Source: Effrenium voratum (taxonomy: Eukaryota; Sar; Dinophyceae; Suessiales; Symbiodiniaceae). From it: 64,000 bases of DNA. The notes below the pieces were generated by a model. The model saw only the letters and a list, made by a program, of their open reading frames with translations. It was not told the DNA's origin and did no database searches. The first letter of the stretch is position 1. Each line of letters opens with the position of its first letter. The position numbers and the translations under genes were made by a program. Location of the stretch: positions 585,001 to 649,000 of the forward strand of contig CAUJNA010001624.1 in assembly GCA_963377175.1 (NCBI GenBank). Direction: 5' to 3'. Of this stretch, positions 1-64,000 are shown piece after piece.

Positions 1-548
1 CTGTCTTTGTCTCTGCCTCCTCTTCAGCCTCCGTCTTGGGCTCCTCTTCCAGCTTTGTCGCCCCCCCCTCCTTCTCCTCCGTTTTCTGCTTGTGCTCCTC
101 CGCTTGCTGCATCTCACGCAGTTGTTGCTTGAAATGCTCTGGCACCACGCGCGTCGGCGGACTTGGCGAATCCTTCTGCTCTTCTTTCCTGCTCTCCTCC
201 TCCGTCTTTGTGTCTGTCTCCTGCTCTGCCTTTGTCCTGGCTCCCTCCTCAGCCTCTATCTTGGCCTCCTCTGCCAGCTGTGCTGCCTTTGTCCTGGCTC
301 CCTCCTCAGCCTCTATCTTGGCCTCCTCTGCCAACTTTGTCTCCTTGTGCTCCTGCTCCTTCTTCTCCGCCTTTATCTTCTCCTGCAGCTTGGTCTCCTC
401 CTCTGCCTTTATCCTTGCCGCCTCCGCCTCTGCCATGCGCTCCTTTTCTCTCACGGCTTCTTCCAGCTTCTTCGTGACGGTTTTCAGCCTTTGTGCGGTA
501 AAGCGCCCCTTTGGTGGGGTGATGTTTACACGGGGATGCAAGGACGCC
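1..548 (-). CDS. Charged coiled-coil protein, internal exon (runs off the window)
   Basis: Read on the minus strand, this is one open frame from about 548 to the window edge with no stop. It is almost entirely Glu, Lys, Ala, Gln and Arg (for example KLEEAVREKERMAEAEAARI). A 20-residue block, roughly QLAEEAKIEAEEGARTKA, occurs twice in tandem (about 235-345). It is followed by a Pro-rich linker (DSPSPPTRVVPEHF) and a second acidic coil. The exon seems to start after an AG at 549-550 and opens with SLHPRVNITPPKGRF. The charge pattern and heptad-like spacing indicate a long alpha-helical coiled coil. The 3' part is outside the window. I do not recognise a family. Plus-strand frames here are Ser/Cys/Leu-rich mirror artefacts. 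Confidence 0.6.
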
Positions 549-1640
549 TAACATGAGTGGGTGGCTTGGGAAGGTGGTTAGGCGGTTGCTTGCGTCTTTG
601 CTTGGTTGCACCACCTCAAATGACCTCAATTTGGAATGTCAGGCAGTTTTGCTTGAAATATGCTGATATGCAGGGGCGATTTTTCCACTCATCGCCTGGA
701 CAAAACCACAGCTGAAAATGCAGCTCTGGATGTGCACCAGTAGCCCAGGGAACATGGACCGCTACGACTTTGCGGTCCTGGTTTGGCTTCCCTTCAAAGG
801 GAAACACCCACAATTGATGGATTTCCTTTAGAGCTCCTTTTAACTACCCAAAGTGAATCCCGATAAATATTCACACTGTTGTCTAACGCAGGGGGTGAAC
901 GAAGAAAAACATGTGCTGCAATATGCCGCAATGTATATTTACAGTAACACTGCACCCGAATCCCACCATACTTGTTAAGCATGTGCGAAATGGACAGTGC
1001 TGTTGGATGCACGGGATGAGGAAGCTGTTGCATGATGATTCATGCCGCTCAAACCCAATTGGAGATTCTGATTGGCGAGATGGGGCAGCATCCAAGAACG
1101 TCCAAGCGAAAGCACTCGCGATTAAACAAAAACATATTCACATGAGACCATCAATGTTGCCAGGGTATTTTTCGTTTGGTCCCTCATCGGTGTTTGGTGC
1201 ACATATTGTCAGCTATTCACAAAGTGTGATGACACCAACAACTATCTAAGTTTAAAAAAAGGGGGGTTGACCCATGTTCCTAGCCCCCAAATGACCATGG
1301 GACACCGTTCCCATTTAGTGCCACATATCATCTTTGTGCGTTAAATGTTTTACAGGGTTTTCTTGATGGGTTATCCCATCTAAGAAAACCTTTTGACTCA
1401 CTTCCTGATACTGGGCGAAACAAGTCCGAACTTTCTGTTTACCACTAAAATGGGCCAAACCCAAACAGTGACTGAAGCCCATTAGGGCGTGAGTTGATCA
1501 AACCATCTCAAAACATCAAGCAGAATTCCAAAAGCTGAATCACAAATCGCGTCCCCAAGTGAAGGACCTTTGTCGCGGCTATTCCCCCCGAATCGCTGGG
1601 CTCGCTCTAAAGTAGTTGCAGAGCCCATGGAAAAATGCCA
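549..1640. other. Non-coding, presumably intronic
   Basis: No convincing coding island on either strand. Near 1398-1500 there is a decayed element beginning GACTCACTTCCTGA and ending in a GTGAGTT-type end, resembling the clearer copy at 60484-60664. Confidence 0.4.
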
Positions 1641-1799
1641 CTAGGTCCTCCAGTGGAGAGGTTAAAATAAGGGGCACCCACTTTCTTTTTGTCGTCTATT
1701 CTAGTAGGGCGCCCTGCCCCCACCCCCCGTCCCCTGCTTTCCCCCGCCCCCCTTCCTCCCAAAAAAAAAGGCAAAAGGGCACCTAGCTGGGGGACCTAG
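1641..1799. mobile_element. MITE family 2 (CTAGGTCC), copy 1
   Basis: The ends are CTAGGTCCTCCAGTGGAG and CTGGGGGACCTAG, an imperfect terminal inverted repeat. The interior motif (AAAATAAGGGGCACCC, then GTCGTCTATTCTAGTAGGG) recurs in four other copies at 38.6, 40.8, 45.3 and 58.7 kb. This copy is longer because of a C-rich tract at 1711-1760. No coding capacity: a non-autonomous element. Confidence 0.75.
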
Positions 1800-2880
1800 G
1801 CCAAAAAGTGGTGCAGCTGGGCGCCTGGAGCGCAACTCTGAATTCTCCCCTTTGTACCTCTCCAATTCCTGCTGAACGCAGGTCAGGCGATCCTCGGGGC
1901 AAACCACCAAGGCACGGAGGGGGCGAAGGCGACACGTCAAAACCAAATCGGGCTGGGGAGAAACACATCTTTTTGCATGAGATCTGTTACCCCATGACAA
2001 AAAACTAGCCTTCAAGTCAGAAAAATAACACACCAAATGGGGGAACCAAATGAGGTCCCCAAAAACCTGCCGAAGAGACCCCAAGCCAAAGGGGGGTGGT
2101 GAAGGTCACCCAAAAGGGTGTGACCATCCCCAAACCTGTAGCAAAAAAATCAATAACAAAAAACAGACCTCAAATCCCCGCACTCACTTCCAGGCCAGGT
2201 TTAGCCTTTGTTTTGAAGTGTGTCTTATCTTTCCTCGTTCTTTCTTAGGGAGTCTCTTGGGATTGGCGATACGTGTGGGTATGGGCTATATGCACTGTCT
2301 GGAAAGTGAAGACAGGTTTGGAAGATTGACTCCTGCTATGATTTCTTTGCCAAGTGGCCTTTCGGACTAAGAATGCGTGCTGGCTCTTCAGTTTGCAAGC
2401 GAATCACTGGAAAACGGTCAAGGAAACCAACACCATGTGGAGGGGTGTCAGAAACATGCACAACAAGGCATGGCCAATTGATGGCACCACCATTTAATGA
2501 GATCCTTGTTGCTTAAAACACAAAAAACCGTGTGTATGTGTTGTTTTTCTTTGCAACAAGGGACACATATGGACCTCTGGGCATTTGTAGATTTGCCGAG
2601 AAGCAAAATACCAGACCCGTTCCGAAAGGCTTCTCCATTTAAGACCCATTCATTTCTACCCAGTTGCCCAGTAACCCTAGTGGACAAAGAAGTAGACGCC
2701 TTTTCGGGGTTGATTCCATTATCATGCGTCCCGTTTGGACGATCAGCATGGGCATGATTGTGAATAAGGGACCCTTTGGTGGACTTCATTTAGTCGGGGA
2801 TTCCCGTCCACCAAGCACTTAAACGTTGGACTAAACAGCTGTTGTTGCCAAATGTTTGACCCAGTTCGATTGCGAGTGGC
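1800..2880. other. Non-coding, nothing recognised
   Basis: I see no exon-like frame with splice borders here, apart from short open frames of no compositional interest. Confidence 0.3.
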
Positions 2881-3004
2881 CTCGTATCGCTGCACCGCCA
2901 GACCAATCTGGCGCCCGATTTCTTCATCCATGGCCAGCTTGAGCCCCCTCAGTGCCGCCTCCATGGTGCCGCCGGAAACGCCGCCGCTTGGCGGCTCCCG
3001 ATGG
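2881..3004 (-). CDS. Exon of unrecognised protein (GLKLAMDEEIGRQIGLAVQ)
   Basis: The minus-strand frame reads GTMEAALRGLKLAMDEEIGR and continues QIGLAVQRYE. It is preceded by an AG at 3005-3006 and followed by GC at 2879-2880, a plausible GC donor. The sequence is amphipathic helical. It lies about 70 bp from another exon-like island on the same strand and may belong to the gene whose coiled-coil exon starts the window. No family was recognised. Confidence 0.45.
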
Positions 3005-3073
3005 CTTGCGTCGCGCATCCCGCGGGTGGGGAAAGCTTTGGAACGGCTGCGAGATCAACAGAGCTCGGATTGC

Positions 3074-3195
3074 CTGGGACTGGCTGGCCACTAGATTCAA
3101 AGTCTGTTCTCCTGTTTTGATCTCTTTCGCCATGGTCGCAAAGAAGTATTCAGCAAATTCTGCACCTCGAGAAAGCTGCGCCGCATGTCTGAGAG
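3074..3195 (-). CDS. Exon of unrecognised protein (FFATMAKEIKTGEQTLNLV)
   Basis: The minus-strand frame reads LRHAAQLSRGAEFAEYFFAT, then MAKEIKTGEQTLNLVASQSQ. It is bounded upstream by AG (3196-3197) and downstream by a GC donor (3072-3073). GC-rich codon use and a helical, mixed-charge composition set it apart from the AT-richer flanks. Function unknown. Confidence 0.45.
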
Positions 3196-3763
3196 CTGCG
3201 ATGACCGAATGTCTTTCAAATCAGTTGTTTTAAAGATCGGTGTCCTATATGCTGCAGGTAAGAAACAAGGGAGAAGCTGTAGCTTACAGAGTCTTGCAGT
3301 TGGTTCGCTTCTGCTTTACTTGGGCAATGCTCGAATGCTCTATACCTTTCCGGGGCCATACCAAGGGACAAGATGCGTCTGAGGCGGTACTCATGGATGC
3401 CACATGACACATGAATTGATGCTCAAATGCCCAGTAACCATGGGAAAAGAAGGGCATCTTCGTTTTTGGTTGGTTGACCTTAAAGGAATCGGGACCCTTC
3501 CCCAAAAAAAGCTGAAAAAGGGCACCACTGGGCAACTGGGGATGAATCGCAACGTGAGCCACAGTCATTGTTCATTGTCCAGTTCACCGGCGCTAGATTC
3601 GCTGGGGCGTTCACACCCCTGCTTTCTCACCGCAATTTGCCGTGTGTCTAGGTGCATGCACCTCATGCCATTTGCTACAGCGAATGCTGGTGGGAAAAGC
3701 TTGACCGTCGGCTTGACCGTGGCAAACATCAAATCAGCACCTTCCCCTTGGCCAGGGTCAGCA

Positions 3764-3889
3764 GGTCACTTAGTGCAGCAAAAATTCCGTCACTTAGTGC
3801 AGTCAGAACCCAAGTGTTAAACAGGTCACTTGGTGCAGCAAAAAACCCGTCACTTAGTGCAGTCAGAACCCAGGTGTTAAACCGGTCAG
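3764..3889. repeat. 60-bp tandem duplication
   Basis: Two 60-bp units starting GGTCACTTAGTGCAGCAAA sit back to back, with a third partial start at the end. Each unit has two internal copies of GTCACTTAGTGCAG. The array runs straight into the 9-bp repeat block. Confidence 0.75.
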
Positions 3890-3898
3890 TTCAATAAA

Positions 3899-4136
3899 AT
3901 CAACGGGCCCAACGCGCTCCATGGGCTCAACACGCCCAACGCGCTCAATGGGCCCAACGAACTCAACGGGCCCAACGCGCCCAACAGGCCAAACGGGCTC
4001 AACGGGCCCAACGGGCTCAACGGGCTCAACGGGCCGAACGGGCCCAGCGGTCCCAACGACCCCGGCGGGCCCAACAAGCCCAACAGGCCCAATGGGCCCG
4101 ACGGGCCCGACGAGCCCAACGGGCTCAGCGGGCCTA
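3899..4136. repeat. 9-bp minisatellite (CCCAACGGG type), block 1
   Basis: About 26 degenerate copies of a 9-bp unit such as GCTCAACGG or GCCCAACGG. Because 9 is a multiple of 3, both strands give open, collagen-like Gly-Pro-Thr or Gly-Pro-Leu translations. These are repeat artefacts, not genes. Confidence 0.85.
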
Positions 4137-4317
4137 CGTTGCGCTACATTACATTACATACATACACTACATACATCGCATTACCCACATAACATAACAT
4201 AACAAAACATAAACAAAACATAACATAACATACACACATTACAAACATACATGCATACATAAATTACACATATTACATATATTAAACACATACATACATA
4301 CATACATACATTCATAC

Positions 4318-4352
<35 letters not shown>

Positions 4353-5228
4353 AATATTATATACATACATACATAACCTACATACTTACGTACATAGCAT
4401 ACATAACATACATAACATACATACAGGCATACATCACATTGCACTACATTACGTCACATTACATTACATTACAAAACATACATAACACTACACACGTAAT
4501 AACATAACAAAACATAACATAACATAGCGCAGCGTAAAAAAACATAACATAACATAACATACATATATACATGAAGTTTACCCCATATTCATTGTTCCAA
4601 AAAGAGTCTTCCGCCTCGCTCTTCCGCGAACCTTCCGCGAACTTCCGCGATGCAGGTAAAACCACACTTTTTGGCACGTGTCTAAACACATGTAAATGCT
4701 TGGAAAGGAAAAGTAAAGCGAGCCAAGACGAAGAGCCAGAGCAGGGGACATAACATAACATAACATAACATACATACATACATACACGTACACACGCATA
4801 CATACATTACATACATACTCACATAACATACATACATACGTACATAGCATACATAACATACATACACACATACACGACGTTGCATTACACTACATTATGT
4901 TACATACACAACACTACACACTACATACATTACATACATACATAACATAACATACCATACCATACCATACCATAACATACCGTAAGGTACCATTACATTA
5001 CATTACATTATGTTACGTTACATTACATTACATACATACATACATACATACACACATACATGAATGCATGCATGCATACAAACATACATACATACATACA
5101 CATATCATATACGTACATAAATACATACATACACAACACAACACAACGCAACGCAACGCAACACAACACAACGCAACGCAACACAACATACATACATACA
5201 TACGTACGCACGTACATACATACATACA

Positions 5229-5259
<31 letters not shown>

Positions 5260-5484
5260 CATACATACATACATACATACATACATACATACATACGTGC
5301 ATACATACATACAACATACATACTTACGTACATTGCATACATAACATACACAACATACATACACGCATACATCACATTACATTACAAAACATACATAACA
5401 CTACACAAATAATGTGATATAATAACATCACAAAACATAACACAGCACAGCATAAAATAGCATACATAACACAACATACATATA
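4137..5484. repeat. ACAT/CATA microsatellite field
   Basis: More than 1 kb of ACAT, CATA and ATAACAT words, with AT at 4330-4352 and a pure CATA run near 5235-5295. It is interrupted once by a non-repetitive island at 4571-4755. Open frames here translate to Tyr-Val-Cys-Met or His-Thr-Tyr-Ile polymers and are not genes. Local variants (ACACAACGCA at 5140-5190) suggest expansion by slippage plus segmental duplication. Confidence 0.9.
4571..4755. repeat. Duplicated island, copy 1 (CTTCCGCG motif)
   Basis: This island shares with 5489-5657 the words CTTCCGCGAACCTTCCGCGA, GATGCAGGTAAAACCACACT, GGCACGTGTCTAAACACATG and AAGTAAAGCGAGCCAAGACG. It contains repeated TTCCGCGAA words and the sequence GTGTCTAAACACATG. 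No convincing coding frame. Confidence 0.8.
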
Positions 5485-5488
5485 TTCG

Positions 5489-5657
5489 TGAGCCTTGTTC
5501 CAAAAACAGTCTTCCGCCTCGCCCTTCCGCGAACCTTCCGCGAGCCTTCCGCGAACCTTCCGAGATGCAGGTAAAACCACACTTTTGGCACGTGTCTAAA
5601 CACATGTAAGTTCTTGTAAAGAAAAGTAAAGCGAGCCAAGACGAGCCAGAGCAGGGG
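5489..5657. repeat. Duplicated island, copy 2 (CTTCCGCG motif)
   Basis: Second copy of the 4571-4755 island, differing by an extra CCTTCCGCGA unit and a few substitutions. In both copies the island borders ACAT satellite on the left; here it joins the second 9-bp block on the right. Confidence 0.8.
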
Positions 5658-5791
5658 GCTCAGCGGTCCGAACGGGCAGGCCCCACGGGCCCAACGGGCA
5701 CAGCGGGCTCAACGGTCCCAACGGGCCCAGCGGTCCCAACAGCCCAACAGGCCCGACGGGCTCAACGGGCCACACGGGCTCAACGGGCCCG
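5658..5791. repeat. 9-bp minisatellite (CCCAACGGG type), block 2
   Basis: Same 9-bp unit as at 3899-4136, so the ACAT field is bracketed by two blocks of one minisatellite in the same orientation. Confidence 0.8.
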
Positions 5792-5811
5792 TGAAGGTGA
5801 AAGTGACTGCC

Positions 5812-5870
5812 GCACTAAGCGACAGGATTTGCGCCGCACTAAGCGACAGGATTTGGACCGCACTGAGCGA
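5812..5870. repeat. 24-bp tandem repeat
   Basis: Units starting GCACTAAGCGACAGGATTTG begin at 5812, 5836 and 5860. The last is partial and diverged. Confidence 0.7.
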
Positions 5871-6720
5871 CCGCCTGACCCTTGGCCAGCCTTGCAGAGA
5901 CAAGAGCCGCAATTCGGCCGCCTGGCCGGAGAGTGGTCTGCGAAATCATGAGCCCGAACCTAGTTGCACAGAACCAAACACGTGAGATGGCTCTGAGTTT
6001 ATCCTTGACGCCTGAATAATACCCGCAGGCCCTGCAGCGATCTTTGGCTTTCACACACCTACATGCTGGCTGCTGTTCAAGCATGCTCCAAAGCCCCCGC
6101 AATTCTATCCAAGGCAAGGTGCGGCTCGGATCCCCTCACTCGTCACTCGTCTGCCCGAGGCATGCTGTGAAAGTTCGGGGAGGCCTTCCAAATGACTGGA
6201 AAGTGAGTTTCACTTTTTGGGGATGTGGAAAACCCAACTTGATTCCAAAATGTTAAAGTCAGATCCGCTGCCCCATAGCAGTGAAGCTGTTATTCATTGA
6301 AAAGGGAGGTGTCCTATCACAGGAGTGGGGATAAACCCCTTGATCCCACAACCCAGCTGCAGATTCTGATCGTCAAACATGATGTTTTTGCACGAGAACC
6401 AGTTGCTGACTGCGCATGGACTTGTAGGCCGGCGTTCACGTAACGTCAAGGTCAAGAAGGCCTTGGAACGTAAAACTCAGCGATCCCGATCATGTTGTTT
6501 TTTGCCGGAGTCTTGACCAAACAACTGCAAGAGTTCATTGGACTTTCTTGGCGCTCACTCACTTCTTGTTTTTAAGGCTTCTTGGCAGCGAGCAATACCG
6601 CAATGACTGGCTTTGCCTACAAGGCTCCATTTAAGTACGCGGGGGTTTTCATTGTGGCTTCCAAGTAAACCAAGGTGAACAGGGTACCCTGAAAACAAAG
6701 ACTCACAAACACATACACGC
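5871..6720. other. Non-coding, nothing recognised
   Basis: No exon-like island, inverted repeat or RNA gene was evident by eye. Confidence 0.3.
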
Positions 6721-6723
6721 GCA

Positions 6724-7140
6724 CACCCACACTGACACCCACACTCACACATCCACACTCACACACCCACCCACACCCACACCCACACCCACACCCACAC
6801 CCACACCCACACCCACACCCACACCCACACCCACACCCACACCCACACCCACACCCACACCCACACCACACACTCATACCCACACACACACACCCACACC
6901 CACCCACACCCACACCCACCCCACCCCACCCCACCCCACCCCCACCCCACCCCACCCCACCCCACCCCACCCCACCCCACCCCACCCCACCCCACCCCAC
7001 CCCCACACCCCACACCCCACCCCACCCCACCCCACCCCACCCCACCCCACCCACCCCACCCCACCCCACCCCCCACCCCACCCCACCCCACCCCACCCCA
7101 CCCCACCCCACCCACCCACCCACCCACCCACCCACCCACA
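6724..7140. repeat. CCCACA then CCCCA simple-repeat block
   Basis: The plus strand is almost pure C and A. CCCACA hexamers run from about 6770 to 6905, then CCCCA pentamers to about 7110, then CCCA. Minus-strand frames read as Gly-Trp-Val or Cys-Gly polymers and are artefacts. Confidence 0.9.
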
Positions 7141-7723
7141 TAGCGGGGGTGACAGCTCATGGTCCAGCACAACACGCCAGATTAACTTGTCTCTTAACTC
7201 ACTTGCAATATGCCAAAGGGTCTGGGAATGAACGGTCAACCCGATCAACAGTAAGCATGGGTATTGACCACCTGACGCGGGCGGCTCAACTCACCCGGTG
7301 GATTTGACACCAACTAAGACCTAACCTGTGCTGCAACCTGCAAGCTCCCTCGCTGGACATGACTTAGAACCAAACTTGAACCAATGCAAACTGTTTCCAA
7401 AGAACCTATTCCAAGGGCCTACATGATCGGAATGGAGTTGCGACTACTTTGAAATCAACTTAAGCCAAGGAGAAAGATGTTGCTGAGTTAGCCACCCATA
7501 CCCCGCCCACTCCCCTGAGTACCCGAGTTTCTGAATTGACTGGCCACCAGAAACAGTCACAATGACCCCAGTGTGTACTTAATTAAGGACACCTCTGCCC
7601 TGCAAGCCTATTTTCTGTGACACCATTTCAAACTCACCTCATACCCAACCCCAGCCCGAACCCCCAGCACCCCCCCGCACCCCCCAATTCCGAGCACACG
7701 CAATAAGCGCCCCGACCGCCCAC
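7141..7723. other. Non-coding, nothing recognised
   Basis: Unique sequence without a supported gene; C-rich near 7645-7690. Confidence 0.3.
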
Positions 7724-7833
7724 CCAACCGGCGGTGGCTCAAATCTGGCCTTGTTGGCCAGGAAGGCGATCAACGACTCCGTGGATCTGCTCTGCGCCTG
7801 CTGCGCCGTCAGCAGCGACAGCGCCAGGTCGAT
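7724..7833 (-). CDS. Exon of unrecognised protein (LALSLLTAQQAQSRSTESL)
   Basis: The minus-strand frame reads IDLALSLLTAQQAQSRSTES, then LIAFLANKARFEPPPVG. It begins after CCCGCAG (AG at 7834-7835) and ends at a GT (7722-7723). The composition is soluble and helical with Gln-rich turns. An alternative acceptor at 7889-7890 would add an Arg/Pro-rich N-terminal stretch. No family recognised. Confidence 0.45.
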
Positions 7834-7939
7834 CTGCGGGCGGTCGCTTGCCGCGGGCGCTTCGAAGCACAACCGAAGCCGAGGCTTCCTGAGCCGATGG
7901 GGAAATGGTGGAAAACGGGGAAGGCGGGGGGAAACTCCC

Positions 7940-8070
7940 AAAGTGTGTGTGTGTGTGTTGTGTGTGTGTGTGTGTTGCGTGTGCGTGTGCGTGTGCGTGT
8001 GCGTGTGCGTGTGCGTGTGCGTGTGCGTGTGCGTGTGCGTGCGCGTGTGTGTGTGTGTGTCTGTCTGTCC
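7940..8070. repeat. GT / GTGTGC microsatellite
   Basis: Pure GT runs flank about ten GTGTGC hexamers (7978-8045). The open frames over it (Cys-Val or Arg-Val polymers) are repeat artefacts. Confidence 0.9.
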
Positions 8071-9140
8071 GCGTTTGTGTCTGTTTGTGTGTTTGTGTTC
8101 AGTCTGTGTGTACAAAGTTGGTACCTTTTCTACCCTAAAAAGATCTGGGTTCCCCAAGAGATGCATTTATCACGCATCCCTTGAGTCACAAGAAGTTCCT
8201 AGTCAGCTGGAAAATCATACTTTCCTATATCGTCAACATGCAGGCCAACATGCATCCTGGTAGCAACCCTTGTCGAACTATAGTTGGAATTGAAGGGAAA
8301 CCAATAGGAAACCAATCAGTTTAGGGTACCCCTGTATTGAGAATCATCATGTCGGAAACGTCACGTCTACACCCACAAACAGAATGTCTCAGCGGGTAAC
8401 GGCCGAATCTGTCCCTGAAAGACCCGTCAGAAGTAAATGCATGTAAATGCTACGGTTCAGTTGTGCATGTTGGAGCCACCGACCGATCCGTTACGTTTAC
8501 CTTGGGCGCCTATGACCAACAAAACCCAGTGGGGAAGAAACGAAGAACTACAACCTTCACCCGGGCCGGGAAGGGTGCCCGTCGGATGTCCGGGCTGTCA
8601 GGCTAAAATCGGGTAAACCCTTGCCAGTTGGTTCTGACGGGAACCAACAAGGAGACTGAGCAATTGTTGAGTCGTCCAGTTCCTGAAAAGGGGAAATTCC
8701 CCATCGGCCCGGCATCATGTGCAAGGGCAAAACCCCTGAACACGTCCGCAAGTCACGCATTGCAAATAATAGCCAATAACAATTGAAAGAACACTCCCCT
8801 GAAGGTTTAGCCCTCATGGAACTCAAAACGGCTTTATTCAGAAAGATTTCTTGCGAAGCCATGGTTTGCCGGGCTCCATGCAAGCCCCCCCCCCGTCACC
8901 CCGAAGAAAAAAAAGACACAAACAACTCCTACGCTGTTCTGTTGAAAGCCGACAAGCCATGACTGAAGGCTGGAGACCCCTCACTCCGGCAGATTCCAAG
9001 CCCCATGTCTAAAACCATACTGCGCAGAAATCCCTTGCTTGTGGTTGGTCTCCCAAACGTTGGAATAAGAAAGGCACTCAAATAGTCACGTTACCCTTGC
9101 CCACCCTGTCCGGCCCTGGTCACGTTACCTTTCCCACCCG
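8071..9140. other. Non-coding, nothing recognised
   Basis: Apart from homopolymeric C at 8887-8896, there is no structure I can support. Confidence 0.3.
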
Positions 9141-9141
9141 T

Positions 9142-9330
9142 CTAGGGTTTGATTCCCCCTTCTTTCAACCATCGCTCTGTTCAAAAACCAGCTGTGTCCT
9201 CTCGTTTTTGGTGGTTTCCTGAAAAGAAGGATGCCTGGAAAGGACCGTTCTGTTCAAAACCAGCTGTTTCCTCGCATTTTTTGACGGCTTCCTGGAAGGA
9301 ACGGGGAAGCTTCCCCCAGAACCCTTCCTG
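9142..9330. mobile_element. MITE family 5 (CTAGGGGT), decayed copy 1
   Basis: It begins TCTAGGGTTTGATTCCCCCT and contains TTTCAACCATCGCTCTGTTC and TTCCTGGAAAGG, matching in order the clearer copies at 53611-53740 and 61835-61963. An internal duplication (GTTCAAAACCAGCTG twice) lengthens this copy. Confidence 0.55.
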
Positions 9331-10352
9331 AAGCACCCTTTGGCTTCCAACATCGGCACCGGCCTTACCGGGGGAAATGCCTCCATCCGCCACCGTGCGC
9401 TCGATGGCGGCCTACGGCAGCCCGGGCGGACACCACCGCCCCCCCCCGATAAAGCAACCCCCTGGGTTTAAACAAATCCAAGAAGGTAAAACCCAGCAAA
9501 AAGAAAACCCCTCTCTTAACTCCAAAAGGGACACCTGCAAAATAAGAAAGCCGGTTTTACCAAACAAACACAACCCTTGTCTTAACTCCAAAAGAGGGAC
9601 ACTTGCAAAACAAAACAACCCCTGGCTGAACTCCACAAGGGGAAAGTTAATGTTGGAGCCTCTACAGTCACAGGATCCTCAACTAACACAAACAACTTGT
9701 TCTGCAGAGGACACAATGCCAATTGGGGGTCTAACATTTAGGGGAAACTTACAGAATACGGGAGATAACTCGTCCCCGCAACAACAAACACGTGAGGAAG
9801 GAAGGCTGAGATCAAAGCCTACTGCAAGAAGGTTCCAAGACCCGTCCTTTGGTGTCCTCGCTAGGTGTGTGTGAGGCATGGAGCTTGTGTATCTGGCTTG
9901 TGTCAGGCCTGGCAAAGGTGGGTCTTAGGCCTTGGTTTAGGATCGCGATCTTTTTCAGGTTCAGATTAACTCAGGGATCTGTGTGAGCTCGGGTTTGGAC
10001 AGCTCAGGGCTTCAGACTCGCTGCGTTGGACTGCACTTATTGGCATCTGCTGGACTCCAAATCAGACACGTCCAAGGCAGGTCATTGAGGCCATGACTCG
10101 CGAAATACCAAGGAAGAACATCGAACCCACCACGAGCCAGGTTGCGAACGGGTCCGGTTCGACACCCGAAATCAAACGCTTTCAAGGAGCATCCGTAAGG
10201 CAAACTGCAAGAGGGGATGCAACCTGGGGTGAATGGCCGAAGGAGAGTAGCGTGGTTTGGACAAGCTGCAGCAGTGTTGATTCATAGGGGCCTGTCTCAA
10301 AATATGGGTCCAAGGGTAAACTGCCATTTTGTTGGTGCAGGTTCCTAGTATT
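9331..10352. other. Non-coding, with direct repeats
   Basis: Between 9470 and 9650 the words CTTAACTCCAAAA and GGGACAC..TGCAAAA recur three times at about 60-65 bp spacing, a degenerate tandem repeat. No supported gene. Confidence 0.4.
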
Positions 10353-10412
10353 TCAGCCAGGCCCCGCGCGAATTGCTGCAGCTCAACGAGCAGGGTTGCC
10401 TCGTTGCGAAAC
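10353..10412 (-). CDS. Possible short exon (LLVELQQFARGLAEIL)
   Basis: The minus-strand frame FRNEATLLVELQQFARGLAE is GC-rich and helical, standing out from its surroundings. Splice borders are not certain. It may belong to the same gene as the islands at 7.8 and 12.5 kb. Confidence 0.3.
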
Positions 10413-11454
10413 CATGGCAAAAGCAGAGGCCCCTGTGGCTGCTAGAAAATGACAAGTCGGCCAAAGGTTGCATGAACTCGAATGTTCCGGGTAGTTTGTG
10501 CAACTGAAATGGTTCTTGAACCTGTGACAGCAAACTAACTCGTTAGTTCCAGAACCCGTGCCCGTGGTTTCTGCTTCCGGCAAAATGACTCATCCGCCAG
10601 AACCTTTCTACATGATTAAGGACCGCAGCGGCCAAAGCCTCTGACATACTGATCTAAAAAATTCAGGACAGGACACCATGACGCATTCGATGGTAAACTA
10701 CCCGCGTTTTTTTTGGTGGTTTTGGTAGGGAGACCAGAGGGAAGCCATCCCACCTGCAGGTCCCAAGCACCAGTGACAATCTGGAGGCCATCGCATCGTG
10801 TGGCCCTTGCCAAACACACAAACACACAAAGACACAAAGACGCAAAGACACAAAGACACGAACGTGCGGCCTGGTTTGCCAAAAGTCCACAATCTGTTCG
10901 AGTGCTCTTTGCCTTGGCCAACTTCTAGGCGGAAAGCTAAGCCATGCGTTTGTTTTTGCACTCCAATGAGCAATGTACGTGATATTCTCAACTGGCCTGT
11001 TTGAAGAGGCTGCAAATAACATCTTTAGATTTTGACCGCCTGTACACATCCATGTCCTCGCAGAACTCCAGGTAGCTCCGAAAGGCTCCCTCTTTAAAGC
11101 CAAATTAGGACACCCCCAGCTCCGTAACGGCTCCCTTTCAAGCATCAGATAGTACAGCACCCAGTCACTAGGGAAAAAGCATCGCGCCAAGGCGCCAGCG
11201 ACCGCGTCCCCAAAGGCCGCCTGCCGGGCGTCCCCCTTTTTTTTCACATCAAAACAATATCCTGCTTTCAGCGTAGTGTAAAGCGCTTAAAACCAAATTA
11301 GTTTCACCTTCTCCTGGACTGTACCTGAAATGTCTGCCTCCCCTGTCAATCGGCTGGATTTTGGAATTCATACCTTGTTTTCTTGGCTTGTCCTCTTTTT
11401 TGGACCTCGAGCAGTTTTTGGAGGCATGCGGGCTGTCAGGTGCTAATATGACCT

Positions 11455-11635
11455 ACTCGAGCAGAAATTGTGTGCACAAACGCCCGCAACGGCCCGCAAA
11501 ACGAGCGCAAAAACCCGCAAACGAGCGCAAATATAAACCACGGGCACTTTTTCATTGCTCGGGCAGAAATTGAAGATTCGGGCACAAACTGCGTGTTCGA
11601 GCAGAAAAAAAGCGAGCAGAAAAAAAGGCATCAAT
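11455..11635. repeat. Degenerate CGAGCAGAAA / CCGCAAACGAGCG repeat
   Basis: GAGCAGAAA-type words and CGCAAA(ACGAG) words are reiterated across 180 bp. Low-complexity DNA without a coding signal. Confidence 0.5.
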
Positions 11636-12509
11636 GGAAGGTCCAAGCATTGCACCATTGCCTAGAACAATTGGACAACTGAGGGTGATCAGGGCTTTTC
11701 GGATGGAGGTAGCAGGCAGTGGCTGACTCCGACTCCTTCGCCATGGAAAGATTGGGTGTCCGGGTCACCTAGCTGGCGAATGATTGAGGGTTCTGTGCTT
11801 GGGTTGATTTTACCGGAAAACCAAAAGGAAACCGACCATTTTGGGGCTCCCCCTATTTTGAGACAAACCCAGGTGGATAAAGGCCATGATGCAACTTCAC
11901 TTGTGGCATCTGCCTTAAGCGCGGGAAAACCTTTGAGAACCATGGCCCATGGCGATCAAGGAACGCTCGGGAACTGATCATGTGGCCTCGATCTGGGTGT
12001 CTTGCTACACACATTGCCTGCCCATTCGGGTCAATCAAGTGATTCTGGGGTCCCTTCTGCTGCACTCGCAGAATGGACATGTTCATCCTGGTATGCCTCA
12101 CATGTGCCTTTATCATGGGATCCTTTATTTGGCATGAAGAAGGAAACCAAAAAGACACCGCCCAGCTTTTAGCCCCTTTCCACACTCAAATCTAACAAGT
12201 ACTGTGCCCTTGGGTAACGCCATGGGCTCTAGATAACGAATCTCGCAAGCTTCGCTTCCGCGCATCACACCCTGGAATTAAGACAACACGGATAATCACA
12301 GTTGTCCTTTTGATCTATGTTTGCTGTTAAACACAAACACACATTCTGTGGGTGCACCTCTCAACAATTCAAACCAGGCGGACCCATCTACGGTTCCCAG
12401 GAGCAATGACCTGAGGAGTGATTTCCGTTCTGTTCACCCATCGGTCTTCTCAAATTTTGGCCACGTTGCCCAAGTTGCTGATAGGAAGCATCCATGAAAG
12501 AATTGACAC

Positions 12510-12576
12510 CCGGAAACACCAGAATGATTTGCGCCTCCACTTGCTTTCGCTCAATGCCAGCCGCGTCGCCCAATGC
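12510..12576 (-). CDS. Exon of unrecognised protein (KQVEAQIILVFP)
   Basis: The minus-strand frame reads ALGDAAGIERKQVEAQIILV, then FP. The acceptor is GGTTAAG (AG at 12577-12578) and the donor is GT at 12508-12509. A helix followed by a beta-like IILVFP suggests a folded domain. Family unknown. Confidence 0.45.
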
Positions 12577-12899
12577 CTTAACCGAAGTTGCTTCTGCGCA
12601 ACATGTCACCCTGTCTCCGATTCAATAGGGAAGTACCATAATGACCGGCTTTTCTCAGGATTCCCTTTTCAGCATCCCCAACATATCCCCAATTAAAACA
12701 AGCCAACGTGGGCCTGCCTATCAGGCGAAAAGAAAGTTGAACCCACGGAGGCGACAACGGCTGGCCTTTGCTGACAATGGATCAACACTCACGTTAAACA
12801 CTCATTGTCAAAGTGGCAATGGCCTGGACACGCCAGCGTGCTCTGAGACATATCTGTGTTGAACCAGCTTGTGTGATTCTTTCCTGAGCCCGTTCGGGA

Positions 12900-12960
12900 T
12901 GTGCTTGGTTGCTTCTTCTTCTTCTTCTTCTTCTTCTTGTTGCTCTTGCTGCTGCGTTGT
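12900..12960. repeat. CTT/CTG trinucleotide repeat
   Basis: (CTT)n grading into TTGCTCTTGCTGCTGC; not coding on the evidence here. Confidence 0.7.
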
Positions 12961-12999
12961 TTGTGGCAACTGATTAAACAACAAACAACAACGTACGGC

Positions 13000-14080
13000 G
13001 TCTTTAGGGGAACCCACCAATTCAACTCTCAATGTAGACAACACCATCTCAGACAAAAACAGGTTATCTCTCATAATTATTGTGCCACAGGCTTGCTTGT
13101 TGCCACGACTAGCCTGCTCTGAAGAGCTAGAGCTGGTGCTGGAGTGTGCATCTTAGGACTCTGTGTTGTTTGGTGTGGCTGTGTTGCACTCCAACCACAG
13201 GTCCCCGAACATGGCTAGAAGTGTGCTGACAAGTCTTAACATGTGCTCGATGTTTTGTCGACACAATGATGCTAGGCGCATCTTGGCCTCATTGTAGGAA
13301 TACACCTCACATGTGCTAAAACCATTGCTCCACATACTGCAAGCAATGCATTTGCTAGACAAATGCTGGACAGTCACAGTTGACAAGCGAAAGAACATGT
13401 TGGCTCTAAACAGAGCAAACCATGCCTGAAGCATTTAGACATTGATTGGAAGTTAGCTTGACACGTAGTCAAGCTAAGCTAGACACAAACATAGGAAGGT
13501 CTATGCTGGGCATATGTACTTCATACATACAACATGCTACGCATCCTAGATACATTCTAGGCATCCACCAGGCATTTTCCGGCATGTCATTTCAAGATGC
13601 AACAATTAATAGGAACAACAGTGGCATGTGCTGCATGGTCGAAACAAACACTGCAAGCTAGGAAACACGGTGTTTCAGAACACGGGCCAATGGCCCGCTC
13701 TTCTTTAATGACCATGAACCCGCAAAGCTTGAAGCTTTCCGAACGGCATGTATGCCCGTGTCTTTCTTTCTTTCCTTCTTTGGGGTTGGCTCACAGGGAC
13801 CAATCCAATTAATCACTCACGAGCACAGTCTTCCGATTTGCCAACAAACACCCAGTTTGGTTCGCAGGGACAAGTCTCCTGAATTCAACCCAGCCAGACC
13901 ATGTCGTAGGTGGACATACTCCACTTCGCACCAACGCAGGAGATTCCGGCACAAACCAACTAGCAACTGGAAGCCGCCAAGTACCCTTTGTGGTTTTCCA
14001 GGGCCACCAAAAAGCACAAGTACCCTTTGGCTTGGTTTTTTTTCACCACCCCTGGCGGCCGTTCGTCCCCTGGCGGGTTC
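13000..14080. other. Non-coding, palindromic-word rich
   Basis: Between 13100 and 13660 the short palindromes CTAG, GCTAGC and CATG are unusually dense (for example AAGCTAAGCTAGACAC). No gene supported. Confidence 0.3.
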
Positions 14081-14084
14081 AGCC

Positions 14085-14174
14085 AAAGAGGTCCGTCCCC
14101 CCGCCCGTCGCCCGTTGCTCGGGCCACAGGCCGGGATGGAGCCCACGGACAAGGCGCCGGCCACCAGAACGGGC
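14085..14174 (-). CDS. Possible exon (GC-rich island)
   Basis: On the minus strand an AG at 14175-14176 is followed by an open frame (VLVAGALSVGSIPACGPSNG). The island is GC-rich and exon-sized, but other frames are also open, so the frame choice is weak. Confidence 0.3.
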
Positions 14175-15334
14175 CTGGGGAGGGGGGGGGAGGAGGGAGG
14201 GGGGGGGGAGCTTCCTACCAAAAAAAACCCGGGCCAAGGATTGTTCTTTGGTTCGTGTTTGGTGTCCTTTCATTTGCTTAAGAACAGGCGATTTGCGCGG
14301 GAAACGTCCATCAGAGTTTCGCCCGCTGGTTGACAACCGTTCCCTCTTCTCTCTCTACCCACCATCCACCCTTTTCTATCTAAACACAGACGTGAAATGC
14401 TGAAGTGAACAAAGGAAAGGACACCTCGGTATGCCAAAACCCCCTGGAAAAAGCAAACCCAACAGTGATAGATTCCCGTTTTTCAAACCGGGGAAATAAC
14501 GCATGTTCTTCAGCAAATGGAAGGAAACCAAAAGGAGACCAAGCTTCTTTCGCCCAAAGGTTTTTGGCAGCTAAGGAGGTACCAAATGACCCCTATAAGC
14601 TTTGAACCCATCCTCACAAGGTACCAAGGGAGCCTCTGGGTGGTGTAACCACAAGGGCCTGAAAATTGTTGAACATGGTTTGGGTGGGGCACTTTAAAAC
14701 CGAAAGTCGGCATCAGCGAATCTGCTTGCCTCTTTATTGGGACGCCTTGGGATCCCCGCACTGCTGCGTTCAGGTAGGACAGCTGCCGGAGTGTGAGGAG
14801 CAATCCCCGGCGCTCCTGGCAGGGCCAAAATTGGGGGGCCCGTGGTGAACTGTTTGCTTGAAACACAAAAAATGGAAGGAACACCCAAAAGCCCAAAAGC
14901 CGAAACGGCAATCCTTGTTTCTGGCAATGCACGCATCCTTGTTTGAGGCTTACCCCCGGTGTTTGCGCAGGGAATCGACCTCCGGCCATGAGGAAGTGCC
15001 GCCGTCTCGTAGCTTCGGGACCAATTTGGGAAACCGAGATATGGGCACGGCTGTGTTGCTGTTCAAAGAGCTCTGAGACTTCAAATTGCGGCCCAGGAAT
15101 AGGTGGCAGTGTGCAGGAAACGCTTTATAAAAAGGGAGTCCATGTGGAGGGAGTTGGCGGTCTTGGGTCAATGGACAGAAACTGCGTGTGAAAGTTGAAA
15201 GGTTTGCCTGCACATCCATATGTTCGCCACTGTTACTACTTGGCTTAGGGGACACAAACCATATTTTCTAGTATGCTACGGGCACACGCATTTCGACACA
15301 TGAGCCGTGCCGAATACTCTTCTGTAAAAAGCGG

Positions 15335-15515
15335 TGCTATGAACTTGCTTTCGCGGACGATTCCGCGATGCTTTCGCGACCCCATGCTTGCTTTCGCAGG
15401 CTTCGTTTTCTTTAGAATTGCTTTCGCGGGTCTTTCGCGGCGGGACCTTCTTTAGTTACTTTCGCGATAAGCTTTCGCAAGCTTTCGCGGCTTGCGTTTT
15501 GGCTTTCGCGGGGAT
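15335..15515. repeat. GCTTTCGCGG dispersed-in-tandem motif
   Basis: At least twelve copies of CTTTCGCG or TTTCGCGG within 180 bp at irregular spacing. The motif is related to the CTTCCGCG words at 4.6 and 5.5 kb. Confidence 0.6.
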
Positions 15516-16496
15516 TCTATAGGACACCCCCCTTTACTACTTTGTATTGTCAGGGTTTATGGCGCTGCTCACATGGGCACAGTCCGAGCTTCAGAGGCTT
15601 GGGGATCCCCTTTTGGTGGTTTCATGAATGCTTTTAAAGCCCAAGGAAATTCAACGCCCGTGCCGAGGTTCCATTGTTGACAAACAAACCGAACGGCCAA
15701 AGGCTGGGTTTGACTCGCCGTTCCCGGAAGCGTTCCTAGGGCGAGAAAAGAAGGTTCGAACCTTGACCGTGAACTCAACTGGGGTCTAACAAAAATGCCC
15801 AAAGTTATTGGTTTGCATTTGGCTTCCTTGTGGCTTCCCCTTAAACCACGGTGAAATTTGACATTTGTACTCTTCAAAAGCCACGCCAAATTGGAAATGG
15901 GACGTAGCCGTCATTTTGCAGGATGGTTGTTATGGTTCCATGTTTATCTGCAGGGGAGACGTATTGAGCGCGTCACTTTGGGCCCAGTGGTAAAGCCCGG
16001 CCAACCACGAGCTCACGAGCTCAAACTGCGCTCCTTCTTGGGCAAATGAAGCCATCGGTGTCGAACCTTGCCGGTGGCAAACCTCTAGGTTCCTCTGCGC
16101 GAGCTAAGAGCGTGACATCGTACTCACGCAGTTTGCAGATGAATATGAAACCTCAAAGAACCAGCCACTTTTCAGGAATCTCCTTTCTGGCGGCCCGCCC
16201 CCCGGCCCCCCCTTTTGGCTGCCATGTTCATCTCTGCAGAGCCCTGTGCTTTTCTTTGCCGTGGGTCCGCCGATCTGCCGATCCGGGGCTCCGGGCCGCG
16301 GCACAGAGGGCCATGACGCAGCCCGGGGGGTACATGGCACAAAGACTGGCCACCGCCTCAGACACCGTGCTACGTTAATTTGCTTAAGCCCCCTGGAACA
16401 AAAAACTAGACCACGGTTGGCCCGAAAGCAGAACATCGCAAGCGAGGTTGTCCGCACAGTCCGCATCAAATCCAACTGCCTCCTGCAGCAAAAACT

Positions 16497-17034
16497 CTAC
16501 AGCCCGTGGCTCTGGAAGAAACCCTCCACGTCGGGCGGCAAAACCTTGTTAGTCTTCGCAGCCCAGTCACGCGCCGTTTTTTGGCACGACCTACATCCGG
16601 GGTCTACGTGTGCTACTTCTACGTAGTGCCGCATGCAAGTCAGACTTCGGGCTTCCGCTGCGTAGAGAAAGAGGTACTGCAGCTTCTTCTCCAAGCCGAG
16701 CTTCGAGTCATTCTCGTGACGGCGCCAGTTCGCGCAGTGTGGCTGCCGATCACAAGGAGATCGCAATCCGTCTGTGCTGCGCGCAGTCGCAGACTGCCCT
16801 TGGCTTCTGCGTGGAGGTTGAGGAAACTGCGAGGAACCAGAGCTCGTGCCACCAGCTGGACCATGTTGGCCATCAGCACCTGTCCTCGCACCCACACCCA
16901 TTTGCCAGAAAAAAGAACATGATTTGCCAGACAATAAAACAAGTATTACAGGTCGCTCCTCATTCACGCACGCACGCACAGACCCGCAGGAAGCGCAAAC
17001 ACAAACGCACACACATACACACGCACACACACAC
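16497..17034 (-). pseudogene. Coding fragment with ankyrin-like stretch; includes repeat A copy 1
   Basis: The minus-strand frame runs through LQYLFLYAAEARSLTCMRHY, VEVAHVDPGCRSCQKTARDW and AAKTNKVLPPDVEGFFQSHG to a stop at 16497. YAAEA..LTCMRHYVEVAHVDP..RS..KTARDWA fits one ankyrin repeat (usual pattern: LH.AA..G....V..LL..GADPN....G.TAL..A). Upstream codons are Ser/Gln/Arg-rich. The part from 16606 to 17034 recurs at 29756-30183 with only about four substitutions, where it is cut before the ankyrin C-terminal part. It has no clear start and merges upstream with a CA repeat, so it is probably a duplicated exon or gene fragment, not an intact gene. Confidence 0.45.
16606..17034. repeat. Repeat A, copy 1
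   Basis: About 430 bp, roughly 99% identical by eye to 29756-30183. It ends in (CA)n. Here the CA tract continues directly into repeat B; in the other copy it continues into repeat D. Confidence 0.85.
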
Positions 17035-17222
17035 ACACACTTAAACTCCAGATGGAGAGTGCTAATCTTTCGAGTACAACTGGTGAGTCTCGAGTACAAC
17101 TGGTGAGTCTCGACTGGGTTCTGCTCGCGATGCACTCGGCTTCCCTCTAGCAGCGAACACGTTACCCGAAAGAACAAGAAGCACAAACAGCGCCGCAACC
17201 AAGGGGGCCAAAAGGACTTTCA
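17035..17222. repeat. Repeat B, left copy (188 bp)
   Basis: Identical by eye over 188 bp to 28873-29060. It contains CTCCAGATGGAG near its left end and a perfect 20-bp tandem duplication at 17071-17110. With repeat C it forms the direct repeat that brackets the eleven-ORF cluster. On the minus strand it encodes a hydrophobic, signal-peptide-like run (LLAPLVAALFVLLVLSGNVF) in the right-hand copy. Confidence 0.9.
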
Positions 17223-17275
17223 ATCACAGGTACGCATCGGCGTCCCGAGTGCATCCGTCTCTGCCTATAGCTTCG

Positions 17276-17365
17276 TAGACCAGGTCAGCAGCAAGACGCC
17301 TGGTCCCCCTGCTGCAACAGAAAGAGGTTTTGGTGGCAGGGTTTTCTGCCACTCCGCACACACAC
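17276..17365. repeat. Repeat C, left copy (90 bp)
   Basis: Identical by eye to 29136-29225. It contains the hairpin GTGGCAGGGTTTTCTGCCAC (7-bp stem). Between B and C the two loci differ (53 bp here, 75 bp on the right), so only parts of the terminal repeats are homogeneous. Confidence 0.85.
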
Positions 17366-17383
17366 GCCCCTCTACGAGGGGCG
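17365..17383 (-). promoter_or_regulatory. GC-rich hairpin at the 3' end of the ORF cluster
   Basis: CGCCCCTC-TAC-GAGGGGCG is a perfect 8-bp stem with a 3-nt loop. It lies 50 bp downstream of the stop of the last ORF and abuts repeat C. By position it could mark the 3' end of the element's RNA (processing, stability, or reverse-transcriptase recognition). It is missing next to the right-hand repeat C. Confidence 0.5.
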
Positions 17384-17432
17384 AGGTTTCTCTTTTCTCC
17401 TGCAGGAAGATCACATGCTCAAACTCGAATCT

Positions 17433-17933
17433 CTATCGTTGACCAAAATATCCTCCACGGCGAGGGGAGCGAGACACCGCCCTAAACCGCTCAGAAGACG
17501 GGAACGAGAGATCACCACGTTGAGCGTTGCGAGTGTCGCCATAGAGGACTGAAGCGATTTGCGAAGCAGCCGGGCGATCACCATGAGAAAATGGAGTGGC
17601 GTAGGTGAAGGTCTCCTCAACTGGAACGGCATCGGAGTTTTGAACTTGACCAAGAGCTGGATCATGTGGATAGTGAGTTGCGAAGGACTCAATCCGAGAC
17701 AGAATGCGCTGGTACCCTTTATGTTGCCAGTCACGGATGTCCCATGCCTGGACTGGCGCATTGGGATCAGTCACCCGCTGCCATTCCCGAAAGGAATTTT
17801 CAGGTAGATCAGGTACGGCGTCACCGCGGTGCCATCGTTGAGGCTGTCCTGGAGTGTATATCCGCACCCACTCCTGATCCTGCCAGACCGAATATTCGAG
17901 CCATGGGTGCTGCTTCGAATCATCGATGTCCAT
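17433..17933 (-). CDS. WxRIYxPG-family paralogue 1 (166 aa)
   Basis: Start chosen at the ATG at 17933, which places the conserved core near the N terminus like its paralogues. An upstream in-frame ATG (18002) would add 23 residues. The core reads WLEYSVWQDQEWVRIYTPGQ, then SFREWQRV, then WDIRDWQHKGYQR. The same block, W-[VI]-[RK]-I-[YF]-x-P-G, [YF]-REW-[RQ], RDW-x-x-x-GY-[QR]-R, occurs in the next three ORFs upstream. The C-terminal half is divergent and ends SRSPRRGGYFGQR. No signal peptide or membrane span. Function unknown; Trp/Arg richness could suit RNA binding (inference). It is the last ORF of the cluster, with a GC hairpin 50 bp beyond its stop. Confidence 0.7.
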   Translation of the reverse strand: MDIDDSKQHPWLEYSVWQDQEWVRIYTPGQPQRWHRGDAVPDLPENSFREWQRVTDPNAPVQAWDIRDWQHKGYQRILSRIESFATHYPHDPALGQVQNSDAVPVEETFTYATPFSHGDRPAASQIASVLYGDTRNAQRGDLSFPSSERFRAVSRSPRRGGYFGQR

Positions 17934-18083
17934 GTCGAAGCAAGAGGCAAGGATTGTCGCGGGCTCCGATCCAGCTAATAGATGAACAGGCACCACGCAC
18001 AACCATGTTCAAACAACAACCAAGCAAGATCATGCAAGTGTAGAGACCACCCTTATTTTGTACGCTGCGCTGCTCATGTGAGT

Positions 18084-18665
18084 CTAGTCCTGAGTCAGCT
18101 CGAAGACGGGACTCATCTTGTTTCCGCCACTGTCGGAAGGATTCACGGGCCGGTAGGGGTCGGAGACCCCAATCGTCTCCGATGGTGTGTTTCCACGCGA
18201 TGCACGTACTGGTTGATGAGGATGGGAAGCTAGACGTGCGCGAGCCGTCAGTTGTTGAGAAATCCCCTCCTGGAGACGAGTCAGTTCTTCAGTAGAGAAA
18301 TCAGCCGCATCCGAGGACCTGAGAATCGCGTCTAACAGCTCCGGCGACATACTCAATGCCGCAGACTGCGTGGCCACGCTGTGATGATCAGGGAGATACA
18401 TGGAATCAAATTCATGACCAGCGTGAGGGGCAGCGACTCTCCGATAGCCCTCTGTGGCCCAGTCTCGTTTGTACCACATAGTGACTTGGACCTGCCCACC
18501 GACTGAGTCCTGGTTGGGAGCATAGAACTCCCTCCATTCTCTAAAAGTATGCGGAGGAGGTGGAGCATCATGTTCTTCTTGTGGCGTCCATGGTCCTGGA
18601 TGAAAGATCTTGACCCACTGGGCATCAGGTTGTTGAGGATCCGGGCACCATTCCAGCCACGCCAT
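18084..18665 (-). CDS. WxRIYxPG-family paralogue 2 (193 aa)
   Basis: Start chosen at ATG 18665 (MAWLEWCPDPQQPDAQWVKI). The longer frame to 18848 reaches the stop of the preceding ORF and has a different composition. The core keeps WVKIFHPGPW, TFREWREF and YKRDWATEGYRR. The tail is longer than in the other copies and includes AILRSSDAADFSTEELTRLQ, a helical segment, then Arg/Ser/Pro-rich sequence. The upstream tract on the coding strand has TTGTTGTCCGCAG, a good trans- or cis-splice acceptor. Function unknown. Confidence 0.7.
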   Translation of the reverse strand: MAWLEWCPDPQQPDAQWVKIFHPGPWTPQEEHDAPPPPHTFREWREFYAPNQDSVGGQVQVTMWYKRDWATEGYRRVAAPHAGHEFDSMYLPDHHSVATQSAALSMSPELLDAILRSSDAADFSTEELTRLQEGISQQLTARARLASHPHQPVRASRGNTPSETIGVSDPYRPVNPSDSGGNKMSPVFELTQD

Positions 18666-18847
18666 GACAACGCAACCACGGAAAGACAAGTTGATAGGTG
18701 TACGGCTGCGGACAACAACGAGTGAAAGCGAAACAACTATCATAATGCAAAAGACCACTTTTGTAGCACTGCGCGGCTCCAGCATTGAAGTCAATCTCCC
18801 GAATCGAACTGAACTGAACAGACTCTCCAAGAAGGCGAGGACGGGCA

Positions 18848-19288
18848 TCAGCCATCTTGTGAGTTAGATGATGCCGAGGAGGAGGTCAATCCAGCATACA
18901 TGAGGTCCGGTGCACCCGAAGCGAAAACCGGCCTCGCTATGCTGGGATGTGGACGTCCCAGGCGTTGGTACCCCCTGGTGACCCAGTGTAATACCAAGTG
19001 TAGAAGGTGGCGTAGGATACCGGTTGCAAAACCGTGCCTTGTGGTTGTGCCGCCTGTGCTTTCCGTGGGCCAATACACTTCGAAGTGGTGGACCTTGCGC
19101 CATTCCCGATAGGTGGTCGGGTCATCCGGGGCCGGTCCCAGGGTGTCAGTGGCTACTGGATGCCACGGACCCGGTACATAGATCCGAATCCATTCCACAC
19201 TCGTTCCTGCTGGCCCATTGACGATGTCATAGTCAAAATAGCGAGGTAGGACCCATCGTGCTGCACCCTGCACTGTACTATTGAACAT
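18848..19288 (-). CDS. WxRIYxPG-family paralogue 3 (146 aa)
   Basis: It starts at ATG 19288 (MFNSTVQGAARWVLPRYFDY). The core VEWIRIYVPGPWHPV, TTYREWRKVHHFEVYWPTES and WVTRGYQRLGRP is closest to paralogue 4: both carry a YW..(E/D)STGGTT insert between the REW and RDW boxes. Here the second half of the box reads HLVLHWVTRGYQ instead of EYRDWQTRGYQ, perhaps decay or relaxed constraint. The tail is Ser/Ala-rich. Confidence 0.7.
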   Translation of the reverse strand: MFNSTVQGAARWVLPRYFDYDIVNGPAGTSVEWIRIYVPGPWHPVATDTLGPAPDDPTTYREWRKVHHFEVYWPTESTGGTTTRHGFATGILRHLLHLVLHWVTRGYQRLGRPHPSIARPVFASGAPDLMYAGLTSSSASSNSQDG

Positions 19289-19433
19289 TTCAACCCGACA
19301 AGCTGCTCAAAGTTATCAAGGAAAGCGGCGGACACATGGAGACGGCATGCGCACCACCAAGCAAGACAACCCAATGTGTACTCACTTACAAAGCAAGCAC
19401 AACCGCTTCTTTATCCAACATGCTACTCAAGTG

Positions 19434-19856
19434 TCAATCCGAATCATTCCAAGGGTCATGGAATGGTGGCGGTGACGGTTCCCGCCACGCTCCATCCGGT
19501 ACCGACGAGCCCACCGAGGACTCGACGTCTGCGTTCACGAGCATCGCGAATCCGATGGATTGTACAGGAGGTCCAAGCCGTTGATACCCTCGTGTTTGCC
19601 AGTCTCGGTACTCCCACACGTGGTAGGACACATAGGAAGTGGGCGTGACAGTGGGATCCATTGTGGTGCCTCCTGTGCTGTCTTCAGACCAATACACTTG
19701 GAAGTGATATGCTCTGCGCCACTCCCGATACGTGGAAGCGTGAAGTGGATCAGGAACTGGCGCCTCATCGGGAACGGGTCTCCAAATGCCCGGAGAGTAA
19801 ATTCGAATCCATTCCACTCCTCTATCGATCTGGTACTCGAAATACTGGGGGTTCAT
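19434..19856 (-). CDS. WxRIYxPG-family paralogue 4 (140 aa)
   Basis: Start chosen at ATG 19856 (MNPQYFEYQIDRGVEWIRIY), which aligns with paralogue 3. The core is VEWIRIYSPGIWRPV, STYREWRRAYHFQVYWSEDS, then YHVWEYRDWQTRGYQRLGPP. The acidic/proline tail ends PSPPPFHDPWNDSD. It is the best-preserved member and a good query for finding relatives. No catalytic motif recognised. Confidence 0.7.
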   Translation of the reverse strand: MNPQYFEYQIDRGVEWIRIYSPGIWRPVPDEAPVPDPLHASTYREWRRAYHFQVYWSEDSTGGTTMDPTVTPTSYVSYHVWEYRDWQTRGYQRLGPPVQSIGFAMLVNADVESSVGSSVPDGAWREPSPPPFHDPWNDSD

Positions 19857-20008
19857 AGCAGCAATACAGGCTCGCACGACTGCTAACCTAGTCGAAAGTC
19901 TGCGGCAAGGACACACATGCAATGCAAGCTGCACACATCCGCTGGAGAGTGAGGCAACTTTTCAAACTCAAGGTGAAACACTGCAACGAGGCCTGAAATG
20001 TCCAACTC

Positions 20009-20584
20009 CTAGGTTTCACTGTCGTTGATGTCGCGCACACCTGCAATGATAGTGTCCTGGTCGTCTGCGAGCACAAGGGGAAAGACATTTCCGCCCATGG
20101 CGCAGGATGGCATGACAGTAATGCTTGCAAGTTGCCGATGGGGACCGCGATGGACGGCCAGCACGTTTGGAAGAAAACACTGTAAAGGGCCGTCGAGATC
20201 GCCGCGGCGCTGAAGCTGATGCTGTCCGAGATCGTTTGGACGAGCGCCCTGGACTGCGTGGTTCTTCATCACGGGAAGGTCAGTGCTGTAGATCGAGCGG
20301 CGTGTGCGCTGCGATTTCGAAGAGGTAGGGCAGGATTGTCCGCGAGGGGCTGAGATCGAGGGGCTGCGTACCGAGGGCATAAACTGTGGGTGTAGAATCA
20401 CCGGTGGTGGTGGTGGTGGTGGAGGAGGAGGTGGAAGAAGCAATGGCAGACTTGGCGGGGGCGGAGGCGACGTAGTCAGCCGAATGGGTCTGTCGAGTAA
20501 AGCCCCGGGTCCATGAAATTGTAACCACGTCGGCTGCGCTCCATGGGTCCAGGTAATGTACGTCTGTACAACTTGTTCCGACAT
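20009..20584 (-). CDS. Poly-proline protein, possibly a diverged fifth paralogue (191 aa)
   Basis: It starts MSEQVVQTYITWTHGAQPTW, then LQFHGPGALLDRPIRL. The W-L-x-F-x-G-P-G segment resembles the W-[VI]-[RK]-I-Y-x-P-G box of the neighbours. A run of prolines with Leu/Ser (about residues 39-62, encoded by a GGT/GGA repeat at 20395-20435) follows, then an Arg/Gln-rich region. The REW and RDW boxes were not found. Function unknown; low-complexity Pro may act as a spacer. Confidence 0.6.
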   Translation of the reverse strand: MSEQVVQTYITWTHGAQPTWLQFHGPGALLDRPIRLTTSPPPPPSLPLLLPPPPPPPPPPPVILHPQFMPSVRSPSISAPRGQSCPTSSKSQRTRRSIYSTDLPVMKNHAVQGARPNDLGQHQLQRRGDLDGPLQCFLPNVLAVHRGPHRQLASITVMPSCAMGGNVFPLVLADDQDTIIAGVRDINDSET

Positions 20585-20764
20585 GATTTGAGCAACTCAG
20601 GCATGACTTCACTGCATGGCAACGACATCTCCCAAAACGACAAGCAAGATTAAGTCACGTGCAAGCAAGCAAATATCATGTGATCAACAACTCGAACCGT
20701 ACCCACCGCCGCAGCTTACCATTTAGTCCTCCGATGGTCGCGGCTGCATTTGACGACCGTGTTC

Positions 20765-21493
20765 CTAGCCGCGAGCCTCAAGTTGTTGATAGACCTTCCA
20801 TGCCTGCTTGACTTCTTCAATCGGCTTCTGAAGAAACCGAGCTATGGTCTTATAGGTGGGCCTGGAATCCTTGTCTTTCTTCCGTCTCACCATTTCATCC
20901 AGCTCACCCTGTGTCCATGCCGTGAAAGGTTCACGGTATGCATTGCGAAGTGCAATGGTGAATTCTTGTAGAAGTTCCCTAGGACCATGAACCACCGTAG
21001 GTGACGGCCGGAACGACGAGGCACCTGGATGCGGACGTACCGAACCATCAGAATCCGAATCAGGTGTCGTAGGCGTCGTTTGTCCTGGCTCTCGGCCACC
21101 GTGTGCAGCGAAGGGAGCAAGTGGACGAGGCGGTGGCAGTCGATCCAACATAGATTCGGGCCGAGTACCAGGGTTGTGGTCACTAGCATCACGATGTGCC
21201 GCTCGAGGCGGGGACAAAGCCGGTATGTACCAGGTAGATGACGTGTCCACCGGTCGAGCCCGAATTCGTGTGGGGGATCGGGATCTGTCAGACGAGGCGC
21301 GCTCCGTTATGATGCGGGGCCGCAACCCATGTCTGGAGTTTCTTGGTGCTCTCGGGATCACCACCGTGTCTGACGGACGACCACGCTCCGTCATCAAGGC
21401 AAAGTTCAGGGTGTCCAGAGCTGTCGCAACTTGGGATGCAAGGACATTGAGTACAGCCACCAGGTTATTCACAAACTCGACAGACAACTGCAT
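20765..21493 (-). CDS. Arg/Pro-rich protein with C-terminal helical domain (242 aa)
   Basis: It starts MQLSVEFVNNLVAVLNVLAS, an amphipathic N-terminal helix. A disordered Arg/Ser/Pro/Asp-rich middle follows (TERASSDRSRSPTRIRARP, SDSDGSVRPHP). The compact C-terminal domain of about 70 residues contains EFTIALRNAYREPFTAWTQG, ELDEMVRRKKD and TYKTIARFLQKPIEEVKQAW, reminiscent of a Myb/SANT or helix-turn-helix-like fold, where W-T-x-x-E-L-D and a later K-x-x-Q-A-W are typical spacing. DNA binding is therefore a weak inference. It is preceded by TTTGCAG 40 bp upstream. Confidence 0.6.
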   Translation of the reverse strand: MQLSVEFVNNLVAVLNVLASQVATALDTLNFALMTERGRPSDTVVIPRAPRNSRHGLRPRIITERASSDRSRSPTRIRARPVDTSSTWYIPALSPPRAAHRDASDHNPGTRPESMLDRLPPPRPLAPFAAHGGREPGQTTPTTPDSDSDGSVRPHPGASSFRPSPTVVHGPRELLQEFTIALRNAYREPFTAWTQGELDEMVRRKKDKDSRPTYKTIARFLQKPIEEVKQAWKVYQQLEARG

Positions 21494-21623
21494 GGCAACC
21501 GATCAAACAACAAGGTCAACTCAAGCAAATCTGCAAAGCTATAACGCTGCGGCATGGCAAAGATATGGTGCATGCAAACATGAATGTAGCAAACGCTGAG
21601 GTACTTTTGTCGCTGTTGCTCTG

Positions 21624-22127
21624 TCACCGTTCATAAGACAGACCTGATGGTCGGCAAGCTGGCATGGCTTTGACCGCCGGTGGATACTTAGGAGTGTGAG
21701 CATAGCGGCGGGCCATGGGAACCGCATCAGCTGGGCGGTCCGGGAGCCGTCGGTGATGGCTGCGGGATCGTCTCCGGTGCGGCTCTCGATGCCTAGATCT
21801 TCGCCTTCGTCTGTGCTCCCAGGAGGTGCTGACACTCACCGTGCGTACGTGAGCAGGGTGTTCCGCACGGTTATCCGAGGTGGCCACGAGAGTGACCGGC
21901 GCTGCCATGTGGTCAGATCTGACCGATGTTGCCGGCAAGTGCGGCGGCGCCGTGGACGGCGGAGGCAGCGGCGGAGGATGACCGTCAGGAATCGGTGGCG
22001 GCGGGGGCGGCAGTGGATGCCGCTGCTGGCCCTCAAGACGCTGCAGTCCAGCCAGGAGTAAACTGATCTGCGATGACATAGCGAGTAGCATGTGCCGGCA
22101 ATCGCGTAGCAAATCCCCATGATCCAT
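21624..22127 (-). CDS. Pro/Arg/Ser-rich small protein (167 aa)
   Basis: Start chosen at ATG 22127 (MDHGDLLRDCRHMLLAMSSQ, then ISLLLAGLQRLEGQQ), a short N-terminal helix like that of the next ORF. A longer frame to 22235 would add a hydrophobic N terminus. The middle is a poly-Pro tract and the C-terminal half is basic (WEHRRRRRSRHREPHRRRSR), an RS/arginine-rich segment likely to bind nucleic acid. The N-helix, Pro linker, Arg-rich layout parallels the 242-aa ORF and may reflect duplication. Confidence 0.55.
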   Translation of the reverse strand: MDHGDLLRDCRHMLLAMSSQISLLLAGLQRLEGQQRHPLPPPPPPIPDGHPPPLPPPSTAPPHLPATSVRSDHMAAPVTLVATSDNRAEHPAHVRTVSVSTSWEHRRRRRSRHREPHRRRSRSHHRRLPDRPADAVPMARRYAHTPKYPPAVKAMPACRPSGLSYER

Positions 22128-22391
22128 CACACTCCCGGAAAGATGAGACAACCAGGGCCAAATCAACCAGTGATGACTAAAAGCGGCGACGGAAAGCAAC
22201 ACAAGGCATGCAACCAAACGTGTACATGTGAGCAAGCAACACCATAAAAGGAAACATCAAAGTGAAGCCATGAGCCGCGGACAACTCTATGCATTTTCCG
22301 GAAGAGGAGCGTCATGATGCACATCATGAAAACAAAGCGCACACCACGTCGGGTCAGTAGCAACGCTATTGTACTGGCATGCCACCATGGT

Positions 22392-23729
22392 TCACCAGAA
22401 CATGCCCATGTAGCTGGGCACTGCAATCGAAGACCGGAGTTTCCACCTGCCATCTTTGGCGTGAATGCAATCATAGTAATGGGAGGCTGCTATGTCCGCG
22501 TACACGCCGCCGCGGGGTATAGTGCAATGCTGTTGCCGGAGACGAGCAGAGCCACCAATGCATACCGGGCGGTCCGTCCGAATTCCACCGAACTGCGCTG
22601 CAGATTGGATTGCCGCTTCCTGAGAATGGAGGCTGCCCCTGCAGTAGAATCCCATCGGAGGCAACCAGACTTCGTTCCAGTTGGAGCATTCACGATTGGG
22701 GGAAGGATGTTCTTGCCACTTCGAAGGTCGGATCAGTTCCTCATCACGCAGGATTTGCATGGCAGCCTGCATATTGGTGTTATGGGACCAGAAAAATGTG
22801 GACTGCGATTGAGTGCGATGCTTGTCCGGCAACGATCGGCGTGGCTCAAATGAGAAGATGATCCCAAAGAGGTTCTTCTGCGAGTTCTTTTTGTCCGCGG
22901 AGAAGTGGTGAAACGTCCGTGTGGTTCTGCTGATATATGGCCACTTCTCCTCGCAAATGCCGAGCTGGACGATGAGTTGCTGCGGTAGTGACCGCCATGA
23001 GATCTGGAAGAAGTCCGAAATGTCCTTGACCACTTGATCCGTCCAGCGTCCCGGAACCCCATGTGGTGGCTGAGCAAACGGAAACTCCGAAATGGATTTG
23101 ACCCGCTGTTCATCTTCGATGATACTGCGTCGGTGCGGCATGAGGCTCCTGTAGACCGACTCCCATGATTTCTTCAACAGCTCTGGTTCAGGAAATACCA
23201 AGGCGGCAATCGAAGGCAAGGTGTAGTAGAGGACATCATTCACTTCGATGGCAATCTCCTCGATCCGGCACCCAGTGCGCAGCTTGAAGCGATGAATCCC
23301 CAAATCAGGCACCTGCCGACGAACTGAGAGAGGCACCAGCGCGATGCGGTTCTCAGAAGGACTGCCATGAGCAGGAGGAAACGGAGGCGAGCGTGGCCTC
23401 CTTTGATCACTATGGGCGCGTCTACCACTACTCCTCCATTCACCCCAATCCTCCTCCTCATCCGAATGCCCTTGCGGGCCCGGTGTGAGCTGGATCCGCG
23501 GAACTCGTGATCGGGGGGAACGCGATCGGGGCTGCCCAGTGAGTGCTGGTACGTCACGTGACGGGCCGTGGGATTGCACACTTTGCTGGTGTGCTATGCC
23601 GTGAGTCCGAATGAACATTTGGATCTCATTGCCGTTGATGAAGTTGGGGAGGTGCTCGAGCGTCACGCGGCTCGTGGTTTGTACTGATCCGTCAGCACGC
23701 AGAAGGCTGGTGACCTTATATTCCGCCAT
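22392..23729 (-). CDS. 445-aa protein with possible ADP-ribosyltransferase-like C-terminal region
   Basis: It starts MAEYKVTSLLRADGSVQTTS just 50 bp after the RT stop. The N-terminal third is followed by an Arg/Pro-rich linker and a conserved-looking middle (LGIHRFKLRTGCRIEEIAIE, RWTDQVVKDISDFFQISWRS). The C-terminal part reads WSHNTNMQAAMQILRDEELI-RPSKW, then MGFYCRGS, then HCTIPRGGVYADIAASHYYD. A His followed by A.QIL....I.PS.W and then GFYCRG resembles the H-x-T, I-L-x-x-G-x-[IL]-x-P-S, G-x-Y-x-x motifs of the ART/PARP/KptA superfamily. The catalytic Glu is not evident, so this is only a fold-level suggestion. No transmembrane segment. Confidence 0.55.
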   Translation of the reverse strand: MAEYKVTSLLRADGSVQTTSRVTLEHLPNFINGNEIQMFIRTHGIAHQQSVQSHGPSRDVPALTGQPRSRSPRSRVPRIQLTPGPQGHSDEEEDWGEWRSSGRRAHSDQRRPRSPPFPPAHGSPSENRIALVPLSVRRQVPDLGIHRFKLRTGCRIEEIAIEVNDVLYYTLPSIAALVFPEPELLKKSWESVYRSLMPHRRSIIEDEQRVKSISEFPFAQPPHGVPGRWTDQVVKDISDFFQISWRSLPQQLIVQLGICEEKWPYISRTTRTFHHFSADKKNSQKNLFGIIFSFEPRRSLPDKHRTQSQSTFFWSHNTNMQAAMQILRDEELIRPSKWQEHPSPNRECSNWNEVWLPPMGFYCRGSLHSQEAAIQSAAQFGGIRTDRPVCIGGSARLRQQHCTIPRGGVYADIAASHYYDCIHAKDGRWKLRSSIAVPSYMGMFW

Positions 23730-23779
23730 GGTTCTGAGCTAGCTACATGCAAACAAAGCACAATGCAACAACAACTGTC

Positions 23780-26386
23780 TCAAGCATGCACAAGAAGAAA
23801 CAGAATGACAAGCTCACATGCAGATTTTGTCCCGAGTCGACGCCGAACGTCACGCAGAAGGTGGGATTCAAAACCTTTGGCCTCATAAAGGCGTTTGAGA
23901 GCGTCGAGCCCATGTTGTTGCTGAGCCGCCGGTTGTGCACCGCGTATGATGAGCCACGAGCGAGAAGACCAAGAAGAATAAGTGAACATCTGATCATTGG
24001 CACTCCGAATTCCTTTGATTTGGGAGGGATGATCAGGTAGCTGTGGTGTAATAGTTCTGGAGGAAGAATCACATCGGTAACCCAGTACTTTGTCATCATG
24101 TTGGACCTCAAGCATTACTGGTGGGCGATAAAATTCCAGGGAAAGAAAGTTCATGAGCACGGGCGAGTGTGGAGCTGAGTCTCGAAGGAGAATGAAACGA
24201 TTATCTACGTAGCGCTCATGCCAAATCACACCAATGTCGGGCATGCAGAACCGCAAAGAACTCATGGTTTGGTGCCAGAAGAAATCCTCAACCGTAGCGA
24301 CCAAATTGCACAACGGTGGCGCGGCTGGTGATCCCATAGCGACTCCTCGTTCTTGGCGGAACAAGTATCCGTTGATCTCGAAGTGACTGTTGTCAATGAC
24401 AAAGTCCAGAAGGTGCCGGAGATCTTGTTCACGAAAAATTCGAGGGATCTTGGTTTGACGGCGCCACTTTCCTTTGAACATACGGCGTCGATGATCTGAC
24501 TTGACTTCGTACACGGACCATTGTGAGGAACTGCGAAGGCCAACAACTTGATCGTATCGATGGAGAAGCACTTGAAGCGCCTGGTGGAATCGTTCCGTAG
24601 GAATGGACGTGAAGAAGCCTGACAGGTCTTGCGACACCAGGTGGATGTACTCATCAGGATCTGCTTTTGACAGTGCTTCCCACAGCTGCTGGATAAGTTC
24701 TTGTACTGAAAGTTGACCTGCAATGTCGGGGAAGGCAGCCTTGGTAAGTTCAAATATGAGTGCACCGAAGACCGTGAGGAAGGGAGCTGCCCATGTGCGA
24801 AAGAATGAAATGATGGGTCGAGCTTTCTGCCAGTCCTTGGTCGGCTTTGGGAGGATGCGTGCTGTGGGCAACGGTGCTTGAAGTCGAAGTCCCCATGCAT
24901 ATTGTTGACGTAGGAGAGAAGGTACCGTGGTTACCACTTCAGAGCGAAAGGATGCTGCGGATTCGCGACAAAGTGAGAAGACGTCCCCCGAGCAGAATGT
25001 CTTTCGCATCAGTATGGCAAACAAGGACGGGCACATCACATGTGCGCGGGAGGGAAAATGATCTGCTGGGATAACAACCCACGAAGACAAAGAAGCCACA
25101 GTGCGTTGCAACGATGACGATGACCAATAAGCCCGATCTTGGAGGTTCATCCGATGAGTGTCCATTAACTGAGTCACAACCGGCTGTAGATCTGAAAGGA
25201 GACTGGAACCATGTACATGCCATCGGCGAGCAAGTTTGCGAAGTTGTGTGGTGAAACGTTGATGCAATAAGTCGACATCACCGAAAAACTGATCCTTCAT
25301 TGAGGCGGCCATGATTTCAACGTCAATGTCCGCATTGATGCGAGAAAACTCATCCACCATTACAGCGTGACCATGTGCACGGTGTAGATGGTGATCATCG
25401 ATGTCCAGACAGCGACACGGAAAGGATGTTTCAGGAGTCCATTTGCGCTGCCATGTGCGGTAGTTGTATATCTTGTCGCCCAATGTGGCGCTGCGAGTTT
25501 CCACAACCCTGATCTTCGGAATGAAAAGAGAAGGGAACAAATCCCGATGAGAAGCAATCCAGCTTTGTAACCATGTGCCAAGTAGAGCTTTCCAATTCCG
25601 GACATGTAGCGGCGGTAAGAGTAGCTGTGTCAAAGTGGTGGGTGGTTGTAGCCGTCGTTTGCGCAGCACCTGGGCGAGGAGTTTCTGCGCCTTGGAGCGG
25701 AAGGGCTCGTTGACAAAGACTGCGAGCCGCAATAAGTAATACAGCTGAGTGGGAGGGAAAGCCGCCGACAGTAGGTCACGCATGACTTGGAACGACGCTC
25801 CTGTATTAGATCCCAGCTGATAGAGAATCGAGTAATGGGCTTGGACGTCATCCTGGATGTCAGGTCGTAGTTGCCGTTGGAGATCCGGATGTAGTCGTCG
25901 TCGAAAGCGCTTGTGCAAGCCGAGGGAAGTGGGAGACGACAGCGAGTGGCGTCGAAAATCCACAAGATGTTCCCGGAAGCCCACCTTGCGCAAGATTCTG
26001 TGTACCCAGGGCGCATTCAAATGCGGGCGTAGCAGGTATTGCCATTTGCTTTCTTGAACCCACACCGAGGAAACTGGTAGTTTGATTTCCACTGGTATAG
26101 CACAGAAGAGCCAGTAAGTATTGGATCTTTTCCAGTAGTGAAGCGCTGGTTCAAAGAAGGCATGCCGTCCACGAAGTAGTTGTAGAAATTTGCGACTGCG
26201 TGAGTGTTCACGACGTAGAACATCCTGATCAGTCGCCCCAACATAGTATGGTGTGTGCCATGGGGAAAGTCGAATGTAGACGCACGGTTGTTGGTGATGA
26301 CCTGGATCATGTATGAAGTCATAGAGGTCAGGAAGTCGCGCCCGCAATGAGCGTAGATGCCGCGTGTCAGCGAAAGTAGAGTGCAT
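23780..26386 (-). CDS. GIY-YIG endonuclease-reverse transcriptase, Penelope-like
   Basis: 868 aa from ATG 26386 (15 more from 26431; residue numbers here count from the latter). N-terminal GIY-YIG-like nuclease: VYI (51-53), YVG (63-65), then LRREH (72-76) matching the R..H helix. A CxC-HxxH-type cluster (C339, C341, H347-H355) may bind zinc. RT fingers: KPTKDWQKARPIIS (529-542). Motif A is QDLSGFFTSIP with D602; motif B is QERGVAMGSPAAP (693-705); motif C is RYVDN (740-744), where the usual second Asp is Asn. The thumb-like region after motif E reads KVLGYRCDSSSRTITPQLPD and then HPSQIKG, as in Penelope proteins. EN before RT is the permuted order of the Chlamys/Naiad-type clades. It overlaps the previous ORF by 20 nt. 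Likely drives target-primed retrotransposition. Confidence 0.85.
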   Translation of the reverse strand: MHSTFADTRHLRSLRARLPDLYDFIHDPGHHQQPCVYIRLSPWHTPYYVGATDQDVLRREHSRSRKFLQLLRGRHAFFEPALHYWKRSNTYWLFCAIPVEIKLPVSSVWVQESKWQYLLRPHLNAPWVHRILRKVGFREHLVDFRRHSLSSPTSLGLHKRFRRRLHPDLQRQLRPDIQDDVQAHYSILYQLGSNTGASFQVMRDLLSAAFPPTQLYYLLRLAVFVNEPFRSKAQKLLAQVLRKRRLQPPTTLTQLLLPPLHVRNWKALLGTWLQSWIASHRDLFPSLFIPKIRVVETRSATLGDKIYNYRTWQRKWTPETSFPCRCLDIDDHHLHRAHGHAVMVDEFSRINADIDVEIMAASMKDQFFGDVDLLHQRFTTQLRKLARRWHVHGSSLLSDLQPVVTQLMDTHRMNLQDRAYWSSSSLQRTVASLSSWVVIPADHFPSRAHVMCPSLFAILMRKTFCSGDVFSLCRESAASFRSEVVTTVPSLLRQQYAWGLRLQAPLPTARILPKPTKDWQKARPIISFFRTWAAPFLTVFGALIFELTKAAFPDIAGQLSVQELIQQLWEALSKADPDEYIHLVSQDLSGFFTSIPTERFHQALQVLLHRYDQVVGLRSSSQWSVYEVKSDHRRRMFKGKWRRQTKIPRIFREQDLRHLLDFVIDNSHFEINGYLFRQERGVAMGSPAAPPLCNLVATVEDFFWHQTMSSLRFCMPDIGVIWHERYVDNRFILLRDSAPHSPVLMNFLSLEFYRPPVMLEVQHDDKVLGYRCDSSSRTITPQLPDHPSQIKGIRSANDQMFTYSSWSSRSWLIIRGAQPAAQQQHGLDALKRLYEAKGFESHLLRDVRRRLGTKSACELVILFLLVHA

Positions 26387-26798
26387 GCATTTCACACAAG
26401 AGAGAAGTCTTGTAGAAGTGCAGGACTTCAAAGAACGGTGGGAAGTAGCCGTGATCTTGTGAAATGAGACGTTGTAAGAAACTAATCAATAAATAGGCAG
26501 TGCACCGACATCTGTGAAGCTCGTACCTGTTGGCCACGGTGTGATGAGAGTTTGACATAGCGTGATTCGGAATCTGAAGGGCTATCCGGACCACAACTAA
26601 GACCTCGAGGATGAGACCCAGCCACGGCAATTGTGTGATGGATTCGTACTCCTCCGTTGGAATCGACGGTGGTGGTAGTCCAGGAAAACAGTACTGCCAG
26701 CACGTAGAGAATATGGTCAACGAGTGCAGAAGGTCGTCCAGCGACTGCCATTGTGCAACATCATCATAGATTTCGCAGCGGCGAAGTTCATCCAACAT
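26367..26798 (-). CDS. Small protein upstream of and overlapping the RT (143 aa)
   Basis: Start chosen at ATG 26798 (MLDELRRCEIYDDVAQWQSL, DDLLHSLTIFSTCWQYCFPG), preceded on the coding strand by TTGGTTGCATCTCACC. A central segment, LPWLGLILEVLVVVRIALQI, is strongly hydrophobic (about 20 residues) and could be a membrane span or buried core. The C terminus (LISQDHGYFPPFFEVLHFYK) overlaps the RT start, so the RT might be reached by re-initiation or a second acceptor site. No family recognised. Confidence 0.5.
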   Translation of the reverse strand: MLDELRRCEIYDDVAQWQSLDDLLHSLTIFSTCWQYCFPGLPPPSIPTEEYESITQLPWLGLILEVLVVVRIALQIPNHAMSNSHHTVANRYELHRCRCTAYLLISFLQRLISQDHGYFPPFFEVLHFYKTSLLCEMHALYFR

Positions 26799-27009
26799 GG
26801 TGAGATGCAACCAACGAAATCTACCACAAGGCGGCGACATGAATACAAGCATCACAGACAATCACACAAGAGACAATGCAAGAACGAGCAAGTACAAGAT
26901 CAATCTGGTGCAACGCAGACACTTGACGGACGAGTTTTCACCTGGACTCATCCGTGACATTGTTGCCGCTCCGGGCTCATATGAGAACGAAGGTCATCAT
27001 GATGCCTTC

Positions 27010-28476
27010 TCATCCACACAGTAGACGAGCCGTCACGATGAGGTGACTCAATGCCTTCTCAGTGAGTTTGGTAAGATAGCCGGGTTCTAATCCCCACGAA
27101 GCTGCCATTGCCCCGAGCGTGGGCGCGTCGCCTTTCGGCATGCGTTGCCGCGCCTGAAGGAGCTGCGTCGCCATAGAATCTAATGACTTGTTGCCGTTGA
27201 GCCGGGTCGGGTGATTGGCCCACTTAACCAGCGATGCCAAAGTGGTTGTTGTGGGTGATTGCTTGAGAAAAAGGCGAGGTTGGTCACTGGTCCATGTGTA
27301 GTACTTGACAACTTCATCCGGCGTGCTGTTCATGGTGAGCAATTGTGACGCCGCCGGTTTGGACGGCGGCGACGACACTCCGTGAAGAGACTGGATGATC
27401 CGAGGTTGCACCACGCTATCAAACGACTTGCCATCCAGGGCGGCTGCGCTGGCTGTGGGAAGGGAGCTGGCAGGTGACGAGGATGGTGTGTGGTTGACCG
27501 GTGGCGGTGTAACCAACTCTGCATCATCCTTCTGGCTTGTCATCGTGGGAGAGGTCGATGCGCGAAGTGATGCGGAATACTGAGCTTGGAGAAGTTCGTG
27601 GGCACGATTCAAATCATTGAACTTTTTGACCATGTCCTCGGTCTGGGCGGCAGGTGCGAGAGAGGTGTGATGCTGTTGAAGAAATTGAAGCACCAAGTTG
27701 GCCAAATGGTCATGGACCTTGATGCGCTGATTGAAGTCATCGATGTTGAGACCCAGCGTGTTGGCAAGGTCCTTTTCCAGGGTGAGCAGGTTGAGTGACT
27801 GTGATCTTCGTAGTAATTTGGAACAGGTACTCCAAAGTAAGGCCTCGGTGCGGGTGCGAAAGCCTTCCCACGTCACGAATCGGCCGTGTGCAAACGGCCT
27901 GAGTAGCCAGTTGGTGAGGCCCCCGTGGATAACCTGAACCAGGCGAACGTCCCTAATATCCATGCCTGACATGTCGCGAAGGTTGCCATGCGGAGTGTTG
28001 GCAACAGTCATGGGCAGGCTGAAGTTGTAGAGCTGATTGACATCAAACATGCCGTCTCCAGGTGTCCAGTCAGGCGAGGGAGTAAGCCAGGCTTTCTGAG
28101 GACGAACCGGTAGAGCCGCATGAGGTCCGGGTGACGGTGTAGGTTGGGAAGTAGTAACCGGTGGTGGCATCACTGGTGGCATGAACTTGGATGGCGTGGG
28201 ATCTGGAGGGATCGGCATCATGTAGTTGATCGCTGGGTATTGGAATTGTTGTGTGGGATTGTGAGTCGATTGAAAGTTGGTAGGCATCATCGGAAAGTTG
28301 TTGGCAGCGTTGTAGCCGGAGTTGTGTTGCCATGAAACCAAGTTGTTCCAATCCATGTTCTCCGAGACCTGGTTGTCATTGTGCTCACGTCGGCGTGCTT
28401 TGTGAGCTTGAGGGGACGGACTCCGATCACGTCTGCGCCGAGTCCTGGATCTATCACGATCATCACGTCGAGACAT
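27010..28476 (-). CDS. gag-like / RS-domain protein, first ORF of the cluster (488 aa)
   Basis: It starts MSRRDDRDRSRTRRRRDRSP, an RS-type basic N terminus, followed by an Asn/Pro/Met/Gln-rich low-complexity region (about residues 40-150). A central folded region (GLTNWLLRPFAHGRFVTWEG, FRTRTEALLWSTCSKLLRRS) precedes a helical stretch (LANLVLQFLQQHHTSLAP, AHELLQAQYSASL), a Ser/Thr/Pro linker and a C-terminal domain (VVKYYTWTSDQPRLFLKQSP, LVKWANHPTRLNGNKSLDSM). First position, basic RS tail and lack of enzyme motifs suit a nucleic-acid-packaging, gag-like role (inference). YTWT..QP in the C-terminal domain echoes YITWTHGAQP in the poly-Pro ORF. Two AG acceptor-like sites after T/G-rich tracts lie 20 and 95 bp upstream. 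Confidence 0.65.
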   Translation of the reverse strand: MSRRDDRDRSRTRRRRDRSPSPQAHKARRREHNDNQVSENMDWNNLVSWQHNSGYNAANNFPMMPTNFQSTHNPTQQFQYPAINYMMPIPPDPTPSKFMPPVMPPPVTTSQPTPSPGPHAALPVRPQKAWLTPSPDWTPGDGMFDVNQLYNFSLPMTVANTPHGNLRDMSGMDIRDVRLVQVIHGGLTNWLLRPFAHGRFVTWEGFRTRTEALLWSTCSKLLRRSQSLNLLTLEKDLANTLGLNIDDFNQRIKVHDHLANLVLQFLQQHHTSLAPAAQTEDMVKKFNDLNRAHELLQAQYSASLRASTSPTMTSQKDDAELVTPPPVNHTPSSSPASSLPTASAAALDGKSFDSVVQPRIIQSLHGVSSPPSKPAASQLLTMNSTPDEVVKYYTWTSDQPRLFLKQSPTTTTLASLVKWANHPTRLNGNKSLDSMATQLLQARQRMPKGDAPTLGAMAASWGLEPGYLTKLTEKALSHLIVTARLLCG

Positions 28477-28872
28477 GGTGACTCAACTGACTCTGAATCT
28501 GCACACTTCCACCTTGAGAGAATCGGACCCGACAACATTCAAATCAATGCAAATGCAAGTTAACGGCCCCAGCTGCAATGGTCGATCGACATGTTCAAGG
28601 CAAAGCAAATACAAATCAGCAATCGTCAACCGCAATAATACGAGCAACAAGTTCAACCAATGGTCAGCAAATGCAATGAAAGTCGGCAGCCAGCCGCTGT
28701 GGTGAGACGTCACTATGGTCTGGTGGCATTCTTCCCTTTAGTGAAACCTCGTTCCTGGTTAAATGTGAAATTCCGCTGTTCTATGATAAGCACGTTGAGG
28801 TCAAATTTTCCGACAGAGCCGGCCCGGGGTCACACAATGGGTACACCCGAGGATTCCCCACGAATGGGGTGT
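28477..28872 (-). promoter_or_regulatory. 5' leader region of the ORF cluster
   Basis: On the coding strand this 396-bp stretch carries TTG/TTGC-rich tracts (TTGTATTTGCTTTGCCTTG) followed by GACCATTGCAG and GTGTGCAG near the first ATG. Next to repeat B it has GTGTACACCCCATTCG and GGGTGTACCCATTG, two related GTGTAC-type words separated by about 14 bp. It probably holds the promoter and leader of the element RNA; no TATA box is evident. Confidence 0.35.
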
Positions 28873-29060
28873 ACACACTTAAACTCCAGATGGAGAGTGC
28901 TAATCTTTCGAGTACAACTGGTGAGTCTCGAGTACAACTGGTGAGTCTCGACTGGGTTCTGCTCGCGATGCACTCGGCTTCCCTCTAGCAGCGAACACGT
29001 TACCCGAAAGAACAAGAAGCACAAACAGCGCCGCAACCAAGGGGGCCAAAAGGACTTTCA
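28873..29060. repeat. Repeat B, right copy (188 bp)
   Basis: Identical by eye to 17035-17222, same orientation. On the element's strand it lies directly upstream of the 5' leader. Confidence 0.9.
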
Positions 29061-29135
29061 GAATCACGGCATCACGGAAATGCAGGTACGCCGGAGTGGC
29101 CAACTCCGGTATCCCGTCTTGCTGCCTAGCTTTGT

Positions 29136-29225
29136 TAGACCAGGTCAGCAGCAAGACGCCTGGTCCCCCTGCTGCAACAGAAAGAGGTTTTGGTGGCAGG
29201 GTTTTCTGCCACTCCGCACACACAC
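29136..29225. repeat. Repeat C, right copy (90 bp)
   Basis: Identical by eye to 17276-17365. It continues into (CA)n and then repeat D, whereas the left copy continues into the GC-rich hairpin and the last ORF. Confidence 0.85.
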
Positions 29226-29485
29226 ACACACACAAACCAACAGAAAAATGCAACCGCGCGCACGCATGCACGCACATATGCACGCAACAGCTGCTTGGGC
29301 ACGTGCCCTGCGCGCAAGTTGCTCTGCACAAGTGCTTTGTGCAACTTGCTCTGTGCAAGTTGCGCTGCGCAAAGTGCTCTGTGCAAGTTGCTCTGCGCGA
29401 GTTACGCTGCGGAAGTTGCTCTGCAAGTTGCTCTGCGCAAGCTGCTCTGCGCAAGTTGCTCGGCGCAAGTTGCTCGGCGCAAGTT
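29226..29485. repeat. Repeat D, copy 1
   Basis: It starts AAACCAACAGAAAAATGCAA after the CA tract and runs through GCGCACGCATGCACGC into 14-bp GCAAGTTGCTCTGC units. It recurs at 30184-30432 with small indels. Confidence 0.8.
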
Positions 29486-29590
29486 TTGCAGCTGGAGCTG
29501 CAGGAATGTACTCCGCGTACTACTCTTGTGATTTTGGAGCTGGAGGTGCGGGAATGTACTCCGCGTACTACTTTTGCACTTAAAATTTGC
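29485..29590. repeat. Approx. 50-bp tandem duplication (GGAATGTACTCCGCGTACTA)
   Basis: Two copies of GGAATGTACTCCGCGTACTA(C)T sit about 50 bp apart, separated by TGTGATTTTGGAGCTGGAG. They contain the near-palindrome AGTACGCGGAGTACATT on the opposite strand. Confidence 0.6.
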
Positions 29591-29619
29591 GACTTTCAGC
29601 TGGAACTGCGTGCAGCCAG

Positions 29620-29705
29620 AGCTGCCGCGGACCAGGCGGGGATCGCACCCGCGACCGCGCGACATCGGAGAGCAGCCGCGCAAACCACGAGACAATTGCC
29701 AAAGA
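29620..29705 (-). repeat. tRNA-like SINE relic, copy 1
   Basis: On the minus strand, TTGTCTCGTGGTTTGCGCGG resembles a polymerase III A box and CGCGGGTGCGATCCCCGCC a B box/T-arm, at tRNA-like spacing. The acceptor stem does not pair well, so this is a tRNA-derived element rather than a functional tRNA. False translations such as GGDRTRDRATSES arise from it. Confidence 0.55.
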
Positions 29706-29755
29706 CAAATTCGCAAGCAAAAAACACGCAAAAAAAAGGAGACAACTCCCGAGGA

Positions 29756-30183
29756 CTACGTGTGCTACTTCTACGTAGTGCCGCATGCAAGTCAGACTTC
29801 GGGCTTCCGCTGCGTAGAGAAAGAGGTACTGCAGCTTCTTCTCCAAGCCGAGCTTCGAATCATTCTCGTGACGGCGCCAGTTCGCGCAGTGTGGCTGCCG
29901 ATCACAAGGAGATCGCAATCCGTCTGTGCTGCGCGCAGTCGCAGACTGCCCTTGGCTTCCGCGTGGAGGTTGAGGAAACTGCGAGGAACCAGAGCTCGTG
30001 CCACCAGCTGGACCATGTTGGCCATCAGCACCTGTCCTCGCACCCACACCCATTTGCCAGAAAAAAGAACATGATTTGCCAGACAAAAAAACAAGTATTA
30101 CAGTTCGCTCCTCATTCACGCACGCACGCACAGACCCGCAGGAAGCGCAAACACAAACGCACACACATACACACGCACACACA
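29756..30183. repeat. Repeat A, copy 2
   Basis: Near-identical to 16606-17034. The minus-strand frame keeps SSQFPQPPRGSQGQSATAR to HYVEVAHV, but the ankyrin-like end is replaced by unrelated sequence. This marks the right-hand copy as a truncated gene fragment. Confidence 0.85.
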
Positions 30184-30432
30184 CACACACACACAAACCA
30201 ACAGAAAAATGCAACCGCGCGCACGCATGCACGCACATATGCACGCAACAGCTGCTTGGGCACGTGCCCTGCGCGCAAGTTGCTCTGCACAAGTGCTTTG
30301 TGCAACTTGCTCTGCGCAAGTTGCGCAAAGTGCTCCGTGCAAGTTGCTCTGCGCGAGTTACGCTGCGGAAGTTGCTCTGCAAGTTGCTCTGCGCAAGCTG
30401 CTCTGCGCAAGCTGCTCTGCGCAAGCTGCTCT
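30184..30432. repeat. Repeat D, copy 2
   Basis: Second copy of 29226-29485, again joined to its neighbour through a (CA)n tract. Confidence 0.8.
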
Positions 30433-30469
30433 CCTGGCAACAATCAGCACAGCAAAACAAACACCAGCA

Positions 30470-30830
30470 AAACTCTCCAGATTTCGATCCTGGCCTGTGG
30501 CCTGGCCTGTGGGCACAGCTTCTCCACGACAGCGGCAGCTAGGTCTGCCTTGGTCACGTTGCTGCCTGCGACCCATTGGCGCACATCCAGCCGTCGGGCG
30601 AGTGCGCGAAGTTGGGGTTGGGCTTTGGCCGCCATCTCTTGCTGCAGCCACGCTTTGCCATGCTGGGCCGCGCCAGCCTGAAGCCTAGCTACTTCGAGCT
30701 CCATGACTTCTGTTTGAGCCAAATCTCGATGATCATCCGCAAGGTGCCACATAACAACCAGCCGTGTGCGCCATGCCCGTAAATAAGCCGTGTGCGCCAT
30801 GCTCCCCGCAACTTCTTTCATGATGAGAAC
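30470..30830 (-). CDS. Possible coding fragment, helical, SAP-like end
   Basis: The minus-strand frame reads MKEVAGSMAHTAYLRAWRTR, LVVMWHLADDHRDLAQTEVM, ELEVARLQAGAAQHGKAW, LALARRLD-type sequence and VAGSNVTKADLAAAVVEKLC. The end resembles a SAP-type motif (L..L...G.....-TKADLA..L). The start at 30823 is uncertain and the frame runs on into minisatellite. Probably a fragment of a gene or retroelement. Confidence 0.35.
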
Positions 30831-30917
30831 TCCTTGCGTCAAACTCCTACAGGGTGAGTGGCCTGAAAGCATAACTCCCCACGATGTGCGGCAAACTTGT
30901 TTAACCCCGGCCTGGCA

Positions 30918-31606
30918 CATGCGCAAGTTGCTCTGCGCAAGTTGCTTTGCGCAAGTTGCTCTGTGCGAGTTGCAGTGTGTGCAAGTTGGCGCGAGACAGC
31001 ACCAGGCAAGGTGCTCTGCGCAAACTGGTCGGTGCAAGTTGGTCTGCGCAAGTTGCTCTACGCAAGTTGCACTAAGTTGCTCTGCGCAAGTTGCTCCGCG
31101 CAAGTTGCTCCGGCAAGTTGGTCCCTGCAAGTGGCTCCCTGCACGTTGCTCTGTGCGAGTTGCAATATGTGCAAGTTGGCGCGAGACAGCACCAGGCAAG
31201 GTGCTCTGCGCAAACTGGTCGGTGCAAGTTGGTCTGCGCAAGTTGCTCTACGCAAGTTGCACTGTGCAAGTTGCTCTGCGCAAGTTGCTCCGCGCAAGTT
31301 GCTCCGGCAAGTTGGTCCCTGCAAGTGGCTCCCTGCAAGTTGCTCTGTGCAAATTGCGCTCCCTGCAAGTTGCTCTGTGCAAGCTGCTCTGTGCAAGTTG
31401 CTCTGTGCAAGTTGCTCTGCGTAAGTTGCTCTGCGCAAGTTGTGCAAATTGCGCTCCCTGCAAGTTGCTCTGTGCAAGCTGCTCTGTGCAAGTTGCTCTG
31501 TGCAAGTTGCTCTGCGTAAGTTGCTCTGCGCAAGTTGCTCTAGGCAAGGCGCTCTGCGCAAACTGGTCGGTGCAAGTTGGTCTGCGCAAGTTGCTTTAAA
31601 ATGCAA
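30918..31606. repeat. 14-bp minisatellite (GCAAGTTGCTCTGC)
   Basis: Tens of copies of a 14-bp unit with variants, organised into higher-order duplications: a segment containing GTTGGCGCGAGACAGCACCA recurs at about 30985 and 31175, and TTGCGCTCCCTGCAAGTTGC recurs at about 31355 and 31450. Since 14 is not a multiple of 3 and the unit lacks stops, all frames are open with a 14-residue period. Confidence 0.9.
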
Positions 31607-31619
31607 GTTGCGTCTTGCG

Positions 31620-31715
31620 ACGCCCGCCCGCGGACCAGGGAGGAATCGAACCCACGACCGGCCGACCCGGGAGCAGGCGCGCGAACCACGAGACAACTCC
31701 CGAGGACCAGTTCGA
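31620..31715 (-). repeat. tRNA-like SINE relic, copy 2
   Basis: On the minus strand, GTTGTCTCGTGGTTCGCGCG (A-box-like) and CGTGGGTTCGATTCCTCCC (a canonical-looking B box/T-loop) at tRNA spacing. It is clearly related to 29620-29705 (shared TTGTCTCGTGGTT, GCGATT/GATTCC-type T loop, CTGGTCCGC end). It sits between the 14-bp and 73-bp arrays. Confidence 0.6.
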
Positions 31716-31734
31716 ACAACAAAAAGTCGCAAAA

Positions 31735-32585
31735 AACCTGAGTTTTTGCACCTCGACCACGCCGATCCCCGCAGAGGGTTGCGCGGGCACCGCAGAAATC
31801 GCAAAAAACCATGGGTTTTTGCACCTCGACCACGCCGATCCCCGCAGAGGGTTGCGCGAGCACCGCAGAAATCGCAAAAAACCTCGAGTTTTTGCACCTC
31901 GACCACGCCGATCCCCGCAGAGGGTCGCGCGAGCACCGCAGAAATCGCAAAAAACCATGGGTTTTTGCACCTCGACCACGCCGATCCCCGCAGAGGGTCG
32001 CGCGAGCACCGCAGAAATCGCAAAAAACCATGGGTTTTTGCACCTCGACCACGCCGATCCCCGCAGAGGGTCGCGCGAGCAGCGCAGAAATCGCAAAAAA
32101 CCATGGGTTTTTGCACCTCGACCACGCCGATCCCCGCAGAGGGTCGCGCGAGCAGGTTAGAAATCGCAAAAAACCATGGGTTTTTGCACCTCGACCACGC
32201 CGATCCCCGCAGAGGGTCGCGCGAGCAGCGCAGAAATCGCAAAAAACCATGGGTTTTTGCACCTCGACCACGCCGATCCCCGCAGAGGGTTGCGCGGGAA
32301 CTTGAGAAATCGCAAAAAACCATGGGTTTTTGCACCTCGACCACGCCGATCCCCGCAGAGGGTCGCGCGAGCACCGCAGAAATCGCAAAAAACCATGGGT
32401 TTTTGCACCTCGACCACGCCGATCCCCGCAGAGGGTCGCGCGAGCAGCGCAGAAATCGCAAAAAAACCATGGGTTTTTGCACCTCGACCACGCCGATCCC
32501 CGCAGAGGGTCGCGCGAGCATTTAGAAATCGCAAAAAACCATGGGTTTTTGCACCTCGACCACGCCGATCCCCGCAGAGGGTCGA
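31735..32585. repeat. 73-bp satellite array, about 12 units
   Basis: Units start at 31738, 31811, 31884, 31957 and so on every 73 bp, up to 32542. Each contains AAAAACCATGGGTTTTT, a 7-bp stem hairpin, and GCACCTCGACCACGCCGATC. The most variable site follows CGCGCGAGC (ACCGC, AGCGC, AGGTT, ATTT). Because 73 leaves remainder 1 on division by 3, each open frame repeats every 73 residues; the long ORFs here are artefacts. Confidence 0.95.
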
Positions 32586-32637
32586 TTTTCGTGTAGTGTC
32601 GTCGGCACTACCCCGCCGCCCTAAGAAGAGATTTTAA

Positions 32638-32835
32638 CTCCTCGCAAGTCAATTGCACTTGACTCCTTGCACTTGCAACTTGCACTCGACTCCTTACACT
32701 TGCAACTTGCACTTGACTCCATGCACTTGCAACTTGCACTTGACTCCATGCACTTGCAACTTGCACCTGGCTCCTTGCACTTGCAGCTTGCACTTGACTC
32801 CTTGCACTTGCAACTTGCACTTGACTCCATGCGCA
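32638..32835. repeat. ~27-bp minisatellite (CACTTGCAACTTGCACTTGA)
   Basis: About seven units of CACTTGCAACTTGCACTTGA plus CTCC(A/T)TG. It grades into the 13-bp array. Confidence 0.85.
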
Positions 32836-32846
32836 GCTCGCAATGA

Positions 32847-33272
32847 CTCTCATGACTCCTTGCAATGACTCCTTGCAATGACTTCTTGCAATGACTCCTT
32901 GCAATGACTCCTTGCAATGACTCCTTGCAATGACTCCTTGCAATGACTCCTTGCAATGACTCCTTGCAATGACTCCTTGCAATGACTCCTTGCAATGACT
33001 CCTTGCAATGACTCCTTGCAATGACTCCTTGCAATGACTCCTTGCAATGACTCCTTGCAATGACTCCTTGCAATGACTCCTTGCAATGACTCCTTGCAAC
33101 TCCTTGCAATGACTCCTTGCAATGACTCCTTGCAATGACTCCTTGCAATGACTCCTTGCAATGACTCCTTGCAATGACTCCTTGCAATGACTCCTTGCAA
33201 TGACTCCTTGCAATGACTCCTTGCAATGACTCCTTGCAATGACTCCTTGCAATGACTCCTTGCATTGACTTT
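32847..33272. repeat. 13-bp minisatellite (TGACTCCTTGCAA)
   Basis: About 32 nearly perfect copies of TGACTCCTTGCAA with one unit shortened near 33098. The homogeneity indicates recent expansion. Frames over it (Met-Gln-Gly-Val-Ile-Ala-Arg-Ser-His polymers) are artefacts. Confidence 0.95.
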
Positions 33273-33934
33273 CATGATGATGATTCCTTGCAATGACACC
33301 TTGTAATGACTCTCATGAGAACAACTCAAGTGAACCCAGCGGAAGAACCCTTCGCCATGCTTTCGGGAAAACAAATAGTGGTAGATTCCCTTTAAAACCA
33401 ACAAGGAAAACAATAATTAATAATACACAATAATAATTTCAGCAAATGCACGGTTCTCCCTTGAGGATGGGTGCTTGCGTTCTGCTCTCGCAAAACCTCG
33501 GCCCGGTGCTGCTTGCACCTCGACCAGTGGTGCCTGGGGCAAAGGAAACACGCGACGTCCCCCCCCAACTCAAAACGAGAAACAAAAAGCTCAACCGTTG
33601 GAGGGGGTCAACGGAACTGCCGAATTGACTGGCCAGGGCAAATGTTCAACCTTGTGGACCTTCACTCAAATTATCGGGATGCATGCAAACCAAAAATCAA
33701 CGTGAACATCTCAACAGGCACTCTCCTTCAAATCAGCATGGGTACTCCAGACGTGGAACTCGCAGATGAACACCGAAAACCATCAAGAGGCAAGTCAAGA
33801 AATCCCCCCAAGATCTCACTTCTTCAGTGGATGTGGCCATAAAAAGTGCAAACTTTTCGTTCACCACAAAAATGGTCCAAACCCCAAAAGTGACCAAAGT
33901 AGAGGAACTCGGGGAGTGAGAGATTGAGACCCAC
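33273..33934. other. Mostly non-coding; one possible exon near 33490-33545
   Basis: On the minus strand CCCCAG is followed by a short open GC-rich stretch (RHHWSRCKQHRAEVLREQ) that could be an exon, but the frame is ambiguous. An element with a GTGAGAGATTGAG-type end lies at 33830-33930. Confidence 0.3.
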
Positions 33935-33980
33935 AGGATCTCGCCTCTTCGTCCATGGCTCGCTGGAAGACCTCGTAGTC
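33935..33980 (-). CDS. Short exon (DYEVFQRAMDEEARS)
   Basis: On the minus strand, acceptor ATAGCCAG (AG at 33981-33982) is followed by DYEVFQRAMDEEARS and a GT donor at 33933-33934. It may belong with the PPR-like exon upstream. Confidence 0.4.
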
Positions 33981-34174
33981 CTGGCTATGATTTGACTCGC
34001 CCAGATTCTACCCCAGGCAACCCCCAAGCGGTCGGTTGCAAAGAAACAGCCACCGTGGTTGAGTTTGACCAACCAAAGAAACAGTCAAGATACTTACCAC
34101 GGGTTCTCTGGGTTCTCTGTTTGACCAACCCGAGATCCCCAGTTTGACCAATCCCGGTTTGATCTCGGGTTCTC

Positions 34175-34304
34175 TGTTCCAAACAGCTACGACTCTTTCC
34201 ACAACGTGGATGAAAGCTTTGATCCCCGGCTGTGCGTCAAAACAAGAAACCACGATGGTCGGCCTGAGGCTGGACAGCCAAAGCTCCGCCTTATTGGGGG
34301 CTCC
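34175..34304 (-). CDS. Exon of a PPR-like protein
   Basis: A strong acceptor on the minus strand (GTATCTTTTTCAG, AG at 34305-34306) opens GAPNKAELWLSSLRPTIVVS, CFDAQPGIKAFIHVVERVVA, VWN. In PPR arrays the usual pattern is G-x-x-x-K-A-E-x-W-L-x-x-M followed by P-x-V-V-S-[YF]-x-x-x-I; GAPNKAELWLSSL and PTIVVSCFDA fit this. PPR proteins act in organelle RNA processing and are very numerous in dinoflagellates. The rest of the gene is not resolved. The exon ends near 34175 with a possible GA donor (GAGAACC). Confidence 0.5.
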
Positions 34305-34389
34305 CTGAAAAAGATACGTATATCGAAAGACACAAATGGGTATGCGTGAAATTGGCGTGGGAGGGGTGGGGCCGACGTTGCACTTCAAC

Positions 34390-35017
34390 CAGCTACATTG
34401 TGATGTACAAGTATGAGTCGGGGTTCTCTCTTGTCGATGGCTCTGTTTCGATGTTGTTGCGGGTTAAGTCCAAATTTGCCATGTCTTTATGTTTGTCCCA
34501 AATATAGGAGAATGTCCCAACACATTATGGATTTGAACTTACAAGATCACAAGAGTCGGGAACAAAATCAGTTGCTAGCACATGGGTGTCTTGAGTGGGT
34601 CGGCATATTTGAGACAAGCTCAAAATCCCGATGCCTTCTTGGACTCTGGATCCCGTCCTTCACAGCCGACTCCGCCGACTCCGCCTGCGAGTTTCCTAGA
34701 GTTTCCTTGCCCAGTGCTTTGCGCATCAAAGATCTCCCAACCACATACGCTCAGACTTGGGATTTAGCCTTGAGGGGGTATCCAGGAGTCTGGTGAAAAC
34801 CTTGGAAGAGGACTTATCCCCTGGTGGATACCTTGCCAGACAAATGGAGGTGGGCTCCTGAACGAAAAGATTCCTCTATAACAGTTCCTTGAGTTTCGAG
34901 TCTGAATCCACAAGAGAGTGCGAGGAAAATATGGTGGAACCCGGACGCAACATCTGAACACTTCACACACTTGGATGGCCATAGTCCACTTGGCACGTCT
35001 TGCCCAAAACAAACCAC
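34390..35017. other. Non-coding, nothing recognised
   Basis: No supported exon; CGACTCCGC duplicated near 34670. Confidence 0.3.
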
Positions 35018-35109
35018 CCCAGAGGGTTCCTTGGTACCTCCTCAGGATGGCTTTTGGGGGGCCAAAAGGTGTCTAAGTACCTCCTTAGAAGGTACTTGGA
35101 CCCTCTGGG
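35018..35109. mobile_element. MITE family 1 (CCCAGAGGGTCC), copy 1
   Basis: Terminal inverted repeat CCCAGAGGG(T/A)TCC...GGACCCTCTGGG with a sub-terminal CTTGGTACCTCCT/AGAAGGTACTTGG palindrome and a central GGCTTTTGGGG. Length about 92 bp. Six copies in the window, in both orientations. Confidence 0.85.
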
Positions 35110-35987
35110 CACCCCAAAAAAGGGCAGCACCAGCCCTGCACCTCTAGCCTTGACCAAACACAAACGCCTCCGATGTCGTGCGGTTTTCGCCAGCCCCGCC
35201 TGCGACAGCCTGGCGTGGGCATTGCGGCGGCACGTTGCAAGTGTTTCTCCACAGTCGAGCCTGCGCCACTGGATGTGTTAAAGCAACAGTCTCAAAATGA
35301 TACTCTAAAAATGTGGGTTTAAAAGGAATCATGTTTTTAGTAGTTGTGACAACCCTCAAAATGTTGGCTTTAAGGGACTCGGCACTAGCACCAGTGGTTT
35401 TGCGGGAAGGATTCTCTTAACATTTAAGTTGGAACTTTGCAGAAACCGTTTTGTGTTTTTGTCCCGTTTTCTCGCTTTAACCCGGTTTTCCCGACGCATC
35501 TGAGGCTGCCTCAGAATAGATGTCAACTTCGGAAGGTACTGGGCCTTCCCCGCTGGTTCAGCGATGCTTGCTCCTCCTGCTCAGCGACTCTTGAAGGAAA
35601 AGGACACCCATTTTGGGATTAGCATTTTTTGGGGCAGAACTCACCAAACGAAAAGAGTCCCACTGCAAAACTGGGCCCTACTAGCAGCTCCTGCAAGAGG
35701 GGAAATCAAGGTTTAGTTGGCTCCGCTTTTGGTTGGTTGGTCGGGAGAAAGAGATAAGGCGCGTCCATCTAAATCCCAACACTGAACATCACAGTACTCC
35801 CCACACACGCGCGTTGTACCATTTGAGTTGGAAAGCCCTTTGAATAGCAATGAGTCCATTTTCCCGAAGAGGTTTAGGTTTCATTTACGCTCATCGTTGT
35901 GAGTATCTCTCAGATCAACCTTGGCACTTGGGTGAGTCGCTGCTTGTGAACCTTTTTCGCGGAGTCAAAGAGAAATCGTCAAGGACA
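35110..35987. other. Mostly non-coding; weak exon candidate 35160-35275
   Basis: A GC-rich minus-strand stretch at 35160-35275 (ARLWRNTCNVPPQCPRQAV) is exon-sized but lacks convincing borders. Nothing else seen. Confidence 0.25.
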
Positions 35988-36130
35988 TGGCTGTGGTGGT
36001 CAAAACCGATTTGGATCCCATTTTGGGGGATTGGTGAATTCACCACCCATTTTAGTCGACATTTTAGTGGTTGGATTGAATCGGATGTTCACTGGGGGCT
36101 AACCGGGCTTTGGATTTTGACCCATGGCCA
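35988..36130. mobile_element. MITE family 3 (TGGCCATGGGTCAAAA), copy 1
   Basis: The ends are TGGCTGTGGTGGTCAAAA and TTTTGACCCATGGCCA, with interior TGGATCCCATTTTGGGG, GAATTCACCACCCATTTTAG and TGTTCACTGGGGGCTAAC. It lies in inverted orientation to the next copy 200 bp away. Confidence 0.8.
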
Positions 36131-36333
36131 CATCGGACCTTTGGTCTGCCTCCCATTGGACCGTGGACGCTCCCCATGGACCCGCACCGAAGGTCTGCGC
36201 CTACCAACCTATCGGGAGTGACCATGGGGGAATGGTGCAGGTGCCTGAAAGATAAACACTTCCTCTCGAAGCGGCTATTTCTCTGTCATGGGAGGAGGAT
36301 AACCCAAGGGCCGTAGCTCATCTTTCAGGCATG

Positions 36334-36455
36334 TGGCCATGGGTCAAAATCCCAGTTAGCCCCCAGTGAACATCAACCAATCCCCGATAAAATCCCGACT
36401 AAAATGGGTGGTGCGACTACCCCAAAATGGTACCATTGGTTTTGACCCACAGCCA
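36334..36455. mobile_element. MITE family 3, copy 2
   Basis: TGGCCATGGGTCAAAATCCC ... TGGTTTTGACCCACAGCCA. With copy 1 it forms a roughly 470-bp inverted pair. The 200 bp between them carries its own short inverted repeat (TGCCTGAAAGATA / CATCTTTCAGGCA). Confidence 0.8.
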
Positions 36456-36554
36456 TAAAGTTACATTGGCGGCAACTGAGTCCAAATGTGTGGCAGCCGA
36501 GGCTTCAGGCAAGAACAGATTGCGAAGATATGATATCTGTTTTGCCGACCTCAC

Positions 36555-36617
36555 CAAATTTGGAGGACCGCGCCTGAAGCGATTCCAGCCGCTGCCAGGC
36601 ACCGCCAGCGAGGTCTC
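36555..36617 (-). CDS. Short exon (GAWQRLESLQARSSKF)
   Basis: On the minus strand, AG (36618-36619) then a 63-bp open stretch to a GT donor (36553-36554). The frame DLAGGAWQRLESLQARSSKF has the most protein-like composition. Host gene unknown. Confidence 0.4.
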
Positions 36618-37470
36618 CTGTCGGGAGGCCACAGGTCGACAAACACAAACTCATCCCCTGATGTCTTGCTGATCCTGGGAAAAGGCACACACAGCGAGCA
36701 AGAGCAAGCCAAAAACAAAGTACCAAGTCCAACAAAAACACGCGGGTTCCCTAGATGCGGTTCCGTGGCTTTCAGCTTTTCGCCGAAAACAACAGGTGCT
36801 TGTTCAGCAAGGCCAAAAAATATGTTTTATCCAAAACGATCCCAGGCTTGATATAAGACACCCAACCGCTAACAATCAACGGGATCGGGCCCAAGCGGGC
36901 CCTTTACTTTACATATATGAAGGATCCATACAACTTGTCTTGGAAAAGATCCCGCACTGCTCCCGCACTAAGAAATCATCTGCAGGAAAACATCCGAATA
37001 CGTGCGCAACAAATCCTCTGGGTGGGTGGGTGTTTAGCTTGTAGATCTTCATCCAGGAAATCTGGACTTGGATGTTCAACCTACTTTGTAAGCACGCGGA
37101 GTGAGCGAAACCCCGCAAACAAACAGAAACTAGCCACCATGGGGACAGGATCTGGGAAACATCAAGACGGCTTTCGTCATAGTTGGTGCTTCTTACCATG
37201 TCCAAGCCAAGGGATGTGCAAATGGAAAGCCATTGAAAACCGGGCCTGTGCCCTCACACCCAGATGTGCTTGCTTGTCTCCACACACGGCCCAAAGCTCA
37301 TTTCTTGTCCCTAACCAGAGTTCAACCAGTTTTATTGGTATGTCTCACGACAGGGAAACCGACACTTGTGCTTTTTTCTTTAAATCGCACCAAACCCTTC
37401 GTCCCCTCCAAAAATGGCACACCCATGCTCGCCCCTCTCCTCTGGACTCAGCTGGCCGGCCCGGCGCGAC

Positions 37471-37529
37471 ACCTGTCAGCTGTCCGGAGCACTCAAAGCC
37501 CCGCGCGCCCGGCGGAAGCCCCCAAGCCG
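37471..37529 (-). CDS. Short exon (LPPGARGFECSGQLT)
   Basis: On the minus strand, acceptor TTGCAG (AG at 37530-37531) and donor GT at 37469-37470. The open frame AWGLPPGARGFECSGQLT is GC-rich within AT-richer surroundings. A different frame would end at a stop. Confidence 0.35.
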
Positions 37530-37531
37530 CT

Positions 37532-38609
37532 GCAATTCAGAGAACCTTACAGGGGGTTCCTTGCAAAGGATGAAAAGTGCGCTATCAGGTTCCATGTGAA
37601 TTTCTGTGTACCCCCCCTCCACACCAACAACAAGCAAACACAAAACCCAACAAGCCGTTCGCAGAAAACAAGATTCCTCTGGTGGATTTCCGTGCTCCAT
37701 GTCAAGTAGGAGGGTAGCTCCCTTCCAACAATAGAAGTGGACTCTTGGCCCGTACAAACTGGGGCACCCCAAAATGGTGCCTTTCCATCCAACCAATCAA
37801 AAAAGGGTACCTTGAAAACTGACCCACACATACATGGCATCTTCATCTGCATAGTGTTGCTCTTCTCTTTTCTGGTCTGTTCATCACAGTAGCTTCAAGC
37901 TGCCCTGAAAGCAGGCGCTGTGAGTGGAAGCAGCGGAGTTGGGCCATCTCGAATGTCCAAAGCGATGCCGTTTAGCATGTTGTGCTTTCTTTCAAATGGG
38001 TCTATCGCTGGCTGGGTCATTTCAACGAACTATGCCACAACCCCTCGCCCTGTGACAAAGCTTCGCCGCAGACGTCTGGAAATGGCGGAGTGACCGCGTG
38101 GATGTGAGAATCTCCCTGAACAAGCTCAAAATCAAAGGGAAGTAGTGCGCTGGATACATGCACACAATGGTTGATGTACCCCTGCCCAATCGGAGTACTT
38201 TACAGCGCTGAGCGCTTTTCTTTGTGCTCTTCGTGACACAAATGTGACTTGGCCTACATCTGCAGTAAACTGAACAGTATGTTCTGATGCTGCTCTGACT
38301 ACATTGCGTCTGCCCTACAGTATACATCAGAATACAACATGTTTGGAGGGCGAGAAAAGGGTTTGAAACGAATGAAACGGAACTCTTTGGTGAGTTGACA
38401 ATGTTTGCTGGGCAGCAAAAAGGAATCGAGCAGAATCCACTGAACAACTACCGTGCAACACCTACCATGTCCCAAGCCAGCCGAGTCCCCTTTTTTTGTT
38501 CACCCCACTGAACAACTAGAACATAACTCCTTCTCAGAGTTCCTGCAATGGAAATCGCCCTTGGCTCCCTTTTCGCGGATCTAAGGATATTTTTGGGTAG
38601 CGCATTGAA
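37532..38609. other. Region 3' of the hydrolase gene, no gene seen
   Basis: No supported exon or element; 3' UTR and intergenic DNA of the hydrolase gene would fall here. Confidence 0.3.
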
Positions 38610-38726
38610 CTAGGTTCTCCAGTAGAGAGGATAGAATAAGGGTACCCTTTTGTCTGTAGTTTATTTTGGTAGGGGAACCCTCCCGCAAAAAAGAAACGGT
38701 AAAAGGGCACTACTGAAAAAACCTAG
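38610..38726. mobile_element. MITE family 2 (CTAGGTCC), copy 2
   Basis: CTAGGTTCTCCAGTAGAGAG ... ACTACTGAAAAAACCTAG; contains AGAATAAGGGTACCCTTTTG and GTAGTTTATTTTGGTAGGGG. It lies 29 bp beyond the stop codon of the hydrolase gene, so it would be in the 3' UTR. Confidence 0.8.
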
Positions 38727-38754
38727 TAAAGGTAAATTCCATTAATCCGGGAGG

Positions 38755-38838
38755 TCACTCCACAAAGGTCTGCTCGAGTGCTTTAAGCAATCCCGGCAGG
38801 TCGTCCACATGGACATTGTGCCCCGCGTCCAGCGTCAC
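38755..38838 (-). CDS. ABHD11-like gene, exon 10 (stop)
   Basis: Acceptor CTTTGCCAG (38839-38840), then [20 protein letters not shown] and LEQTFVE, stop TGA at 38755-38757. It carries the catalytic His in AGHNVH. Confidence 0.85.
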   Translation of the reverse strand: MTLDAGHNVHVDDLPGLLKALEQTFVE

Positions 38839-41800
38839 CTGGCAAAGACCCAGAGTTCTCCGCGCCGCGTTTGTCTGGCCTTGTGGGGACCCATTCGTTT
38901 GTCCAAGCCAATCTGTGTTGCAACCTCCAGTTTACCTTTTGCCCAGAGGGTCCAAGTACCTTCTAAGGAGGTCCTTAGACACCTGTTTGCCTCCCAAAAG
39001 CCATCCTGAGGAGGTACTTGGACCCTCTGGGTTGGTTTATGGGCCCAAAAAGCATGAACATGTGTAGAAGCCTGACCACAATAATCAGAATATAATTAAT
39101 TGTCCGGTACAGTAGGTAGGGGGGTTGCAGGTTGGACTTATGTGATCAATACTACCCTTGTATGGTAGTAAGTATACGCCCCATGATACGTGGTAAATTA
39201 ATTCCAACACTCCTACAGAACAAAGGCCCCTGACCGTAACTCCGAACTGGACGTAAGCATTCATTGCATGCGCTGTATCTGTCTGTCTATCAATCTCTCT
39301 CTCTCTCTCTACATAGTCAATCAACCTATCTAGCTTCCTTCCTATCTTTCCAATCGATCAATCTATCTACCTACTAGCTCTCCTATCCATCTATCCAGCT
39401 ATCTAGCTCCTGCGAGTCGTGCTCCAAAGTGCTGCGCCTACAACGAAATGAAACGCACGACTCTACAATTATTGCATCTCACAGGCGGTTGTTTTGAGGT
39501 GAGGGGCGTGCAAGCGTGTGTGCGAGTCTCATCTTCCTTTGCCCTGTCGTGCAATCGGCTTGTTTGGGCGAGCTGAAAGCTTGTCAAAATCGGTCGAACA
39601 CATTCTGGCGTCTTGCGAAATGTTGCGGGCGCTTGCGGACCGGACGCAGCAACGCATCTCGCGAACATATGCTGACCCCTACCTTCTGTAACGGGAGCCC
39701 TTCTACTACTTCGAAAACCTGTTCGATGCTTCTTGGGTTTAGTGGAACAACAACTGCTCGGGTTCAACAACTACCATATCCCAACCGATACCCTTCCTCC
39801 ACCTAACATACTTGTGGAAGGGTACCTTTTTGATGCCTTGAAAACTGAGCCAGGTGGGTTCAGCTTTTGCACGCCCGACTCTCGGACTCTCAGACACGCC
39901 TGTGTGACCTCTGCCCGCTGCAGACGCTCCAGATTCTCATCACCCCAGGCGTGCTTGTTGCGGCCGGCCACTACCACGCCGATATCCACATCTCCTCTGA
40001 GTGGCTCTGGGAATGGACCCAGGAATCCCCTTAAAGGAAACCAGTATAGGGGTCATTCCCTGTCCCTACTGAGCACCAGCAAGATGGGTATGATGTTTGA
40101 TGAGGGACTCTTTGGCGGACATACTTTACACAAAGATCCATGATTCTGTTGGTTTATCGTGACAAAAGTGTTACAAGACGTGGGTTCAACGTTTTGCAAC
40201 ACCCGAAGGAAAGACTTGGAGTTTTCGCAAGAGGATGGGTAGCTTGTATGCCTGTTTGTGTGTTTGCGTGCAAGTGTGTGTGTGTGTGTGCGGGGGGGGC
40301 GGCTGGACACTATATTAGTCTGACATCAGCCAGCTCCCCTCAACAAGATGTAGCAACCGCATAGACCCTCCTAAGGCCAGTTTGCGCACGGCTCTCCTTG
40401 CTCCAGGACGTGCCACTTGCAAGTGCTTGCGTAGGCGTCATAGAGCTCACGGATGACCTCTGCAAGTGTCGAAAAGGACTGAAGCTGGCCTTTCTCGAAT
40501 CATTGCAGTGAGCTTGCAAAGTTATTCGACCGAGCGCGGAATTGTATCCTTTTGGGCGAGTTCGATTTTTGGAGCTTGTTTCAAAATCCCCCCTCCCCCA
40601 TTCCCCCCGTCCCCCTGTCCCCACTCCCCCCCTTTCGCCGGTTGCGCCGTCAAACGCGGGGCGCCTCCATGTCGAAGCTCAGGCGCACCCCGTCGCCCGC
40701 CGTGCGCACGGACTGGGCGGCCCATTGGGCCAAAGCCAGCGACAGGCCCTCGGCCTGCAGCGCCTCCGTGAGGGCCTGGGACCGGCCATCCGTTGAAAAG
40801 ACGAGGCGCCAAAAAGGCTTCCTGGGTGACTCGTTGTAAATGATATCACTAGGTGCTCCAGTAGAGAGGTTAGAACAAGGGTACCCTTTTGTCTGTAGTC
40901 TATTTTAATAGAAGAGGGTAAAAGGGCACCATTGGGGGACCTAGATCATATATATATATATATATGTATAACACACAATATATAAATATATAAGCTTACC
41001 TGTCCAGAGATATCAACCTATGGTCAATCTCCTGCTGGTTTACAAAAAAGGGAATTAGATCTTACAGGTGAACATGCCAAGTCTCAGTTCCTTCAGGGGT
41101 CTTCCAAGTCCAGGCTGCGCCAGCCTGCGCCACTCCGTCAACTCGGGGCCCAAGAAGGGGCCCGAGCGCTGGCGCCCAAACATGGGGTGATGCAATCCTA
41201 TTGGTGTCCCTTGAAGCCAACCCGAACAGGGTACCAACTCCGAGAAAAAACAAAAAAACACGCACACATCAAAGGAACCATATTTTGGTCACACATGAGG
41301 GGTAATACAGCCAGTAAACCCATTCAGCAGGTCAAAACTTGCGGGTTCTCAGCATATGGCTTCCTTCAATCCCCAAAACCGGTTCACTCCCGAAACCTGG
41401 AAGGGTGAAATTCCCCACCTATCGCCTGCATCCAGAAACGCCCCTCTTTCACCATTGGAGCCACTGGGTGTGTTCTTTTTAGGGAATACCTGTAAAACTT
41501 CGCGTTGGAAATTCGCAACACCCCCCAAGACAAGTCGATTTTTCCGGCAGAAACCCCAAGATCTTGGACAGGCGCCTCCCCAAACCCGTACCGAGTCCCC
41601 GGCCGCGCGGTCCGGGAAGGCCGCAGGGCCCACAGCCTCCAGCACCTCGACGAGAGCTCAGATGCCCCGTGGAGTTCTAGGGGAAAAAAATTGGGCACCA
41701 CTGGTGGATTGGATGGTTGAGCTCAACCAGGGAACATGTCCAACCATTTTTGGCTGGTTGAGTTTAAAAGGGAACCCTTAGCCAAGAGAAAGAGGAAAGG

Positions 41801-44800
41801 GCACCATTGAGCAACGGAGTGAGGGTTCCAAGGATCCACAAACGAGACGCTAAATGTTAGGCACGTCTCCTATATTCCTTTGAAAAAATACCTCTACATG
41901 CCCCTTAATATTTCAAAGGAGCAAACATACCATCCTGTTTCTATCATGCCCATACAAGGACACTCCCGCAATTGATCGTCATTTACAAGACTTGGTGGTC
42001 GGTTGTGCACATAAAGCTGTGGACCATGGGTGGATTAAACTGGGGCAATTCTTTGGGTCACCTGGTTAAAGTGGAGGACATCATCTTTTGACCATGACTT
42101 GCTTTGGTGTCCAGGTAATCATTTCGGCCCAACCTCTGTGACACCATGGTGGATTCCCGCTGCAACGGGGATTACCTTGTTACAGAAATTAGCCAAACCA
42201 AAAAAACACATGGCCCAAGATATCCAAGCCCAGGTGTCCTTGGTAGCTGCCAAAGGAAAATGGTCGAAAAAGAAGAACCATGCAGAACCTGTCTTATTTG
42301 AGCCTGCCGTTTTGGGGATTGTGTTAAAAACAAAGCCTGTGTGTTTTGCAGCGGCCCCCATTTTGAGACAAACCCAAATGTTCATCCTCTTAGATTTCTC
42401 CGTGAAACGTCACCTCGCTGGACAAATCACAAAACAAAATCGCAACTCGACGGTAACCTATTTGCCCTGGCCCTTTGTCCTCGAATGGCAACCTTTAAAA
42501 TCAACAGGGGGGAAACGAAAGGAATAACACTTGAGGCAACCATTGGGTGTAAAACTTTCTTCTGGACTCCCGCTGGATGCCGTTTTCAGGCAAATCGAAA
42601 AGAAGCCCCCCGCAAGAAAAAAGAACAGCTGCGAGTGAACTTAACGCATCCAGCTTTCAGGGGCTATCAAACCAAAACGCCTAACCACTTTTCGGTTGGT
42701 CGCACGAGTTGGCGGACCACCTCGAGCACGCACTCCGAGTTTTGAGCACCAAGTCGGGCCCAAACGCGTGAATTGTTTTGGGGAGGAACTGGTTGGTATT
42801 GAAAGGAAACCAAAAGGCTAACATTTTTTGGAGGTTCCTCAATTTTGAGACAAACCCAGTGTCTTTTTGAGGGTACAAAATTCAGGATGAATCGGCATGT
42901 CCCGTTTGGGGAGGCTCTTGCCAATATATACCAAACAGATTTGGTTGGTCCCCAATGTTCATAGAAACACGGCGATCTGATCAAATTATTCAGAATATCT
43001 CCAAACTCCACAACAGGATTTTCCAGCGTTTCCAAAGCCCAGTTGCTTTCTGGTTCGAGCTTGCCGCGCTTCCCATGTTTCCAACAAAAACTCATGTTTG
43101 CTCCTAAGGTTCTCCCCCCCCCCCCCAAACTTGCTTCCCTCCTTTTTTTTCCCCGACAACCCACAGCTCCGAACACGCGCCCAGCGCGCCCCAGCGCCAG
43201 CGGATGCGACGCCTGCAGCACGAAGCTGACGCTCTGCTCCCTCCTCTGCCGCTCCGCGCTGAGCTTCGCAGGCGTCCCGGGCACCGAGTCCAGCGTCCAG
43301 GTCATGCGCCTTCGAGGCACGCGCTAGGGAGCGCGCGCGAGAACGAGGCCGCCCAACAACCCGGAAAAAAGGCGACAAGGTGTGCTCGTCTTCCCGTTAT
43401 ATAACAGGGGTAAGGTTGACCCCAGATTCAGAATCCCAACCTTCTTTTGGGGGATATGTTCCCCCGGTTTTAGTGTCCCTGATTCAAACTGTTGGAAGTG
43501 GACCCGGACTCCTGCGGTAAGCCCAAGGCACGGAGGCGTGCCCTGGTCTCGCAGCGCCTCCGTAAGGCTCAGAGCCACCTGAAATGAGACGTGCCGATGC
43601 CTCAAGCAAATCGTGTCCTAGGGCAAATAGATTCGGGCTTCCCTGGAGGAGCAAAAACCATCAGGTAAAAACCAGAGATCGAAACCCATCCCCATCTATT
43701 TTTCGAGCAAAACAACAAAAGGACACCTACCTCAAATCTCTGGAAATGGAACCCCTGGAATCCAGCCCTGTAACCCAAGGATCCAACAATCCCTGTTGGT
43801 TGGTTGCTTGGGTGGTTGGGTGGTTGGTTGGTTGGTTGGTTGGTTGGTTGGTTGGTTGGTTGGTTGGTTGGGTGGCTGGCGGGTTGGTTGGAATCTCCGG
43901 ACATGGGAGCAAATCCTACCCCCACCTACAGATGCAGGAAGAACCCCTCAGGTATGGGAATATTTGTGCGGAACCAAAGCATCCAAACTTCACGTTGCTT
44001 CGCCCCAACAACTTTCTGGTAGATTGGGACGTTAGCCCTCGAGTGGGGGCAAAGGGCAGGTTTTGACCCCTGCAAAAGGGCAGCCCCCCTTCCGGAAAAA
44101 GAAAGCCACCCTCCAAAACAGCATGAACATGTCTCTGTCAAAGCAACGCCCCCCTCCCCAAAACCGCATACAAAAAAAATACAGCTGTAGCTTTTGCCTG
44201 GACCTCTTTCTTTTTGCGGTCTTTTCCGCCCGGCGTTGTCGAGCCCCCGCCCCCGCCTTGCCACCAAAGGAATGTCCGCAAATCACCAGCTCGTCTCTGG
44301 CGGTGTCGATGCCTCAGGCTCCCAGTGAGACCCCGAATTTCCACCATTTCTGCCACTGGATTGCAAACCGAGAAGGTCCCTTGGTACCTTCTAAGGAGGT
44401 GTTTAATTAGACCGTTTTTTACCCCCCAAAAACCACCCTCAGGAGGTACTTGGACCCTCTGGGAAATGAATGCGGCATCTGGATGGCCACGTTTTCTGAA
44501 GAAAACCCGAGAAGCCGGGCTTTTAAACAAAACAAAAGAGCCCCTTTGGTTGTAGGGTATACCCATTTGAAGGACCTTCTGCCAGCCAAGTGGGACGTAG
44601 GTTCAAAGGACAGCTGACTTTGATCTGCCAAAAAAGCAAGCGATTGGGTTTGCCTCAAAATGCCCGCCCCTAACATCAATCCCAAAACCGCAATTTGTTC
44701 TAAACAAACACAACCATTGTGTGCAGGGCAGCAGAAACAAATGCATGCTAGCAGCTTCCCATTCAAAAGCAGGGCCGGAAACAACTAGACTTCAAGACGT

Positions 44801-47136
44801 AACTCAGACTTGGGTTAGCAGCTTGCAATGTGTAGAGCTTCATCACTACAAATGACTCTCTTCAGTTGGCATATTTCCGCAACGCCACAACTCTGCAACC
44901 CAGTTGCAGCTCCGGCTATTTGACCAGTTCCTTTTCACTAAAAACCTCCTTCTTGTAGTCCTGGCCCGGTACCAAATTTCCTCCCTGGAAGTCTTACATG
45001 TTTAGCGGCATTGCCCCATAGTTGTCGAATAAGGACGTCTAAAAGAGGGACACCCCTTTCTGACCCCCCCCTTTCTGACCCCCGCTGATCTTGCTGCAAA
45101 CAGCTGAGGCTTTGGCCCAGTGAGGACAAGGTCTGCACCACATCCTCTCCACGCTGCTGTTCTGCTGGCTGTTTTTTGCACCCAAGCTTGATAGTTGAGT
45201 GAAACCATCCGCAAGGTGATACAGCATATAATTGACGCGCTCTGGTTTAGCACCATTCAAAAAGAATCATACAGAAACTCAGTTGAGACATCAGCACTCC
45301 AGCAAATACATAACTAGGTCCTCCAGGAGAGCTTAGAATAAGGGAACCCTTTTTTCTGTCGTCTATTTTAGTAGGGGAGCCCTCCCAAAAAGAAACGGGA
45401 ACAGGGCACCTAGCTGGGGGACCTTAAGGAACCCTGACGTGCTGCTGTTCTCCCTACTTTGAACAGGTGAGAGCGCCTCGCTTCAAGGGCCTTGCCGCAT
45501 GATCTTCGAAATGAGGGCATGCAGCACACGACTCTAGAAAACGGCGTGGATGCACTGTTTGTGGATTTCACCTGGTCTTCCCTGCTGGACTTTTTCTGAG
45601 TACTCTTTTAGTGCAAAAAAAAACATCCTACAGGGGTGGATCCACAATAGCCACATCCAAACCCTTCTCTAGACAGAGTCTGTGTCCCCGACCACCACAG
45701 GGATCATGACTGATCACGGTTCTGGTCCCCTTTCAGTCAGTCATGACATGGCAATTTGTCCAATGTGCTTCCCTCTATTGGTCTCTTACAATTATATAGT
45801 TGTTTTTTTTGTGTGTGTAGTCTTATACAAACGTCTCGGATTTTCACACCCTGTTTGTTTTTTGTAGTTGTTTGGAAAAGTCTCGGATTCTCTCACCGAC
45901 CCGTTCGTTCTGAGTCTTCTTTTTCCATTTCACCGTGTTTTTTTTTCCGTCCTGGGCGCAGGCCTCCAGCGTGTGCTCCGATTCCCTGGGCACCGGGGAC
46001 TGGCCGTGGCCCCGGTGGTCCAGTTGCAGCACCCGCCACCCGGAGATGCGCTGCTGCAGCTTCCTGGCCTCGACCGACAAAAGCTCCAGGCGCTGGGGGT
46101 GGGGCGGTCCGTTTTTTTTTGGGGGGGGGGGGTGGGTTGGGGTACCCGTCTTCTTGGTGGTGTAAAAGGGAAACTCATGGTTTTTCTGCCGTTTTTGGGT
46201 GGTTTCAAATGGGTACCTGTTTTTTTGTGGTTCTTCAGGGGTGGGTCTGGGCTCGGGGCTCCGGTCCCCTTAAAGGAAACCACCAGTGGGATGGTTTGTA
46301 GGGGTCATTCGATTTCTCATTCCCTGCTGAGCACCAGCAAGTTTGTTTGGTGGTTTTCAGGGGAAACCAATGTTTGTGGGTGCCCGAGTCGATTTGGAGA
46401 AATAAGCCCCGGGTCTCCCGCCCCGAAACCCCTGACCTGAAAGCTGCCCCAAACCACCCCTTAGAGCAGAGATCGAATGCATAGCTTTCAGCTGTTGGGA
46501 AAAAACGCACGGCTGTGTTACGCTGCTTGAAGGGAAAAACAAAGTGTGGTGGATGTTCCCAAAGTCTTATGCAAGTAAGGGAACATTGAGGACACCGGAC
46601 TAGTTGACCCTATGTTACCATGGTTATTTGGTTGAGAATAATTAGTTGTTTTACTTGCAATATCTAGGGCTTGTCAATGAGTCAACATTGCCCCCGTCTC
46701 ACATGTGACAAGGCACGCCACTCTTTCGGGAAGCTCTATCACACACGCGGCTCTATCACTTAGCTCTAGCGAATTGGATGCGGGCGAATGGTGTTTGTTC
46801 CGCTGATGTCCGTCTGTTCTTTTTTGGCAAGTTTGGCTAAGCGTCAAACTGGCGGCACCCTTAAAAAAGCTTTCCTGGTGGTTTCCCTTTCAACCAACCC
46901 GCAAAGGGCAATTTCCGCGCCTTCCAAAAAAGTCCGCGTGCCAAGCGCATCCGAGGGTCGGGGGTGTTCCAATTGGCTTTGGAGCCCAATATCCCATGGA
47001 GCATCACCACCACCCGCTGCGCTTCCGCGTCGCTGGTCGCCGCGCCGGGCGCCCACTTGTGGGCGAGCACCGCGAATCCGCGAGAACGCGGCGGACGGCG
47101 CCGGACAGATCGGGGGATCAACGCCATGGAAGCCAT
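38755..47136 (-). CDS. Alpha/beta hydrolase gene, ABHD11-like, 10 exons
   Basis: Exons joined in frame give about 300 residues, the usual length of the family. Landmarks in order: [18 protein letters not shown] (oxyanion HG motif, exon 1), [11 protein letters not shown] (exon 2), VICGHSFGG (nucleophile elbow, Ser in GHSFG, split between exons 3 and 4), TWTLDSVPG (exon 5), [13 protein letters not shown] (exon 6), [12 protein letters not shown] and RLSFDM (exon 7), [14 protein letters not shown] (exon 8), [12 protein letters not shown] (exon 9), [11 protein letters not shown] (catalytic His, exon 10), ending [12 protein letters not shown]. The N-terminal [20 protein letters not shown] could be an organelle transit peptide (inference). 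ABHD11 relatives are serine hydrolases of mitochondria or plastids; the substrate here is unknown. Seven of the nine inferred introns begin with GC or GA, one begins with GT and one junction is unresolved. Confidence 0.8.
38942..39031. mobile_element. MITE family 1, copy 2
   Basis: CCCAGAGGGTCCAAGTACCT ... AGGTACTTGGACCCTCTGGG, reverse orientation to copy 1, in the last intron of the hydrolase gene. Confidence 0.85.
39290..39415. repeat. CTAT/CTCT low-complexity tract
   Basis: CTCTCTCT followed by degenerate ATCTATCTAGCT-type tetranucleotides. Confidence 0.7.
39915..39996 (-). CDS. ABHD11-like gene, exon 9
   Basis: Acceptor ACTCAG (39997-39998), frame [20 protein letters not shown] then NLERLQR, donor GC at 39913-39914. 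VVVAGRNKH corresponds to the beta-strand before the acid/His region. Confidence 0.8.
40021..40096. repeat. Dispersed repeat (CCTTAAAGGAAACC...GAGCACCAGCAAG)
   Basis: Shares CCCTTAAAG(G/C)AAACCA, GGGGTCATTC and CTGAGCACCAGCAAG with 46258-46352 and 62322-62404. No clear terminal inverted repeat was found. Confidence 0.6.
40390..40459 (-). CDS. ABHD11-like gene, exon 8
   Basis: Acceptor ACTTGCAG (40460-40461), frame [20 protein letters not shown] then GE, donor GT at 40388-40389. Matches the I-R-x-[ML]-Y-x-[AD]-Y segment of the cap region. Confidence 0.8.
40658..40775 (-). CDS. ABHD11-like gene, exon 7
   Basis: Acceptor GGTCCCAG (40776-40777), frame [39 protein letters not shown], donor GC at 40656-40657. 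GxSxxLAQWxxxSV is characteristic of the ABHD11 group. Confidence 0.85.
40849..40944. mobile_element. MITE family 2, copy 3
   Basis: CTAGGTGCTCCAGTAGAGAG ... TTGGGGGACCTAG; a shorter copy with an internal deletion after TCTATTTTAATAG. It lies 74 bp upstream of exon 7, within the intron. Confidence 0.8.
41607..41656 (-). CDS. ABHD11-like gene, exon 6
   Basis: Acceptor ATCTGAG (41657-41658), frame [16 protein letters not shown], donor GC at 41605-41606. The join to exon 5 (FVLQ-A-LVEV) is not fully resolved. Confidence 0.7.
42785..42870. repeat. Dispersed repeat (AAGGAAACCAAAA...GAGACAAACCCA)
   Basis: Shares GGAAACCAAAAGG, ATTTTGGGG-type sequence and TTTGAGACAAACCCA with 11801-11873 and part of 42350-42380. 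Intronic. Confidence 0.5.
43213..43309 (-). CDS. ABHD11-like gene, exon 5
   Basis: Acceptor CTCGAAG (43310-43311), frame [32 protein letters not shown], donor GC at 43211-43212. LDSVPG follows the canonical beta-strand after the nucleophile helix. Confidence 0.8.
43538..43578 (-). CDS. ABHD11-like gene, exon 4
   Basis: Acceptor CATTTCAG (43579-43580), frame [14 protein letters not shown], donor GC at 43536-43537. It continues the nucleophile helix (GHSFGGK-VALSL). Confidence 0.85.
43797..43885. repeat. GGTT tetranucleotide repeat
   Basis: About 17 GGTT units with GGGT variants. It is intronic; the Gly-Trp-Leu-Val frames are artefacts. Confidence 0.9.
44257..44312 (-). CDS. ABHD11-like gene, exon 3
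   Basis: Acceptor GCCTGAG (44313-44314), frame [19 protein letters not shown], donor GC at 44255-44256. It holds the nucleophile Ser (GHSFG). Confidence 0.85.
44371..44463. mobile_element. MITE family 1, copy 3
   Basis: AGAAGGTCCCTTGGTACCTT ... AGGTACTTGGACCCTCTGGG. It lies 58 bp upstream of exon 3 and so forms the 3' end of the intron before it. Confidence 0.8.
45314..45424. mobile_element. MITE family 2, copy 4
   Basis: CTAGGTCCTCCAGGAGAGCT ... AGCTGGGGGACCTTA; interior AGAATAAGGGAACCC and GTCGTCTATTTTAGTAGGGG. Confidence 0.8.
45949..46092 (-). CDS. ABHD11-like gene, exon 2
   Basis: Acceptor CCCCCAG (46093-46094), frame [48 protein letters not shown]. The donor is probably GA near 45947. 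LDHRGHG is a signature of the fold. Confidence 0.85.
46258..46352. repeat. Dispersed repeat (CCTTAAAGGAAACC), copy 2
   Basis: Same family as 40021-40096, with an extra CACCAGTGGGATGGTTTGT segment. Confidence 0.6.
46960..47136 (-). CDS. ABHD11-like gene, exon 1 (start)
   Basis: Start chosen at ATG 47136 ([20 protein letters not shown]); 47160 is an in-frame alternative. The frame continues [39 protein letters not shown]. The donor is GA at 46958-46959, giving [15 protein letters not shown] across the junction. The N terminus is Arg-rich with few acids, possibly a transit peptide. Confidence 0.8.
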
Positions 47137-47461
47137 GGCAGCCGCAGGCGTGGAAAGCACAAAACACGGGCAGGGCTGATGCGAAGTGTAACTTTGGTCT
47201 GAAAGCTGAGGTGTTCAAATCTGGTCTCGTTCCAGAGCTGAAACACCAAAAGCCCTCAGTTCATTGAAGCTAGTCCGCTCAGCCAGGCTCTTGACGAGAT
47301 TTTTGCCGAGCGGAGTGATGCAACCGGAGGGTTCCTTGGGGTAAGAGGATGCTTTAGAAAGAAGAAGGGGTTCGAGTACCTCCTAAGAGACCTAGAGCCT
47401 CGACAACACGCTCACTTTGACATTGCCCCATTGGGTTTTGTTTCCAGATGCCAGTCTTATT

Positions 47462-47579
47462 TTCAACGATTGCGGGTCATCTCTTCAGGTGTCATCCCAG
47501 GGTGCAGTACAAAATCCTTAGCCTCAGCGGAGGCATCTGCATAAGAGAGCCGAATCCTCGTCGAAAAGGCCACCGCTGA
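47462..47579 (-). CDS. 3'-terminal exon ending MTPEEMTRNR-stop
   Basis: Acceptor GCCAACAG (47580-47581), frame SAVAFSTRIRLSYADASAEA, KDFVLHPGMTPEEMTRNR, TGA at 47462-47464. It ends 326 bp upstream of the hydrolase start codon. It may close the SET-domain gene or a separate small gene. Confidence 0.5.
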
Positions 47580-48199
47580 CTGTTGGCCACGCCTGCTTGT
47601 GCTTGAGGCGAGCCACTTAATGCAAGCAAGCATCGTGGGCATGAGAGCCAAAGGGCAGAAGAGCGAAAAGAGCTCAAAACCGAGCCAACAGTCGGAATCG
47701 GACAACCAGCCTTTCACCCGACGCAAAGGAGTTGGGCAAGAGGAAAAACGCCGGAAAGCAGATTCAGAACACGAAATCACACAAGGGTGCTGTAACTGCA
47801 AAGGGGTTAATTGCCAAGGCTTTTGTTGAAAACCGCCCCAAAATGGATACACCAAACACTCCCTTTCCAAAATTCCAGGCTAACAGGAGGGCTTAAGACA
47901 ACTTCATAATAGGCCTCCTGTCCGCTTGGACTGTTGGAAAGTTGGCACCATGAATTGAAGACACCGCTTACCAATCGTGGACGACAAGAGATGACATTGA
48001 TAACTGATAGCCAAGTTGAAAACTGAGTGACATCCGTCCTGAAAGCACACCTGGAAACTCCAGAGATTCGTGGTTTGTCCCTGTTTTTTCTTTGGGGAGC
48101 CCCCAAAAAAAGCATCGGTTTCCCTGTGTTTCCTGTGAAAGCCCACAAGGAATACCTCCAAAAAACCGTCGACACTCACTCACACCATCCCCGGGCTCC

Positions 48200-48317
48200 G
48201 GCGGGCGCCTGGCGCCAGGCGGCCCGAACCCGCCGGGCGCCGGCGCCCGCGCCCGCGCCAAAGGCGCCGCTCGCCAGGCCGAACGCGGAGAAGCGCCTGG
48301 TCGTAAGCCCCGGGTCT
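48200..48317 (-). CDS. Possible Ala/Gly/Arg-rich exon
   Basis: Very GC-rich minus-strand island (frame SAFGLASGAFGAGAGAGARR, VRAAWRQAPAGARG). Exon-like by composition only; the frame is uncertain. Confidence 0.25.
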
Positions 48318-48402
48318 GGGGTCAAAAAATCCCGGTTAGCCCCCAGTGAACATGGGTGGTGCACCAAACCCCCAAAATGGGACCATTGGTTTTGAACCAC
48401 CA
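48318..48402. mobile_element. MITE family 3, copy 3 (truncated)
   Basis: GGTCAAAAAATCCCGGTTAG ... ATTGGTTTTGAACCACCA; a shortened copy adjoining the GC-rich island. Confidence 0.7.
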
Positions 48403-48529
48403 TGTTTCTGCACATTCAGTTTACCCCTAAAACCAACAAATCCTGGAGCAGAGGCGCCGGCTGGTAGGTTGGATGACGCTATTTCCTTGAAGCACCCTAT
48501 GTACCCAAGAATGCTGAAACCAAAATGGG

Positions 48530-48660
48530 GAGTCAGCCCGTATCCCAGACGCATTGCCGGCCAGCGACTCGCCGCTCGAGTTTCAGCGCTGGCCGATCCG
48601 ATGGAACCGAAAGAGCCCAGCAGCTTCGACTTTGGCCGCGTGGGGTCCGAATGTGGCGCC
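48530..48660 (-). CDS. Possible exon (SAETRAASRWPAMRLGYG)
   Basis: Minus-strand open frame DPTRPKSKLLGSFGSIGSAS, AETRAASRWPAMRLGYG. No firm splice borders. Confidence 0.3.
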
Positions 48661-48722
48661 ATCCGACATGGGCAACCAATTGATTGGCGTAAAGCTGTAG
48701 GGCCTGCGGTCTGGTTTCCTTT

Positions 48723-48810
48723 CCCAGAGGGTCCCTTGGTACCTAAGGAGGTACCAAAGAACCCCTTGTTACCCCCCAAAAGCCGCCCTCAGGAGGTACT
48801 TCGACCCGGG
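48723..48810. mobile_element. MITE family 1, copy 4
   Basis: CCCAGAGGGTCCCTTGGTAC ... AGGAGGTACTTCGACCCGGG; the right terminal repeat is mutated. Confidence 0.75.
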
Positions 48811-49119
48811 TTTGCTTAGAAACCAAACGCTCTGAAGCTCGGATCGCGACCCGAGCCGATGTTTTTTTCGCCAGGCGGAGGCTCGGAAGCCGGAGGCCAG
48901 GGTTCTGACCCTGGCACTGTTGGGTAGAGCTGTGGAAGGTGGTGGCCCTGTGACATGCATCGTGTTAGGTCGCTGGAAAAAACCAGTGGATCTGAACTAG
49001 AAACCTCCAAACAAAGGCTGGACAAAAACATGGCAAAGGGCATGCCTCATAAGTACCTCTCAAAAAGCCTTTTGTTTAAAGCAAAGAACAGAAACAAAAT
49101 GCCGCACCCCTGGGAACAC

Positions 49120-49203
49120 CTCGGCCCAACTTCCTGCTGCTTGGCCATCGCTTCACTCCGGTCTTTCTCGCAAGCCGAGTTGGACAGCCTCGCAGGCGCC
49201 ATG
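49120..49203 (-). CDS. Possible exon (EKDRSEAMAKQQEVG)
   Basis: Minus-strand frame MAPARLSNSACEKDRSEAMA, KQQEVGP, ending at a GT donor (49118-49119). Same strand as the SET gene; assignment unknown. Confidence 0.35.
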
Positions 49204-50479
49204 GCGTGCAAAGGATATACAGGGCTGGGCCTAAAATAGGGGATCCCCCCAAATGTGGTTGGCGTCCTTCAGTTTCCCTTAAAAGCCGTCCAAAAGCGGT
49301 ATCCTCGAAAAGGATACACTCGCTTCCAAAGTCCACCTGCTTTACAAGGAAACGGATAGAGTCTAAATCAGCTGGAATTGTTTGGTGACCTTTTTACTGG
49401 CCGCAGCTGGTGTCATTTTCATGGACCTTGTTATGGCCCTTTTGAGCCCTGTTGTAACAGCTACAGCAAATATATTTGCTACGTGAATGGTCGGGTGTTC
49501 CCACCTCGTTCTCCAACCCTGCACCCGTTTTTGGACTCATTGACCTCGTTTTTCAGCGAGGCGTCTGCTTAAGATCTCAACCACCAAAACGGTATGGCCC
49601 TACCTCCTTTTTTGGCGTGTTCATTGAAGTCTTCTGTAAAAAAAGCCTTGACATGTCAGTAATTCATCCTAATATCAAATGCATTTTGGTGGGGTCAAGT
49701 ACCTCCACATTGCCAAACGCCCAAAAAGATCGGCGACAGAACCAAGAAACCCGCGGTGGGGTTCCCATGCGGTTCCTTTCATAATTGCCATCAACTGGTG
49801 ATGCCATCGTCACAAAGGCTGTCATCGCCAATTCCCTCAAAGGAACATCCCCGGAGCCATGCAAGTCAAAAAACGCGAAGCCGCTCTGACCTCCAATCAT
49901 CCGTTTGGTGTGATTGCTCCCTTGGCACTGCGGCCAAAGCGACGGCAAAAAAGCAAGGTACTTGAACTCCTGTAAGAAACAATGTTCCCGTTATGCCACA
50001 CATCACCGGATTCAACAGGGATCAGCCTGGTCAATCAACTCGCAACCAGCAACCAGCAACCAGCCGTGTATCTTATTTTTGCAAAATTCAAGCAAGTTCA
50101 TTCGGAAGGGTTGAATGCGTCCTTTCCTTGTCAAAGTGCGGGTCCGCTTCGTTTGAGTCAGTTCTCTATTGCACTGCGAAGATGCTGGCAAGCCTCCCAC
50201 ATGGCTTTCAGTTTTAGCAGCGGCTGGCAAAAACCAGCCTTCACGCTGGACTGCTTGAGGCCACCAGCAACCAGCTTTTTCTGCTCTGTACTGGTTGGCG
50301 TTGTGGTATCAATTTCGACTGGGGGCCCTTTGGTTGACATGTTCAGTCATGTGGCCTTCTGGAAAAATAGATGGCCCTTAAATGCAATAAACCCCATCTA
50401 AACCAGGGCCTTTTTTTTAGCAAACCAGCCAAAAAGGACGCCTATATGTTCAGTTTTGAGGGCGGCTCCAACTCTTAAC

Positions 50480-50607
50480 AGCTCGCGCCGAACCGCCGGC
50501 CCCGTCGCCTTCGAGAACTCGTCCGAACTCCTCCGGAGTTGCCACTCCCTGACGTGGGACATCTCAGAGCTCGTCCTTGGATCCTTCGTCCAGGTAGGAC
50601 CTCCATC
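50480..50607 (-). CDS. Exon-like island after the SET gene core
   Basis: Acceptor GAACTCAG (50608-50609). The frame in phase with the preceding exon reads DGGPTWTKDPRTSSEMSHVR, EWQLRRSSDEFSKATGPAVR, RELL. It could extend the methyltransferase C terminus. Another frame ends early in SYLDEGSKDEL-stop (see rejected). Confidence 0.4.
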
Positions 50608-50757
50608 CTGAGTTCGTTGATCCGAAAGTACACCTTGTATATAGTTGAATACTGCCAACAAATCCCACGAAAACTCTGAAATCCCGAAGTCTGTAATCAA
50701 CCCTTCTAAAGCTTTAGCGTTAAGAGCGAAACTATTCAAAAGCCTTAGACATATGGT

Positions 50758-50894
50758 ACTGTGGATGGCCGAAATCCTTCACCTGAGAATCCCTGGAATG
50801 ATGATGGCCCTGCAAATACCAACAAACAATGGTTTTAACCATGGTTTCAACCATGGTCTCAAAGTGGTGCGAACGGATTTTGTCCATCCACAGT
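50758..50894. mobile_element. MITE family 4 (ACTGTGGATGG), copy 1
   Basis: ACTGTGGATGGCCGAAATCC ... GGATTTTGTCCATCCACAGT, a terminal inverted repeat of about 24 bp, with AACCATGGTTTCAACCATGG inside. Confidence 0.8.
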
Positions 50895-50939
50895 ATGGCC
50901 GGAAACCGCCAAGCATCCCGCAAGGCGGGAGAGGCGTAC

Positions 50940-50990
50940 CTTGGCCCCGCTGACCTCCTCTTGCACCGCTTGCAGCGTGTGCTTCTCGTC
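50940..50990 (-). CDS. SET gene, exon p
   Basis: Acceptor CTCGTAG (50991-50992), frame DEKHTLQAVQEEVSGAK, donor GT at 50938-50939. R-x-EK-x-x-L is typical near the end of LSMT-like proteins. Confidence 0.7.
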
Positions 50991-51604
50991 CTACGAGCCG
51001 AGGGAGCAAAAACGGGAGCCAGCTATTGAGGGTGTCTTTGTAGCGGGTACCGTTCTTTTTGTGAGTTAAGGCAAACCAACAGGAAAACCACCATTTTGGG
51101 GAGTCCACCACTTCGAGCCAAGCCCACATGGGCAAAATGAGGTGTGGTTAAACCACAAGCGTTCGGCGGTAGGGTGTGGTTCAACCCCAAGCGTTCGGCG
51201 GTAGGGCATCTTCCAAATGGTACCTCGCCCTTAAAACAGTGGGTTCTTCCGCGGCAAAACCGTGGGGGGTTCTTAAAATGGTGGACCTGTTTTTGGGTGG
51301 GTTCAAAGGGAACCATAGGGGCCCCTGTTTGAGAAACACCCTGGCTCCCCTTTGGAAACATCCAATTTCAACGACTTTCCAAATGTTTAGGCTCGCCACC
51401 ACGATGGAACCCAACAGGTTCCTTTTGCAGGAACATCGTCCGTCTAACTCGGAGTCAGATTCCATGTGGATGGGAACTCTTGACTCTAATATATGGATCT
51501 CCATTTGGGCATGTAAAAACAGGAAAATCTTTAAATGGTGGTGGTCCCTGTGGTTTTGCCTTCAAGCCAACCTAAAACCGCTGACCTCAATTCACACAAC
51601 GTAC

Positions 51605-51635
<31 letters not shown>

Positions 51636-54600
51636 TATTATTGGCATAACAAATCAATCAAAGACCCCTTTGGTGGCCAGCCAGAGTAGCTTCAAGCCTG
51701 ACACTCCCATAGGAGTCACACTCAGCGGGCTCCAACTTGTCTCCGTAGGCATCATTCATAGCTCATGACTTAGGTGGGGGTTCATGCCCAGTGGCTCGCT
51801 TTGAACTTTGGCATATCTTAACATAGGCGGTCAGCTTTCCTTGTGGATCTCCTTTGAAGAAACCCCAGAAGGGGTTCCCCTCAACAACTGGGTTGCCCTC
51901 AGATCCCCTGCTAAAAGTTTGACTTTTAGTGAGTTAAATGGACACCACCACTAAAACACGAAAAGGCTAAAAAGCTAAGGAACTGCATGGCTGGGAGCCA
52001 CCAAGATCCTCAGGCCACACCCACCGGAGCAAAACAAAAAACAAAAAACTGATCCCGCCGAAGCGCCCGCCGCAACACCACCGCCACGCGCTGGTGGCTG
52101 CGCAGCTTGCCGCCCAGCAATCGCTCCTATCAAAATGCAACCTGGGACACGATTCAAAGGGGGTCCTGATCATAGGTGTCCTTTTAGGGGAAATAGGGCT
52201 GTGGCTCAAAAAGCCGGTACCAACCTATTTAATTTTGAGCCACACCCATAGATGGTCCTAGATGGTCCTCGGAACGTCGGCAAAATGGAGTTCGGTTCCC
52301 AACCTCCTGGAATCTCTCCAGTGAAACCCCCTCACAAGGCGACCAGGACCAACCATAGGTGTTCTTTTAGGGGAAACAATTAGATGGGTTTCCCTGGTAG
52401 ATGATGTAAAACCACCAGGTAAACCAGGAATCGCACTCTATTTTTCGAGCAAAACGACCAAACAGGACACCTACGGTCCTGATGTTTGCCTGTGCCCGTG
52501 ATGCCATTTCCGTTTTGTAGGAACCAAGGCAACAAGCCTTCCACCGGGTGTGGTTTAAACGTCACTAAGTCTTTGTTCCGAGAGCAATTGCCTTGTGGAG
52601 AGACGTATGTGTCCAAATCAGGGACCCGACAAATGTGATGTTCCTTTCGGTTCACCCTTAACAGGCAGGTTCTGCAACACTTCAACGAATATCTATACCT
52701 TCAGGTTTCCTTTCGAGTAAAGTCATGAGTACTGGCGACTTGGCCCTACCTTGACGACAACAACACGCCACTGAAGGTGACCATGTAGCGAACCGCACTC
52801 GTTTTGGCCTTGCTGTCCTCCTTCTTCAGTGAGCCGCCTGCATACCGCCGCACCGCCGCTTGCAGCGCCAGCTCCAGGTCGACCACGGCCTTGGAACCAG
52901 CTGAGGTCCTAGTGATGGTTGCGAAATCCATTTCGCACCACCGTTCAGAGACCAACGATGATTCCCCTCCAAATCCCAGAGGGTCCCTTGGTACCTCCTG
53001 AGGCTGGCTTTTGGGGTAAAAAGGGGTCTAAGTACCTGCTTAGAAGGTACTTGGACCCTCTGGGAATCCCAAGAAACAATGATTTCAACCATGGTTTCAA
53101 AGTGCTGCACGGTTTCGTCCATCCACAGTGTGAGTGTCGAAAACCCAGGCGGGCAGTAAGTACCCTTCCATGGATTCCCTTGCTATGGCTCCGAGTTGGC
53201 ATTGGATAAGTAGCGAGTAGCCCGCCGCCAACCTCCAATGAACTACCCAGGAAACACTTGATTTCACAATTGAAACGTGCTAGCATCAGCGGTTCCGGGA
53301 TCAGTTTGAGAATCACAATGTGGCGCCTAGGTCAATGTAAATGACACACATCCTCATGTTGGTTTGGTATCCCCGCTACTTACCTGCATAAAGGCCGTTG
53401 TGCCATTTACTTGTACCCTAGTAAACACATCATGTTAGGGGGCAAAGCTGAGCTAGAAGTGGGCACGTTTTAATTGCCCAGACTTCCAGTGGTGTGTTTT
53501 AGGGACCTTAGGGACCCAAATGCATATCCGGCCGCTGAGGCATGCTCGAAATCTGGAGTACGAAGAGAGTCTGCCAATTTCACACCACCTAAAAGCGAAA
53601 CATGAGGGATTCTAGGGGTTGATTCTCCATTCTTTTCAACCATCGTTCTTTCCAAGAACCGGATCCGTTTTCCCTGGGTTTCCGGAGGTTTTCTGGAAAG
53701 GATCCCTGGGTTCAGAATGGAATTGGAAGGTACCCCTAGAGGGATCCATTGACCGCGCACTGGTTGCATCTGAGCGGCGTTCATCTCCTCATCGCGCTCC
53801 AGAAGCCCGCAGGACACATCCAGGCGCCAGGCCTGAATGCACCGAAGCCGGGCATGGCGGGAGAGCATGCCTCGCCCCTACCCCTAGACCCGCGTGGTGT
53901 ATACATGAGATACTCAAATAATCAGTTTCTTACTTATATATATATATATGTTGTAGTCCATGTATGTACAGATATGTGTCAACATGCATTTATTTGTATA
54001 TATAGACTGGGCCGTCCTCAAACCCCCAGCTAAAAGTTTACCTTCTAGTGGGCTAAATGGAAATTTCCGCTAAACACTAAAAAACAAAAAGCTAAGGAAC
54101 CGGATGGCTGGGAGCCACCGTAGCGAGAAAGAGAGAGAGAGAGAGAGAAAGAGAAGGAAACAAAAAGAAAGAGTTGCGAGCTTAACTTCCATGATCTTCC
54201 ATGGAGTTGCACGTCCTGTTCGCTCAGTTCAGAGTCCCAGTCTGGCCAAAAACTTGAGTTGCGCCCTCGTTGCCTCCCGCGCCTTCGGGGCTTTCTCCAC
54301 CTCCACCCCGCACTGCGCCAGGCGTCTCTTCGCCTCCGCGTCCGCGTCGGAGGGCCGGCAGCGCCGGCAGCGCCAGAGGCGGAAGAAGGCGAGGGCTTGG
54401 TGCCAGGTGCCTGGGGCTCCCCTGTTTGGAACAACCGAGCTTGGCTGGGGCTTTCTTGTCCGTTCAGGCTTTTCTTGTTGAACTTGCAGGTTTGGAGTGC
54501 TGGTGGAAGTCATAGATATATGGTTGAGTACATCAATGAAAACAGCTAGATGCGAATTCGAAAAAACAAAACACGGGCTCCTGTCTGGGCCCGTCATGGC

Positions 54601-57600
54601 ACCGCACCCCGGGACCCCCCTGAGATGCCTCTCCCTTTGCACGGGCCTGAAGACAAAAGGTAGACCATTACTAGATGTGCAGAAGGCGCAAGCTGAAGGG
54701 AAGTTCGGAGTTCGGGGGTGTATCTTTGTTGACCCCCTGACGTGAGTTTTCTCTGTTGCTGGAGAGGCATTTCCCACAAAAAGCATCCCTAACTGGCAGG
54801 CATTAGCTTATCTGCGCAAAGAATATTAAGACTCACAAGAATCATTCGTCGTCAGCCTAACCTAACCGGTGAGGTTGCAATCCAAATCCCTTTGCGAGGC
54901 AGCCATCGACACTCAAAATACCCATACAAATAGATTATTGCCCCAACATTATGGGGTGAATTCCTTTTCTTGCGGGTAGTTTGAGGGTTTAGGAACCCGG
55001 TGTTCAACAAACAACTCCTCATTTCGGAAGGCCTTTCTAGTTTAGCCAAACTCGTCCCAGCACCTGGGCACTTGTCCAGTGCGAAGAGGATCCCCGGAGC
55101 TCGGGCATCCTCGGCCTGAAGAGGGACCGATGGAACGACGTGCGCAAAGTGAACCTTCGGCTGGCTGGTTAACAAGGAAGACAAGCTTACAAACGCAGCT
55201 TGGCACTTGCCCACCAGCAACCGCGGCTTCTCATTTGCCCGGCTCATAGCTGCACAACCAGTGAAGGCCCGCCCAGGAATGGTTCGAGCGGTTTTTAGAA
55301 GGGCAGGGTCGTGACGTCTCTCTAGACCTTGAAACTGGGGACTGACAAGAGGTGGCTTCGCTTTGTTGACTACATCCACCACTCTGCCTGAGTTCTAAGG
55401 GTTTTTGTATTCCAGTTTTCACGCAGGATTTGAGTGGTCCGAAAGAAGCAGGTTTTGATGGGAACCCAGACTGGGAAAGGTTTGTCGGGTTGTCCTTTTG
55501 GTTTCGCTTGAAACAAACTTGGATTGACTTGGAAAGGGTACACTCAAAAACACGCACGCATAAATCACACACAGGTGGGTGTAATCCGAGATGGTGGGGT
55601 TGGGAGATTGGACTCAAAACGCCCAACCTGAGGCCACACAAAAACCATGCCTTGGGGTGTGTTACAGGTTGCCTGAAGATGGGGGAACCCCCCTAACATG
55701 GACGGTTCCCTTTTGGCTTCCCATTGAAGCAACACCACAAAGGGGGTTTCCTCAAAAGACATACCTCGGCTCTTGTGCGCCAAGTCCCTGCCCTCTAGCA
55801 AGCTTCGCTGTTGGAGGGCTTCCCTGAGGGATCCATGAAGAATTTGATGGAGAAACCCATTTGAGAGTGTTGGAATCAGGGTACTTTACCCATTTCACGC
55901 AATTTCAGCTTCAGGGAAATCAGACACATCTTTGGGCGCATCGATTTTCAGAGACATACCATGCCCAAAGAACAAGCCCGGCCTGCAACTGCAGCTTCAC
56001 CTTGGTCAGGCAGGTCCTGGTGTGGAGCCAGGGCGTAACGAAGCCGTAGCGCAAGAGCATGTGGCTATTGCTGAAAGGTCCTCATTATCCGAGCGAGTCG
56101 TCTCTTCGACCAAAGCGGGGAAAACACAGCAGGTTCATGGGGGCTGGGGCTCTTCTTACACTGCTTTGGGACAAAAGGCCGCAATTGAGCCATGGCACTG
56201 AACCATTTTATGAAGACTTTTTGTAGCCATCAGGCTTCAGCGTTGCACCAGACTTTGGAGCCCGGGATTGTCCAGAGTTGCTGCGGGTCACAGGATTTGA
56301 GCAAGGGTTTGCCATTTTTGTTTTGGTTATATGATTAGTTGGCCTGCTTCAAGTAGACACTCAATGTAACTAATCATTGCCTTTTTTTGTCCTGTTAAAA
56401 TCAGGAAATTTGGGAATGGCCTGAAGGTACCGCCCCTGTTGTGCTCAAAACCATGTTTCTCTGGGTGCCCTTTTCATGACATGGCCCCTGAATTCACGAT
56501 GCGGAGTTTCAAGGAGGCACGCTCTTGAACTCATACGCTCCTGATATCTATTGTGGGAACAGCATTCGCAGGTCCGAACACCCTTTGAGGACGCGTTTGC
56601 GCATACGGGACTAAAATGAGTCGACCAGGTAGGGTCTCCATCTTTTGGGAACATCACCTTGGCGGGTTGAGCGTGGCTTTTTTCCTTGGGGTGATGCTTG
56701 AAGGGGACGTATGTGGGTTGCTCAAAATGGCGGACCAGCTTTTGGTTGGGGTTTCAGGAAAAGCCACTAGGAAACCACACATTCTTAGGCGGCCCTCTTC
56801 TTGGACACAAAACCAAGAAGGGAATCCTGTGGCAGCAGCCAAACCCCGCTGACTTGCGGAGAAAGTCTCCGTAGCTGACAGTGACCTCGTCGCCCGCGCC
56901 TTGAATGGGACTTGGACCAAGCAAGCAAACGAAGAAACAAACCAAGCAAACCAAAAAACCACATCTACCACACAAAGAAACAAAGAACCCAGCAACCCAA
57001 CCAACCAATCACCAACAAACAAACAAAGAGACAAAACAGCAAAAACAAACAAGCAAAGTAACAAACACAACACATGGAATTGTTTCTTAAGAGAGTTGTT
57101 CGCAAGGGTCACTGGGTTGAACGAGGTAGGTCGACGATAAGAAGCAAGTAACTGAGCAAGCTGAGCTGATAGCAAACAAGAAAGCAAGCAAGGAAAAAGC
57201 AGGAAAAGCAATGAAACAAGCAAAACCAAGCAGAAGCAAGCAAAACAAGCAAGCAAGCAAAAGCAAGCTAAAGAAAGCAAAGGCAAGGAACGACAAACAA
57301 AGCAAAAGCAAGTAAAATCAAGCAACAGACATACAGCAAAAACACATAAAACAAATAAAGCAAAAACAAAAAAGCAAAAGCAAAAGAAAAAGCAAAAGCA
57401 AACACAACCAAAAGCAAGCAAATAAAGGCAGCGACCAAAGCACCAACAAGCCAAGCCAAGTGACGAAGGGACCAAGGCACCAAGGGACCAATTACCAACC
57501 TACCGCAGCAGCGAAGCCGACATAGCGGAAAAGCGGCATGATTTACCGTCCCACCAATAAACATGGAACCTGACAGGGGGTCCCTAAAAAATGTCTTCCA

Positions 57601-60600
57601 GGACCAGGTTCCGTGGAACGTCACACTTTCCGTAACATCAAGCTGAACATGTTAACCACTTAGAATTGACAACCTGAAGCCCATTCCCCAGCCAGCCACG
57701 TGTTCGGGAATTTCTTGCCTAAAGGCGCTCGCATCAGGCTCAAGGTTGCCCGCAGCCAACAAAACCACGTCTTAGATTCTGCTCCATCTTTTGTGATCCA
57801 CTGACTTCTGATAGTTTCACACATTTGGCCATGGGTCAAAATCCCGTACCCCCAGTGAACATCCCAATCCCCACTAAAATAGGTTCAAAAATGGGTGGTG
57901 AATTCACCTACCCCAAAATGGGATCCCATTGGTTTGGACCCACAGCCATTTAGTTTTTTCGCTCTCCGGGTGAGGACTCCGTGCACCAAACCCTCTGCGC
58001 TTCACCGCCGAGCTGCCTAGAGGCTGCTGCGAGCGCAGCAGCACCTCGAAAGTGCCCGCTTTGGGCCTGTGCTGGAACTCCACCGCAGCCGCTTCGCCCG
58101 AGTCGTGCTGATCATAGGTGTCCTTTTAGAGGAAATGGCTGTGGGTCAAAAATAGGGCAACCCCAAAATGGGTTGCCCTGGTAAATGGAACCAAACTCTA
58201 AAACCTGCGGTTGTTTGGTGGCCTAATTTTGACCCACACCCAAATAGATGGGTTTCCCTGGTAGATGATTAAACCACCAGGTCAACCAGGAATCGCCCTC
58301 CCCTTTTTCTACCAAAACAACCTTTTTAAGGACACCGGGTCCTGATGGGTTTTTCACCCCCCCCCCCCCGCCGGCAATGGTGCGAGTGCGGAAAGGGGTG
58401 GCGCCCCTGGTGAAATGGTATGCCGAAGGTTTCCCAGAAGGTCCCTTGGTACCTTCCAAGGAGGTACTTAGACCCCTTTTTACCCCCAAAAGCCACCCTC
58501 AGGAGGTACTGTCCTCGAATCCCACCGAAAAATCTTCGCTCCTTCGGCCAGAGATGGTTGGCCAGGTCGATCACTGGAAAGAGCGCCGCCTGCGCCACTC
58601 CGTTTGAAACGTCCAGCGTGAAGGACCTCGAGGCCACGAAGACATAGGCTGCCTGGCTCGATGACTCGATCACCGCGCCCCCAAGTCAGCAAACCCAACT
58701 AGGTCCTCCAGTAGAGAGCTTAGAATAAGGGTACCCGATTTGTTTCTGTAGTCTATTTTAGTAGGGGAACCCTCCCCCAAGAAAGGGCAAAAGGGTACTA
58801 CTGGGGGACCTAGCCAAAGGCATTTATCATCTACCAACAAACCATCAACCGTTGACAACATACTCTGGATGAACGAAATCCTGCACCGCTGTGACACCAA
58901 GAGAAACTACGGTGCTACTTACAGGATAATCGAATCACTCAGGGTTTCTGAACGGTGCGAAATGGATTTCGCAACCATCCACAGAACCATATTGCACCAT
59001 CAACCAGTTGTAGAAAAAGACCAAAAGGGATTTCACTCTTGACCAACCCAACTTTTGCCAAGCCGACACCTGGAATTCCAGCAGCTGGTGCTTGAGGTGA
59101 GGCAGCACCAGCGACACAACCTCAAACCTCGGTTTGAGGGGTGTCTCTGGGGATGTCTCAAAGGATGGCCCCTGCAATCGTTGTGTTTGAGGCGCCGGCC
59201 GCATCTCTCCATTCAACTGACAGGGGTGGGAATTGGATCCAAAAATGGTCGGTGTCCTTTCATGTCCATTTAAATACCAAGCAAAAGGGGGCCCGCCATT
59301 TTGAGAAACATTCCTCTGGCGAAAAACATGTCTACATCATGGTAAGACTCTTTGAACTGCAGGTGAGATCCAGACTAGATAGCAAAGTCTTACCCTAACT
59401 CAGCTTGCTTAGATTAAAACTAACCACCGGTGCAACATGATCCTTCTACTTCAGGAATTTCACCTGTGGTCGCCAACAATTATCACACTGTTCTTACCCA
59501 TAGGGGAACTAAAGGCACTTTCACTGATACATGGATATGCCTTTTGGCGAACGCACCTCAAGGCTTCCATATCCCATGAGACATTCCATGGGCCTATCTC
59601 CCACGGGGTGCCCTCGGAGAATCGGAAAACCGTTTCCCTTGCAATGAATGGGGGCTTCGGCTCCAAAGCGATGGACCCCAAACTCTGAAGACTGCTTCGT
59701 GGACCTCGAGGGGTCTTGTGAAGTGCAGGCCAAACGACATGAATCGCCACTGAAATATGTGAACCACTGATATGTTTGTCAACTCCACACTTCCACCAGG
59801 AAAAAAAAACGGCCAAGGGCCAACAAAGCAGCCACAAGTGGCTGGTGCTCGGAAAACTCCCAAATTGCCTCATTTGCTCGTTGATGTATGGTGTCATCCC
59901 CTCCGCTCATCCTAGCCAGAAACTGCAGGAAGCCATCTCACCTCAAAGCAAAAGTCGGCTAGTGACAGTGTGACTTCCAAACAGTGAGCAGGTGGAAAGA
60001 GCGTCCTGCGTTAAGCAGGTCCTTTGCTTCCACTTGCTTTTCTGCCTGGAAAGCATGTGAAGATATATGTCCAGTAGTGATGGATTCCTTTTAAACCCAC
60101 AAAGCAAACAAACAAAAGAAGAGTTTATTGCACCAAATGGAAGCTTGGTACCCGCCAGCGGCCTCTGGGCGAACGCCGAGCCAAGACCAGTACCCGAGCC
60201 GCTCCTTGGCAATGGCTCGCCGCATCTTGGGCAGCTCCGAGGCGGCGGAGGTGCCTCACGGCGAAGGCGGAAGGGTTGCCACGGGCAAAATCCTGGAAGC
60301 TGGAAGGGAGGGCTGGGGGAGAGGGCTGGGGGGGAGGGAGGGAGGGGGGAGGGAGGGAGGGGGAGGGAGGGAGCCCAAATACTGATTAAGCCCTTAAGGC
60401 CTCATTTAGGGCTTATTTGGGCTCCCTCCCCCTTCCATTCTTCCCCCCCAACCCCATGATTCCACCCTGCCAATTTACTCAAGACCACTCACTTTCTGAG
60501 TGGAGTGGCCAAAAAAAGGTCTTTGTTTACCACTAAAATCGTCTGCCCAAAAAGAGTGCTGGTATCACTTCCTGAGTGGATTGGCAGAACAAGGTCAGAG

Positions 60601-63600
60601 CTTTTTGTGTGCCACTAAAATGGCCTTCCCAAAAAGCATGTCTAGGAACTCGGGAAGTGAGTGGTTCTTGACCGTTCCATTTGAGTCATACTCAACTCCA
60701 TGTCCAGTTCATCGAATCTACCCGAGTTTTGTGCTGAGGTACGGATTCCGTAAAGCTTAAAAGGAATCACGAAACCCTGCGGCAGTTGCAGTGGATGTTT
60801 TAAAGCGTGCAAGAAGATAAGGGAAACACCACACAATGTATCCAAATTGCGTGATTTAATTTGCTCGGGCCTCGTAATTTGGCCCCTTTTTCCATCAATA
60901 GCAGTATGACTGCCCTGATGTAAGGATTCTTCGACAAGTCTCAGCTGGTTCCTACCCCAAACTACCCGCGACATCTTCGGGGAAGAATGAGAACATTTGC
61001 CATCTTTCTGTCAAGTACCTGGAGTCTCCATGACCCTTGAAAAATGGGGTCAGTACCCAAAATAAATGGGTCATCCCCATTTTTGAAGGTTCATGGAGAC
61101 TCCAGGTACCCGGCGAGCATGGTCTTTTGTTGGCTTTTACGCGGCTATCTCCCAAGGTATCAAGGGTTGGACCCGGGAAGCTTCCTCGGGGACTGTGGAC
61201 ATCCTTGAGATGTACCCGAACCTAATTAAGAGAAACTGGCAAGCAGACTCAGCTTGTGGATGCGGGTGAGATGGGTAAGTCGAACGTCCATGGAGAAGCT
61301 GATGTGGTGGTGTCTGTTTCAGGCCGATCAGTGGAATTGACTGGCCCAAGTACCAACCAGTTGGATTTCTTTTCGGTCTCGACTTTTGAGACTTGCCCGC
61401 CAAAGAAGTTTAGTGTGCTGCAGCTGGCAAGCAGTTGTTGCCCGTCAACTGTGACAACCAACCCTTCTTGCAGGGCGTAACGCGCGCATGCGCGCATGCG
61501 CATGCGCATGCGCTCGCGAAAAGCTGGCCAGGGCCAGCAACCAAAGATCGCGATCCCAACGCCGAAAATGATGGAAACCCCCCCCCGGACCCAACGAACA
61601 ATCAACCAACGGCCCGACGGCTCCGGCAAGCTGGGCTCTTTCGCGGCAAACTCGTGGATTTGTACCACAAAAAAAGGTGGACCCCGCCACACGCGGGGCC
61701 TTTCCAGTTTTTCCGTTTGGGGGAGGCCCTCAACACAAATCCGCCGGCCTCGCAGCTCCTCCTGATCTTCTGCCGCCCAGTACAGTGGAATGGCTTGGAT
61801 CCTGGGTTCGAAGTCTAACAATTCGGGTCTCTTCAAAATTCTGGGGGAGACTTTCCCGTTCTTTCCAGGGATCCTTCTTTCCGGAAGACCATCAGAACCC
61901 CAGGGGAAACAGCTGGTTTTGAAAAGAACGATGGTTGAAAAGAATGGGGAATCAACCCCTAGAAAAACAGGAATCAGTCCCCAGAAGCACATTCTGGGCT
62001 GGTCAGTGGGGGAACAGTCATTTTCCGGAAGGACGGCCAGGCACTCGTGCAACAGGTCTTCGCCATTTGCTATCAATGGAGAAGAAACCAGAAGGAGAAA
62101 CAATATGTTCGGCTTCACCCAACCAAACCAAGTATTCTGTTTCTGAACCATGTTGGCCATGGCTCAAAATCCCGTACCTCCAGTGAACATCCCAATCCCC
62201 ACTAGGATGTCGACGAAAATGGATGGTGAATTCACCTAGTCCAAAATGGGATCCCATTGGTTTTGACCCACAGCCTGTTCAACTTTCAAGTGTAGAACAC
62301 GTTCGAAAGACATCCCTGGTTTCAGGATTCCCTTAAAGCAAACCATAGGGGATGGTTTTCTTTGGGGTCATTCCATTTCTCATTCCCTGCTGAGAACCAG
62401 CAAGAAAATCGTGAAGTCATCACCGAGGATCGTCCGCTGCACGCTGCTCCGCAAGTCCGTCAGGTAGGCTGCGAAGCGTTTCACGGGCTGAGGAGCCACC
62501 AGCTGCTGCATCAGGAAGACCGCCAGCAGCAGCTTGTTGCTAGTCGCCGCCTGGATCAGACTCACTTGCACAGCGGCTTTCCCATCGGGAAAGCCAAAGC
62601 GCCCTTGTTGAAGGACAACCCAATACATACAAATGCATATATCAATATATACAGACATATGTATACATACATATATATATATATATAGTTAGTATAAACA
62701 CATACATATATATATATATACATATTTTTACAATATACACATATTTGTCAACCCCAAGGCATGTATGACATACACCGACACCTTTGGGCACCTGGGAAAC
62801 CCCAGGGTCCGTCCGTTGGCAACATCCGCCTTGGCCGTCAGGTTGGTTCTCAGGTGCTCGGCGAGGGCCTGCAAGTCCTGCGACTCTGGCAGGAGGTTGT
62901 CCTCGAAGAGGACACACCTTCGGGGTTCAACTCAAGCGACAATCCAACAAACCAGCACACAGGCAAAAACAAACAAACAAACAAACAAACAAACAAAGAA
63001 AGAAACCAAAAAAAAGAACGCAAGAAAGAAAGAACAAACGAACGAACGAAAGAAAGAAAGAAAGAAAGAAATAATTTTAAAGGAAAGAAAGAAACAAAGA
63101 AACTAAGAAACAAATTCAAAGAAACAAACAAACAAACAAACAAACAAACAAGCCAACAAGCAGACAAGCCAAACAATGCAACAATCAATAAACAAAAAAT
63201 CAACTTGGTCCGTCATGAGGGATTTAAAGAAAGAGGTAAGAAAGGACTCATGCACCTGGACCCTCAAAATACCCTTAAAATGGGAATCCGCCCTAGTATC
63301 CAAGCATTAAGGGTAGTTTGAGTGCCCAAATATGCCCTATCTCCGTACTTTGGTCGGTAAATAACTGGGGCAAAACACGTGAGTACACTGAATGGAGTGG
63401 CAACCTGAAACCGGAACCTCACAGGTGTTGCCCCCCTGAAAAAAGGAGAGGGCACACACGCGCACACACACACACACACACACGTGTTGCTTTGCTTAAA
63501 CGTCCGTCAAAAAGGGCGTCTTTTGGGAAACATCCATTCATGCTCTAGCCAGGAAAGCCCCAAATTGAATCGGTTCCTTCTCTCAGTTGCCCAAACGACC

Positions 63601-63919
63601 TGGAAATAAGAGGGTAACCTTTTGGCGCCTTGACCAAAAATGACCCAAATCAGGCAACCAAAAGGATCCAAAGGGTCAAAAGGTTGGCTTTCAAGTGAGC
63701 TTTTGGTGCTCCTGTTCCTTTTTTGATGTTCCTCAGCGCCCCAAAACGTCGGCTCCAACTCACTCCACCCTCTCACCGCCAGGTTCTGGGCCCTCGCCTC
63801 GAGGGCACCGACAGCAGCACCCGCCCAGCGATTCCTTTCTCCGCCAGGAGGCCCAGGCCGCAATCGCTGCAGGTCCTAAGCTCGAAGGGTGCATGTACTA
63901 CGCCGTGGGATTGCACCCA
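50940..63919 (-). CDS. SET-domain lysine methyltransferase gene (Rubisco LSMT / SETD3-like), at least 16 exons, 5' end missing
   Basis: Exons read in order give the landmarks of this family. GLGLLAEKGIAGRVLLSVPS is the N-terminal SET strand (G-x-G-L-x-A.....G..LL.VP). KLLLAVFLMQQL and RFAAYLTDL follow, then AIPLYWAAEDQEELRGT (usual FW....L..L.G). AAYVFVASRSFTL and ALFPVIDLAN (usual V.SR.F, P..D..NH) lead to FEVLLRSQQ, AGDEVTVSYGDFLRKS (usual G.EV.ISYG) and SHMLLRYGFV (usual N..LL..YGF). A helical C-terminal substrate-binding part follows (LALQAAVRRYAGG, ERLLGGKLRSHQRVAVVLRR, EKHTLQAVQEEV). Such enzymes methylate lysine or histidine of Rubisco, aldolase, actin or other proteins using S-adenosylmethionine; the substrate here is unknown. 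Many inferred introns start with GC. The start codon lies beyond the window. Confidence 0.8.
51601..51642. repeat. TA microsatellite
   Basis: (TA)n with one TATG interruption. Confidence 0.85.
52077..52126 (-). CDS. SET gene, exon o
   Basis: Acceptor TTGATAG (52127-52128), frame ERLLGGKLRSHQRVAVVLRR, donor GC at 52075-52076. It joins in phase to exons n and p. Confidence 0.7.
52132..52480. repeat. Decayed composite inverted-repeat elements
   Basis: ATCATAGGTGTCCTTTTAGG, GGCTGTGGCTCAAAA ... TTTTGAGCCACACC and GGGTTTCCCTGGTAGATGAT ... ACCAGGTAAACCAGG recur at 58108-58345 and, in part, at 43660-43725. It looks like nested MITEs sharing AGGTGTCCTTTT-type ends. Confidence 0.5.
52809..52900 (-). 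CDS. SET gene, exon n
   Basis: Acceptor GACCTCAG (52901-52902), frame GSKAVVDLELALQAAVRRYA, GGSLKKEDSK, donor GC at 52807-52808. The Y-x-x-S-L-x-x-ED element matches the LSMT C-terminal domain. Confidence 0.7.
52912..53129. mobile_element. MITE family 4, copy 2, interrupted by a family 1 MITE
   Basis: Outer ends are TGATGGTTGCGAAATCCATT and GGTTTCGTCCATCCACAGT. The family 1 element at 52974-53065 sits inside. The outer left end lies 12 bp from exon n, so it forms the 3' border of that intron. Confidence 0.7.
52974..53065. mobile_element. MITE family 1, copy 5 (best preserved)
   Basis: TCCCAGAGGGTCC ... GGACCCTCTGGGA, 13-bp perfect terminal inverted repeats. A possible target duplication is AATCCC/AATCCC-like sequence at its borders. 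Confidence 0.9.
53611..53740. mobile_element. MITE family 5 (TCTAGGGGT), copy 2
   Basis: TCTAGGGGTTGATTC ... GGTACCCCTAGA, 9-bp terminal inverted repeat, with TTTTCAACCATCGTTCTTTC inside. Confidence 0.75.
53770..53832 (-). CDS. SET gene, exon m
   Basis: Acceptor GCATTCAG (53833-53834), frame AWRLDVSCGLLERDEEMNAA Q. The donor is uncertain. Confidence 0.5.
53934..54004. repeat. AT-rich simple sequence
   Basis: (TA)n at 53935-53950 and again at 53996-54004. Confidence 0.6.
54121..54150. repeat. GA microsatellite
   Basis: (GA)n, AGAGAGAGAGAG, with one AAAG interruption, intronic. Confidence 0.8.
54262..54410 (-). CDS. SET gene, exon l
   Basis: Acceptor AGCCCCAG (54411-54412), frame GTWHQALAFFRLWRCRRCRP, SDADAEAKRRLAQCGVEVEK, APKAREATRAQLKFL. 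It has a CxxCRxxC-like cluster (CRRC). The donor is uncertain; a GC lies after EKAPK. Confidence 0.55.
55074..55115 (-). CDS. SET gene, exon k
   Basis: Acceptor CTCTTCAG (55116-55117), frame AEDARAPGILFALDKCP, donor GT at 55072-55073. The open frame continues upstream (LTSQPKVHFAHVVPSVPLQ), so a longer exon is possible. Confidence 0.5.
55983..56070 (-). CDS. SET gene, exon j
   Basis: Acceptor CCTTTCAG (56071-56072), frame NSHMLLRYGFVTPWLHTRTC, LTKVKLQLQ, donor GC at 55981-55982. LLRYGFV is the end of the SET core. Confidence 0.75.
56850..56910 (-). CDS. SET gene, exon i
   Basis: Acceptor GTCCAAG (56911-56912), frame PIQGAGDEVTVSYGDFLRKS, donor at or near 56848-56850. GDEVTVSYGD is the SET cofactor/catalytic Tyr region. 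Confidence 0.8.
56925..57480. repeat. AAAC/AAGC-rich purine tract
   Basis: 550 bp of degenerate AAACAAGCAAAGC-type sequence, strongly purine-rich on the plus strand. The Leu/Phe/Cys-rich minus-strand frames are composition artefacts. Confidence 0.7.
57836..57948. mobile_element. MITE family 3, copy 4
   Basis: TGGCCATGGGTCAAAATCCC ... GGTTTGGACCCACAGCCA, with AATTCACC and GGGATCCCATT inside. It lies just downstream of exon h, in the intron. Confidence 0.8.
58025..58107 (-). CDS. SET gene, exon h
   Basis: Acceptor TGATCAG (58108-58109), frame HDSGEAAAVEFQHRPKAGTF, EVLLRSQ, donor GC at 58023-58024. Confidence 0.7.
58108..58345. repeat. Composite inverted-repeat element (AGGTGTCCTTTT)
   Basis: Begins ATCATAGGTGTCCTTTTAGA, includes a family 3-like GCTGTGGGTCAAAA ... 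TTTTGACCCACACC hairpin and a GGTTTCCCTGGT...ACCAGGTCAACC hairpin, and ends AAGGACACCGGGTCCTGAT. Related to 52132-52480. It starts at the acceptor of exon h. Confidence 0.55.
58432..58514. mobile_element. MITE family 1, copy 6
   Basis: TCCCAGAAGGTCCCTTGGTA ... CTCAGGAGGTACTGTCC; right end eroded. Confidence 0.75.
58557..58652 (-). CDS. SET gene, exon g
   Basis: Acceptor CGAGCCAG (58653-58654), frame AAYVFVASRSFTLDVSNGVA, QAALFPVIDLAN. The junction to exon h should restore NHD; no GT/GC donor fits exactly, so the 3' border is approximate. Confidence 0.75.
58699..58813. mobile_element. MITE family 2, copy 5
   Basis: CTAGGTCCTCCAGTAGAGAG ... TACTACTGGGGGACCTAG; the clearest 16-bp terminal inverted repeat of the family. 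It lies 46 bp upstream of exon g. Confidence 0.9.
58862..58984. mobile_element. MITE family 4, copy 3
   Basis: ACTCTGGATGAACGAAATCC ... GGATTTCGCAACCATCCACAG, in the same intron as the family 2 copy. Confidence 0.7.
59070..59127 (-). CDS. SET gene, exon f
   Basis: Acceptor AACCGAG (59128-59129), frame FEVVSLVLPHLKHQLLEFQ, donor GT at 59068-59069. Confidence 0.7.
60194..60254 (-). CDS. SET gene, exon e
   Basis: Acceptor CCGTGAG (60255-60256), frame TSAASELPKMRRAIAKERL, donor GT at 60192-60193. It joins to exon d as ELRG-TSAASELPKM. Confidence 0.7.
60305..60375. repeat. GGGA / G-rich tract
   Basis: GGGAGGGAGGGAGG and related runs; many G3 clusters, so a possible G-quadruplex on the plus strand. 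Confidence 0.7.
60365..60430. repeat. 17-bp-arm inverted repeat with nested stem
   Basis: Arms GGGAGGGAGCCCAAATA (60365-60381) and TATTTGGGCTCCCTCCC (60414-60430) are perfectly complementary; AAGCCCT/AGGGCTT forms an inner stem. Confidence 0.85.
60484..60664. mobile_element. Inverted-repeat element (ACTCACTT...GTGAGT)
   Basis: Begins ACTCACTTTCTGAGTGGA and ends ACTCGGGAAGTGAGTGG. It contains two internal repeats of CACTAAAAT(G/C)G..(T/C)GCCCAAAAA about 85 bp apart. Related fragments lie at 1398-1500 and 33830-33910. Confidence 0.6.
61016..61108. mobile_element. Fold-back element with 34-bp arms
   Basis: TACCTGGAGTCTCCATGACC at 61016 pairs with GGTTCATGGAGACTCCAGGTA, arms 61016-61049 and 61075-61108, about three mismatches in 34. 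The loop contains AAATAAATGGGTCAT. Confidence 0.8.
61749..61793 (-). CDS. SET gene, exon d
   Basis: Acceptor GATCCAAG (61794-61795), frame IPLYWAAEDQEELR, donor GC at 61747-61748. Confidence 0.75.
61835..61963. mobile_element. MITE family 5, copy 3 (inverted)
   Basis: Contains GAAAAGAACGATGGTTGAAA and ends AATCAACCCCTAGA, the reverse complement of 53611-53740. The left end is eroded. Confidence 0.65.
62154..62275. mobile_element. MITE family 3, copy 5
   Basis: TGGCCATGGCTCAAAATCCC ... TTGGTTTTGACCCACAGCC, with GTGAATTCACCTAG inside. Confidence 0.8.
62322..62404. repeat. Dispersed repeat (CCTTAAAGCAAACC), copy 3
   Basis: Same family as 40021-40096 and 46258-46352. Its right end lies 20 bp from exon c. 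Confidence 0.6.
62424..62550 (-). CDS. SET gene, exon c
   Basis: Frame AATSNKLLLAVFLMQQLVAP, QPVKRFAAYLTDLRSSVQRT, IL, donor GT at 62422-62423. The most likely acceptor is GATCCAG; the frame stays open to about 62604 (KAAVQVSLIQ), so the exon may be longer. Confidence 0.75.
62630..62745. repeat. TA/ACATAT microsatellite
   Basis: Two (TA)n runs within ACATAC-type sequence. Confidence 0.85.
62805..62910 (-). CDS. SET gene, exon b
   Basis: Minus-strand frame DNLLPESQDLQALAEHLRTN, LTAKADVANG, following an AG in CTTCGAG. Helical, in place of the region between the first SET strand and the LLA..L helix. Phase with exon a is not settled. Confidence 0.6.
62960..63180. repeat. AAAC / AAAG tetranucleotide tract
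   Basis: (AAAC)n, then GAAAGAAAGAAA, then (AAAC)n again. Purine/adenine-rich on the plus strand over more than 200 bp. Confidence 0.9.
63462..63484. repeat. CA microsatellite
   Basis: (CA)n, about eleven units. Confidence 0.85.
63798..63919 (-). CDS. SET gene, exon a (first exon in the window)
   Basis: Acceptor TTTCCCAG (63920-63921), so at least one more exon lies upstream. The frame is WVQSHGVVHAPFELRTCSDC, GLGLLAEKGIAGRVLLSVPS, donor GC at 63796-63797. GLGLLAEKGI..RVLLSVP is the start of the SET domain. Confidence 0.8.
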
Positions 63920-64000
63920 CTGGGAAATGACCCCATTTAGAAAAATATGTCCGGGACAAAATCACGACTGTCTCAAGCGGCCCAAGCGGTCCCCAAGACC

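What the first reader, a model, noticed from the sequence alone, without database searches (positions are those of the whole stretch)
17035..29225. An eleven-ORF, direct-repeat-bracketed retroelement built around a Penelope-like RT
A single-strand, intronless block of eleven ORFs spans 11 kb and includes an EN-RT. The same 188-bp and 90-bp direct repeats lie at both ends. Penelope-like elements usually encode one polyprotein or one extra ORF, so nine or ten companions would be exceptional. Either a giant Penelope-type element or an unrelated gene array that travels with an RT would be worth describing.
Basis: partly seen in the sequence, partly recalled or inferred. Interest (0 to 1): 0.92.

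Follow-up and report, generated by a model that had tools for sequence, protein, structure and literature searches.

The report
Giant nine-gene Penelope-like retroelement
A 12-kilobase jumping gene unit that carries a telomerase-like reverse transcriptase plus about eight other conserved genes has copied itself, whole, into repetitive TG stretches of this genome many times; elements of this kind normally carry only one or two genes.

Summary
Window 17036-29225 (minus strand) is a discrete 12.19-kb element in a (CA)n tract; a paralogous empty site lies beside it. Its 3'-terminal 30-mer occurs 1052 times in the 1.156-Gb genome (control 0). Among the 100 places listed, 21 same-strand pairs lie 10.9-12.4 kb apart and nine 1.4-1.6 kb apart; the four short ones read are non-autonomous relatives. 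C3501 is a complete second copy; seven of ten further copies carry o4-o1 in order. pN/pS is 0.10-0.33 for seven ORFs, RT included, 0.54 for o2 and 0.58 for o5. The RT model matches telomerase best; a GIY-YIG-like N terminus, CxC linker, pseudo-LTR-like repeats and (TG)n targets fit N-terminal-endonuclease Penelope-like elements. About nine genes, not eleven: o10 is the front of the RT frame in other copies, and o5 is not kept. Penelope-like elements typically have one or two ORFs in 4-6 kb; the giant exceptions, Terminons, lack the endonuclease (PMC6431247, passages). A new multi-gene variant of a known kind; the companions' functions are unknown.

The parts
17036..29225 (-). whole element, 12.19 kb, inserted in a (CA)n/(TG)n microsatellite
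   Evidence: terminal repeats, empty paralogous site, other terminal pairs with the same spacing
28873..29225 (-). 5' terminal repeat (pseudo-LTR-like), begins CGGAGTGGCAG after (TG)n
   Evidence: same 5' end found in 8 of 10 copies examined, window included, all 8 after (TG)n
17035..17365 (-). 3' terminal repeat, ends GGAGTTTAAGTGTG
   Evidence: 1052 genomic matches of its 30-mer
17366..17382 (-). GC-rich hairpin followed by GTGTGTGTG just before the 3' repeat; candidate cis signal
   Evidence: 86-nt fold, z -2.1, 4 of 200 shuffles as stable; GAGGGGCGTGTGTGTGCGGAGTG in 6 of 6 other long copies checked and in short derivatives
27010..28476 (-). o11, 488 aa, Arg/Ser-rich N terminus, conserved central domain; first gene
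   Evidence: 59 relatives, largest cluster 190 members; N-terminal part found in 9 of 9 other 5' regions searched
26367..26852 (-). o10, 161 aa; N-terminal part of the RT ORF in other copies, out of frame with it here
   Evidence: P0001, P0002, P0010 and others; same frame in C3501
23780..26386 (-). RT, 868 aa: N-terminal GIY-YIG-like motif, CxC at 324-326, RT with RYVDNR
22392..23729 (-). o8, 445 aa, unknown
   Evidence: open in 23 of 27 full copies (5 partial), pN/pS 0.14
21624..22127 (-). o7, 167 aa, Pro/Arg-rich
   Evidence: open in 4 of 4 full copies (1 partial), pN/pS 0.20
20765..21493 (-). o6, 242 aa
   Evidence: open in 4 of 5 copies, pN/pS 0.10
20009..20584 (-). o5, 191 aa; probably not a conserved gene
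   Evidence: open in 2 of 4 full copies (2 partial), pN/pS 0.58; halves in different frames in L034, L040, L042
19434..19856 (-). o4, 140 aa, member of a paralogous family with o1-o3; all-beta model
   Evidence: pN/pS 0.16, open in 10 of 11 full copies (1 partial)
18848..19288 (-). o3, 146 aa, paralogue of o4
   Evidence: 45% identical to o4; pN/pS 0.33, open in 7 of 10 full copies (2 partial)
18084..18848 (-). o2, 254 aa, paralogue
   Evidence: open in 7 of 7 full copies (4 partial), pN/pS 0.54
17433..17933 (-). o1, 166 aa, paralogue
   Evidence: open in 9 of 9 full copies (1 partial), pN/pS 0.23
29749..30709 (.). second copy of the 961-bp host tandem duplication, carrying the empty site

Best explanation
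A giant, multi-gene Penelope-like retroelement of the N-terminal-endonuclease type. Shown: a 12.2-kb unit with direct terminal repeats sits in (TG)n tracts at several read loci, its terminal motif recurs at that spacing at many more, the copies read keep the same genes in the same order with most of them under purifying selection, and it encodes a telomerase-like RT. Inferred: one long RNA is made from the 5' repeat; the GIY-YIG-like domain nicks (CA)n/(TG)n DNA; the freed CA strand anneals to the GUGUG at the RNA's 3' end (or after the hairpin) and primes reverse transcription by the telomerase-like RT. The other proteins (o11 with its Arg/Ser-rich N terminus, o8, o6, o7 and the four paralogues o1-o4) would form or regulate the ribonucleoprotein. 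Because short derivatives keep only the ends and a little leader, those ends are probably the cis signals and the proteins can act in trans.
Confidence: 0.85

Rival explanations
1. A host gene array is carried between Penelope terminal repeats and moved in trans by an RT made elsewhere, as described for rotifer Penelopes (PMC3846280); the RT inside is incidental.
For: PMC3846280 (abstract and section 6 read) reports host genes framed by Penelope repeats; short elements here appear to be moved with only the ends. Only 5 of the 21 long pairs are known to hold the RT.
Against: In the copies read, RT and companions occur together: 24 of 30 RT loci also span o8 and part of o11 and 7 of 10 carry o4-o1. 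In the protein database the RT, o1-o4 and o11 families share contig lengths (6, 6 and 13 coincidences; one contig in all three). No other 12-kb cargo was met among the copies read, but all of them except C3096 and C612 were reached through the RT.
Confidence: 0.06
2. Two or more unrelated mobile elements nested or fused once, the composite then amplified by segmental duplication of host DNA.
For: L001 and L039 share 414 bp of identical flank, so at least one pair is duplicated or allelic.
Against: The other 3' flanks compared are unrelated. Terminal-motif pairs recur at nearly constant spacing on many contigs, and most ends examined lie in (TG)n; segmental duplication would carry flanks along.
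Confidence: 0.03
3. An endogenous virus or virus-derived multi-gene element that merely uses a telomerase-like RT, with o1-o4 or o11 as structural (capsid or gag-like) proteins.
For: Polycistronic layout, a four-member paralogous family with an all-beta model and a conserved first ORF with an Arg/Ser-rich N terminus are unusual for a retrotransposon.
Confidence: 0.06

Closest known systems
N-terminal-endonuclease Penelope-like elements (Naiad, Chlamys; Craig et al. 2021, recalled, paper not held)
   Same: N-terminal GIY-YIG-like motif, CxC linker, telomerase-like RT, terminal direct repeats, microsatellite targets, no hammerhead found
   Different: 12.2 kb with about nine conserved genes in place of one ORF; a four-member paralogous gene family
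Terminons of bdelloid rotifers (PMC6431247, passages read)
   Same: giant Penelope-lineage elements with several accessory ORFs
   Different: Terminons are described as endonuclease-deficient, telomere-attached, up to 40 kb, with hammerheads; this one has a GIY-YIG-like N terminus, lies in (TG)n tracts inside large contigs, and no hammerhead was found
Canonical Penelope/Poseidon elements (PMC3846280 abstract and one section, PMC11167929 passages)
   Same: pseudo-LTR-like direct repeats, RT with GIY-YIG-type domain
   Different: canonical order is RT then GIY-YIG, one ORF, typically 4-6 kb (PMC6431247, passages); AT-rich targets in the cases read
Ectocarpus Chlamys elements (PMC12477816, passages read)
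   Same: Penelope-like elements in a TSAR alga
   Different: multi-gene structure is not mentioned in the passages read; that paper calls them the first Penelope-like elements in TSAR

Membership tests
Penelope-like elements | RT related to telomerase RT | tested here: met
   Foldseek top 9 and VIA top 13 are all telomerase, from a model of modest quality; no phylogeny with reference elements was possible
Penelope-like elements | GIY-YIG endonuclease domain | tested here: inconclusive
   GIY-YIG-like signature (VYIR, YYVGAT, R, E, N) conserved in 4 aligned members; Pfam gives no GIY-YIG hit; region not modelled with confidence
Penelope-like elements | direct terminal repeats (pseudo-LTRs) | tested here: met
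   331/353-bp repeats here; 3' repeat of 263-341 bp in 6 of 6 other copies measured
N-terminal-endonuclease Penelope-like clade (definition recalled) | CxC motif between endonuclease and RT | tested here: met
   CxC at 324-326, also in P0031, P0032 and P0033
N-terminal-endonuclease Penelope-like clade (definition recalled) | GIY-YIG endonuclease placed before the RT | tested here: inconclusive
   the motif lies at residues 36 onward, before the RT, but the domain itself is known only by motif
N-terminal-endonuclease Penelope-like clade (definition recalled) | microsatellite targets and no hammerhead ribozyme | tested here: met
   (TG)n at 8 of 9 independent 3' ends and 8 of 8 5' ends found of 10 examined; C612 has only GTGTGTGTG; no hammerhead match in Rfam
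N-terminal-endonuclease Penelope-like clade (definition recalled) | insertion-in-fingers domain in the RT | not tested
   model confidence is mixed; this part was not compared
Terminons | telomere-attached, hammerhead at the 3' end | tested here: not met
   no hammerhead match; ends lie in (TG)n tracts inside large contigs
LTR retrotransposon or retrovirus | RT and integrase of LTR type with Gag and protease | tested here: inconclusive
   no Pfam integrase, protease, RNase H or Gag domain in the ten ORFs searched, but Pfam also missed this RT; the RT is closest to telomerase

The most novel reading that the evidence does not exclude
A previously undescribed lineage of giant, endonuclease-bearing, polycistronic Penelope-like elements in a eukaryote outside animals and plants (perhaps a dinoflagellate): nine genes kept by selection, including a four-member paralogous beta-protein family and an o11 that packages or delivers the RNA, with a telomerase-like RT primed directly by annealing of nicked TG repeats, plus a parasitic short family using the same ends.
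Probability: 0.4. Interest if true: 0.88.

Novelty: new variant of a known kind. Interest (0 to 1): 0.77.

Why it matters
Penelope-like elements are close mobile relatives of telomerase and are usually compact. A lineage that keeps about nine genes, most of them measurably under selection, inserts into TG repeats and supports a short parasitic family would show that endonuclease-bearing retrotransposons of this kind can become gene-rich. With many near-identical copies it is a tractable system for asking what extra proteins do for a retroelement and how target repeats prime a telomerase-like RT.

Tried and rejected

The first whole-element DNA search scored just 1 of 1683 candidates and would have suggested near-single copy; it was not used as a count.
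Full report
Observation. The two direct repeats are exact: 188 bp at 17035/28873 and 90 bp at 17276/29136. They are the two conserved blocks of one terminal repeat of 331 bp (left) and 353 bp (right) whose middle, 53 and 75 bp, differs. The eleven minus-strand ORFs of 140 aa or more lie between them; a twelfth of 212 aa is nested in the RT in another frame. In 300 Markov simulations the longest ORF was 342 aa and the largest one-strand total 1,720 aa; the element has ORFs of 868, 488 and 445 aa.

Boundaries. The surrounding host DNA contains a 961-bp tandem duplication: 16597-17040 matches 29749-30192 (98.6%) and 29217-29475 matches 30178-30431 (96.1%). The element interrupts a (CA)n tract in the first copy; the second copy has the tract uninterrupted, which is a paralogous empty site. 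With the flanks joined in silico, 688 bp align across the junction at 97.7%. On its own sense strand the element therefore reads (TG)n-CGGAGTGGCAG ... GGAGTTTAA-GTGTG(TG)n. A target-site duplication cannot be told apart from the microsatellite.

Copies in the genome. The genome is 1.156 Gb in 3,699 contigs. The RT finds 52 scored places (the window included) of 2034 candidates, all 96-100% identical over at least 865 of the 868 aa; 50 of 52 have no stop inside the match. These are the best-scoring ones and are biased to intact copies. Of the 30 loci taken (window included), 24 span o8-RT-o10 and over half of o11 in the window's order in one or two blocks; four (L005, L014, L021, L025) are interrupted by runs of N, and two (L011, L012) lack parts of o8 and match only part of o11. 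One of the 24, L022, has its second block in o1. The copy at the start of C3096 is 98.9% identical over 8.2 kb, with o1-o8 open (o5 two residues short) and a different flank.

Whole-unit mobility. The C3501 copy, read in three pieces, has both ends and all ORFs in order, with o5 interrupted. C3333, C3143 and C1013 also have both ends with o11, RT, o8 and o4-o1; their o7-o5 stretch was not read. I fetched the predicted o4-to-3'-end stretch of ten other copies. Seven carry o4, o3, o2 and o1 in order, an eighth (L042, with a run of N) carries o7-o3 and then ends, one (C1335) meets another RT copy in the same orientation, which may be a tandem, and one (C158, the L022 copy) has no element ORF there, perhaps because of an internal deletion that I did not follow up. 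The 3'-terminal 30-mer (up to 2 mismatches) occurs 1052 times, control 0. Among the 100 places listed, all with 0 mismatches, there are 31 same-strand neighbours within 20 kb: 21 at 10.9-12.4 kb (18 of them at 11,701-11,902 bp; the window is 11,838), nine at 1.43-1.64 kb, one at 19.1 kb, and none between 1.64 and 10.9 kb. RT places fall inside five of the 21 (C1624, C266, C328, C550, C635). In one 10.9-kb pair (C612) the end stretch read matches window 19924-17032 at 79%, a divergent relative. The other interiors were not read. The ten 3' flanks compared are unrelated except for L001/L039.

Independent protein evidence. In a database of 5.8 billion proteins the RT has 34 relatives (largest cluster 241 members), the o1-o4 family 191 (120 listed, clusters of up to 135 members) and o11 59 (largest 190). 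Contig lengths coincide between the RT and o1-o4 lists (6), the RT and o11 lists (6) and the o1-o4 and o11 lists (13), with one contig common to all three; equal length is taken as the same contig. Some predicted proteins fuse RT with o10 or with o8.

Selection. Against the window copy, pN/pS is 0.23 for o1 (9 of 9 full copies open), 0.54 for o2 (7 of 7), 0.33 for o3 (7 of 10), 0.16 for o4 (10 of 11), 0.58 for o5 (2 of 4), 0.10 for o6 (4 of 5) and 0.20 for o7 (4 of 4); 0.14 for o8 (23 of 27), 0.10 for RT (29 of 29) and 0.35 for o10 (24 of 28). Partial copies were left out (between none and five per ORF). All comparisons share the window sequence and are not independent; the RT value is biased downward by the ranking. 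o11 was not measured, because no single locus held it whole. The paralogues o3 and o4 differ at 45, 40 and 74 of 121 codons at positions 1, 2 and 3.

Companions. o1-o4 are paralogues (30-45% identical over the matched parts) with W.RI..PG.W.P...YREWR and RDW...GYQR motifs. A 52-sequence alignment gives an all-beta model (pLDDT 64) with no informative PDB match. o11 has an Arg/Ser-rich N terminus and a strongly conserved centre. o5, o6, o8 and o11 show no detectable kinship to o1-o4, nor o5, o6 or o8 to o11. Functions are unknown; a role in the ribonucleoprotein is inference.

Short family and signals. Four of the nine short pairs were read: each has the 5' repeat (its outer part cut off by my fetch in L056 and L058), about 140-170 bp of leader, 0.94-1.0 kb of sequence shared among them but without a blastn match in the long element, and the 3' repeat. 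The ends thus seem sufficient for mobilisation in trans. Just before the 3' repeat lies a hairpin followed by GTGTGTGTG (z -2.1), present in 6 of 6 other long copies checked. Internal initiation at an AC-rich stem loop is reported for a Poseidon element (PMC11167929, passages read); here priming by nicked CA repeats on GUGUG is my inference.

Comparison with print. PMC6431247 (passages read) gives 4-6 kb and one or two ORFs as typical for Penelope-like elements and describes the endonuclease-deficient Terminons of up to 40 kb. PMC3846280 (abstract and section 6 read) describes pseudo-LTRs and host genes moved by Penelope ends. PMC12477816 (passages read) states that Penelope-like elements had not been reported in TSAR before Ectocarpus. 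A term count in the dinoflagellate genomics review PMC11453091 gave 0 for Penelope. If the host is a dinoflagellate, which I suspect from its repeats and genome size but could not test, this would also extend the known range.

Verdict. It is a new variant of a known kind, with good evidence for the unit and its mobility, fair evidence for clade membership, and none yet for what the companions do.

Noticed in passing
C446, C670, C1202, C2900 (L056-L059): Short (about 1.9 kb) non-autonomous family sharing both ends and the leader with the long element, with its own roughly 1-kb core.
   Followed up: partly
window 16597-17040 and 29749-30192; 29217-29475 and 30178-30431: 961-bp host tandem duplication that supplies an empty site.
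   Followed up: yes
window 17223-17275 and 29061-29135: The middle of the terminal repeat differs between the two repeats and again in L001, between identical outer blocks; recombination or template switching may shuffle it.
   Followed up: no
G000 C1335 (L018, L045): A second RT copy begins about 4 kb beyond the first, same orientation, a possible partial tandem.
   Followed up: no
G000 C612 (L060): A divergent (79%) long relative with 10.9-kb terminal spacing; C2822 has nearly the same spacing.
   Followed up: no
window 29308-31600, 31720-32584, 32634-33312: Dense tandem repeats (14-bp AAGTTGCTCTGCGC-like, 73-bp and shorter units) that give long spurious ORFs on both strands.
   Followed up: no
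P0031, P0032, P0033: Distant RT relatives (about 28% identical) with the CxC and RYVDNR motifs in unnamed sources.
   Followed up: partly
window 9141-9245 and 61858-61963; L034 5672-5786: A dispersed repeat of about 105 bp.
   Followed up: no
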